Below are positions 1-40,739 of a stretch of 40,739 nucleotides of DNA, piece by piece (position 1 is the first letter of the stretch; each line of letters starts with the position of its first letter). This stretch comes from a virus, in the IMG/VR virus record IMGVR_UViG_3300025122_005358, positions 1-40,739 of that record. One strand, 5' to 3'. The notes beneath the pieces were generated by a model, which worked only from the letters and a program-made list of their open reading frames with translations, made no database searches and was not told the DNA's origin. Made by a program: the position numbers and the translations under genes.

Positions 1-2159
1 TGGGCGGAGGCGCCGGGTAGGACTCCTAGGAGGTCATCTAAGATGTACCCCTCGAGGCCTCCGCCGGCGGCGGTCAGTGAACTTTGGATACCAGGTGGTA
101 AGGTGTCGGCCGTGGAGTCATAGCTCATACCACAAGAAAATTGCATCTCTCGGCCGTACATCTGACACAGGGACATGGTTGTACGAAGCTTCATATTATC
201 ACCGCCGGTGCGGCACCCGTCGGGAAAGTCTGATAAGTTTAACTTATCCAGCACTTCGCCTCTAAAGTGACCGTTATGCAAGACAAGTGGAAGGGTCTGA
301 CTAGGCCCTTGGATGGCTAAAGGTGGAATTTCCGTCGGGAGGAGCTGTTCTGGAGAGGCGTTAAAGTATAGTCCGGACGGACCCCACTTCCCCCAACTGG
401 CGTCGAAGGAGTACGCAATTATTTTGTCTGCGGAATGATCTAGGCCGCCGTGGACAGCCTGCTTGTTAGACGTGATTGCAGTCTGGGCTCCCACTGCTGA
501 TAGGGACATCCTTAGATCCTCTAGGATCTGAGTCACCAAAACAGTTCTTGGTAGCTTCGTGAACCTGTCGATCGTGACTGGATCATACACTCCGTAACCA
601 AGAAGGACTGCAATTTTCTCTAGGAGCAAATGGTCGCCCTGGGTGTATCGTTCTTGCGAAGTTCCGAACATGTTAGAGGTGTTGGAACCAAAATGGATCG
701 ACGGTGAAACGCTAATAGGGTCAACATGGAAAGAGTAGGCGTTGCCGCCATAAAATTGATTTCGGTCGGTTTCGGTGCAGCCGATTCCGTTCAAACCGGC
801 TGAACCCCCGGGTCGGTAAATATCGAACCAGTCGTGCAATTCACAACTATTATGAGTGCACTCCGTCAGATCTCCGACACAGTCGGAGACCCATGAGAGA
901 TCTTCAAATGGCTCCTCTGAGTTCGACATGGTAGTCCAAAATTCATCAAATAAGGTCTTGTATGGATTCGACGATGTATACTGCACCTGACGCCTAAGGG
1001 AAAGTTTTTCCATGAACCTGAGTATTGCCTGGCACAGATCCCACTGACCATGCATGGCAGATTCAGTGTTATCATCAGAGGTGGTACGACGAGATCGTAA
1101 TTCCTCGACGACCTCTGCCAGGCTCGGGTTTCCTATGGTCTCCGATCGAATTTCCGCTAAGAAAGTTTCTATTAAGTCCTGTAGAATACTTCTTGAAAAG
1201 AGAGTAACATCCATCTTGTCTCTCACCTTATCATCGTTAATAAAAAGTTTCCCTCCGATATCATTGTCAGGATTGTTTGATTTTTGATAGTCGATAACTG
1301 AAACTATCTGTGGTCTCATGAACGAGGGGAGGTCTCCCGCAGCGGCGCCGTCACCGATACTAGCTCCAACACTTACCAGATCGATTTCATCAGGAGGAGT
1401 AATCGGATCGATCGGGGGAATAGGCGTCGGATCTCCAGCCGGAATGATCGGATCGAAGTCGAAGACGTCAATGCCAATGTCAGGATCAAAAGTAAAACTG
1501 TTACCGGCCATGGTGGTGTCGGTATTAGGATCTCCATTGTACGCTTCGAGACCCACGTGAGAATAAGGATCGGAATCATTGGTGTCGTCGGCCTGGACAA
1601 GAGTAGCATCCGCGAAAGGGTCCGGGTCCAGCACCCAACTGGAGGTTGGTTCTTCGTCTACAGCTCCAAGTTGTGTCCGGACTGAGACGCGACTGGAATC
1701 TGGATCACTTTCTTTTTTATTCCTGTCTTCAAATATAACACCAGATGCGTCTATAGAACTGTATCCGGTGTCCTTACCACTTGAAGACCACGCGAGTAAC
1801 GTGTCTGAATTGGCCGTCGAGAAGCTGATTGTATCTGCATCAATCCTTCCACCTGCTCCGCCGGATCCACCGGCACTGCCCTGTGCCGCACCCTGCCCGC
1901 CGCCGCCGCCGGTCGAACTCAGGCTCCCGAAACTTGTCACGCCGCCATTACCGCCGCTGCTACCTCCGGGACTCGCTGCGGTTCCACCGGTCCCCACAGT
2001 GGCCACATGAGTGCTTATATTTCCCCCTCCGAACGTCAACTGGACCGGACCACCTGGAGTTGTAGTAGTATCAGTATTAGATCCGTCGCCACCGACGGTT
2101 CCACCACGATTATTCCCCTGACCTCCTTGAGCTGTGTTTCCTGATTGTTCTCCTGGCAT
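1..2159 (-). CDS. Gly-rich virion/tail protein, 3' end beyond the window
   Basis: This is an open frame of 719 codons without a stop. It begins at an ATG one base after the stop of the 817-residue gene and runs off the left edge, so the C terminus is missing. Residues 1-105 are very rich in Gly, Ser and Thr, with GGNGGVTSFGS and STGGGGGQG segments. This style resembles the glycine-rich domains of phage tail and receptor-binding proteins. Residues of about 220-265 are Asp/Pro-rich, with repeated DPxxP-type spacing (PIIPAGDPTPIPPIDPITPPD). From about 290 the sequence looks globular and contains several Cys (for example SDCVGDLTECTHNSCELHDW). I recognise no enzyme motif. Its position at the end of a run of structural genes supports a virion role, and adhesin is an inference. 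It is more GC-rich than the gene upstream. Confidence 0.75.
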   Translation of the reverse strand, partial: MPGEQSGNTAQGGQGNNRGGTVGGDGSNTDTTTTPGGPVQLTFGGGNISTHVATVGTGGTAASPGGSSGGNGGVTSFGSLSSTGGGGGQGAAQGSAGGSGGAGGRIDADTISFSTANSDTLLAWSSSGKDTGYSSIDASGVIFEDRNKKESDPDSSRVSVRTQLGAVDEEPTSSWVLDPDPFADATLVQADDTNDSDPYSHVGLEAYNGDPNTDTTMAGNSFTFDPDIGIDVFDFDPIIPAGDPTPIPPIDPITPPDEIDLVSVGASIGDGAAAGDLPSFMRPQIVSVIDYQKSNNPDNDIGGKLFINDDKVRDKMDVTLFSRSILQDLIETFLAEIRSETIGNPSLAEVVEELRSRRTTSDDNTESAMHGQWDLCQAILRFMEKLSLRRQVQYTSSNPYKTLFDEFWTTMSNSEEPFEDLSWVSDCVGDLTECTHNSCELHDWFDIYRPGGSAGLNGIGCTETDRNQFYGGNAYSFHVDPISVSPSIHFGSNTSNMFGTSQERYTQGDHLLLEKIAVLLGYGVYDPVTIDRFTKLPRTVLVTQILEDLRMSLSAVGAQTAITSNKQAVHGGLDHSADKIIAYSFDASWGKWGPSGLYFNASPEQLLPTEIPPLAIQGPSQTLPLVLHNGHFRGEVLDKLNLSDFPDGCRTGGDNMKLRTTMSLCQMYGREMQFSCGMSYDSTADTLPPGIQSSLTAAGGGLEGYILDDLLGVLPGASA

Positions 2160-2160
2160 G

Positions 2161-4614
2161 TTACGCAACCCTCAAAGATTTCGTGGTAATAGATTGAACC
2201 ACGTTCATGTTTTGATCAACAGCAATTATTTCATAACTAACTGTCGCTCCTAAAAGAACCCCGCTAAGACGATCGATCGTGGTGTAGTTAGTAGAAGCAT
2301 CTGGTGAGTGTACGACAGAAATTATTTTTTGTGAATCGGGAAGAATCCTCTTAACTACAAAGTGATCTATCATTATGGGGTCATCTATAATCCACCTAAT
2401 TTCGCTAGACTTAAACGGTCTAGGCGACACTGTGCTTTGTTTAAAACTCATAGTGTTTACTGATGATCCTACAATATAGGAAACAGGGTTTCCCGTCGTG
2501 TAATATGATGACTCATTGTTTCCCAACTTAGACATTCTAGTCTCGCGAGATGAAATCAAACCTTCCCTTACTGCGGTGGGATGGTCAGATTTTCGAGTGT
2601 CATAGTTGTAAAAAGTACCAGTAAGAGGATCTTCTCGTTTTCTCATTGGATCAGTAGACAGACCAGATGACTGAGCATCTACTTTATCAGTAAAAATGTC
2701 ATATCTATATCTTCTTCCCCGGATCACTGGACGACCGATAGAAATCTGAGCGTAGTCTTTTTCTAAAAATGTGTTTCCCTTAATTGTTCCAAAATCAACA
2801 ACTTCTCCAGTAAAAAGATCAGTTCGGGTTACCCTGTAGACAAACACTTTGATAGAGGAATCAGACTTAATAAGATCAACGTCAACCGACGATTCTTCAA
2901 TGTTTCTATCTTCAACTGCCTTGGCAAGAATATCAACATCCTTGGGAAGAGAAACTGTGTTTAATTCTATTTTGGTATTTATTCCAACACCAGATTTTGA
3001 AACAATTTTTGTAGTTATATCCTTTTCAAGTGGAACTAAAGGTACTTTCCAGGTTAACTTATCTTTTGACATTCTTTCAACTTGAGATCTAAGGTAAAGT
3101 TTTACTCGATATTCATAAATATGTCCTGGTATTATGTCCTGATGTGTGAATGTATTGCTAGAATCCCCACTGCGCACCATTTTTCTCGGATGTAAAGAAT
3201 CAACGTAAGAAAATTCTTTCTCAAAAAGAGTTTTATTAATTTTTTGTAATCCTATTGACGATATGCCATCAGAACTAAGAGAAACTTCAATAATTGCTTC
3301 CTTCCTGCTTCCTTCAATGCTAAATTGTTTTACTTGAAACGAAATGTGTTCATTAACATAGTCTAAAGTTATTCTCTTACGTGCAGGAGCAATTGCTTCA
3401 ACAAATTTTAAGGAGTCTAAGGTGTTGTCTATGACTGCCCGATATATTGTAGGGTGAACTCCAGAAGTTCTATCAGTTATACTTTTAACATCGTTTGGAC
3501 TACTAAACCTAATTTGTCTTATGTTAATAAACGAATTAACAACTTTAGTAGAAGAACTATTGGGATCTATCAGTTTTCTAAAAATAGAAACTGATTTAAT
3601 TCTACGATCCCTGTTTTGTAAAGTAATAACGTTTTTTGATCCCTTAGAGTACGCGTATAGAGAAGGAAGGATAATAGGATTTCTATTATCCTGGTATTTT
3701 GATAAAAGAGAACAGTCAATAACAAACTTAGTATGACCAAGATACTGATCTTTAGTATTTTTAAGAGTGACAACTGCATTAAACTGAGAGTGCTTGTCGA
3801 TTACCCGTTTATCAATAGTGAAATTAAATTTCATTTTTCTAAACCGAGTTTTAAAAACATTGGAAAATAAAACTCTCGAGTTGTCAGACGTCTGTGCAGT
3901 ATAGGGATTTGAAACATTTTTAAAAAATCTACTGTAAGATTCATTGTCAACTCTTACTCGATCAGAAGGTATAGATCCAACAGCATAATTGAGTGAAGGA
4001 AGGGTACTTTCAGAATTTTCAAGATTTGAAAGAGGACTTCTAGTTGAATTAGCAATTGACGATATCTTGTATTTGGACGACTGGCCTGAAAGTTTTGTGA
4101 ATCTAGATACTCGACTTGGTCTTCGACCTAAAGATCGTATCCCTTCAGGGATCTGAGGGTTTGGGGATATGATTGAAGTTTCACCTTCTCGAGAATTTTC
4201 TATAAGAGTCGATTTTTTAACATATCTAAAGACTCGATTTTTAAAATATCGATCTTTTTTCGATCGCCTTGTAAACGTGTTAGGTATAGCTTTTGTAAGG
4301 TCGATTGTATAATTGGCAACAATGCTATTAAGATTTTTTTCATAGACTTCTAATATTTTATTGTTTCTAGTCAGAATTTTTTTTGACGCGTTTGAGCCAT
4401 CTCGAACAGAAAACATTGTATTTAAAGGCCTAGGTTCTGGACCTATTGCAAGTTCTGCTTTTGTAGATCCAAATTTAATAGCTTTAGAAGAATTAACTTG
4501 AACAGTTATTTCATATGTTAATGAACTCGGATCTTCAGAAACTATCCTGACCGGATAAGTTGAAAACTTAACAATTTCATTTATTAATTTTTTATTTCTC
4601 TGTAAAAAAATCAT
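2161..4614 (-). CDS. Virion structural protein, 817 aa, beta-rich
   Basis: I do not recognise a named family. The protein is rich in Ser, Thr, Val, Ile and Arg and predicted by eye to be mostly beta-strand. The last 90 residues (for example DHFVVKRILPDSQKIISVV and VSYEIIAVDQNMNVVQS) read like a fibronectin type III-like module. Residues 500-660 contain similar YEYRVKLYL and YRYDIFTD strands, so several such modules in series are plausible. There is no signal peptide or membrane segment. The ATG overlaps the TAA of the preceding gene in a TAATG arrangement, so it is translationally coupled to the 336-residue structural gene. Placement between baseplate and tail genes supports a tail or baseplate-periphery role. 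The gene is markedly AT-rich compared with its GC-rich neighbours. Confidence 0.8.
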   Translation of the reverse strand: MIFLQRNKKLINEIVKFSTYPVRIVSEDPSSLTYEITVQVNSSKAIKFGSTKAELAIGPEPRPLNTMFSVRDGSNASKKILTRNNKILEVYEKNLNSIVANYTIDLTKAIPNTFTRRSKKDRYFKNRVFRYVKKSTLIENSREGETSIISPNPQIPEGIRSLGRRPSRVSRFTKLSGQSSKYKISSIANSTRSPLSNLENSESTLPSLNYAVGSIPSDRVRVDNESYSRFFKNVSNPYTAQTSDNSRVLFSNVFKTRFRKMKFNFTIDKRVIDKHSQFNAVVTLKNTKDQYLGHTKFVIDCSLLSKYQDNRNPIILPSLYAYSKGSKNVITLQNRDRRIKSVSIFRKLIDPNSSSTKVVNSFINIRQIRFSSPNDVKSITDRTSGVHPTIYRAVIDNTLDSLKFVEAIAPARKRITLDYVNEHISFQVKQFSIEGSRKEAIIEVSLSSDGISSIGLQKINKTLFEKEFSYVDSLHPRKMVRSGDSSNTFTHQDIIPGHIYEYRVKLYLRSQVERMSKDKLTWKVPLVPLEKDITTKIVSKSGVGINTKIELNTVSLPKDVDILAKAVEDRNIEESSVDVDLIKSDSSIKVFVYRVTRTDLFTGEVVDFGTIKGNTFLEKDYAQISIGRPVIRGRRYRYDIFTDKVDAQSSGLSTDPMRKREDPLTGTFYNYDTRKSDHPTAVREGLISSRETRMSKLGNNESSYYTTGNPVSYIVGSSVNTMSFKQSTVSPRPFKSSEIRWIIDDPIMIDHFVVKRILPDSQKIISVVHSPDASTNYTTIDRLSGVLLGATVSYEIIAVDQNMNVVQSITTKSLRVA

Positions 4615-5624
4615 TATTCAAACACAATAGTAAAAACATTAACAAATTTGGGATTTTGGTTGCTATCCATAATTATTCGTCCAACAAAAAACACTCTTTT
4701 AGATGAAACCCCTCCATCTTCAGTTTCAAACTGAAATTCTCCAAAATCAACAGCTTGAAGCATTTTAAAAGTTTGACGGTCTACTCTATCGTCAAAAATT
4801 TGAATAGAAACATCATTGGAAAAAGATGAAGTATCAAAAATAACATCCTCTCTTTGTTTAAATTGTAAAACAGTCTCAAGTTGCTGAAGGGACTCTATAG
4901 CGTTCTGAGACAACCGAAGATAACTAAAAAGTGGGATCGATTCATGAGATGGTGTTGGTCTTTTATTAACAGGGGGCAAAAATTCAAAATTTTTAATGTG
5001 AGACAACCTAAAATCTTGAAATATATTAAGAACAGAAGCATCATCTACAGACTCAGCAGGATTAGGAGCACCTGTCAAAGGATCTGCGGCGTAGTTGTCT
5101 GTGTGAATATTAAAATGTATTTTTGAAGGTGTAATCTTAAATTTTTTCTTCGTATCTAAATCTTCAACTGAGCTAATAATTCTTAGTTTTTTAAAATTAT
5201 CCAAAGAACTTTTAAATAAGTCAAGAGAGGCAGAAAGAAATTGATTTGGTGATCCCGTGGATTCATAACTTGTAACAGATCCGCCGCTTCCTGTGATTAA
5301 AAGAACCCCATCAGATAATGTCATACTGGGAGGACCGCCGGGATAAGATTGGACTTTGCCGGTAAAATCAACATCAAATGTCATGTTATCAACAGGAACC
5401 TTTGTCTCAAAAGATATACGATCGCTAGAAAGAGTCGTTGCTTCAAGATGAATCTTACTACCAGGATCAACGCTACCGCTAACGGGATCCTTTTCATATG
5501 TGGTGTTTCCATCAGTAAATGAGACAAATCGAAGACGAACCTCACCATCGCCCATCTGTCTCCGGCCATCCTCCGTGATCATGGTGTCTAAAATACGAGT
5601 CTTACTGTTGAGTATTCTTGCCAT
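4614..5624 (-). CDS. Virion structural protein, 336 aa
   Basis: The N terminus (ILDTMITEDGRRQMGDGEVR followed by LRFVSFTDGNTTYE, residues 10-45) is a pattern I associate with uncharacterised structural proteins found in baseplate/tail clusters of T4-like aquatic phages. No catalytic motif is visible. The rest has alternating polar/hydrophobic strands and a Ser/Gly-rich stretch around residues 100-125. The C terminus (RVFFVGRIIMDSNQNPKFVN) is also compact and strand-rich. The stop overlaps the start of the 817-residue gene, and the start lies two bases after the stop of the 894-residue gene, so the three are almost certainly co-translated. The function is inferred from neighbourhood only. Confidence 0.78.
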   Translation of the reverse strand: MARILNSKTRILDTMITEDGRRQMGDGEVRLRFVSFTDGNTTYEKDPVSGSVDPGSKIHLEATTLSSDRISFETKVPVDNMTFDVDFTGKVQSYPGGPPSMTLSDGVLLITGSGGSVTSYESTGSPNQFLSASLDLFKSSLDNFKKLRIISSVEDLDTKKKFKITPSKIHFNIHTDNYAADPLTGAPNPAESVDDASVLNIFQDFRLSHIKNFEFLPPVNKRPTPSHESIPLFSYLRLSQNAIESLQQLETVLQFKQREDVIFDTSSFSNDVSIQIFDDRVDRQTFKMLQAVDFGEFQFETEDGGVSSKRVFFVGRIIMDSNQNPKFVNVFTIVFE

Positions 5625-5626
5625 GC

Positions 5627-8311
5627 TTACATCCCGCCGTAGCCACCACCGGTAGAGTCTCCAAGAGGACGGTCGCGATCTCGGAAGGGAACCGATGAGG
5701 TTGATTCAATGCTTATATTGATAGATCCAGAAGCCTGAGTTGGGTTAATGAACGTCGTCCCGGAAAAGAAGCTCACTTGAACAGGAGACTTCAAGATCTG
5801 GTTACTACCCATACCAGGACGAGACCCAGCCTTCCAGTCCTCGTCGGTGCGCTCGACCGGATCATTAATATTTAGGCCAATAGATAAAAACTTTCCATCA
5901 AGTCTCTGCTCGAGCATGTCCCTAAACTGCCCGAACCGGTCCCACCGAAAGATCGCCTTGGTGAACTTAGGTTCGGTGTTCATGATACCGTACCGGAATC
6001 CTTGGGCACCTGACACAGGGACGTTAGGAATCGACAACCTCTGTCCCACCCTAAACAGAAGCTTTCTAATGTCAGTCGAGTTTGAAAATTTCGGAGGAGC
6101 TTCGGTTCCATCGAGAACCGTCACAGAACCTAGATCCTCAGTCTTCCTGTTAGGGTTTCCCTGGTATGGGTACGCTAACCTCTTGTCGTCTTCCATTATC
6201 GCTAGGCTTTCAAGAGTAATGTCCCCCTGTCCGCTGTTGGGATTAGTATACGTCCCGGCTCGATACTCAATTTGACTCTCGTTAAGGAAGTTCTTCATAT
6301 CGGGCATCACGGTATCATAGAACCTCTCTGTCGAAGAAACCAAAGGTACCCCTCTTAAGAAGGCGCGGCCGCCAGCATTGACCGACAGGTTGGATGTCAC
6401 CTTCCTGGTTCCCCTCAAAATGTCACCTGTCACATGCTCTCCGACGTAGCTCCCACTAAACGCCTGTGAGGGTTCGGTGTCAAACTGGTCGTAGAACTTC
6501 TCGTGGATCATCTCGTGGATGCTATCAGAGGTTAGGGCCTGGTTGAGACTTGACTCAACAACCTCCACATTCTCCCGGATCAGGGAACCGTACAGGATGA
6601 GTTTGCCGGCTCCTGGCTGTAGTTCCTCGTAGTTAAAATTATCATAGTCAGGTTTCGCAGCGTTCCAAAACTGAGGCCATGCGGCGTGCCACCCAAAAAC
6701 TAACTTATCCTTTGGCAAGATGACGTAAGGGGATGGTTGCCTAGGCGACTTGGTGGGGATGACGGTTTTAACAGCGGTTGGCCCTGCAGCATCAACAAAG
6801 GAATTGTTAGGATCTAGCACATCTCCTACCTGAGAGGCGACAAGGTCTCTACCCGTTGGAGTTCCCTCAATGGCGTTTCTACCACCTGGATCCCAGGCAG
6901 GATCGACAAGGTATTTGAGGCCCTTGGGATTGTTACCCCACAGTACGTACCCTCCGTACTGCGCTCCTGTCTTAGGAGTCTGTTTGACGGTTCCCGACAT
7001 GACGTAGGTCCGGGCTTCTGGCCAAGTTGAATCGTACCCAACGTTTAACTCCCTAGCTAGCCCGGACTCCAGTATCTCCTCCATGGAGGTTCCGAGATCG
7101 GCCAGTTCCGTACCGTGTGAGTAATGTCTCACAAACTGTCCGTAGGTCACAAGGTCCCGGTTGGTGTCCACCCAGGTAGGATCGGAGTGACCGCTTGACC
7201 CGGACGTGAGGGACCAGTGCATCGGAAGGGACCCCGTGGCGTAACTACTACTAGCGTAGGTGCCACCATACTCAGATAGGAAGGAGAATCTTCCGGAGTA
7301 TGGTCTTCTCTGGTTCATGATGAAGAAACTGCTTATCATGACCAGCGACGCTCCGACATTCCTCCGGTATCCGTAGGTCGAGTCGAGGTTACTCAGTCCC
7401 CAGTAAGTTTGACCATCCCCGGTCTTCTGGTGGGGCTTAAACTCATAGGCGAACTTCTCCAGGACAAAAGGATGCTGTATGTACTGGGACATGTCGAGTG
7501 CTTGGGACGACGTCGCGTGAAACTTGGGGTGGATAGGAAACCCATAGTCAGTAATAGGAAGACAGGAGTTCTTACAGGCCGAACCTGTGATGGAAAGAGT
7601 CCCTCCAGCAGAGAAACCAATAGGAGCATTATCAGAGAACCACTGCTCAACAGGGACCGTCGCAGTCCGGAGATCGCCTGAAGGGTGTCCGAATCCAACT
7701 TTTTCCCATCTTTTAAGATCGAAATTGTAGTAGACCATAGGCCACTGTCGGAGCCCAAATCCTCCATGTTCAAAGTTTTTCTCCGTAAACCCAAATTTGG
7801 TCGATTCAATCGGGTTTAGATCTATTTCAATTTTTACCTTGCTACGGAGAGGATTTTTGAAACCAGGAATGGTATCCGGCGCGCTGCCTGTTAGATAAAA
7901 CGGATCGTCCGTGGATGATTTATCAAGGGCGAAGTGGTTGTGCTCAATAAACGGACCAATCTTCTGGCCTCTCCTTGGGAGGTCGATGTCAACATCAGAC
8001 ACCCCTCTCCTAACCTCTGCCGTTGTGACCAAAGCTCCTGATATGTAATTGGGGGTGGCGATCCTCTGATTAAAGTAGGCGCTTCCTGACCTAAGCATTA
8101 CAGGATAACCTACACTGGAATCCGTCCCGTAATCAATGACAGAGAGGTCGTCAAAAGGAGACATGTTAAACTTTCCAGATCTCTCCGGGTCACCGGTCCT
8201 TGATATGGTGGGGTAAGACCCAGTAAGATCAGATCTCTCCGATAACCTAACCCTAGCAGGAAGGGTTACGATCCCGGATCGGAGCTTACCACCATCGTAC
8301 TTAATAGGCAT
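5627..8311 (-). CDS. Large virion structural protein, 894 aa
   Basis: This is a large soluble protein with no transmembrane segment or recognised enzyme signature. It is rich in aromatic residues and Gly/Ser (many YGxYxxS and TGS segments). Near residues 785-825 it carries RYGIMNTEPKFTKAIF followed by RWDRFGQFRDMLEQRLDGKF, a motif I recall from structural proteins of other marine and T4-like phages, where it is also unassigned. The extreme C terminus is Gly-rich (DSTGGGYGGM). The start ATG sits one base after the stop of the 304-residue gene, and both proteins begin MPIK. Codon use is GC-rich compared with the downstream 336- and 817-residue genes, perhaps reflecting high expression or a different origin. 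It is probably a major baseplate or tail-tip component by context. Confidence 0.8.
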   Translation of the reverse strand: MPIKYDGGKLRSGIVTLPARVRLSERSDLTGSYPTISRTGDPERSGKFNMSPFDDLSVIDYGTDSSVGYPVMLRSGSAYFNQRIATPNYISGALVTTAEVRRGVSDVDIDLPRRGQKIGPFIEHNHFALDKSSTDDPFYLTGSAPDTIPGFKNPLRSKVKIEIDLNPIESTKFGFTEKNFEHGGFGLRQWPMVYYNFDLKRWEKVGFGHPSGDLRTATVPVEQWFSDNAPIGFSAGGTLSITGSACKNSCLPITDYGFPIHPKFHATSSQALDMSQYIQHPFVLEKFAYEFKPHQKTGDGQTYWGLSNLDSTYGYRRNVGASLVMISSFFIMNQRRPYSGRFSFLSEYGGTYASSSYATGSLPMHWSLTSGSSGHSDPTWVDTNRDLVTYGQFVRHYSHGTELADLGTSMEEILESGLARELNVGYDSTWPEARTYVMSGTVKQTPKTGAQYGGYVLWGNNPKGLKYLVDPAWDPGGRNAIEGTPTGRDLVASQVGDVLDPNNSFVDAAGPTAVKTVIPTKSPRQPSPYVILPKDKLVFGWHAAWPQFWNAAKPDYDNFNYEELQPGAGKLILYGSLIRENVEVVESSLNQALTSDSIHEMIHEKFYDQFDTEPSQAFSGSYVGEHVTGDILRGTRKVTSNLSVNAGGRAFLRGVPLVSSTERFYDTVMPDMKNFLNESQIEYRAGTYTNPNSGQGDITLESLAIMEDDKRLAYPYQGNPNRKTEDLGSVTVLDGTEAPPKFSNSTDIRKLLFRVGQRLSIPNVPVSGAQGFRYGIMNTEPKFTKAIFRWDRFGQFRDMLEQRLDGKFLSIGLNINDPVERTDEDWKAGSRPGMGSNQILKSPVQVSFFSGTTFINPTQASGSINISIESTSSVPFRDRDRPLGDSTGGGYGGM

Positions 8312-8312
8312 C

Positions 8313-9227
8313 TTACCTCTTTAGTCCTCCAAAAGCAATAGAGTCTGTCCCTGAGGAAACACCTTCAGATGGAGACTGAAAATCAAACCCTTTCGGAGTA
8401 AATTTCTTTCTGTCTCCCAGTTGCCCAAAGTCGATAGGCGACATGTTGTTTAACGCTGATCTAATATCATCTCCTGATATGCTGTGACCTGACATCATTG
8501 TATTAGGTCCTAGTTTTACTCGAGACCTCTCCCGAAGAGAGTCATCAAAAGGAAGAATAGCAGAGATCTCGTCCATTATAATACCTGGAAGAGCGTGCCA
8601 ACCTGCGGTCGGGTATGGAGCCGGATCAGGGAATATTTCTTGAGAGTCCAAATATGGAGTGATGTAGGATCGAGGCTGTGTCTCTTTATAGTCAACTATC
8701 TGGTCTGTCCATCTTAAGAAGTTCTCATTACCTCCTTGTAACGATGCAAAAACTCCACGCGACTGTACCGGGGTTTCAATAGATCCAAAAATCGTATTTT
8801 CCCTTATTGGAAGTGGTTCTATGACTCCGTCCATCGTTCTAGGTACTTCAGTGTCAGCAGATAAGAAAATTTTAATGTACTCTTTTCCATATTTGTCAGC
8901 AGAATTTAAAACCATTTCAGGGGTAACTTTACCACGATCCTCAAACACACGATCATCAATAAAACCTGATGGTTGTCCATATGTTACCGTGTCTAATGAC
9001 ATTGTAGGTATGACAGAAGCTGTCCATCCTCGAACACCTTCCAGTTTGGAGTTCACCCCCTGGCGCATGCTATCAAAAACTTTCATTCCATTTTTAGTTG
9101 CTTTTTTTCGGGGTTGTCGATACCCACCAGGTTTTGTCGGATCCTGAAGTGGATTCGAACCAACACCAGGAGTTCCCTTAGTTGGAGAGTCGACGAACGG
9201 TTTTGCTGTGTTAACTTTAATCGGCAT
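8313..9227 (-). CDS. Virion structural protein, 304 aa
   Basis: I do not recognise the family. The N terminus (residues 1-45) is Pro/Gly/Lys-rich and probably disordered (KPGGYRQPRKKATKNG). The middle contains a region with many prolines and aromatics (TPYLDSQEIFPDPAPYPTAG). The C-terminal third includes a short helical segment (SISGDDIRSALNNMSPIDFG) and then an apolar/basic end. No transmembrane helix is seen. The start ATG directly follows the TAA of the 1233-residue LamG protein, and the stop is one base from the 894-residue gene, so it belongs to the structural operon. It could be a connector or chaperone for the neighbouring large proteins, but nothing in the sequence proves this. Confidence 0.75.
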   Translation of the reverse strand: MPIKVNTAKPFVDSPTKGTPGVGSNPLQDPTKPGGYRQPRKKATKNGMKVFDSMRQGVNSKLEGVRGWTASVIPTMSLDTVTYGQPSGFIDDRVFEDRGKVTPEMVLNSADKYGKEYIKIFLSADTEVPRTMDGVIEPLPIRENTIFGSIETPVQSRGVFASLQGGNENFLRWTDQIVDYKETQPRSYITPYLDSQEIFPDPAPYPTAGWHALPGIIMDEISAILPFDDSLRERSRVKLGPNTMMSGHSISGDDIRSALNNMSPIDFGQLGDRKKFTPKGFDFQSPSEGVSSGTDSIAFGGLKR

Positions 9228-12200
9228 TTAGAACCTCGTTATACTTCCACCATACTCTTGTAAAATACTCGTTAATCTACTACTAGGATTCACGTCAGAG
9301 TTTACATAAGTGTTACTAAATTGATACTCAATTTTATTTCTTTCAAGCATATGAGATTCGACAACAAAGTTTACTCCAAGAAACCTGGTTTTTCTTGGAA
9401 GGAGAGATTCAATAAAAAGTGACATAGAGCTATCAAACCACTTAAAAAATTCAAAAAACCCCTTTAAGTTCATCCTATCTGTCAATCGATCAAAGTAAAC
9501 TTGCCTGATATTTTCTAAATCCGGATAGTCTGGGGAGAATAAAAGGTCCGGATTGCCTAAAGCATTTTCTAAAATATCTAAACTAGAAAAGATTGTAATT
9601 ATATCCTCGTTTAATTTATCAGAAACGGAAAAATCTATGGTAAATCGAACATCATCCTCAGGTCGACTTAAGTAGGGTAGACTGTAAACAGGAGCCTTAG
9701 ATGCGAAAGGATTTTGAGATAGATTAAAATCATCTTGAAAACTTCTTGGTCTTACCTTTTCATTGGTCGCTGCCTCGTCAAAGTTTGGAGAAATAAAACT
9801 GTATCTAAATGTCTCCGGAACGATGACTTGAGATGAAGTCTCAAACCCAGAACCCGACATGTGGAAATTAATCTTTCCCTTAAAGTCTACAGGGTTCCAT
9901 GGAGCCCCTCGAGTTCCAGATGTGGTCTGTTGAGTAAAATCAAAAAGTTGAATTCTTCCTAAGTCCGTGGAGGACGTTACAATCTGATCCGTTGAAACAT
10001 CCAACCTCAACCTTGAAAAAGATCCTGTTGCCACGGTCTCAAAATTAAAATTCTTTAATGGGTTTTCCACCCCAACAGATTTATAGTTTTTAATGTGCTC
10101 TTGCCACTCAGACTCAACCAGTCCCTTCGACCAAAATCTTATGTGTCCAACCTGACCGCCAAAATTAGTAGATCTAGCTGCGGGATCGGGAACATTAGTC
10201 TTGTCAAGTAACATATCGTTCCCACCGGCCCATCCATAAGCGGGAAGACTTTGAGAACCAAACACCAAAAAAGATCCAGATTGATTGAAACTTGTATGGG
10301 TATTGGTGAAGGTAGATCCTCCACTTGACCGAGGTTCCTCGTGGAAGAAACTTTGGGTCGTGTAATATTCTAGAATTCTTCCAAATGATTGTTTGGCACA
10401 TCTTAGGAAGTAGGAGGACGATGTTCCTGACTGACCGTAGTAAGGACTTTGGGGATCATCAGGTCTAAACCTTCCAAAAGAAACGTTCCACTTTCCACCA
10501 TCGAAAAGATTGACACCGGTCAACTCAAGAGTTAACAAAGGATTTCGCTGAAGAGCGGGCATCGCTGATGGAGCAGTCAATGTTGAAGGCCTAGCAAACA
10601 ATCTCAGATCAGAAGATGCGGAACCTGACATCACGACCAAGTTCACTGAGGTTCCTCCTCGTATGAAACTAGATCCTGTAACGTTCATCCTCACCAGGCT
10701 TTGGGTAGCAGGATATGTCCCAGCAACATTTATCTTTCTTTGTGGGAACCTATAAATCCCTTCATAAGAAAAGGACCCAGAGGTAAAGAGTCCGTCGTGA
10801 GTTTGATTAGAAATCCCGTGGATTCCATTAGAACCTCCTTTTTGAACAAATGTTCCATAGGGCTCAGGAAATCCTACCTCTTTTCTAGCTCCTGAGAGGA
10901 ATGGAGATCGGACAAACGGGTAACTATCTGAAATTCCTAAAACATTCGTAGCGGTCGGTCCCTTTCCTAAGGACCCTGAAAACTCAAGCATCGTAGAAAC
11001 ATCTGTCCTGGAAAGTCTAGACTCAACCATTGTTTTACTAGAGGGACCACCATACTCCTTAACTCTAAAGTTAGAATCCGGATCAATTCCTATAGTTCTT
11101 ATAAACTGCTTGACCGAATCGATGGTGCCTTTTGAGTTAATAATTGACCTTAAATTAGAAAGAACCCGTCTCCATATCTCGTTTTGAATCTCCTGCAAAG
11201 AAAGTTTTTCGGTTCCTATATTGGTTGTTAGATTTTCACCTTCAAGGAACTGTTCTACAGACGACCTGTTAAAGAGATTGGGAAGTTCAAATCCGTAATA
11301 GGAAGCTACATTTATCAAGAACTGATCCGGAGCTGACTCCTGAGAACCTGACTTATATGTGACATAGTTGACACTGGACAGGGCGTCAAGATAGATTTTC
11401 ATCTCGTCAAAAAGTTTAGACCACACAAAAAGAAACGAAGAAAGTAGCTGAGGAGATCCCATCACCCCAGATCCTGGGATCTCATCCCCAGAATACGTGT
11501 TTCCAATTGTTCCCGTCACCCCATAAAGAGCCTCAAATTCTTTCCCTTCAAGGAGGTAGTGTTCTGGTATCAAATTTGTAATTAAATTTGGGTTCACTGA
11601 ATCGTAATTGCTAGCAGTTGTTAGAAGACTAGAGTTAAATCTAATTGTTGGCGGGTAAGACGGAAATAAAACAGGAGACAAGCTCAGTTTTTCATGCTTC
11701 ATAGGGTTTTTAATTGACCCGGTATTTCTTAAGTTTTTTGAAAAATTAGAAATTTGAGAGTGTAAGGAATTTCCTGAACTGTCAAGAACCGTTGAGTTTA
11801 TCTTGTTTGAAGTTGATCCAACATCAAAAGGCTCGTTAAATTTAAAATAAAGTTTAAGATCGTCAGATGAAAAAATTCCTTTTTTTCCAAAATTTTCTTG
11901 ATCTTGGACTTCTCTAACTGAATGAAATAACCGAAAGTCATCTAACGCCCCAGAAAAAGTTTGCTTAGGAACAAAACTAGTAGTTTGACTAACACTAACA
12001 TTAGACACCGTCTTACTGACCGCATTGTTCTGACTAGTACCAGAACCTATCGTCAAAACTTCACCTGAAATTTCAAAATCTCCAAATTCTGCAGAATTAC
12101 TCGACGTTGAAATTAATTTTTCATTTATGAAAATTTTTAATTTTCTCTCAGATGGAGTTCGATCAACTATAGCACAGATATGATTAAACACTCCCTTGTT

Positions 12201-12929
12201 TAAGGAAGCAGTCGTGTGAAGATGTAAACTTGAAGAAACTACAGAAAAAACAAGTGGAACACTTTCAATTGAATTAGATTGACTTAATGCTAAACAAAAA
12301 CCATGAGAGTTTCCAGAAATCATTTGACAAACGATTTGGTTGTCATTAGAAACTTTTGGAACATACAGGTGAGTTTCTAATGACAAGCTTTTCATTCCCG
12401 GATCTAGTACTTCCTCACCGGTTTGAAGTGTCGACAACGTTGGGTACATGGTACCAGCATGATCAAAGGTTTTTATAAACGTTCCAAGATTTTCACCGTA
12501 ACCATTGCTTGGATCTTCATTAACAGCTGTCCCTGAGAAAAAAAGATAACCTTTATTTTTTGGAAATCCATCGTAGACATGTTTTTCAAACCCAGATAAA
12601 CCATCAAGAAATGTTTCTAATTCCTGCCTGGGACCGTCAAATGGAAATTTATTAATAACGTTATCAAAAGAGACGTTAACATTAGCTACTGCTGAATTAA
12701 AAAACGTGTGATTTTCAAACTTAGAAAAATCTGTGTTTACTTGCTGTGTAGATTTTAGGGCTTGGCCTGGAGTGTCAAATCTAAAAGATGATGTAGAAAC
12801 TAATCCAGAATTAAGTATATCATCTAAACTTTGAAGTTTAACTTGCCCACTACCATCTAATATTTGTCTCTTAAAAGGAGAAGTAAAAAGATTAGGCCTG
12901 TTATCTAATATAGACGGTACTCTAGGCAT
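9228..12929 (-). CDS. Baseplate/tail protein with two LamG-like lectin domains, 1233 aa
   Basis: This is a very large virion protein. Residues of about 180-345 form a LamG/concanavalin A-like jelly-roll: LSLETHLYVPK, then GVFNHICAIVDR, KLKIFINEKL and FSGALDDFRLFHSVRE, the typical closing strand of the fold. A second similar domain lies around residues 870-1000 and ends with GQVGHIRFWSKGLVESEW. Between them, about 500-640, is a helical baseplate-like part containing INSKGTIDSVKQFIRTIGID. The C terminus (about 1150-1220) has FFEFFKWFDSSMSLFIESLL and RKTRFLGVNFVVESHMLERN, which I recall from large baseplate proteins of other myophages. The position two genes after gp6 suggests a T4 gp7-like wedge scaffold bearing carbohydrate-binding domains. 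It overlaps the upstream gene by 8 bases. Lectin folds are assigned from motif pattern only. Confidence 0.8.
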   Translation of the reverse strand: MPRVPSILDNRPNLFTSPFKRQILDGSGQVKLQSLDDILNSGLVSTSSFRFDTPGQALKSTQQVNTDFSKFENHTFFNSAVANVNVSFDNVINKFPFDGPRQELETFLDGLSGFEKHVYDGFPKNKGYLFFSGTAVNEDPSNGYGENLGTFIKTFDHAGTMYPTLSTLQTGEEVLDPGMKSLSLETHLYVPKVSNDNQIVCQMISGNSHGFCLALSQSNSIESVPLVFSVVSSSLHLHTTASLNKGVFNHICAIVDRTPSERKLKIFINEKLISTSSNSAEFGDFEISGEVLTIGSGTSQNNAVSKTVSNVSVSQTTSFVPKQTFSGALDDFRLFHSVREVQDQENFGKKGIFSSDDLKLYFKFNEPFDVGSTSNKINSTVLDSSGNSLHSQISNFSKNLRNTGSIKNPMKHEKLSLSPVLFPSYPPTIRFNSSLLTTASNYDSVNPNLITNLIPEHYLLEGKEFEALYGVTGTIGNTYSGDEIPGSGVMGSPQLLSSFLFVWSKLFDEMKIYLDALSSVNYVTYKSGSQESAPDQFLINVASYYGFELPNLFNRSSVEQFLEGENLTTNIGTEKLSLQEIQNEIWRRVLSNLRSIINSKGTIDSVKQFIRTIGIDPDSNFRVKEYGGPSSKTMVESRLSRTDVSTMLEFSGSLGKGPTATNVLGISDSYPFVRSPFLSGARKEVGFPEPYGTFVQKGGSNGIHGISNQTHDGLFTSGSFSYEGIYRFPQRKINVAGTYPATQSLVRMNVTGSSFIRGGTSVNLVVMSGSASSDLRLFARPSTLTAPSAMPALQRNPLLTLELTGVNLFDGGKWNVSFGRFRPDDPQSPYYGQSGTSSSYFLRCAKQSFGRILEYYTTQSFFHEEPRSSGGSTFTNTHTSFNQSGSFLVFGSQSLPAYGWAGGNDMLLDKTNVPDPAARSTNFGGQVGHIRFWSKGLVESEWQEHIKNYKSVGVENPLKNFNFETVATGSFSRLRLDVSTDQIVTSSTDLGRIQLFDFTQQTTSGTRGAPWNPVDFKGKINFHMSGSGFETSSQVIVPETFRYSFISPNFDEAATNEKVRPRSFQDDFNLSQNPFASKAPVYSLPYLSRPEDDVRFTIDFSVSDKLNEDIITIFSSLDILENALGNPDLLFSPDYPDLENIRQVYFDRLTDRMNLKGFFEFFKWFDSSMSLFIESLLPRKTRFLGVNFVVESHMLERNKIEYQFSNTYVNSDVNPSSRLTSILQEYGGSITRF

Positions 12930-14493
12930 TTGGATCCACTCTAAAAACTACGCCAGTATCTCGTATGATTTGTTGAGAACCTTGATCATCCACCATGAAT
13001 TCAAACGTATAATTTCTTCCAACAGAGAGATCACTCATGTAAAAATCAAAATACATTCCATTCTGGTCAGTAGATAGTTGAGTGGAATTATATGTCGTAT
13101 CAAAGGGAATCACAGTTTCATCAGAAGAAACATCTCTAACTGAATAGTACATCTTTGAAAGTATTAAACTTGGCTTGACAAGAGGACCTCTCGTAAGAGT
13201 TAAATCTAAGTCGATATCTTCAGCTACGACTCTAAATCTCACTTTTTCATTTAGAGAATACACAAACTTAGAATTTGTCACGTTCACGTTTAATCTTTTT
13301 GGTGAGTTTGAAAATGAGGACCTGTCGATTTTTGAAATCTTTAAAGTTCCTGATAAATATCCGACTGTGTTGTCGAAAGAGCTCCAGATCTTATCAAACG
13401 TCATAGAACCACTATCTCTAACGAAATCCAATATTCTTCGACCAAACGCTGCAGTTGCTGGTGTCGACGCTGAAATAGATGCTGTGCTATAAGAAGAAAT
13501 TGCAAAGGAGGCGGAATAGACTCCTGATACAAAATTCTGTCCTACCTTGTGCTGAGATGCTGAAATGACTTTCTCAAACGAGCCTGAAATTAATCTCAGC
13601 TTAAGACAGTTGCTACCAGCAACTTCAGATAATGCAGATCCTGAAAGAATATTTGACGCCTGGCCTCGGTGAAAATTATTTAGGAAGACAGATCCTGAAA
13701 GATCAAAGAAAAAACTTGCTGAATCATCTCTGACGGAATCATTATATCGAACTATTATTCTTGGTGTTATTCTAGTATTAGAACTATGCCTAGATGCAAA
13801 CCTCTTGACAAATCTAGTCCTAGTATCAGTTTCCTGGGTTCCTGAAAACGATATTCTAAAACCGTGATCAGGAATTTGATTTTTCAATGTCGCAGATACA
13901 ATGTTTGTAATATCCAGATTGAGATCTTCATCGCCTCTTGAAAAAGTTTGTGACTTCCATAAATCAACGACTCCGTTTCCGTCACTTAAATTTCCACTTG
14001 ATATAATATCAATGTCGTCAGAGCCTAAAAGTCCCTGCTTGTTGGCTCCTGATAAAAACCAAACATTTGCAGAATCTCCTGAAATGGACGCTGTCAGGAA
14101 ATTACTTGAATCTACGTCTTGAAACGTATAAAGATCCCGACCTTGCCCTTCATCAAAAGACTTAGAAAGAGGGAAGACAATAGCTTTAAAGTTAGATGGA
14201 AGTGTCTGACCACCTATCACATCAAACATTTTTAACGAGCAATTAAAAGAAGGATGAGAAACGTCTAAGATACTTCCGGTGAGAGACCTCAAAGGGCTAA
14301 GATCAAATTTCACAAGAATCCTAGACAGCTCCTGAGTTCCACTTGATTTAGACGGTAAGAAATTTTCCTCGTAGAGTTTAAACAAATCAAGGGTAGAAGC
14401 TAAACCAACGTTTGCATCGACGGCTCTAAACTGATTGCTTATGATTTTATCAGTTATGTATGTGTCCTTAGATGCGGTTAAGATCCTGTACAT
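12922..14493 (-). CDS. Virion protein with N-terminal DNRLRE/CBM96-like domain, 523 aa
   Basis: The first 250 residues follow the pattern of the DNRLRE (CBM96-like) beta-sandwich, a fold found in surface and carbohydrate-binding proteins: an opening segment with ASKDTYITDK, then NVGLASTLDLFKLY, SRILVKFDLSPLRS, and later repeated strands ending in TRITPRIIVRYND. The second half is Ser-rich and beta-rich and ends with YTFEFMVDDQGSQQIIRDTG, an Ig/FnIII-like closing strand. No enzyme motif or membrane segment is seen. The ATG overlaps the stop of the gp6-like gene (TAATG), and the gene overlaps the LamG protein gene by 8 bases, so it is part of the baseplate operon. It probably sits on the baseplate periphery and may bind glycans, which is inferred from the fold. 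Confidence 0.78.
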   Translation of the reverse strand: MYRILTASKDTYITDKIISNQFRAVDANVGLASTLDLFKLYEENFLPSKSSGTQELSRILVKFDLSPLRSLTGSILDVSHPSFNCSLKMFDVIGGQTLPSNFKAIVFPLSKSFDEGQGRDLYTFQDVDSSNFLTASISGDSANVWFLSGANKQGLLGSDDIDIISSGNLSDGNGVVDLWKSQTFSRGDEDLNLDITNIVSATLKNQIPDHGFRISFSGTQETDTRTRFVKRFASRHSSNTRITPRIIVRYNDSVRDDSASFFFDLSGSVFLNNFHRGQASNILSGSALSEVAGSNCLKLRLISGSFEKVISASQHKVGQNFVSGVYSASFAISSYSTASISASTPATAAFGRRILDFVRDSGSMTFDKIWSSFDNTVGYLSGTLKISKIDRSSFSNSPKRLNVNVTNSKFVYSLNEKVRFRVVAEDIDLDLTLTRGPLVKPSLILSKMYYSVRDVSSDETVIPFDTTYNSTQLSTDQNGMYFDFYMSDLSVGRNYTFEFMVDDQGSQQIIRDTGVVFRVDPNA

Positions 14494-16337
14494 TAGATAG
14501 CACTTCCTAAAATATCAAAATTTGGGTATCTCATTTCAAAGATGCCACCAGGAGGCCCAATTATCATTCCCTTTTGTATATTAGAAATTGGCTCAAACGA
14601 AAAATTACTATAAGATCTCATCCCAGTAGTTCCACTTATCCCAAAAAACGTTAAGTTTGATAGCGAAACGACATCAGGAACATTGATAATAAGATTTGTT
14701 ATATCAGAAATTATTATTGGCTCGTCAATATTAAAGTTTCCAGTTTGAAAATAATCCTTAATCCTGTTTATAACATTAGTAACTACTAAACTTCTATTAG
14801 ATGACGGATTTACAGAAACAATAAATTTTACTCCAATATTAATTACAGGAGAGTCCAAAATGTCAATAGCGTCCGATATAAGTCTAAACTTATTTAAATA
14901 AACTCTCATGTTCTTTTTTAACGTGTCGGAAGATGTAACCAACTGTTTATCTTTGTTTCTACTGACAATATAGACCTGAGATGACAATGGATTAATTAAG
15001 TTTGATCTAACACCTGCTCTAAAAACTCTCCCGAACTCAGAGGGCATTGAATAAATCCTTGCCAGCAAGTCTTGTTTAGTAACAATTCTAGATTGAGCAT
15101 TTCGAGACGAAGGAATTAAAGCCTTTAAGTCATTTAATCCTGGAGGTTCTTCTCCTCCAACCGCAGGTTCAACATTTTTTACTTCTAAACTAGACCTCAC
15201 AGAAGAAGATACATTGGGAGGCGGACTTTTTGGAAAGAAAATTTGTAACCCGTCAATTGTTCGAATACTCTCAGCAGCAACATTATGATGCAGACCTCCA
15301 CCTCTCCGATATTGAACAGTGATTGTTGTATTGATAGGAGATATTCCCATAGTCTGGGAGTTGAGAAAATTACCGGGATCGATAGAAAACTTTTTAAATG
15401 TCTTTTTACCGTAAAGTGGAATTGCAAACTGGCTAGGATCTGGAACCACGTCATTGTCTAATGTGTTGGCCTTTCCAGATCCAAACTGGAGTATTGACAT
15501 CTTGGTATTAAAATCAACTGTTTTGACATATCGATAAGGGGCAGCCTGTAGAACAAGAGAGTTGTCAACTTCTTCTCGATCGTAATCCATGTTTGGAAGA
15601 GCTCGGTACACCACATCTTCAGCAAGGGAGTCTACCTCATAATACTCATTCCCTGTAGAGTCCCTCACAGATGCGATAGCTGTAACATTATCGGAGTTTA
15701 ATGTAATTGTACGGTAAGGTACAAAAACATCAGGTATCGAAAAAGAATCAACGTGAGTTTCTCCTGACACACACTCGCCTGACATTCTCATTATAAATGA
15801 CAACGGGTTTCCGTTCGCATCAGACCTTCCAACTTGCATGGAGGCAAATAATAGACCCGATGAATCCCTTTGTGAATAGTCAACATCGTCAATTAATTCA
15901 AACCCTACACCGCTATTTGACCTGACTGTCGTTCCTTTCAAAATTACGGGTAAGGAATTTAAATCAGGAAAATAGACACTGTTTCTTACTTGTGACTGAA
16001 CCTCAATATAAAAATCAACATCGACAGTAGCAGGAGAAGATCCAACGATTGGGATTCCTGCAGTCCTTAAGAGCCTCTCAATATTTTTTGTCTCAGTGGC
16101 TGTCTCAGAATTTAATTCCTTATACTGGTGATCCAGATAAAAGGACATGACATCACCGACGTACGCTGCTAGATCTAGAAGAAGCCCTCCAACAGAAGGT
16201 TCAGAAAAATCCTCGATCCTGTCGGAAAAGTACATCTTGGCATACTGCAACAAGTCGGACCTGAACCCGTCGAAATCCTTATTCAGGTACGACCTGACCT
16301 TTGAAGACTTAACAATCTTTTTGGTGTTAACTGCCAC
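14493..16337 (-). CDS. gp6: Baseplate wedge protein, T4 gp6 / baseplate J-like
   Basis: This is a homologue of the central wedge protein that forms the inner ring of contractile-tail baseplates (T4 gp6, P2 gpJ). Residues 24-72 carry the characteristic start FRSDLLQYAKMYFSDRIEDF followed by PSVGGLLLDLAAYVGDVMSF. This is followed by the sandwich of beta-rich domains and, near residues 420-480, the ARIYSMPSEFGRVFRAGV region typical of gp6-like proteins. At 614 residues it is close to T4 gp6 (about 660). The start is GTG, chosen because a perfect AGGAGG lies six bases upstream and there is no earlier in-frame ATG. It is encoded two bases after gp25, as in T4-type baseplate clusters. Confidence 0.93.
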   Translation of the reverse strand: MAVNTKKIVKSSKVRSYLNKDFDGFRSDLLQYAKMYFSDRIEDFSEPSVGGLLLDLAAYVGDVMSFYLDHQYKELNSETATETKNIERLLRTAGIPIVGSSPATVDVDFYIEVQSQVRNSVYFPDLNSLPVILKGTTVRSNSGVGFELIDDVDYSQRDSSGLLFASMQVGRSDANGNPLSFIMRMSGECVSGETHVDSFSIPDVFVPYRTITLNSDNVTAIASVRDSTGNEYYEVDSLAEDVVYRALPNMDYDREEVDNSLVLQAAPYRYVKTVDFNTKMSILQFGSGKANTLDNDVVPDPSQFAIPLYGKKTFKKFSIDPGNFLNSQTMGISPINTTITVQYRRGGGLHHNVAAESIRTIDGLQIFFPKSPPPNVSSSVRSSLEVKNVEPAVGGEEPPGLNDLKALIPSSRNAQSRIVTKQDLLARIYSMPSEFGRVFRAGVRSNLINPLSSQVYIVSRNKDKQLVTSSDTLKKNMRVYLNKFRLISDAIDILDSPVINIGVKFIVSVNPSSNRSLVVTNVINRIKDYFQTGNFNIDEPIIISDITNLIINVPDVVSLSNLTFFGISGTTGMRSYSNFSFEPISNIQKGMIIGPPGGIFEMRYPNFDILGSAI

Positions 16338-16339
16338 CG

Positions 16340-16822
16340 CTATCCTCCTGCAAACAAGGTGACCTCGATCGCCTGGTTTTCTATTCCGAGAGAAGGAACA
16401 TCGTAAATAACTCTTATCCTTGCCTTGGATATAGACATGACTCCAGAGTTATCTGTGTCCGCCTCAAATGACTTAAGATTTAAATAAGGCATATACTTAC
16501 TAACTGACTCAGAAATGGCGACCATCGCCCTCTCCTCAAACTCTAGAATATCCTCGGTCACGGTATCGAAGACCATGGATCGGAGATCGGCCCCGAAGTC
16601 GTACAGGCCCAGTCTCTCTCCCTTGTTGGTAAGTATGAGGTTCCTAAGGTTATCCCGTATCTGATTAGCCCGGTCGTAGTGCATGGAAAAAATTCCGTCA
16701 CTAGACACGCCGAACCTGAGGGGGGTCTTTATTCCAATAGGGCTGGGCTGACTTAGAGCGTCAGCCTGCTCAGTGATTTCAGACTGTAGACGTCCTGAGC
16801 TCTTGAAGTTAAAATCAGACAT
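16340..16822 (-). CDS. gp25: Baseplate wedge protein, gp25/GPW family
   Basis: This is a homologue of T4 gp25 and P2 gpW, the small wedge protein that initiates sheath assembly on the baseplate. Residues 35-85 show the family signature: TPLRFGVSSDG, then HYDRANQIRDNLRNLIL and NKGERLGLYDFGADLRSMVF, with the conserved EF...G-L pattern replaced by the common Y-D-F-G-A-D-L form. At 160 residues it is slightly longer than T4 gp25 (132) because of a Ser/Gln-rich N-terminal extension. The start ATG has AGAGGGAA about six bases upstream. It is directly followed by gp6, and downstream genes are structural. An 89-base gap, the largest in this part, separates it from the preceding gene. Confidence 0.93.
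   Translation of the reverse strand: MSDFNFKSSGRLQSEITEQADALSQPSPIGIKTPLRFGVSSDGIFSMHYDRANQIRDNLRNLILTNKGERLGLYDFGADLRSMVFDTVTEDILEFEERAMVAISESVSKYMPYLNLKSFEADTDNSGVMSISKARIRVIYDVPSLGIENQAIEVTLFAGG
16344..16349 (-). promoter_or_regulatory. Shine-Dalgarno AGGAGG for the gp6-like gene
   Basis: On the minus strand AGGAGG is followed by a six-base spacer and the GTG start codon at 16337. It lies within the last codons of the gp25-like gene. This is the strongest ribosome binding site I saw in the window and it fixes the non-ATG start of the gp6-like protein. Confidence 0.8.
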
Positions 16823-16846
16823 TGTAGATTCCCTCTGGGTTCCCTA

Positions 16847-16858
16847 GGATAACTATCC
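16847..16858. repeat. Short palindrome GGATA-N2-TATCC
   Basis: The 12 bases form a two-fold symmetric site with 5-base arms and a 2-base centre. It sits 25 bases upstream of the gp25 start, in the 89-base spacer. It could be an operator-like site or a chance palindrome. It is too short and too AT-poor at the centre to be called a terminator. Confidence 0.3.
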
Positions 16859-16868
16859 ACCTCCCGCA

Positions 16869-16891
16869 ATTGATCAGGTAATCGGATCAAT
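16869..16891. repeat. Inverted repeat, 7-base arms, 9-base loop
   Basis: The arms ATTGATC and GATCAAT are perfectly complementary around a 9-base centre, in the spacer between the Ala-rich gene (stop at 16912) and gp25. No T-run follows in the transcribed direction, so this is not a normal intrinsic terminator. It may be a weak RNA hairpin or a protein-binding site in the only sizeable spacer of the baseplate block. Confidence 0.35.
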
Positions 16892-16911
16892 CAATGCTCA
16901 AACCGGCGGTG

Positions 16912-17364
16912 TTAGCTCCATGTCGAACTAGCTCCACTAGAGTTATTTACAGCTATCCCGGTTTTAAACCACCCATCTATGCTAGCAGATAGAGCCGCGG
17001 CCGCGGCGGTGGAGTCCTCAAAATTTGCTCCCGTAAACACGACGGAAGAGAACCCAGCACCAGGTGGTGTGCCTGTGAAGTCTGGGGCCATCCCTCCGGC
17101 GAGGGTTCCTGCAAAGGCGGCCATGGGGGCATCCCACGTGGTAGAAGCGGTGGTGGTGTCGGATGGCGACTCGAAGGTGATGGTCAGGGCGTCCTTGAGG
17201 TCCGACTTGGCGTCCTCTCCCGTTGTGGTTGGAGCCATGACGATGGCCGACGCGTAGTCACCGATGGCGTCGGACCATTTCTCCGCGGCGCCGGCTGCGG
17301 TGTCACTCGGGTTGTCTATCAGGTCCAGTATGGACGCCTGCAGGGTTGCAACGACGAGTGGCAT
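16912..17364 (-). CDS. Small Ala/Thr-rich protein between hub and gp25, 150 aa
   Basis: The function is not recognised. The protein is rich in Ala, Ser, Thr and Gly. It has an N-terminal helix (VATLQASILDLIDNPSDTAA), a central Thr/Ser region, a Gly/Pro segment (GTPPGAGFSSVVFTGANFED) and a C-terminal amphipathic stretch (AAAALSASIDGWFKTGIAV). Small Ala-rich proteins of this general style occur beside baseplate hub genes in other large myophages, where they are also uncharacterised. The ATG overlaps the stop of the hub gene by one base, so it is translationally coupled to it. It may be a hub-associated plug or tail-tube cap component, but that is a guess from position. Confidence 0.7.
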   Translation of the reverse strand: MPLVVATLQASILDLIDNPSDTAAGAAEKWSDAIGDYASAIVMAPTTTGEDAKSDLKDALTITFESPSDTTTASTTWDAPMAAFAGTLAGGMAPDFTGTPPGAGFSSVVFTGANFEDSTAAAAALSASIDGWFKTGIAVNNSSGASSTWS

Positions 17365-19034
17365 TACTTGGTCATCCCCACCTTGCTCAACATGTTACTT
17401 AAATTACCTTTAATTTGGCTGAACTTGCTAACGCTCGCGGCAAGCGGCACGCCTGTCGGGCCGGAGGGGCCTAAGTGGGTGTGGGTCTTGAGCTCGTCAA
17501 GGATCTCCTCGAGCAGTCCCTTGAGCTCGGAGCCCATGACGAGGGGTTCCGTGGCCCCGTCACCTATGTAGACCTGATCCCCCTCACCGTTACCGTTCTC
17601 ATTTCCCGACCCGATGACGATCGTGGGGCCGTCGATGTACACCGACCCGTCCGGGCCTATCTGAATCATGCCGCGGCCCCTTCCGTCGACCGAGGAATGA
17701 TCCTCATCAGTTTCGCCCTCCTTGATTATTCTTATGCTACCGTCTTCGCTGTCGTTGTGTCGGGCTATTATCCTAATCTCGTTGGATTTGACTACGATGT
17801 AAGGTGCGTCCATGACGTCATCTTTCTCGGCCCACTGCGGGAACGAGTATCCGTCGCTGTCCTTCGCGAAGTTCTTGTCACCGTTGGTCTTCATCGAGAT
17901 GTAGATTCGACTGGCGTCGTTCGTGAAGTTGAGATCTCCCTCGGCTTCGTTGATCTCTACAGGCGATGCTTTGAGCTGCGGGGCTTTATCAATTTCGTTG
18001 TACCCCCTGGTGGTCTTGATGATTGCGGCCTCCGTCTCGCCCGTGGAGGGTTGATCAGTATCCGAGTAACCCTGAAGACCCCTGGCTCTTCCCGCGACGA
18101 GGTCTATCGTCCCGGCAAAGTTTCCTGCTCCCGCAAAAACTTCGGTCTGATCTTCGGCCGGTCTTCCCTTGGTAAAACCGTCTTCTTGAACTGATGCTGC
18201 CGATGTCCGGTCCTCTCCCAGCCACACCAGTGTATTGTTAGACCCCTGCAGGACGAGGTCCCCGGGCCTCTTTGTGAACCGGGGGACGGGCTCGTAGGTG
18301 ATCATGTTGTTTGCTGACGCCTTTGATTCTAGGATGGCGTAACTGTTGTTCCCGGGAAGGGTCAGCCCACTGAGAAGGTTGTTACCGTTAGGGAACCCCA
18401 CCTCCCCGGAGTCACTGTACATTGCGTAATCCTGACCTGACGTCGCCGTGGAGGCGGCCGCTGCTACAGCGCCGCCGGCTGTCATGGCCGCGGTAATGGA
18501 GGCGTTGTACGTGTCGATGGTTCCGGGAGTTCCGGAAGGATCTAGCACCCTGTCTCCCCTAAACTTCCTGTCGTCATGAGTGTAGTTGATGTCGTCGACC
18601 TCTCCAACCGAACTGATCCTGCAGATCCAGTAACCTGGTGACGCGTCGGCTGGAAACTCCCCATTTTCATTAAAGACCCAGACCTGCTCTCCTATCTTAA
18701 CAGGAAGACCAAGGTGGGGTGGAAAAAATGGGTAAAATGCAAACTCTTTTGAAAAAGACTTTGACGCCGCGCCCAAAACTTTTGCGATAATCGTATTCCT
18801 AGGACAGTCGAGCAAAAAACCCTTAGCATTTTTGGAAGTTACCCTGTGGACCCGGGCCATCTTGTCCATGTCAAAAGATTTTGAATTGTGGATCACCTCG
18901 GTGACGACGGCCCTGAAGAAAAACTGTAGGCTGTCACCTGCCTCAACTTTCCGCATTACCTCCCCGAGATCGCGGCGACCTCGCTGGACTTTTCTACCGG
19001 CGGATGTAGGAAGGGTGTTTCTTTTATACGCCAT
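17364..19034 (-). CDS. Baseplate hub/spike protein with OB-fold, gp5/gpV-like, 556 aa
   Basis: This is probably the central spike/hub protein of the contractile tail. Residues of about 55-155 have the OB-fold pattern of gp5/gpV N-terminal domains, with a MARVHRV start, then FYPFFPPHLGLPVKIGEQVW and PGYWICRISSV. The C-terminal part has repeated short beta-strands with Gly turns (MIQIGPDGSVYIDGPTIVIG), as in spike beta-helices, and then ELKTHTHLGPSGPTGVP, an H-x-H...P-x-G ending typical of phage baseplate spike/assembly proteins. I see no lysozyme domain (no E-x8-D-x5-T type motif), unlike T4 gp5. The start ATG directly follows the stop of the 127-residue gene. It is strikingly GC-rich: one 60-base line in its C-terminal part counts 38 G+C. 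Confidence 0.83.
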   Translation of the reverse strand: MAYKRNTLPTSAGRKVQRGRRDLGEVMRKVEAGDSLQFFFRAVVTEVIHNSKSFDMDKMARVHRVTSKNAKGFLLDCPRNTIIAKVLGAASKSFSKEFAFYPFFPPHLGLPVKIGEQVWVFNENGEFPADASPGYWICRISSVGEVDDINYTHDDRKFRGDRVLDPSGTPGTIDTYNASITAAMTAGGAVAAAASTATSGQDYAMYSDSGEVGFPNGNNLLSGLTLPGNNSYAILESKASANNMITYEPVPRFTKRPGDLVLQGSNNTLVWLGEDRTSAASVQEDGFTKGRPAEDQTEVFAGAGNFAGTIDLVAGRARGLQGYSDTDQPSTGETEAAIIKTTRGYNEIDKAPQLKASPVEINEAEGDLNFTNDASRIYISMKTNGDKNFAKDSDGYSFPQWAEKDDVMDAPYIVVKSNEIRIIARHNDSEDGSIRIIKEGETDEDHSSVDGRGRGMIQIGPDGSVYIDGPTIVIGSGNENGNGEGDQVYIGDGATEPLVMGSELKGLLEEILDELKTHTHLGPSGPTGVPLAASVSKFSQIKGNLSNMLSKVGMTK

Positions 19035-19418
19035 CTAGTTTCCCGTCTCCCTAGCGATGCTTTCAAGGATGTCATTGGGATCAACCTTGTCTTCTTGTCT
19101 TTGAACCCTTTCGATAATCTCAGCTAGCCTTATTATCTGGTCGTTGGACTTACACATCCTCTCCAGGTATTTAGACATTTGCATACCGTACAAACCATGC
19201 TTCTCAGGAGAGCCTTTAATATCCTTATAAAGATCTGTGTAGAGCATGCTAGCCCTCTCTCGGTCCAAGACAGAATTTTCATAAACTTCTATCCAAAGGG
19301 ACTTACATTTATCATCCAAGTTATCAATGTTCTCAAGTATGTGTTTAAAATCCTGGACCTTTTTTTCAGACTTCGCTAACTCCTCTGATTTCTCAAAAAA
19401 TTTGGAATTCTTCGTCAT
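19035..19418 (-). CDS. Helical 127-aa protein next to the late sigma gene
   Basis: This is an acidic/basic, almost entirely helical small protein. Conserved-looking stretches are CKSLWIEVYENSVLDRERAS, then YTDLYKD, HGLYGMQMSKYLERMCKSND and QIIRLAEII. I recall similar proteins as conserved but unnamed in marine T4-like phages. The gene starts inside the 3' end of the sigma-factor gene (26-base overlap), and its stop abuts the hub start, so it is translated from the same message. The pairing with a gp55-like sigma makes a gp33-like late-transcription co-activator one possibility. A small terminase-like or chaperone role is equally open. No motif decides. Confidence 0.72.
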   Translation of the reverse strand: MTKNSKFFEKSEELAKSEKKVQDFKHILENIDNLDDKCKSLWIEVYENSVLDRERASMLYTDLYKDIKGSPEKHGLYGMQMSKYLERMCKSNDQIIRLAEIIERVQRQEDKVDPNDILESIARETGN

Positions 19419-20127
19419 TTTTTAACTCCCTGTACTTCTTTTTTATGGACGAAACGGATACGGCCAATTGTTTTGGAGTCAATCCGGTCATCTCCCTAAG
19501 GTAGAAAAAAACCGCCCTCTTGTTTAAGAAATCGATGTCGTCCACATTTTCGAAGATCCAGATTATGGAATCTATGCACGAAATCTCATTCTCGTTTTTA
19601 AGGTTGGACTTGATCTCTAACAAAACTTTTTTAATCGACTTCTTAACTTCTATTCTCTTGACCATGGAGTCAGGAGAAGGTGAGATTTGGAAGGTCTCTA
19701 TTATATACTTATCTCTTTTTCCAAGTTTTGAAAGGTCACTCATACTAACTATTTTTTTAAGATTCTTGGCGCGCTTCTTCGATCTTATGATCAACCAGTT
19801 CTTAGCGACCACATTGAAGTATGAGAACGCCTTTGTCCCTCTTTTTGGATCCCACTTGTGCAAAGTCTCGTATAAAAAGGAGACACAGTCATTCTTAAGG
19901 TCGATAAATGACGCATGTCCGCTCTTAAAGTCGTAAATAAAAATGAGATTTTCAACTAGTTTATCAAATGCAGGAAGAATCTGTTCAGAATAAATCTTGT
20001 TCTTCTCATCAACATCTTCAGTTACTTGAAATACCTCAATACTTTTTTGAGTGTTCTCGTCAAAGTATAATTTTCTAGGAGTTCCTTTTTTCCTTCTAAC
20101 AATCTTTTTTTTTGTCTTAGGTAGCAC
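19393..20127 (-). CDS. RNA polymerase sigma factor for late transcription, gp55-like
   Basis: This protein is predicted to redirect host RNA polymerase to phage late promoters. The core (about residues 50-125) contains FDKLVENLIFIY, then LKNDCVSFLYETLHKWDPKR, GTKAFSYFNVVAKNWLII and RSKKRAKN. This is the sigma region-2 pattern of T4 gp55-type factors, with the aromatic-rich FSYFNVVAKNWL helix matching the -10 recognition/melting segment. The C-terminal part (from about 190) has MTGLTPKQLAVSVSSIKKKY, a helix-turn-helix-like element. The first 20 residues are very basic. At 244 residues it is longer than T4 gp55 (185). The start is GTG, with GAGG about 12 bases upstream and no earlier alternative. 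It lies directly upstream of the baseplate genes it would be expected to activate. Confidence 0.88.
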   Translation of the reverse strand: MLPKTKKKIVRRKKGTPRKLYFDENTQKSIEVFQVTEDVDEKNKIYSEQILPAFDKLVENLIFIYDFKSGHASFIDLKNDCVSFLYETLHKWDPKRGTKAFSYFNVVAKNWLIIRSKKRAKNLKKIVSMSDLSKLGKRDKYIIETFQISPSPDSMVKRIEVKKSIKKVLLEIKSNLKNENEISCIDSIIWIFENVDDIDFLNKRAVFFYLREMTGLTPKQLAVSVSSIKKKYRELKNDEEFQIF

Positions 20128-20130
20128 AGG

Positions 20131-20436
20131 TCAGTTTTCCTCTACTTCTATACTAACTTGACCTAACGAAATTTTTTCAGCGACATCTAGGATTGAACTT
20201 CTGGATCTTTCAATTATCTGTAACGCCTTTCTAATCTCTGTACTATCAAAAAAGACAGGAGTTTCTAATATGGACATCATATCGTCCTGAGATTTGTTTA
20301 AAATATTTATAGATTCATCGATAGCATCTTCCATCCTAAAAACAATTCGAACAAACCTGATCAAATAAAAGGACAATACGCCCGTTAAAAGAAACAATAC
20401 GATGGTTAAAATTAATAAAAAGTTAAACACGGTCAC
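20131..20436 (-). CDS. Small membrane-anchored protein with coiled-coil tail, 101 aa
   Basis: Residues 5-27 (FNFLLILTIVLFLLTGVLSF onward) form one strong transmembrane helix, followed by a basic residue pair, then an amphipathic helical region (residues 34-85, MEDAIDESINILNKSQDDMM) with heptad-like spacing, and an acidic end. It is probably anchored in the host inner membrane, with most of the chain on one side. No family is recognised. The start is GTG, inside the last codons of the glycosyltransferase gene (14-base overlap), and the stop is three bases before the sigma start, so it bridges the glycan island and the late sigma gene. Possible roles are a spanin-like or holin-associated role or a superinfection role, but the sequence favours none. 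Confidence 0.72.
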   Translation of the reverse strand: MTVFNFLLILTIVLFLLTGVLSFYLIRFVRIVFRMEDAIDESINILNKSQDDMMSILETPVFFDSTEIRKALQIIERSRSSILDVAEKISLGQVSIEVEEN

Positions 20437-21583
20437 CTAGAACCCTGTCATAGTGACTACAAATTTTTTCAAAAGAAAACTTGTCACGAATTTCTACCGA
20501 TAGGTTTTTAGACCATTCTTTAGGTATCGTGCTGGACTTTCTAAACTTTTTAATTTTTTTCTTAAAGTCACGCTCAGAAGGTTCCGCCCAACGTGAGGAC
20601 TTCATAAAAATTTGATTATCTATATGTCGATCTGGAAGGTCGGACAGGGTGTAGGATACCGGTATAAATCTTCCTAGATTTAAAAAGTCCAGGTGTCCGG
20701 ACCAGTCGGTTGCGATCACAGGTAATCCGCTAGCCGCGGCCTCTAAAATAGGAAGACCAAAACCCTCTCCTCTTGTTAAAGAGACTAGGCACTTTATGTC
20801 CGGGTGCTTATAAAGAGATGCCATTTCTTGATCGGTCATCTCTCCATGTAAAAGATAAACTTTAGGAAATCTCTTTCTACCTACTTGGTTAAGTATGCTA
20901 GATAAGTTGTGTCGTGTAACAATCCTATCAATCTTTGTTCCTCTACCAGAGTTGGTCTTAATAATGATCCCTACATCAGACTCTCCTTGGAAGGCCTCAT
21001 AAATCCACTTAATGGTGTTTCCTAGATTTTTTCTATCACATGTAGAATCACTTGCAGTAATTTGGCCAACGATTAAAAAATTAAACTTAGTTTTAAAATC
21101 TATATTTAGCGGTTCAATGTCATCTTTTAAAATTTCATCTATAAAAGATTCAGGTACAACTTCGATCCTAGTGGTCAATTCTCCAGATGATTCAAGGCAT
21201 TTTTTAGCATGGTTCGATGGAACAATGACCAGATCCATTAGATTACATTGATCAACCCACGAAGGGTTACAAATGTCTGTCTCAACAACAGCAGAAGCCC
21301 CTACGTTAAACTTAGCAAGATTTGGATCCCATTCATTTGGAAGCTGGACCTGGATAGAAACGTCAAAATTTTTATCATCTACGGAGGTTGATTTTTCCAT
21401 CATTTTCCCAGTAAGGCCAGAATGCCTATCTGGGTTTAGGATCCACGGGGTCATTCCCCATGGGACTGGTTGGATTGTTAGGTCAACATCCTTAGATAAA
21501 AGCCACCTGGCAATTTGCCTGGAGTGTACTCCATACCCTGAACTTGTAAGAACTGGAGCTCTTAGAATCACACTTTTTTCCAC
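20423..21583 (-). CDS. Glycosyltransferase, GT-B fold, GT4-like, 386 aa
   Basis: The protein transfers a sugar from a nucleotide sugar; donor and acceptor cannot be named. The N-terminal Rossmann half carries a glycine-rich loop (LTSSGYGVHSRQIA, residues 12-25) and the C-terminal half has the retaining GT4 signature TRGEGFGLPILEAAASGLPV, with E273 and E281 in E-x7-E spacing, then ATDWSGH. The length is normal for GT4. The start is GTG, adjacent to the stop of the neighbouring glycosyltransferase, with GGAG seven bases upstream. It is the last gene of the glycan island and runs into the membrane-protein and sigma genes. It is a paralogue in fold of the 412-residue protein upstream, but the sequences are quite different. 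Confidence 0.88.
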   Translation of the reverse strand: MEKSVILRAPVLTSSGYGVHSRQIARWLLSKDVDLTIQPVPWGMTPWILNPDRHSGLTGKMMEKSTSVDDKNFDVSIQVQLPNEWDPNLAKFNVGASAVVETDICNPSWVDQCNLMDLVIVPSNHAKKCLESSGELTTRIEVVPESFIDEILKDDIEPLNIDFKTKFNFLIVGQITASDSTCDRKNLGNTIKWIYEAFQGESDVGIIIKTNSGRGTKIDRIVTRHNLSSILNQVGRKRFPKVYLLHGEMTDQEMASLYKHPDIKCLVSLTRGEGFGLPILEAAASGLPVIATDWSGHLDFLNLGRFIPVSYTLSDLPDRHIDNQIFMKSSRWAEPSERDFKKKIKKFRKSSTIPKEWSKNLSVEIRDKFSFEKICSHYDRVLGDRV

Positions 21584-22822
21584 TTAAATCTCCAAAAAAT
21601 CCCACGAAGAATATCGGTCTCTCCACGTGTCTATCGTATATTCAAGGGTCTTGTCCCAATCCTTAATCGTGTTTTCTATGTTAAATTCTGAAAGAGCATA
21701 AGCGCGCGCCTTTTTTCCTAGTTTTTTCCGACCATCAGGTCCGAGGTCATATAGCTTTAGAAAGGCGCTAGACAAGTTTTCATTTGTCACATGGTCTTCA
21801 TAGATGTACGGAACCATTTGGCTTCCTACCAGGTTTCTAACATCCGGATCAAGAGCGATTCCATTTTCAGATCCATCCCTGTGATCAACCACCTGCCTGG
21901 TCAACCCTCCTGTTTTTAAGGCGATTATGGGCTTTCCCGATTGCATGGCTTCAAGTGTCGACAGACCAAACCCCTCATTACACGCAATATTGACACAAAA
22001 ATCACAGGCGTTGTAAAGCCTGTTCATCTGTTCGAACTCAAGCCTATCTGTCGAAAATATAACATTTTTTTCAATCTTCAGGTACTCAATAACCTTCAAT
22101 AGATTGGGCCCCTCCTGATCAAGAGGATCTGTGTGCATGATAAGCGTTGCTTTTCTATGGCCGTGCTTTTCTTCAAGGTCGTCTAAAAACATTTTCCACG
22201 AAACTAAAGTATCTCCTGGCATCTTTCTTCTAGCGTTTCTGTTTACCCAGATCCCAACAAAGTGGTCAAAATTTTCCCCTAAAATATTCTTCTTATTAGG
22301 AATAATATCTTTCTCATCTAGAGGGAAGAAAACATCTTGAGGAAGAGCGTGGGGTATAAAGTTAGTCTTTTCAGGAAATTGTTCGTTAACTAGTTCATAA
22401 GTTTTATGAGAGTGACAATTTACAAGATCTGTTGATTCGTAAAGAACCCTGTTGAAATCGGGCCACGGATCGTTATCCCAAACGTGCCAATAGACAATTG
22501 GACAGAACTGGTGAATCTCCTCCTCCATCTCCCAAACCCATATAAAAAACCTAGGATCGGTAAAAAGAAAGAGGGCGTCAGGTTTTTCAGTAGCTAAAGC
22601 TAGTCTAAGCATGTCAGGATTTCCAAAACCATCAATTGGCTTTACAACAAAATCCTCGTTCACCACGTGTAAATCATAGTTCCCATGTTTTATGGCTGCT
22701 CCGAAACATCTAAAGCTATACTTCCCTGTTTCAACCAGGCCGTTTATTAGATACCGGGCTTGACATCCAACACCTGACGTTGAGAGAGGATGGTCAGATA
22801 GCATTAAAATCTTCTTCTTCAA
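21584..22822 (-). CDS. Glycosyltransferase, GT-B fold, GT4-like, 412 aa
   Basis: This is a cytoplasmic retaining glycosyltransferase by motif. The N terminus (ILMLSDHPLSTSGVGCQARY) is a Rossmann strand and donor-site glycine loop. The C-terminal half has CNEGFGLSTLEAMQSGKPII with E283 and E291 in E-x7-E spacing, followed by ALKTGGLTRQVVD. The middle is Trp/His-rich (YWHVWDNDPWPDFNRVLYES), which I associate with a subgroup common in large aquatic phages. The start is TTG: AAGGAG lies 11 bases upstream, and the only ATG nearby is out of frame and stops after a few codons. It follows a 56-base AT-rich spacer, one of the few gaps in this island, so a new transcript may start here. Confidence 0.88.
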   Translation of the reverse strand: MKKKILMLSDHPLSTSGVGCQARYLINGLVETGKYSFRCFGAAIKHGNYDLHVVNEDFVVKPIDGFGNPDMLRLALATEKPDALFLFTDPRFFIWVWEMEEEIHQFCPIVYWHVWDNDPWPDFNRVLYESTDLVNCHSHKTYELVNEQFPEKTNFIPHALPQDVFFPLDEKDIIPNKKNILGENFDHFVGIWVNRNARRKMPGDTLVSWKMFLDDLEEKHGHRKATLIMHTDPLDQEGPNLLKVIEYLKIEKNVIFSTDRLEFEQMNRLYNACDFCVNIACNEGFGLSTLEAMQSGKPIIALKTGGLTRQVVDHRDGSENGIALDPDVRNLVGSQMVPYIYEDHVTNENLSSAFLKLYDLGPDGRKKLGKKARAYALSEFNIENTIKDWDKTLEYTIDTWRDRYSSWDFLEI

Positions 22823-22878
22823 CTTACAAACATCTCCTTATGTAAGACTTATAATAACCTATAAATTATAATCGTTAA
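22823..22878 (-). promoter_or_regulatory. AT-rich spacer with promoter-like TATAAT
   Basis: The 56-base gap after the nuclease gene contains, on the minus strand, TATAAT at 22870-22865 and a second TTATTATAAG about 10 bases later, then AAGGAG (22839-22834) before the TTG start of the glycosyltransferase. The bases about 17 upstream of TATAAT match a sigma-70 -35 box poorly. The region also resembles, without matching fully, a T4-type late TATAAATA element. It is offered as a candidate promoter only. Confidence 0.3.
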
Positions 22879-23661
22879 CTACGTACAGTCAGACGTGTCT
22901 TTAAATTCGCAATACTTGCATGAAAGCCTGTTCTTTAAAAAGACGCCTTTTTTGACCGACTTAATCATGTTATCAACTATTTTTAAAGATTTAGTCCTAG
23001 ACTTAGGTCCAACAGAAACTGTTACAAGTTCACACCTTTTTCCATCTTTAGCGGATCTCTTGAGAAGGACAAATCCAGTTCGAACTTGACTCTCCGGTAT
23101 GTTGTGTTTTTTAGACCAGAACACTTTATAAAGCCTGGGTTGTGATGAAACGATAAAATCTCTCTTCTTGAAAGGAGACCATCCCCACGAAGTTGTCTTC
23201 CAGTCTAAGATCCAATAGAGAAATTTTCCATTTTTACCAGGAACTTTTAAAATAGCGTCGATGAAACCTTTAAACTTAAGGTCATGATTATCAATAGATT
23301 CGAATAGTTGTTCCTCAGCATCGTAAGGTTCCCAACCAGGAAAAGTTTCATCTAGAAAACTAGGAACCTCAGAAAGGATTCTTTCAGCAGACTCACACCA
23401 AGACTCAACATCATCAAACCCGTTCTCTTTCCACTCTTTTCTAATCATGTTAACAGCTATCTCAGGTTTCATTTTCTTGGTCTTAATGAAAGATTCACAA
23501 GACTCATGGACAGCAGTTCCAAAAAAAGTATGGACATTTCCTTCAAACGTCCCCTTTTTTTCAATGTATAGAAGTTTGTGTCTCCACGGACACTCAGACC
23601 AGTTCTTTACTTCTGAGAACGAAACATGGCCTTTTCTAGTGGGAAAAATATTTTGTATCAC
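22879..23661 (-). CDS. PD-(D/E)XK nuclease with Cas4/AddB-type cysteines, 260 aa
   Basis: This is a predicted iron-sulfur single-strand exonuclease or recombination nuclease. Numbering from the chosen start, the catalytic motifs are G48-x3-H52-E53, D135 in KGFIDAI, D153-W-K155 in ILDWKT, and the Q174-x3-Y178 helix in SSQPRLYKV. Four cysteines are placed as in Cas4/AddB proteins: C24 in the first helix and C248-x2-C251-x7-C259 at the C terminus, a likely [4Fe-4S] site. I chose the GTG at 23661, which overlaps the TGA of the upstream epimerase (GTGA). A TTG at 23700 would add 13 residues. It is the only DNA-acting enzyme in the glycan island. The role is probably phage recombination or replication, and no cas1, cas2 or CRISPR is present. 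Confidence 0.88.
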   Translation of the reverse strand: MIQNIFPTRKGHVSFSEVKNWSECPWRHKLLYIEKKGTFEGNVHTFFGTAVHESCESFIKTKKMKPEIAVNMIRKEWKENGFDDVESWCESAERILSEVPSFLDETFPGWEPYDAEEQLFESIDNHDLKFKGFIDAILKVPGKNGKFLYWILDWKTTSWGWSPFKKRDFIVSSQPRLYKVFWSKKHNIPESQVRTGFVLLKRSAKDGKRCELVTVSVGPKSRTKSLKIVDNMIKSVKKGVFLKNRLSCKYCEFKDTSDCT

Positions 23662-24632
23662 AAGTTCCACCAATCTAAGGTTCTCTCCACACCGTCCCAA
23701 AACTCAACAATGGGTTCATACCCTACCTCTTTGGTAAATTTTGAAAAATCTCCCAGAGTGTGCATTATATCACCAGCTCTCCACGGAGCATCATGAACAT
23801 CAATGTTTTTAAATCTTTCTTTCATAAATTGTAAAATCTCCCTATTTGTAAAACTTTTCCCACAGCACACATTGTAACAATCACCGTTAAAACCCTTAGA
23901 AGACTGTGATGTTATCACGTTTGCATGAACAACATTTTCAACATAGCAAAGATCCCGGGTCTGACCGCCATCACCGTCACTTCGAAGAGTTGTTCCGTTC
24001 TTTGTGGCATGGCACCAAGCAGACAAAGCAGTCGAGTAAGAAGAACCTGCAAATTGACCAGGTCCAAACACGTTGAAGTATCTTAAGCATACGGTGTCTA
24101 GGTCATACAACTTAGAAAAGAGGGAACAGTAATCCTCGATCACACTTTTTTGTAACGCATACGGAGATCTTGGATCTTTCTTACAGAAACTTGGAGTTGG
24201 CATAAGTTCTGCAGTTCCGTAGACAGAAGAAGAGGAAGAAAAGATAAAACGGGAGACGTTATCAATACAAGACTCCAGAAGTTTTACAGTTTTTCCAACA
24301 TTGGTTTCGTTAGATTCATAGGGATGGTCAACAGAGTAAGGAACCCTGGGGATGGCGGCAACATGAAAGACCGTGTCGTATTTTTTGTTTTTAATCCTAG
24401 AGAGTGCTAGATAGTCATTGGCGAAATCTCCAAGAAAAAACTTCTTATATTCCTCTCCAGGAGAGTAATGACAATCGGAACGATCCACACGAAGAAATCC
24501 TAGATCCTGCACAAGGGACTCGTGCCCACTTGAAAGATCATCAATCATATCAACATCGTGACCGTCTTTAAGTAAACGACGACAAAGATTAGATCCTATA
24601 AATCCAGCACCTCCGGTGACTAAACATCTCAT
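23658..24632 (-). CDS. NAD-dependent nucleotide-sugar epimerase (SDR), 324 aa
   Basis: This is an extended short-chain dehydrogenase, most like UDP-hexose 4-epimerases (GalE/WbpP type). It has the Rossmann motif TGGAGFIGSNL (residues 6-16), the acidic cofactor residue in MIDDLSSGH, the catalytic Ser/Tyr/Lys set in FSSSSSVYG and Y158-ALQ-K162, and substrate-side LRYFNVFGPGQ. It would interconvert C4 epimers of a UDP-sugar, but reduction of a keto sugar is also possible. The ATG overlaps the TGA of the RmlB-like gene by four bases, and its own stop overlaps the nuclease start. The length is normal for the family. Confidence 0.85.
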   Translation of the reverse strand: MRCLVTGGAGFIGSNLCRRLLKDGHDVDMIDDLSSGHESLVQDLGFLRVDRSDCHYSPGEEYKKFFLGDFANDYLALSRIKNKKYDTVFHVAAIPRVPYSVDHPYESNETNVGKTVKLLESCIDNVSRFIFSSSSSVYGTAELMPTPSFCKKDPRSPYALQKSVIEDYCSLFSKLYDLDTVCLRYFNVFGPGQFAGSSYSTALSAWCHATKNGTTLRSDGDGGQTRDLCYVENVVHANVITSQSSKGFNGDCYNVCCGKSFTNREILQFMKERFKNIDVHDAPWRAGDIMHTLGDFSKFTKEVGYEPIVEFWDGVERTLDWWNL

Positions 24633-25567
24633 TCCATGGATTCCTTATAAAACTTTATTGTTTCATCAAGAGACTCTTTAAAATCGTAAAACTTAGTCTC
24701 TTTACACACGTTTAAAGCCTTCTTGTTGCATATTGAATATCTCAAGTCATGACCTAATCGATCAGGAACAAACTCAATAGAATCTTCAAAGTTAACTCCT
24801 TCTAAGTTGCATATTAATTCTACAATGTCTAAGTTGGTTTTTTCATTTCTTTGTGTAAGGTTATAAACTTGATTAATTTCCCCTTTTTCTAAGATTTTCC
24901 CAATCATCTGTACGCAATCTTTAACAAAAAACCAGTCTCTCACGTTTTTTCCATCACCGTACACAGGGATTTTTTTACCAGAAAAAAGTGATCTTAAGAT
25001 AGTTGGAATAAACTTTTCTGGATGTTGTCTAGGACCGAAATTATTACTCATTCGAACCATCATGTACTGAACCCCATACGTGTTGTGGTATGCTTGAATA
25101 AAGTGTTCAGCAGAGGCCTTTGTTGCAGAGTAAGGATTCTTAGGAGATAAAAGATCACTTTCAACAAACGACTTGTTGAAACACGATCCATACACCTCAT
25201 CTGTGGAAATCTGAAACAATTTACTTCCTGTTTTTCGACAGCACTCAAGAAGGGATTTAACCCCTAGTATGTTAGAATGAATAAACCTATCGCAAGACAG
25301 TATCGAATTATCAACATGCGTCTCAGCGGCGAAGTTGATAATCCAATCAATGCTGTGTGACGAGCAGTATTTTATCATATCTTCCGTATTGCAAATGTCG
25401 TTCTTATACCATTTAAAATTTTTATTATTTAAAGCTTTTTTAATGTTGTTTTCAGATCCTGCATACGTTAAGCAATCAACACCAACTACTGAATATCCCA
25501 AATCTAAAAAGTGATCAGTAGCATGACTTCCAATGAACCCAGCGCAACCTGTAATTAAAATACTCAC
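24629..25567 (-). CDS. rmlB: dTDP-glucose 4,6-dehydratase-like (RmlB)
   Basis: The protein is predicted to convert dTDP-glucose (or CDP-glucose) to the 4-keto-6-deoxy sugar, the branch point for rhamnose, fucosamine and dideoxy sugars. It has GCAGFIGSH (7-15), NFAAETHVDNSI (78-89), the RmlB signature STDEVYG (121-127) with Asp-Glu acid-base residues, and Y146-SAT-K150, followed by MSNNFGPRQHPEKFIPT and NVRDWFFVKDC. At 312 residues it is shorter than E. coli RmlB (361) but within the range of the compact form. The start is GTG at 25567, overlapping the stop of the 58-residue gene (GTGA). It is paired in the island with RmlA-like, RmlD-like and RfbH-like genes. Confidence 0.92.
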   Translation of the reverse strand: MSILITGCAGFIGSHATDHFLDLGYSVVGVDCLTYAGSENNIKKALNNKNFKWYKNDICNTEDMIKYCSSHSIDWIINFAAETHVDNSILSCDRFIHSNILGVKSLLECCRKTGSKLFQISTDEVYGSCFNKSFVESDLLSPKNPYSATKASAEHFIQAYHNTYGVQYMMVRMSNNFGPRQHPEKFIPTILRSLFSGKKIPVYGDGKNVRDWFFVKDCVQMIGKILEKGEINQVYNLTQRNEKTNLDIVELICNLEGVNFEDSIEFVPDRLGHDLRYSICNKKALNVCKETKFYDFKESLDETIKFYKESME

Positions 25568-25740
25568 GTGACTAAGTCCCCTAGTCTTCCTTTTCTTCTT
25601 TTTCTTCTTAGTGATTCAATCTTAGGATCGGCGTCTTCGCGAGGTCTTCTTTTATAATCAGTAGACCTGTATTCCAAAACGTCTATATCATGATCATGAA
25701 GAGTATAATGGTGAGTCTCCTCAGAAAGAATTTCTCTCAT
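25564..25740 (-). CDS. Small basic protein, 58 aa, coupled between rfbH-like and rmlB
   Basis: This ORF is short and easily missed. The ATG at 25740 immediately follows the TAG of the RfbH-like gene, and the TGA overlaps the GTG start of rmlB in a GTGA, so it fills the gap exactly. The N terminus is His/Asp-rich (ETHHYTLHDHDIDVLEYR), followed by a very basic stretch (RRPRED, then LRRKRRKGRLGD). GAGGAG-like purines are seen within the ORF, but no strong ribosome binding site is visible outside translational coupling. No family is recognised. It might be a nucleic acid-binding or regulatory peptide, or an assembly factor for neighbouring enzymes. The exact fit between its neighbours is the main evidence that it is real. 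Confidence 0.62.
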   Translation of the reverse strand: MREILSEETHHYTLHDHDIDVLEYRSTDYKRRPREDADPKIESLRRKRRKGRLGDLVT

Positions 25741-27066
25741 CTATTTGTTTTCCAAGTTAAAAAGATACTTTGTAATCACTTTGTTAATATATTGAATTGT
25801 CTCACCTGTGTAATTGGGGGAACACCCAACAAAAAAAACTCTACTCAGAACCAGATTAGCATTTGGATACTTTCTAAAATCATCCAGGTGCCTATATGCT
25901 GGGTGCATTAAAATGTTTCCTGCGAAGTAATTTCTTGTCTGGATTCCGTTTTCTTCCAGGAACCTAACAAGCCTACCTTTAAGTTCGCCACTCTCACAGA
26001 CAACAGGGACCCCAAACCAGCTTGTTTCCGCCTCGGGAAGCTCTGTAAGAACTCTAACACCTGAAATCCTCTCAAGAGAGTTGTGAATTTTTTCCTTATA
26101 ATCTCTCCTCTTCCGATGTATCTCAGGTAATTTTTCAATCTGAACTAGTCCGATCGATCCTTGTAGATCTAAGGGTTTAAGGTTATATCCGACATTAACA
26201 AAATAGTACTTGTGATCAATAACCTCATCGTATCCATCAATCCACTTATCAAATCTTTTTCCGCATGTTCCACATGAAAGAAGGTTAGAGGCTCCAACAC
26301 AGTAACAATCCCTTCCCCACCAGGCTAAACTTCTTGCAATTCTTATAATTTCTGAATTGTTAGAAGATACCATTCCCCCTTCTCCCGTTGTAATGTGATG
26401 AGCTGGATAGAAAGAATAAGAACTTGCGACAAAGTAAGATGAAATATTTTTTCCTCTCCACCTGGTTCCTAAACTATCGCAATTATCTCCAATTATCTTG
26501 ATTCCTCTTGGTTCACAAATAGACCGTAGTCGGTCTAGGTCATATGGATTTCCCAAAACAGGGGACGAAAAAACGGCCACAGTCCTGTCAGTTATTTTAG
26601 ATTCAACGTGATCCAAGTTCCAATTAAGATCTTTTAAACTAATGTCTACAAATACGGGAGTTAAATTATTTTGAATCAAAGGATTTAATGTGGTTGGAAA
26701 TCCGACAGAAGAAATTATTACTTCACTTCCATCCGACCAGTTAAAATACTTTTTAAGAGCTCCAATCATGACCAAGTTTGCTGAAGATCCGGAGTTAACC
26801 ATGAGAGAATCTTTAGAATCTACAGATTCAGAAAACTTTTTCTCAAATTTTCTTACTTGTTCCCCTGAAGAAATCCACTTCCCTGTTAAGACGGACTTCA
26901 TTATTGCAAGTATTTCTCTCTGATCCCACACAGGACCGGAATAAAGAACTTTTGGAAACGCACCTTTTTTTGAAGATTTAGGTCCCGTTATGTACTCAGG
27001 AAGTTCTTCATGATTCTCAGAGAGATCTGATAAAAATCTTTCAATGCTTTTTTCTATGTCTGACAT
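25741..27066 (-). CDS. rfbH: RfbH/DdhC-like 4-keto-6-deoxyhexose 3-dehydratase with Fe-S cysteines
   Basis: This protein has an aspartate-aminotransferase fold but lacks the PLP lysine. At that position it has His (SFYPAHHITTGEGG, H223/H224), as in the E1 enzyme that removes the C3 hydroxyl on the way to 3,6-dideoxyhexoses. Four cysteines follow the E1 iron-sulfur pattern I recall (C-x57-C-x-C-x7-C): here C196, C254, C256 and C265, with an additional C268, in a GRDCYC...CGTCGKRF block. The PLP-binding Asp is D194. The length (441) matches RfbH (437). The partner reductase (E3, DdhD) is not in the window. The start ATG lies inside the end of the SDR gene (13-base overlap). The substrate nucleotide (CDP or dTDP) cannot be told. 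Confidence 0.88.
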   Translation of the reverse strand: MSDIEKSIERFLSDLSENHEELPEYITGPKSSKKGAFPKVLYSGPVWDQREILAIMKSVLTGKWISSGEQVRKFEKKFSESVDSKDSLMVNSGSSANLVMIGALKKYFNWSDGSEVIISSVGFPTTLNPLIQNNLTPVFVDISLKDLNWNLDHVESKITDRTVAVFSSPVLGNPYDLDRLRSICEPRGIKIIGDNCDSLGTRWRGKNISSYFVASSYSFYPAHHITTGEGGMVSSNNSEIIRIARSLAWWGRDCYCVGASNLLSCGTCGKRFDKWIDGYDEVIDHKYYFVNVGYNLKPLDLQGSIGLVQIEKLPEIHRKRRDYKEKIHNSLERISGVRVLTELPEAETSWFGVPVVCESGELKGRLVRFLEENGIQTRNYFAGNILMHPAYRHLDDFRKYPNANLVLSRVFFVGCSPNYTGETIQYINKVITKYLFNLENK

Positions 27067-27890
27067 AGTTGTCTAATTCCTGACTCAAGATCGACCTGGG
27101 ATTTGAAACCTAAGGATGTTAATTTTCTATTGTCCAAATACATGTCTTTAACTTGAACAATCTTGTGAAAATCAGGTGGAGGGACGTGGCTGATCTGGCT
27201 AGTAGATCCTGTAAATTTAACCGCCATATCAATTAAATCCTTGAAAATTACAGGGTGTCCGCTACCCACGTTTGTAATTTCATTAACTGATGATGCATTA
27301 TCCATGATTAGTTTAATGGCACGACAAGCGTCATCAACGTGCATATAGTCTCTTATAAACTCACCCCCATGATACAAGTCCACTGGTTCATCTTTTTTTA
27401 ATTTCTCAACAATGTACTGAAGGGCATTCTTTTTCTTTGAAGCCCTTTCATCATGGTAACCATAGACATTACAAAGCCTAATGATCCTAAACGGAATATT
27501 AAAAGTTTTACAGTAAGATTCAACAATGCCCTCGGCACATTTTTTAGTAATTGAATAAAACCCCTTTGGATAACAGGGAGACGTTTCTTTTGCAGGGAGG
27601 TTGGTGTCTCCATAAACAAACCACGAGCTTATAAAGTTAAACTCACAATCTTTTTTAGATCTTCGACAAGACTCTAAGACATCTATTAAAACAGTCAAAT
27701 TTGTATCAATATCTAGATGGGGATTCGTAAACACATTGTAGTTGTGAACAGTACTTATAAAATACAAAATCTGTCGCGACTTAGGAGACATGTCTCCTCT
27801 AAGGATTCTGAATGACTCTTCCGGAAATAAATTGCAAAATCTACTTCCAATAAATCCCGTCGATCCAAAAATCGATATTTTATTTTCCAT
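27054..27890 (-). CDS. SDR epimerase/reductase acting on nucleotide sugars, 278 aa
   Basis: This is an extended SDR with FGSTGFIGS (residues 8-16), an SSWFVYGD segment and Y112-SIT-K116, followed by IIRLCNVYG and GGEFIRDYMHVDDACRA. The last is the R-D-x-x-x-V-D-D element of sugar-nucleotide SDRs. It is shorter than GalE (about 338) and in size resembles CDP-abequose/paratose synthases, which reduce the 3,6-dideoxy-4-keto product of RfbH. Lying directly upstream of the RfbH-like gene, that role is attractive but not proven. I chose ATG 27890, which overlaps the end of the RmlD-like gene by 11 bases. A TTG at 27899 would add three residues and cannot be excluded. Confidence 0.84.
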   Translation of the reverse strand: MENKISIFGSTGFIGSRFCNLFPEESFRILRGDMSPKSRQILYFISTVHNYNVFTNPHLDIDTNLTVLIDVLESCRRSKKDCEFNFISSWFVYGDTNLPAKETSPCYPKGFYSITKKCAEGIVESYCKTFNIPFRIIRLCNVYGYHDERASKKKNALQYIVEKLKKDEPVDLYHGGEFIRDYMHVDDACRAIKLIMDNASSVNEITNVGSGHPVIFKDLIDMAVKFTGSTSQISHVPPPDFHKIVQVKDMYLDNRKLTSLGFKSQVDLESGIRQLCQT

Positions 27891-28695
27891 AGTTTTCAAG
27901 ACACCACCTAAGAGACTCTTGTCCGGATCTAGGAACGAACCCTGTCTTTTGTAATTTTTCAGTAGAGAGAAGAGTGTTTACCCTCTTGTTTGGAAGTCTG
28001 TCTAGAAGTTCTTGGTAAGAAATTTTGTAAACCTCCATCTCGGGGTTCAAAACCTCCTTGATTGCCAAGGCGATCTCGTATGGAGTCACCGACCCTGTGT
28101 TACAGCAATTAAAAACTCCCGTGTGATTGGTTTTTAAAAGGTGTTCTATCATGTCCTTAAAGTCCTCAATACAGGTCAGTGAATTTGGTTCATCTATTGC
28201 ATAAAAAGGATTAAAAGACAAAAATTTTGTAATCATGTTAGTCGGGTGGACAACCGACGAGATCATTTGTCTGGGGCGAAGTATTAAGAAATTAGAATAC
28301 CCAAAATTTTGAATAAATTGGTCTGCCCACATTTTTGTCCTTGTATACCACACGCCAGGTGTGGCATCATCCTCCTCTGTCATGATCTCGTGGTTTCCAT
28401 CAAATAAGCACCCACTACTTATGTGAACTAATTTAACACCCTGACTAGAACAGGCTTTCAAAAGGTTTATAGCCCCAAGGGTGTTAACATCATAAGCTGT
28501 AGATTTATTTTCTTGACAGTACTCTAAATTAGTCTTAGCAGCACAGTTAATTGCAATATCGGGCTGATATTGTCGAAGTATAAACTCTATGTTATCCGGG
28601 TCTGTAATGTCACAAACTTTTCTTGGTATAATTTGAGAACTCTTATCTTGAATAATCTGAGCTACTTTTCCACTTCCAAAAATAATTTTTTTCAT
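27880..28695 (-). CDS. RmlD-like dTDP-4-keto-sugar reductase, 271 aa
   Basis: The protein is predicted to be an NAD(P)H-dependent reductase of 4-keto-6-deoxy nucleotide sugars. The Rossmann loop is atypical (GSGKVAQ, residues 7-13). RmlD-type features follow: DITDPDNIEFILRQYQPDIA, then INCAAKTNLEYCQ, LVHISSGCLFDG (equivalent to ISTDYVFDG) and Y117-TRT-K121, then a long C-terminal substrate domain ending in PRSGQESLRW. The length is near RmlD (about 290). It sits one base after the RmlA-like gene, so both belong to the same branch. No RmlC 3,5-epimerase is visible, so the product need not be L-rhamnose. Confidence 0.85.
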   Translation of the reverse strand: MKKIIFGSGKVAQIIQDKSSQIIPRKVCDITDPDNIEFILRQYQPDIAINCAAKTNLEYCQENKSTAYDVNTLGAINLLKACSSQGVKLVHISSGCLFDGNHEIMTEEDDATPGVWYTRTKMWADQFIQNFGYSNFLILRPRQMISSVVHPTNMITKFLSFNPFYAIDEPNSLTCIEDFKDMIEHLLKTNHTGVFNCCNTGSVTPYEIALAIKEVLNPEMEVYKISYQELLDRLPNKRVNTLLSTEKLQKTGFVPRSGQESLRWCLENYGK

Positions 28696-28696
28696 T

Positions 28697-29428
28697 TTAC
28701 CTGTCCTGATTCATTAAAAGATTAGCGTTTCTATAAGACTCGTGAGTTCCAGCATCAGACCACCACCCATCTAAGATTTTAAAACTAGTGATACCGTTAT
28801 TAATGTATAAATTGTTAAGATCTGTAATTTCATACTCACCCCTACCTGACTTCTTAAGAGATTTTAAGAATTTAAATAAATTTGTATCATACAAATAAAT
28901 CCCGGAGACACAAAGGTCACTCTCCGGATTTTTAGGTTTTTCGACTATTTTTATAATTTTACCGAGTTTCAAGGAAGCGATTCCAAACCTTTTAGGATCA
29001 TCAACTGGAGTGAGAGTCAAGAGACAACAGGGAGTATTCTCATTTTCCTTTTTTACTTTTAAGAAACTCTGGATCGATTCATGTAAAGAACCTTGGAACA
29101 CATTGTCTGCTAACATTACAACACAGTTGTCATCCCTGCAAAAAGATTCACAAAGCAACAATGCTCCGGCAATTCCATCAGGTCGATCTTGCACCTTGTA
29201 AGTTATATTACAGTCATAATCTTTTCCACTTCCAAGAAGAGTAATCATATCTCCCATGTGTTCAGTTCCAGTTATGACAATTATATCTTTAATCCCACAC
29301 TCAACAAGTTTCTGTAAACTATGGAGAATCATCGGTCTCGCACCGACGGGCAACAAGTGCTTGTTTGTTACTTTTGTTAAAGGTAGCAACCTGGATCCAG
29401 TTCCACCAGCTAAAATGACGCCTTTCAT
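28697..29428 (-). CDS. rmlA: Glucose-1-phosphate nucleotidyltransferase, RmlA-like short form, 243 aa
   Basis: This enzyme activates glucose-1-phosphate with dTTP (or CTP) to make the nucleotide sugar for the RmlB/RfbH branch. The nucleotide-binding N terminus is MKGVILAGGTGSRLLPLTKV, with the lysine in the TNKHLLPVG loop. It is followed by QDRPDGIAGAL (80-90) and the metal-binding Asp108 in MLADNVF. The EKPKNPESDL and SDAGTHESYRNA segments are the sugar-site motifs. At 243 residues it is a compact form lacking part of the C-terminal dimer region of E. coli RmlA (about 290). The sequence around GGTGSRLLPLT favours thymidylyl- over cytidylyltransferase. Its stop is one base from the RmlD-like start. 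Confidence 0.92.
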   Translation of the reverse strand: MKGVILAGGTGSRLLPLTKVTNKHLLPVGARPMILHSLQKLVECGIKDIIVITGTEHMGDMITLLGSGKDYDCNITYKVQDRPDGIAGALLLCESFCRDDNCVVMLADNVFQGSLHESIQSFLKVKKENENTPCCLLTLTPVDDPKRFGIASLKLGKIIKIVEKPKNPESDLCVSGIYLYDTNLFKFLKSLKKSGRGEYEITDLNNLYINNGITSFKILDGWWSDAGTHESYRNANLLMNQDR

Positions 29429-30324
29429 TTTGTTCCCTTCTCAAGAAAATACTGAAAAATAGAAACATAAAGATTTCTTACTTTCTCCAGAGAGTATTTC
29501 TTAGATACTTCGCACGATGACATAGACAATTTTCTTCTAAGTTCTGTATCTTTACAAAGCACCTCAAGATTGTGAAAAAATTCATCCTCGGTGGTGGAAG
29601 AAAGATAGGAAGACCCCCCAAATTCCTTGTAACTTTGAATTTCCGTAACTATACTAGGAATTCCAAAGCTTTGATAATTTGTTAACTTTACATTGGGCTT
29701 ATAAAGAATCCTGTCGTTATAAAGTGGATCATTGTCTTTTTCATGTAAAAAAGTTACCGCAATATCTAATGTTGAGAGAATGTCTGAACATTGCTCTCTT
29801 GTGCCTGGATGTTCTGATATGAACTCTATACCCATTGACTGACAGAAAGATTTAATTTTTTCAGATGATCTAAGTTGCTCCGGTAGCCCCACATAGCCAA
29901 CCTTCTTAACGACATCATTAAAGTTATTTATTGTTCCCTCGAAATTACAAGAGTGGTGGGGAATGATAAAAAATTTCTGATCCGGATGTCCTATTTTTTG
30001 AGCAAATTTTTCATGCAAGCTGTTGTTCGTGATTATAAAATCAAACTTTTTAATAGCGGGGCTTCGAGTTAAGTCTGTATCAGTATTGTAAGCAATCAAA
30101 TCCAGTCCGACAACTATTCCAAGAGATTTAAGATGATCCACTAATTGGGGATGATAAAACTTAGTAAACACAACAATCTTAGAATCGATTATAGAGTTAG
30201 AAATAGAATTGAGATCAAAAAATTGACATCCGAGAGAGTTGGCTACCTGAACCCCTCTTACAATTGCACTAGTTCTAGACTTATAACCTAGAAAAACTAT
30301 GTCTTCTTTTTTAATTTCTTTCAT
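29425..30324 (-). CDS. Probable glycosyltransferase, GT-B fold, 299 aa
   Basis: This is a soluble protein with the overall shape of the smaller GT-B enzymes. The N-terminal half is a Rossmann-like domain (IVFLGYKSRTSAIVRGVQVA, then FDFIITNNSLHEKFAQ) and the C-terminal half has KVGYVGLPEQLRSSEKIKSF, then LDIAVTFLH and VKLTNYQSFGIPSIVTEIQS. The last is a degenerate form of the GT4 donor loop, in which the usual E-x7-E is replaced by K-x-x-N/S-F-G. The ATGA overlap with the RmlA gene and the 14-base overlap with the upstream gene place it inside the sugar operon. The donor is unknown, and a non-catalytic or divergent member is possible. Confidence 0.7.
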   Translation of the reverse strand: MKEIKKEDIVFLGYKSRTSAIVRGVQVANSLGCQFFDLNSISNSIIDSKIVVFTKFYHPQLVDHLKSLGIVVGLDLIAYNTDTDLTRSPAIKKFDFIITNNSLHEKFAQKIGHPDQKFFIIPHHSCNFEGTINNFNDVVKKVGYVGLPEQLRSSEKIKSFCQSMGIEFISEHPGTREQCSDILSTLDIAVTFLHEKDNDPLYNDRILYKPNVKLTNYQSFGIPSIVTEIQSYKEFGGSSYLSSTTEDEFFHNLEVLCKDTELRRKLSMSSCEVSKKYSLEKVRNLYVSIFQYFLEKGTK

Positions 30325-31264
30325 AGTTCTCTAAGACTTTTTGAACAAGGTAACTGGTTATAACTTGAGGAGAACAAAAGGTTTCCAGGTAAAACTGAAT
30401 TTTATTTCCCCATTCTTCGTAATTTTCAATAATGTTTCCTAAGTCGTTCTCCAATGTAGGAGACTCTATGTCAACCTCAGGATAATAATCCTTCCAAGAA
30501 TAGGCAAAATCAACATCGTTCTTCTTGAGGATCACGCACTGTCCAATCCATCCGCATTCCAACATTCTGTGAGAAACACAGGCCACACCAGGAGGATCGA
30601 AAGATGTTTTCCACCTTAAAGATTTTGAAATGTATTCTTGAAACGAAACATCCTGAACCTGCTCATAGGAAAATTTACTTTCAGACAGGAGCTTGTGAAT
30701 TTTTGGCCTGGTGTTGTGAGTGTAGTATCCAGTATCAACAGCTGGTCCAAAATTAAACCACTTATAACCCCTCCAAGAAATCCTAGGATCAAACTTAGAT
30801 GGCTTTGGTATGGTTCTCTCTGTGGGCTTACAACAAAATCCAATGTCTACAGTCTTTTTAGTTTTCCTATTTTGAACAGAGAGCTCCTTCCTGTTTGGCC
30901 ACATCCAATGAACAAAATGGTCCCAGTCTGCCCAGTACATAAATGGGATAACCTTTCCTCCGTTGTTTCTAGCAACCTCTTCTATTGGTTTGCACGCTGA
31001 CGGAGAATACCAGTTTTTAAAAAATAAAAACGGTTTTCCCTTAGAGTCTTCAACAACTCTCAAGATTCGATCACAGTATTCTAACTGTCCAAAATCAGCG
31101 GCCTGACCGTCGGATGTGTCAATGTAAAAATTAAACTTATCACCATAAAAACAAGCAGTTTTTCTAATTTTTTCTGGATAGAGATTATTAACTAATCCGG
31201 TGTTCATAACCTCATTTATGATAAACCAGAACCTTCTTGGGCTAAGATAGGCGTCAAATTTCAC
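30311..31264 (-). CDS. Uncharacterised glycan-cluster protein, possible glycosyltransferase, 317 aa
   Basis: No family is recognised with certainty. The protein is Trp/Tyr-rich, with blocks such as SPRRFWFIINEVMNTGLVNN, then PFMYWADWDHFVHWMWPNRK, KKTVDIGFCCKPTERT and SKSLRWKTSFDPPGVACVSH. The second half (CVSHRMLECGWIGQCVILKK, then NIIENYEEWGNKI) has the order of elements seen in exostosin-like or GT-B capsule enzymes: a conserved RMLE helix before the donor site, then a tail of helices. I chose the GTG at 31264, which overlaps the gmd stop (GTGA) and has AAAAGGA nine bases upstream. A TTG at 31285 would add seven residues. Confidence 0.72.
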   Translation of the reverse strand: MKFDAYLSPRRFWFIINEVMNTGLVNNLYPEKIRKTACFYGDKFNFYIDTSDGQAADFGQLEYCDRILRVVEDSKGKPFLFFKNWYSPSACKPIEEVARNNGGKVIPFMYWADWDHFVHWMWPNRKELSVQNRKTKKTVDIGFCCKPTERTIPKPSKFDPRISWRGYKWFNFGPAVDTGYYTHNTRPKIHKLLSESKFSYEQVQDVSFQEYISKSLRWKTSFDPPGVACVSHRMLECGWIGQCVILKKNDVDFAYSWKDYYPEVDIESPTLENDLGNIIENYEEWGNKIQFYLETFCSPQVITSYLVQKVLENYERN

Positions 31265-32235
31265 TCTGTGTTTTCCTTTTCCCAAAAATCAATCATCTCA
31301 TCAAGCATGCTCTCAAAAGTATACTCAGGCCTCCATCCAAGAACGTCTCGGGCTTCGGATGCATCACCTCTGAGATACTTGAGCTCTTCAGGTCTTACAT
31401 ACACGGGATTTTGAACAACAAAATCTCGATAATCCATGTCAAGTCTTCCAAAGACATACATACACAGGTCTCTCACTGTTCTTGTTTCTCCAGTAGCAAC
31501 GATAAAATCTCGAGGAACTCTATGATTGACAATCATGCTCATTGCACGAACATAATCCTTTGAGTGTCCCCAATCTCTACTAGAGTCCATGTTTCCAAGT
31601 TCTAGCTTATCTGTAATACCTTGTTTAATCTGGACCGCGGTCTTAACAACCTTGTTTGTCACAAAGTTAGACCCTCTCCTAGGGGACTCGTGATTAAAAA
31701 GAATCCCGTTGGAGGCGTGGAGGTTGTACGCGTTCCTATAGTGAACAACAAGATTATAAGCCAGAACCTTTGCGCACCCATATGGACTAACCGGTCTCAT
31801 AGGGGTTGTAAGCCTCTGGGATCCATCCGGATCGACAGAATTTCCAAACATCTCAGAAGAACTAGCTTGGTAAAATTTAGCCTTGGGACATTCAGCTTTA
31901 TAGACCTCAAGTAAATTAAGAACTCCTAAAGCATTCGTCTGTATTGTAAAAGAAGGGACGTCGAAACTAATTCTTACGTGACTCATCGCTCCTAGATTAT
32001 AAATTTCATCAGGCTTAACTTTCCGAACGATCCTTGTCAAAGAAGGAATATCCAAAAGATCACCATAAAGAGTCTCGATCTTATCGTCTAAATGATCTAT
32101 TCTAGAATTTTGATTTTCAACGACTGAGTTTCTTCTAATGATCCCAGCGACATTGTATCCCTTTTCTATCAAGTGTTCGGTTAAATAACTGCCGTCCTGG
32201 CCGGCGATGCCGGTGATCAACGCTGTTTTTTTCAT
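31261..32235 (-). CDS. gmd: GDP-mannose 4,6-dehydratase
   Basis: This enzyme converts GDP-D-mannose to GDP-4-keto-6-deoxymannose, the precursor of GDP-fucose, colitose, perosamine and rhamnose. It has LITGIAGQDGSYLTEHL at the N terminus, IIRRNS for NADP binding, YNLGAMSHVRISFDVP, the SSSEMFG block (125-131) with catalytic Ser/Glu, Y152-GCA-K156, and the GMD hallmark LFNHESPRRGSNFVT. It is 324 residues long, close to the shorter Gmd enzymes. It is encoded between the GME-like gene and the unknown glycan gene, which overlaps its stop by four bases. Gmd is a known auxiliary gene in large aquatic phages. Here it could feed the Per-like aminotransferase and formyltransferase further upstream. Confidence 0.95.
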   Translation of the reverse strand: MKKTALITGIAGQDGSYLTEHLIEKGYNVAGIIRRNSVVENQNSRIDHLDDKIETLYGDLLDIPSLTRIVRKVKPDEIYNLGAMSHVRISFDVPSFTIQTNALGVLNLLEVYKAECPKAKFYQASSSEMFGNSVDPDGSQRLTTPMRPVSPYGCAKVLAYNLVVHYRNAYNLHASNGILFNHESPRRGSNFVTNKVVKTAVQIKQGITDKLELGNMDSSRDWGHSKDYVRAMSMIVNHRVPRDFIVATGETRTVRDLCMYVFGRLDMDYRDFVVQNPVYVRPEELKYLRGDASEARDVLGWRPEYTFESMLDEMIDFWEKENTE

Positions 32236-32271
32236 TACTTCTAAAACTCCCTAGAGGCTGCCAGATGTCTT

Positions 32272-33231
32272 CTAAGTCACCCTTGACTTAATCCATTGGT
32301 ATGTTTTTTGGATGCCAAGAGATAAAGGCTCAGCAACCTTCCATCCTATCTTTTCGCCGTATAATTCATTGTTAGATCTTCTTCCTCTAACACCTACAGG
32401 TCCTGAGATATTTTTGATTTTAATATCTTTTCCAGAAATGTCAATAATCATTTGAGCGAGGCTGTTGATGGAAATCATTTCTTCAGATCCAATATTAACC
32501 GGACCAGAAAAATCTGATCTCACTAATCTCAAAGTTGCTTCTATACACTCGTCAATATATAGAAAAGATCGGGTCTGTTTTCCATCTCCCCATATTTCAA
32601 TCGAAGAATTAGAATTAGCCTCACAAACTTTTCGACATATAGCGGCAGGAGCTTTTTCCTTTCCGCCGGTAAATGTTCCTTCGGGACCAAAAATATTATG
32701 ATATCTAGCAACCTTAACATTTAGACCGTAATTTCTCATAAACGAAAAATAAAGTCTTTCACTAAATAACTTCTCCCATCCGTATTCACTATCAGGAGCA
32801 GCAGGATATGCAGACTTCTCTACACAGTTTGGATTGTCAGGATCTGTCTGGTTTCGCTTGGGGTATATACAAGCTGACGATGAATAAAATAACTTTTTAA
32901 CATTCTTACTAACAGCTTCATGAGCAATGTTAAGATTGATCAGTGCGGAATTATGCATAACGTTTGCATCGTTATCCCCGGTAAAAATATACCCAGCACC
33001 TCCCATGTCGGCGGCGAATTGATAAAGTTCGTCAAGATGATCGTCTATAACATTTGCAACAACAGAAGGATCTCTTAGGTCACCTATTACAAATTCGTCA
33101 GCTAGAGATGGAGAGTATTCAGGATGTTTTAAATCAACCCCTTTAACCCAAAACCCCTCTTCCTTAAGCCTTTTAACCATATGACTTCCTATGAAACCAC
33201 CAGCACCACAAACTAATGCTCTTTTCAACAT
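32272..33231 (-). CDS. GDP-mannose 3,5-epimerase-like enzyme (GME family)
   Basis: The extended SDR is closest in motif order to plant-type GDP-mannose 3,5-epimerase, which makes GDP-L-galactose and GDP-L-gulose. Key blocks are GAGGFIGSHM (9-18), QFAADMGGAGYI (71-82), SSSACIYP with Cys121, Y150-GWE-K154, YHNIFGPEGTF, GGKEKAPAAICRK with Lys193, and IEIWGDGKQTRSFLYIDECI. The spacing Cys121-Tyr150-Lys154-Lys193 is identical to that recalled for the Arabidopsis enzyme (Cys145, Tyr174, Lys178, Lys217). The C terminus GPVGVRGRRSNN also matches the family. It is shorter than plant GME (about 377) because it lacks the N-terminal extension. The ATG has GAGGAG four bases upstream. A substrate shift to another GDP-sugar cannot be excluded. 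Confidence 0.88.
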   Translation of the reverse strand: MLKRALVCGAGGFIGSHMVKRLKEEGFWVKGVDLKHPEYSPSLADEFVIGDLRDPSVVANVIDDHLDELYQFAADMGGAGYIFTGDNDANVMHNSALINLNIAHEAVSKNVKKLFYSSSACIYPKRNQTDPDNPNCVEKSAYPAAPDSEYGWEKLFSERLYFSFMRNYGLNVKVARYHNIFGPEGTFTGGKEKAPAAICRKVCEANSNSSIEIWGDGKQTRSFLYIDECIEATLRLVRSDFSGPVNIGSEEMISINSLAQMIIDISGKDIKIKNISGPVGVRGRRSNNELYGEKIGWKVAEPLSLGIQKTYQWIKSRVT

Positions 33232-33255
33232 GAACTCCTCGCGTATCTTACTAAG

Positions 33256-33273
33256 ATTCTATTCTATTCTATT
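33256..33273. repeat. ATTCT pentanucleotide tandem repeat, three and a half copies
   Basis: Three ATTCT units plus ATT lie immediately after the stop codon of the dehydrogenase gene, in the 42-base spacer before the GME-like gene (TAGAA repeats when read on the coding strand). The element is short, so it may be a slippage tract of no function. Confidence 0.6.
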
Positions 33274-34311
33274 TTAATGTGTAATCATGCATTTGATTAT
33301 ATTATCTCTATAAAAAGAAGCTTTTTCCAGAGCAATCTGTGTTTCCTCTAGTGAAAATTTATGAGTTACCATTTTTTCAATTCGATCACTGTCTCTTGAA
33401 AACATCGTAACACAGTCATCAAGAGTCCTGTTAGATCTTCTAATGTTAAAAATACTCATTTCTTTTGTTCTCATTTTATGTGGGTTATATAGCAAATAAT
33501 CTTCTTCCGGTATTCCAACTAGCCCTATTTTAGAACTAATAGAGCCACACTGAACACATCCATCGATTGATTCGTTGTTACCAGCAGCATCAAATAAAAC
33601 TTGGACGCCTTCTCCGTCAGTAAGTTTTTTAATTTTTTTAGAAACATCTTCTACACTGTCCTTTAAGTGAAAAGAATCAGTTGCTCCCATTTCTTTGGCA
33701 AAATCACACCTGTACTTTAACTTGTCAACTAAAAAAATGTTTTCTATTCCAAATTTCTCCAATACTAACATTAAGCACAAGCCCACAGGTCCCGCACCAA
33801 AAATAATTGATCTGTTAGTCGGATGAGGAGATATCAAATTAACTGCGTGGAGAGCCACACTGAGAGGCTCTAAAAGCGAAGCAGTTTCAAAGCTCATGCT
33901 GTTTGGAATTTTACACAGTTGCAAGTCTGAAACTTTAACATAGTCTGAGAGTGCTCCAGGGGAAGTGGCTCCCATGAACGATCCTTCTGTGCACAAGTTA
34001 TGTCTTCCTTTAAGAGACCACCTGCTAGTCACACAAGACCTACCGGGCTCGACTGCAACTCGATCCCCAGGTTTAAATTTTTTATTTCTACCGGGATCAA
34101 CAACTATTCCAGATGGTTCGTGACCCATGTGCATCGGAAGTGGCTGTTTAAAGGATCCTAGACCTCCGTGTCTAAAATAATGAAGATCTGATCCACATAT
34201 TCCGGAGGCCATTATTTTTACTAGTATCTCATCACTAGAAAGAGGTAGGACTTCCTCCTCAAAAATTTCAACCCTTCCAATGTCTACCAGTTTAATAACC
34301 CTGTTTTTCAT
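33274..34311 (-). CDS. Zinc-type medium-chain dehydrogenase, 345 aa
   Basis: This is an NAD-dependent alcohol/polyol dehydrogenase of the sorbitol/threonine dehydrogenase group. The catalytic zinc ligands are Cys39 (SGICGSDLH), His64-Glu65 (GHEPSG) and probably Glu148 (LLEPLS). The cofactor loop is GAGPVG (172-177) and Asp196 in FLVDKLK suggests NAD. The structural-zinc lobe keeps only Cys93 and Cys107 of the usual four Cys, so the second zinc is probably lost. Such enzymes occur in pathways that oxidise a sugar hydroxyl to a ketone, which could prepare a substrate for the adjacent aminotransferase. The ATGA overlap with that gene and the GME-like gene downstream put it in the GDP-sugar part of the island. 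Confidence 0.87.
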   Translation of the reverse strand: MKNRVIKLVDIGRVEIFEEEVLPLSSDEILVKIMASGICGSDLHYFRHGGLGSFKQPLPMHMGHEPSGIVVDPGRNKKFKPGDRVAVEPGRSCVTSRWSLKGRHNLCTEGSFMGATSPGALSDYVKVSDLQLCKIPNSMSFETASLLEPLSVALHAVNLISPHPTNRSIIFGAGPVGLCLMLVLEKFGIENIFLVDKLKYRCDFAKEMGATDSFHLKDSVEDVSKKIKKLTDGEGVQVLFDAAGNNESIDGCVQCGSISSKIGLVGIPEEDYLLYNPHKMRTKEMSIFNIRRSNRTLDDCVTMFSRDSDRIEKMVTHKFSLEETQIALEKASFYRDNIIKCMITH

Positions 34312-35435
34312 AGTGATTTTTCCGCCTCTTTTAAAGTTTCACAAACGTACCTACACTCTTCGTCAGAAAGTTCTGGGTAGAGAGGCGGACAAACATGGTA
34401 TTTTGACCAGATGTCCGTGTTTTCAAACTTTTCACCTCTAAACAAGTTTTTAAACCTAGGTTGTTCGTGTACAGGAATTGAATAAACCTCTCCCGTTAAA
34501 GATACGTTTCTTTCCTTGCAAAAAGACTTTATCCTAGATCCAGGTATCTGGGTTTTAACGATACACTTGTAATACGAGCACGATCCGGACTCCTGTGTAA
34601 CAATCTCATACGTTGTTCCGGAAAGTTCCTTCTCATATATTTCTACTAATTGATTTCTTCTATCTATTCTATTTTTAACTCTTTCACATTCAAGGTATCC
34701 AAAAAGTCCTGTAAATTCATTAATTTTTCCATTTGTTCCCCCTGAAAGCAGGCAAAGACCAGAATTATTCGGATCTCTTCCAAAATCCTTTAAAGACCTT
34801 ATTTTCTTAGCTAGATCATCGTTGTTTGTTGAAATCATACCACCCTCGCCGGTGGTCATGACTTTTGTTGGAAAAAAACTAAAACATCCGACATCTCCAA
34901 TCGTTCCAGCGAAGCGATCTTTAAAACAGGATCCGTGAGCGTGAGCAGCGTCCTCAACCAGAGCAACGTTGTATTCATTGCATATTTTTTCAATTTTTTC
35001 AATGTTGCTAGTAATAATTCCTCCAACGTGGACTAAGATAACAACTGCGGTGTTGTTGTCTATTTTTTTTCTAAGGGACACTGGATCTACTGCTCCAAAC
35101 TTGGCGTCACAATCAACTAGATCTAGAATACCTCCAGCATTTAACACAGACACTGCCGTTGCAAAAAACGTATTAGAAGGAACAATAACTTTTTTTCCCT
35201 CAACTCCAATAGATCTAAGTGCTATCTCAAGGGCTGTTGTCCCCGACGTAGTTGATATACAGTTCCTAGACTTGATAATCGAAGAAAAATTTTTTTCAAA
35301 TTTTTTTACATACTCTCCTTCAGATAAGCTATCAGATAACAGTATTTCAGAAACACCATGTTTAAATTTTTCAATAAAGCTATCGCTAAAATTTAGCCTA
35401 TAAATTGGAACGGTGTGTTTATCTTTTTTTACCAT
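34308..35435 (-). CDS. DegT/DnrJ/EryC1-type sugar aminotransferase, 375 aa
   Basis: This is a PLP-dependent aminotransferase that converts a keto-sugar nucleotide to an amino sugar. It has STTSGTTALEIALRS near residue 61, PLP-phosphate and stacking elements in FATAVSVLNAGG, D162 in VEDAAHAHGSC, and the PLP lysine K191 in FFPTKVMTTGEGGM. I chose the ATG at 35435 because AAAGGAAA lies four bases upstream and the 12 residues before it overlap the formyltransferase gene. An upstream start at 35471 is also in frame. It overlaps the formyltransferase end by 17 bases, so the two are probably coupled. The amino group it adds may be the one formylated by that enzyme. The sugar position (C3 or C4) is not readable. 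Confidence 0.88.
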   Translation of the reverse strand: MVKKDKHTVPIYRLNFSDSFIEKFKHGVSEILLSDSLSEGEYVKKFEKNFSSIIKSRNCISTTSGTTALEIALRSIGVEGKKVIVPSNTFFATAVSVLNAGGILDLVDCDAKFGAVDPVSLRKKIDNNTAVVILVHVGGIITSNIEKIEKICNEYNVALVEDAAHAHGSCFKDRFAGTIGDVGCFSFFPTKVMTTGEGGMISTNNDDLAKKIRSLKDFGRDPNNSGLCLLSGGTNGKINEFTGLFGYLECERVKNRIDRRNQLVEIYEKELSGTTYEIVTQESGSCSYYKCIVKTQIPGSRIKSFCKERNVSLTGEVYSIPVHEQPRFKNLFRGEKFENTDIWSKYHVCPPLYPELSDEECRYVCETLKEAEKSL

Positions 35436-36384
35436 AGCTTTCCTTTGGCAAAAAATCTTCCCAAAATTCAACCGGGATTGCGAAAACTCCTTTTGAAACT
35501 GAGTCTAAGGTCAGACCTTTTTTAACTTGAGAATAGTCGTTATCTAACTCGCAAACTGCATGACCCTGTTTAGTAGAAACAACAACCTTTCTGTGTTCCT
35601 TAAAAATAACCTCTCCAGGTTTATAGGGATTTTTTTCATCAATTGTTTCAATCACAGTCAAAAAAATATCCTGACCTAAGACTCTAGAGCTTGCTGGCTT
35701 GTATGGCGGAAAAATCATTGCATTTGAAAACCTCTGAATAAATTCATTTTTCCACTTCCAAGACACGTAACAATCGTTAGGCATGCCGGCAGAATGATAA
35801 ACCCCTCTATTTCTCGGTATTTCACAATACTTTTTCTTTTCAACCAAATTAATAGACTTCTTAAGATGTCGAGGAGCATCAGTGCTGAGGTTTTGATAGA
35901 CGGATTGTGACGTTTGGTTTTGATCCTGGGATTTTAAGTAGACCTTGTTTATGACAGGGCCTAAATCGATATCTTTAGTAACTTGATAGGTTGTAAATCC
36001 CTGAGGTTCGTTCTTGAGGATGGCCCACATGACTGGATTACACCCTCTGTTGTCGGGAATAAGTCCAAAATGCGTGTTGATCACACCGTACTTAGGAGAC
36101 TCCAAAAGAGGAGAATGAACGATTCCATCATACCCACCAATTATACAAAGGTCAACTTTGGATGACTCTTCTAACAACAAAGAATCACCTGGTAAAACAT
36201 TTCCTAGGTTCTTGATCTTTGAATTTAAAATCACTGTTTGCAATTTACTTCGAGCTTCCGTAGAATGAAGGGACCTTCTTTTTTTCTCTGTGACGAATTT
36301 TACATCATATCCCAATCTTAAAAGTTCAAGTAAGCATCCCACACCATAGTCGCTTATTCCTAAAATCCCTATGGAACGAATCAT
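35419..36384 (-). CDS. Sugar N-formyltransferase-like protein, 321 aa
   Basis: The protein is predicted to transfer a formyl group from N10-formyltetrahydrofolate to an amino sugar. The formyltransferase core is present: an N-terminal Rossmann-like strand (SIGILGISDYGVGCLLELL), the Asn/His motif N103-T-H105-FGLIPDNRGCNPVMWAI, and the DxG motif K-D-I-D140-LGPVINK; Asn, His and Asp are the catalytic triad of this family. The C-terminal third (from about 225, with YKPGEVIFKEHRKVVVSTKQ) resembles the OB-like C-terminal domain of methionyl-tRNA formyltransferases and sugar formyltransferases. Overlap with the aminotransferase gene favours the sugar role over tRNA formylation. The start abuts the stop of the preceding GT gene. 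Confidence 0.85.
   Translation of the reverse strand: MIRSIGILGISDYGVGCLLELLRLGYDVKFVTEKKRRSLHSTEARSKLQTVILNSKIKNLGNVLPGDSLLLEESSKVDLCIIGGYDGIVHSPLLESPKYGVINTHFGLIPDNRGCNPVMWAILKNEPQGFTTYQVTKDIDLGPVINKVYLKSQDQNQTSQSVYQNLSTDAPRHLKKSINLVEKKKYCEIPRNRGVYHSAGMPNDCYVSWKWKNEFIQRFSNAMIFPPYKPASSRVLGQDIFLTVIETIDEKNPYKPGEVIFKEHRKVVVSTKQGHAVCELDNDYSQVKKGLTLDSVSKGVFAIPVEFWEDFLPKESYGKKR
35439..35446 (-). promoter_or_regulatory. Ribosome binding site deciding the aminotransferase start
   Basis: AAAGGAAA on the minus strand is followed after three bases by ATG 35435. It supports this ATG over the in-frame start at 35471, which would lie deeper in the overlapping formyltransferase gene. Confidence 0.6.
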
Positions 36385-37317
36385 TTATTTCTCTGAAAAT
36401 TGTTTTCTATAGAGGTTCCAAAAAGATCGAGATTTTTCAGGAAGATAGTTTATAAAATTAGGAAGATCGTTCAAAAATTCATATGTCTTTCTATATCCCA
36501 AAATTTCATTTTCTAAATTTTTAACCAAATCCTGCTCATTTCTATCCTGGTAAACAGAAGATGGACAGTATACTACACTGTCAGGAAAATAATGCTGTAA
36601 AATATACCCTCCCCATATGTCGTCCATCCTCCCTATAAAAGGAAGAACAGAGTAGTATGGAATTACTTTCCTGGATAAGAACGTGTTCTGAGAATTAAAC
36701 GGAGATATGTTAGACGAGCAATACGGAGATTCTATCTGATATTTAACAATCGGTCGATGGATCAACCTAGTTATGGCATCAATGTCAGGATCACCATCCC
36801 ACAGGTCAGCCTGGACCAAAACTTTTCTTTGAGTCTTTCCCTTGTAGTTGACTAAGTGTCGGGTTCTCAACAGGTCAATTGGGTATCCCCTGTGCCAAAG
36901 GTAGTTTCCACTCTGTGTTACCGAAAGAGGATCGAAGACCCCATTTTCAGATTCATAGAGGTCAACCTCCACCGTCTTATCAACTAAAAGATTCCTCCCC
37001 CAGTTGTCATAGGGTATGTTGTCATCATCGACCGTCGCAAATATTTCTGTTCCCTCGTTGTAAGCGTGTATGATTCCAATATTTCTTCTCTGTATTGTGT
37101 TCCATCCTATGACTTCACCAATCTGGGGATAGAGTTTCTTTTGATCTTCCACGTCAAGGTATAAAACGTTTGAAAACTTTGACTCAAGTAATCTATACTC
37201 AGGATGAGGTGTCTTGAGGTCTCCAACAATAAAAACGTCCCATCCTTTTTTTTGACAGAATTTTACTGTAGCTTCAGTTGGACTATTAATAGTTGTTATT
37301 ACTATGGATTTTTTCAT
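36385..37317 (-). CDS. GT-A glycosyltransferase, STELLO/DUF288-like, 310 aa
   Basis: The N-terminal MKKSIVITTINSPTEATVKF followed by VFIVGDLKTPHPE is the opening of the STELLO/DUF288 family as I recall it, with a nucleotide-sugar-binding Rossmann-like part and a metal-binding DDDN (residues 97-100) in EIFATVDDDNIPYDNW. This is the DXD-type motif of GT-A enzymes, related in style to RGP/GT75 proteins. Residues 190-260 (SPYCSSNISPFNSQNTFLSR, then FIGRMDDIWGGYILQHYF) contain a D-D-I-W-G-G element typical of the acceptor/metal site. No membrane segment is seen, unlike plant STELLO. It is adjacent to the formyltransferase and overlaps the next gene by four bases. Confidence 0.82.
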   Translation of the reverse strand: MKKSIVITTINSPTEATVKFCQKKGWDVFIVGDLKTPHPEYRLLESKFSNVLYLDVEDQKKLYPQIGEVIGWNTIQRRNIGIIHAYNEGTEIFATVDDDNIPYDNWGRNLLVDKTVEVDLYESENGVFDPLSVTQSGNYLWHRGYPIDLLRTRHLVNYKGKTQRKVLVQADLWDGDPDIDAITRLIHRPIVKYQIESPYCSSNISPFNSQNTFLSRKVIPYYSVLPFIGRMDDIWGGYILQHYFPDSVVYCPSSVYQDRNEQDLVKNLENEILGYRKTYEFLNDLPNFINYLPEKSRSFWNLYRKQFSEK

Positions 37318-38327
37318 AAGCCTTGTATCGAAAAAATGTACTTCTCAAAAAATTTTTCAAGAGTATGGTTCTGCATAACGTACTCAAATGTGTCCTCAAT
37401 CATTGGAATATACTCGTCATAGTGATCTAATATGTAACAAGCTTTTTCCTGAAAATCTTCTACTGAATCGAAGTATATGAAATGCTTGTCAGGTTCAAAA
37501 AAATCCTCAATGATCCTGGATCCATCTCTAAAATGAAGAAGGAGGGACTTACAAAACATCGCCTCTATGTTTCTATATTTTTGTTGAACAATATAATTCG
37601 ATTCTATGTCACCCTGTGAGTTTCTAAGCTCCCTAAGTGTGGTTATTCCCGATAACTTCTTGGCCTGACCAAGCCAGCGGCCATGAATTGGAATAATACT
37701 ATGGCCAACAGTTATCCTAGAGTCCGCATTTAAAGAAAGTTTTTCTTGGTAGGATACGTCTCTCTCGGGTGTCTGGTGAGTACTGTTACCTCCTGAAACA
37801 ATCAACCTATTAAACCTTTTGAGAGGGCCTGGATCGTATGATAGTTCACCAGATCCCATGATAGGGAGGATAATTTTTTGGTACAAAAAAAGGCGTTGAA
37901 AGACATGTCCGGCATAGAATATGTCACATGTTTTCTTGTCGTGGTCAGGGTGCTCTGGAATAAGATTAATATCTGGGAAGGGGAGAGGGATGTAGACATA
38001 TTTTTCTTCACCAAGTTCCTCGTTTCTATTTTTCACAACCTCAGGTTCGATAGTAAAAATCTTATCAAAGTTTCTCTCCCTCAGTTCCCAGTTTATTCTC
38101 TCTTGACTCAAAAGTCCGTTAGGAACCTCTAGATCCATAAAAATACTAGTCCGAGTTTTATTGGTTCCACATGTTAGACATGTAATCTGTTCGGAAGCAT
38201 CATCGGGTTGCTGAGTTCCATGACCGGTGTAAAAAGAAACATCTTCTCTGACTCCGTCGGAGAAACCCCAGTTAAAAAAATGAAGAGGAGCATAATCCTG
38301 TTCTCTAGACGCGTAGTGTGTTCTCAT
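37314..38327 (-). CDS. Glycosyltransferase-like protein, GT-B/CgeB-like, 337 aa
   Basis: This is a soluble protein with a GT-B layout. The N-terminal domain ends around residue 150, and the C-terminal domain contains FDKIFTIEPEVV, then KKTCDIFYAGHVFQRLFLYQ, VSYQEKLSLNADSRITVG and QQKYRNIEAMFCKSLLLHF, ending with the helix YCMQNHTLEKFFEK-like segment (actual: EYVMQNHTLEKFF). It includes two Cys-rich residues in ITCLTCGTN near 48-56. The pattern K-Y-R-N-I-E-A-M is the spore-maturation/CgeB-type donor-site helix. The donor is unknown. The ATGA overlap with the methyltransferase gene on one side and the STELLO-like gene on the other indicates a tight co-translation unit. Confidence 0.78.
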   Translation of the reverse strand: MRTHYASREQDYAPLHFFNWGFSDGVREDVSFYTGHGTQQPDDASEQITCLTCGTNKTRTSIFMDLEVPNGLLSQERINWELRERNFDKIFTIEPEVVKNRNEELGEEKYVYIPLPFPDINLIPEHPDHDKKTCDIFYAGHVFQRLFLYQKIILPIMGSGELSYDPGPLKRFNRLIVSGGNSTHQTPERDVSYQEKLSLNADSRITVGHSIIPIHGRWLGQAKKLSGITTLRELRNSQGDIESNYIVQQKYRNIEAMFCKSLLLHFRDGSRIIEDFFEPDKHFIYFDSVEDFQEKACYILDHYDEYIPMIEDTFEYVMQNHTLEKFFEKYIFSIQGL

Positions 38328-39097
38328 TTTCTAACCTTCCTACAGACGAAACAAATCTTATAGTCCTCATTTTTAGCTGGTATTTTTAGATTATGACCCT
38401 TGCACAAAATGACTATCTCAAATCCAAGTGATAGTAAAATCTCCTTAATAACTCTTGGGGACCACAAAGAGTGATCTAAGACGGAATTAAATACTTGATC
38501 TTTTCTCTCTAGATAACTTTTTATCTTAACTCTCGAGTTCATCAAATCAACATCACAACTTGTTGTTGTTACGACCTTTTCTCCTGAAGAAAATATTTTT
38601 TCAACTTTTCTATCTCTAGGTAAATCTTTCGCAACAGCAACCGAGTTCCACATGTCAAAAATAAGAACACCGTCTTCGACAAGATAGCTAGAAATTTTGG
38701 AAAAGAAGGATTGCAAATCACCTAAAAGATGAATGTGATTGACCACATTAAACATGCTTACAATAAGATCAAATTTTTTAAGATTTCTTTTTTGACAAAA
38801 ATCAAAATCTTGACTGGTAAAAAAATTACAGTCTGAACTTTGGGTCGCTCTTTTTTTTAAAGCCTCGTCAATCATTTTTTTAGAAACATCAACTCCAACG
38901 ACATCTATGTCTTGATTTGATAAAATCAAACTATGTGTTCCTGTTCCACAACCTACATCTAAAATGGAACGCGGGTCCTTAGAATGTATTGACTTATAAG
39001 ACTTTAAGATAAATTCAACCTCTGAAGGGTATTGTTTATCACCATACAGTTCATCGTACATCTCAACAAATTCCGTATTATCGTACGTTTTTGACAT
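38324..39097 (-). CDS. Class I SAM-dependent methyltransferase, 257 aa
   Basis: This is probably a sugar or small-molecule methyltransferase. Motif I is ILDVGCGTGTHSL (residues 45-57), the acidic post-I strand is VVGVDVSKKMID (66-77), and motif IV-like KFDLIVSMFNVVNHI follows near residue 110. The N-terminal helix YDELYGDKQYPSEVEFI is like those of methyltransferases found in sugar clusters. I chose ATG 39097: the longer in-frame start at 39271 would overlap the aminotransferase by 194 bases, whereas ATG 39097 overlaps it by only 20 and has GAGGA just upstream. The methyl acceptor (O- or N- on a deoxy sugar) is inferred from context only. Confidence 0.87.
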   Translation of the reverse strand: MSKTYDNTEFVEMYDELYGDKQYPSEVEFILKSYKSIHSKDPRSILDVGCGTGTHSLILSNQDIDVVGVDVSKKMIDEALKKRATQSSDCNFFTSQDFDFCQKRNLKKFDLIVSMFNVVNHIHLLGDLQSFFSKISSYLVEDGVLIFDMWNSVAVAKDLPRDRKVEKIFSSGEKVVTTTSCDVDLMNSRVKIKSYLERKDQVFNSVLDHSLWSPRVIKEILLSLGFEIVILCKGHNLKIPAKNEDYKICFVCRKVRK

Positions 39098-40172
39098 AAT
39101 CCTCAATTGAGGAACAAACATAGCGTATTTGTTCCTTAGACATGTTAACCGACGTTGGTAAACAACATCCATTTTCATATCCAAAAATAGAATTTGAAAA
39201 TTCACACCTGTGAGTTCTGTCTTTATAGTGTGGTTGCTTATGGATCGGATAGAAAAAACTTCTAGTTTCAATCTCGTTTTTCTTCATGTGATCCATCAAG
39301 CCTTCGGATAAAAAGTTTGATATTAGACAAACTCGAAACGGAACGTGATTAGATCCTTCTAAAGGACCTAGAATCTTAACATTGTCGACATCACTTAAAA
39401 AATCTTTGTAAGTATGCAAAATCCACTGTTTTCTTTTCAATATGTAATCTAGCTTTTTTAACTGGGTTAACCCTATTGCGGCCTGTATATCGGTAATCCT
39501 AAAGTTAGCACCAAACTCTGGATGGATGAAAGTTCCCCTGTTAAGTCTTCCTTGGTTCCTCAAATACAGAAGTTTTTTATAGACAGATTCGTCATCTGTG
39601 GTGACTAGTCCACCCTCGCCGGTCGTGATTGTCTTGTCAGCAAAGAAAGAAAAGCATCCAACGTCTCCAAAGCTCCCACAGTGCTTTTCTTTCCACTTCA
39701 CCCCTATTGACTGAGCGGCATCTTCAATCACTTTTAGATCATGCCGATTAGCAAACTTCATAACGTCATCCATGTTAGATGACATTCCGTAAATGTGGAC
39801 GGGCATAATAGCCTTAGTCTTATTAGAAACTAGATTCTCACATTTCTCTATGTCTATCTGCATGTTTTTGTTAACATCAACTAAAACAGGGATTCCTCCT
39901 GCCATTTCGACCGCGTTTGCAGATGCAATAAACGTAAAATTTGGAACAATTACCTCGTCACCGGGCCGAATTCCAATTGATCTTAGTCCTAGGTAAAGGG
40001 CTAAGGTTCCATTAGGTGCGAAGACCGCGTATTTAACCCCAATAAGGTGACACAGTTCCTCTAAAAACTCTTTGGATTTTGGTCCCTCGGTAATCCAATT
40101 ATTATCAAAACAGTCTTTTATAGACCTGTATTCTTCTTCTCCAATTAGTGGTTCAAATTGCTTGACTTTCAT
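39078..40172 (-). CDS. Perosamine synthase-like aminotransferase (DegT family), 364 aa
   Basis: This is a PLP-dependent C4 aminotransferase. Among the DegT proteins here it is the most like GDP-perosamine synthase (Per/RfbE): EEYRSIKDCFDNNWITEGPK at the N terminus, APNGTLALYLGLRSIGIRPG, PVHIYGMSSNMD, D151 in EDAAQSIGVKW, and the PLP lysine K180 in FFADKTITTGEGGL. This is the K-T-I/V-T-T-G-E-G-G form seen in perosamine synthases. The length fits (about 370). With gmd in the same island, the likely product is GDP-4-amino-4,6-dideoxymannose. The stop is 18 bases inside the methyltransferase gene, and an 18-base gap separates it from the cupin gene. Confidence 0.87.
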   Translation of the reverse strand: MKVKQFEPLIGEEEYRSIKDCFDNNWITEGPKSKEFLEELCHLIGVKYAVFAPNGTLALYLGLRSIGIRPGDEVIVPNFTFIASANAVEMAGGIPVLVDVNKNMQIDIEKCENLVSNKTKAIMPVHIYGMSSNMDDVMKFANRHDLKVIEDAAQSIGVKWKEKHCGSFGDVGCFSFFADKTITTGEGGLVTTDDESVYKKLLYLRNQGRLNRGTFIHPEFGANFRITDIQAAIGLTQLKKLDYILKRKQWILHTYKDFLSDVDNVKILGPLEGSNHVPFRVCLISNFLSEGLMDHMKKNEIETRSFFYPIHKQPHYKDRTHRCEFSNSIFGYENGCCLPTSVNMSKEQIRYVCSSIEDYVKNVR

Positions 40173-40190
40173 TTTTCCCCTGCCATCCTC

Positions 40191-40601
40191 TTAATCAATG
40201 AACTCTTTATCGGTCTCAGATCCAAAATAGGGGCCGGACTTAAACTCATAGAGAACCGTTTCATCCTCTAGAACTTCAAATCCGTGACCAGCACGATAAA
40301 CAATTGCACAGGATCCAGTTGAAAGTTCCTCCTCTAAGATGATTTGGTCGTCAAGGTCGTAAAATTTTGCGAGAATCTTTCCTTGTAAAACAACCCAAGC
40401 TTCCTGGGTATGTCTTGTATTTCTGACTACCTCGTTGTGTCTATGTGGCCTAAACTTGATCCCAGATGGTATCTTTTTAGCAGCTGCCTGAAGACACTCG
40501 GATTCAGGGCTTAGATCTTTTCTACTTTCAGTTATGTCATCAAAATGACAAATGGTAAGTAGCAAAATTCCTTGTTCAATGTTGGAATAAACGCGTTTCA
40601 T
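40191..40601 (-). CDS. Cupin-fold protein, WbuC-like, 136 aa
   Basis: This is a small single-domain cupin. Motif 1 is spread over residues 53-74 with His53-x-His55, an insertion, then His64-x2-Glu67 and six residues later Gly74 (EAWVVLQG). Motif 2 is GSCAIVYRAGHGFEVLE with His106. The end EFKSGPYFGSETDKEFI is like the C termini of WbuC-type cupins in O-antigen clusters. The function of WbuC is unknown. It does not match the RmlC or FdtA patterns I know, so I do not call it an epimerase or ketoisomerase. The start ATG directly precedes the TAG of the gene cut at the right edge. Confidence 0.8.
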   Translation of the reverse strand: MKRVYSNIEQGILLLTICHFDDITESRKDLSPESECLQAAAKKIPSGIKFRPHRHNEVVRNTRHTQEAWVVLQGKILAKFYDLDDQIILEEELSTGSCAIVYRAGHGFEVLEDETVLYEFKSGPYFGSETDKEFID

Positions 40602-40739
40602 CTAAATTTTTCCACATTTTCTTAAAACGCTAGAACAAAATTCCAGATCCTCGGGAGACATGATTCCTGCGGGCCCGTAAAGTCTTTTGAACCAATAGTG
40701 TCGAGGGCCGGTGGCAACTGATCCTCTCCTGTGAAGCTG
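40602..40739 (-). CDS. C-terminal end of a gene cut at the right window edge
   Basis: 45 codons and a TAG are readable in frame before the edge. Segments include ATGPRHYWFKRLYGPAGI and SPEDLEFCSSVLRKCGKI, a basic, helical ending. No family can be named from so short a piece. The stop abuts the cupin start, so it is part of the same operon and is probably another glycan-cluster or accessory gene. Confidence 0.6.
   Translation of the reverse strand, partial: QLHRRGSVATGPRHYWFKRLYGPAGIMSPEDLEFCSSVLRKCGKI

Follow-up and report, generated by a model that had tools for sequence, protein, structure and literature searches.

A candidate iron–sulfur sugar 3-dehydratase on a viral genome fragment, from a mostly viral clade beside RfbH/E1

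A gene at positions 25741–27066 of a virus record appears to encode a relative of the iron–sulfur sugar dehydratase E1, which raises the question of what sugar nucleotide such an enzyme would act on in a phage, and where its electrons would come from. The window analysed here is the entire record, a linear piece of 40,739 bases. The initial annotation described the product as an RfbH/E1-type iron–sulfur 3-dehydratase that needs an E3 reductase encoded elsewhere. Three substrate types of 3-dehydratase, i.e., CDP, GDP and dTDP-2-deoxy, are named in the portion of PMC8987622 consulted. Automatic rfbH/ddhC/ascC and CDP-dehydratase labels in viral surveys and phage records are already known, and the excerpted gene lists of two viral surveys carry the former (PMC10653327, PMC11295528). 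Our search of the open-licence literature found no study of the clade described below, of its loop or of its partners.

An E1-like active site with a longer cysteine loop

The gene and the residues on which its reading depends are as follows.

25741..27066, minus strand: dehydratase-like gene, a single open frame of 441 codons; resembles iron–sulfur NDP-4-keto-6-deoxyhexose 3-dehydratases, x11-loop clade
26398..26400, minus strand: H223, the His that replaces the PLP lysine; counterpart of E1 H220
26479..26481, minus strand: C196; aligns with E1 C193
26263..26307, minus strand: cluster loop C254-Y-C256-x11-C268; C254, C256 and C268 invariant
26272-26274, minus strand: C265, an additional, dispensable Cys within the loop; varies among relatives

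The 441-aa protein matches the Pfam DegT/DnrJ/EryC1/StrS family at 3.4e-74, and a sequence search of the PDB places Yersinia E1 at the top (7.6e-73), values which together rule out a chance match; ColD, the GDP-4-keto-6-deoxymannose 3-dehydratase, comes second at 4.8e-50. A profile search against the PDB likewise returns E1 as the best match (6.2e-88). The AlphaFold model (pLDDT 89.2) superimposes on E1 structure 3bb8 with Z 49.7 and an rmsd of 2.3 over 409 residues, tied with E1 3bcx (Z 49.5) and followed by ColD (Z 46.6). However, Lys-type transaminases match the model at Z 46.4 and lower, just under ColD, so the fold alone is no guide to chemistry, which is told, as far as the sequence can be read, by the change of Lys to His and by four cysteines. 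Judged by sequence and predicted fold, the window protein is a DegT-fold sugar dehydratase nearest to Yersinia E1, and E1/RfbH-like iron–sulfur 3-dehydratase chemistry is the best reading of its residues. That part of the initial annotation stands, whereas RfbH orthology was rejected: the protein scores 356.2 bits against the NCBIfam RfbH model (NF011936), below the curated cut-off of 423, and it falls in a clade apart from RfbH (support 100/100).

In common with E1, AscC, DdhC and RfbH, the protein combines the DegT fold and a His in place of the PLP lysine with four aligned cysteines, at 32% identity over the fold alignment. The active-site stretch reads Y220-P-A-H223-H224, and H223 aligns with E1 H220, the residue mutated in the E1 H220K structure 3bb8, which agrees with the replacement of the PLP lysine by His noted at the outset. 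The two other DegT paralogues in the window retain the Lys, as FFPTK (34308-35471) and FFADK (39078-40172).

The protein has cysteines at 184, 196, 254, 256, 265, 268, 357 and 415. In the 3bcx chain the E1 motif is C193-x57-C251-x1-C253-x7-C261, with an additional C257 in the loop; in the window protein it is C196-x57-C254-x1-C256-x11-C268, with an additional C265. All four positions thus align, but the last interval is four residues longer than that of E1, rather than one residue longer as originally counted from C265. In both HMMER alignments, E1 C261 (NTC-KKRF) pairs with C268 (GTC-GKRF), leaving C265 in a gap. Across an alignment of 138 proteins, C268 is Cys in 83/83 viral and 25/25 bacterial relatives, and C265 in 81/83 and 4/25, respectively; the two viral exceptions carry Asn, as read directly in a cyanophage isolate (L111), and C265 is missing from the phage S-H68 and RB11-B proteins. 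C265 was therefore rejected as the fourth ligand on the grounds of the alignment gap, its rarity in bacteria and the Asn in two viral proteins, and the proposed cysteine set holds for C196, C254 and C256, with C268 taking the fourth place. A cluster with six or more cysteines was also considered, since C184, C196, C254, C256, C265 and C268 are all invariant in the window protein and 80 viral relatives, and was rejected because C184 and C265 are not constant in the bacterial part of the clade.

The four motif cysteines are invariant in all 138 aligned proteins, including the 108 clade members (83 viral, 25 bacterial). The last spacing is 11 in every one of these 108 and 7 in 30/30 classical RfbH proteins, five of which read 61 rather than 57 in the first spacing. 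Of 48 additional E1-like proteins, drawn from two other phyla, 47 also have the short loop, and the remaining one (L227) was missed by the pattern. Because the viral proteins were picked for their likeness to that of the window, some of their uniformity follows from the choice, and the motif argument rests on the bacterial members and on the proteins of cyanophage isolates.

A sister clade of RfbH in phages and a few bacteria

As sequences are compared here, the proteins with the x11 loop form a mostly viral sister clade of RfbH. A tree with 24/82 viral, 22/25 bacterial and 12/30 classical rows separates the 46 x11 rows from the 12 classical RfbH rows at 100/100, with long branches and a midpoint root. 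The window protein groups at 100/100 with that of locus L005, to which it is 67% identical, and L006 comes next, on an open fork. Scanning IMG/VR with a sequence pattern turned up 517 confirmed relatives, and the best 80 were fetched for comparison. A similar scan of 84,980 prokaryote species genomes yielded 26 loci, which include Prochlorococcus contigs from single cells that may be of phage origin; both scans use exact short peptides, and their counts are lower bounds. One locus (L110, 212 residues matched) was excluded from the neighbourhood and motif counts, and weaker RfbH matches (G278, G185, G177) were left out.

When 292 Cyanobacteria and 296 Bacteroidota genomes were sampled at random, clade proteins scored 747–755 bits and all others 396 or less. 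Clade-level scores occurred only in the genome serving as the centre of each sample, and lower-scoring E1-like proteins alone were found in 58 other Cyanobacteria and 19 other Bacteroidota genomes.

Annotated phages with 57–59% identity to the window protein are S-H68, S-B05, RB11-B, S-B43, RN05-S and AG-345-D19, and one uncultured phage has 56%. The protein of Synechococcus phage S-H68 (58.5% identical) belongs to the same clade and has the same x11 loop; unlike the assignment argued for here, it and its relatives are annotated as CDP-4-dehydro-6-deoxy-D-glucose 3-dehydratase. The sugar islands of RB11-B (L111) and S-H68 (L112) hold the same dehydratase, annotated as an aminotransferase or a CDP enzyme, together with RmlB- and RmlC-like genes, a small cytidylyltransferase and several fucosyltransferases.

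Gene neighbours and the nucleotide sugar

The genes of nucleotide-sugar metabolism close to the dehydratase gene in the window include the following.

24629..25567, minus strand: RmlB, dTDP-glucose 4,6-dehydratase-like; STDEVYG; 337 bits, NCBIfam cut-off 365
27054..27899, minus strand: partner SDR, 281 aa; Ser91/Tyr115/Lys119 conserved, 4,6-dehydratase Asp-Glu pair absent
27880..28695, minus strand: RmlD-like ketoreductase; 110 bits, cut-off 224; 20-base overlap with the SDR
28697..29428, minus strand: RmlA, glucose-1-phosphate thymidylyltransferase-like; TIGR01208 212 bits, cut-off 320; cytidylyltransferase model 51

The first 13 bases of the dehydratase gene are shared with the 3′ end of the SDR gene upstream, and 173 bases separate the dehydratase gene from the start of RmlB downstream. 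The SDR is probably a 4-ketoreductase or an epimerase; its model (pLDDT 92.1) matches many NDP-sugar epimerases and reductases at Z 29–31, values so close that the fold does not tell one from the other. Against the PDB, the window RmlB has 10 matches at 1e-50, exclusively dTDP-glucose 4,6-dehydratases, and RmlA has 21 at 1e-30, exclusively thymidylyltransferases. The genes of the window itself thus favour dTDP over CDP as the carrier of the sugar. The dTDP reading is weakened, however, by the scores of RmlA and RmlB under their NCBIfam cut-offs and by the few viral loci with an RmlA.

The block of RmlA, SDR, E1-like gene and RmlB is common to the window, L005 and L006, and RmlA and RmlB flank the clade gene, beside the SDR, in four bacterial loci as well (L095, L097, L100, L109); the RmlD-like ketoreductase was not found in the other loci examined. 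The queries for neighbours were the window's own genes together with RfbF (three proteins), RfbG (three) and E3-type proteins (four), the window being counted among the 83 viral loci. The partner SDR lies within 10 kb in 60/83 viral and 20/25 bacterial clade loci and in 0/20 classical ones. Among the 108 clade loci, 45 have it immediately upstream and co-oriented with the clade gene, a further 32 have it within 5 kb, also co-oriented, and 27 lack it. RmlB lies within 10 kb in 27/83 viral and 4/25 bacterial loci, RmlA in 3/83 and 5/25, and all 32 RmlB-like ORFs carry STDE[VI][YF]G. As RmlB-type genes are common among bacteria (11/14 control genomes), it is the linkage of RmlB, not its mere presence, that counts as evidence. 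In a complete Nostocales chromosome, which has a cytidylyltransferase, an RmlB above the cut-off sits 0.4 kb upstream of a second clade copy, and no CDP-glucose dehydratase was found at 1e-50.

We note that the clade differs from E1, AscC, DdhC and RfbH in its x11 rather than x7 loop, its separate place in the tree, its SDR partner and the lack of CDP-glucose or E3 genes nearby. RfbF, RfbG and E3 genes occur within 10 kb in 16/20, 16/20 and 4/20 classical RfbH loci, respectively, whereas none of the three was found within 10 kb of a clade gene in the 83 viral or the 25 bacterial loci.

These counts bear on two readings that name a different nucleotide. An ordinary CDP-type RfbH/DdhC/AscC gained by a phage, which would take host-made CDP-4-keto-6-deoxyglucose and a host E3, would fit with E1 being the closest solved relative and with the CDP-glucose pair seen in some bacterial carriers. 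A cytidylyltransferase above the cut-off occurs in 9/26 carrier genomes and a CDP-glucose 4,6-dehydratase in 5/26, and the claim that carriers lack a CDP pathway was dropped because of the former count; in one Bacteriovoracaceae genome (G059), some 17 kb separate the CDP pair from the clade gene, the pair has no classical RfbH next to it, and RmlA and RmlB are adjacent. However, the score under the RfbH cut-off, the separate clade, the lack of CDP-glucose genes within 10 kb in 108/108 loci and the absence of matches to the CDP-glucose models TIGR02622 and TIGR02623 in the 17 viral records tested (of 83) make this reading unlikely. CDP-glucose genes were likewise not found in the S-H68 and RB11-B records, and in another carrier genome (G047) the CDP pair is accompanied by its own classical RfbH. 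A GDP-sugar enzyme, i.e., an iron–sulfur counterpart of ColD taking GDP-4-keto-6-deoxymannose from Gmd towards a colitose-like sugar, is made possible by Gmd lying 4 kb from the dehydratase in the window, which also has a GDP-mannose 3,5-epimerase gene, and by GDP-mannose epimerase-like genes near 52/83 viral members and Gmd within 10 kb of 7/83. ColD itself resembles the window protein in its His for Lys and its fold, but in the account excerpted from PMC8987622 it has no iron–sulfur cluster, whereas C196, C254, C256 and C268 are present throughout the clade. Moreover, Gmd is near just 1/25 bacterial members, and the direct neighbour in the window and the nearest phages is RmlB, not Gmd; we regard the GDP reading as quite unlikely.

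The GDP-mannose 3,5-epimerase gene (32272-33231, minus strand) matches PDB 2c59 at 1.6e-86 and has homologues at about 60% identity in 52/108 loci; such a gene already appears in the cyanophage gene lists excerpted from PMC10436341.

Electron supply, proposed route and phage context

No PF00175 (E3-type reductase) or PF00111 (2Fe-2S ferredoxin) domain was found in the 40,739-base linear record, which bears out the earlier remark that E3 is not in the window, for a linear piece rather than a complete genome. PF00175 is likewise absent from 49 viral records (47 from IMG/VR and two cyanophages), which are mostly fragments and include the complete 210-kb cyanophage RB11-B; the same search was positive in 10/14 control genomes. 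PF00175 proteins occur in 22/26 bacterial carrier genomes, with a single one in the Nostocales chromosome, and in the flanks of the clade gene in 0/26 bacterial loci. Among the 20 carrier proteins fetched, three (L148, L151, L153) begin, by eye, like what we take to be E3-type ferredoxin-reductase fusions, and others presumably resemble PetH or NqrF. The missing E3 near clade genes is weak evidence, because E3 is near only 4/20 classical RfbH genes.

A dedicated E3 need not be required. SpnQ, a characterised iron–sulfur dehydratase acting on dTDP-4-keto-2,6-dideoxyglucose, works with ferredoxin or flavodoxin reductase pairs in place of E3, as the consulted section of PMC8987622 describes, so that the initial statement of a need for E3 was too strict. 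Likened to the window enzyme by that description only, SpnQ would share the iron–sulfur cluster, the dTDP sugar and the lack of a dedicated E3, and would be the nearest model for how the window enzyme works; unlike the substrate proposed here, that of SpnQ has no 2-hydroxyl, so that a 2,3-dehydratase must act before it. Given the lack of PF00175 in viral records, the single protein in Nostocales and the precedent of SpnQ, a general electron donor would be the simplest reading for the clade, and the gene content of the carriers is compatible with a ferredoxin or flavodoxin supply. A PF00111 ferredoxin is encoded in 15/50 viral records. In all 13 IMG/VR records having one, it lies downstream of the dehydratase on the same strand, at 0.46 to 15.8 kb, and in four (L007, L012, L049, L065) within about 1.5 kb; this arrangement may come from a gene order common to cyanophages and not from a functional link.

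On balance, we consider it probable that the window protein is a PMP- and [2Fe–2S]-dependent C3-deoxygenase of a dTDP-linked sugar, working like SpnQ with a host (sometimes phage) ferredoxin and belonging to a distinct, mostly viral clade beside RfbH/E1; the cluster, the activity, the dTDP substrate, the ferredoxin donor and the use of the sugar are what we infer. In the proposed route, RmlA would make dTDP-glucose and RmlB would convert it to dTDP-4-keto-6-deoxyglucose, with which the dehydratase and PMP would form a Schiff base; H223 would abstract the C4′ proton, the C3 hydroxyl would be expelled, and a cluster on C196, C254, C256 and C268 would deliver two electrons singly. The partner SDR would then reduce C4 of the product, dTDP-4-keto-3,6-dideoxyhexose, and phage glycosyltransferases would use the resulting sugar. 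Electrons would come from a general host ferredoxin or flavodoxin and its reductase, as with SpnQ, and some cyanophages could supply their own ferredoxin.

Two further readings concern the chemistry itself. An SpnQ-type bifunctional or aminotransferring enzyme would aminate the keto sugar, rather than deoxygenate it, when no reductase is at hand; SpnQ does transaminate without a reductase, but E1 and ColD fail to do so in the same test (both in the portion consulted of PMC8987622), and the window already has two Lys-type aminotransferases, so we hold this to be very unlikely. That the cysteines are structural, e.g., binding zinc, in a protein with no redox cluster is suggested by the loop being four residues off that of E1 and by the clade's cluster being a prediction from sequence. 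Two of the three spacings and all four positions nevertheless match the E1 ligands, invariantly in 108/108 members, which makes this reading the least credible of those weighed.

Extending the deoxygenase reading, we tentatively suggest, with some doubt, that a fourth type of NDP-sugar 3-dehydratase may be found mainly in phages, one with a lengthened loop that acts on dTDP-4-keto-6-deoxyglucose to give a dTDP-3,6-dideoxyhexose with ferredoxin electrons, cyanophage PetF bringing light-driven electrons into a viral surface-sugar pathway. If true, a dTDP enzyme retaining the 2-hydroxyl would make a fourth substrate type, and 3,6-dideoxyhexoses could be carried by nucleotides other than CDP and GDP. 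The 'rfbH' labels given automatically in lists of viral genes may in that case misname the nucleotide sugar, and some cyanophage ferredoxins would gain a possible new client enzyme.

The neighbourhood of the dehydratase gene also includes glycosyltransferases (labelled by eye), the two Lys-type aminotransferases, a formyltransferase, Gmd and the GDP-mannose 3,5-epimerase. For the phage, virion decoration and a host-surface change blocking other phages are both possible purposes. The products of 14493-16337 and 16340-16822 are baseplate wedge proteins by their matches to PHROG tail families, which makes a phage with a contractile-type baseplate likely. Two large proteins of the structural region (2161-4614 and 5627-8311, minus strand) have no tblastn match in 50,697 phage records, which suggests a little-sampled phage group.

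At 34308-36384 (minus strand), a Lys-type DegT aminotransferase gene and one for a Formyl_trans_N protein, with an ADH-like gene adjacent, make an N-formyl amino sugar route possible; the second Lys-type DegT gene is at 39078-40172. Beside the sugar island, a frame at 22879-23700 (minus strand) encodes a protein of a PHROG exonuclease family (phrog_69, 6.7e-13) with a Cys-rich tail, and shares 43 bases with the frame of the next SDR gene. A 1233-aa protein of the tail region (9228-12929, minus strand) has a Laminin_G_3/concanavalin-like domain (1.7e-07) and could bind sugars.
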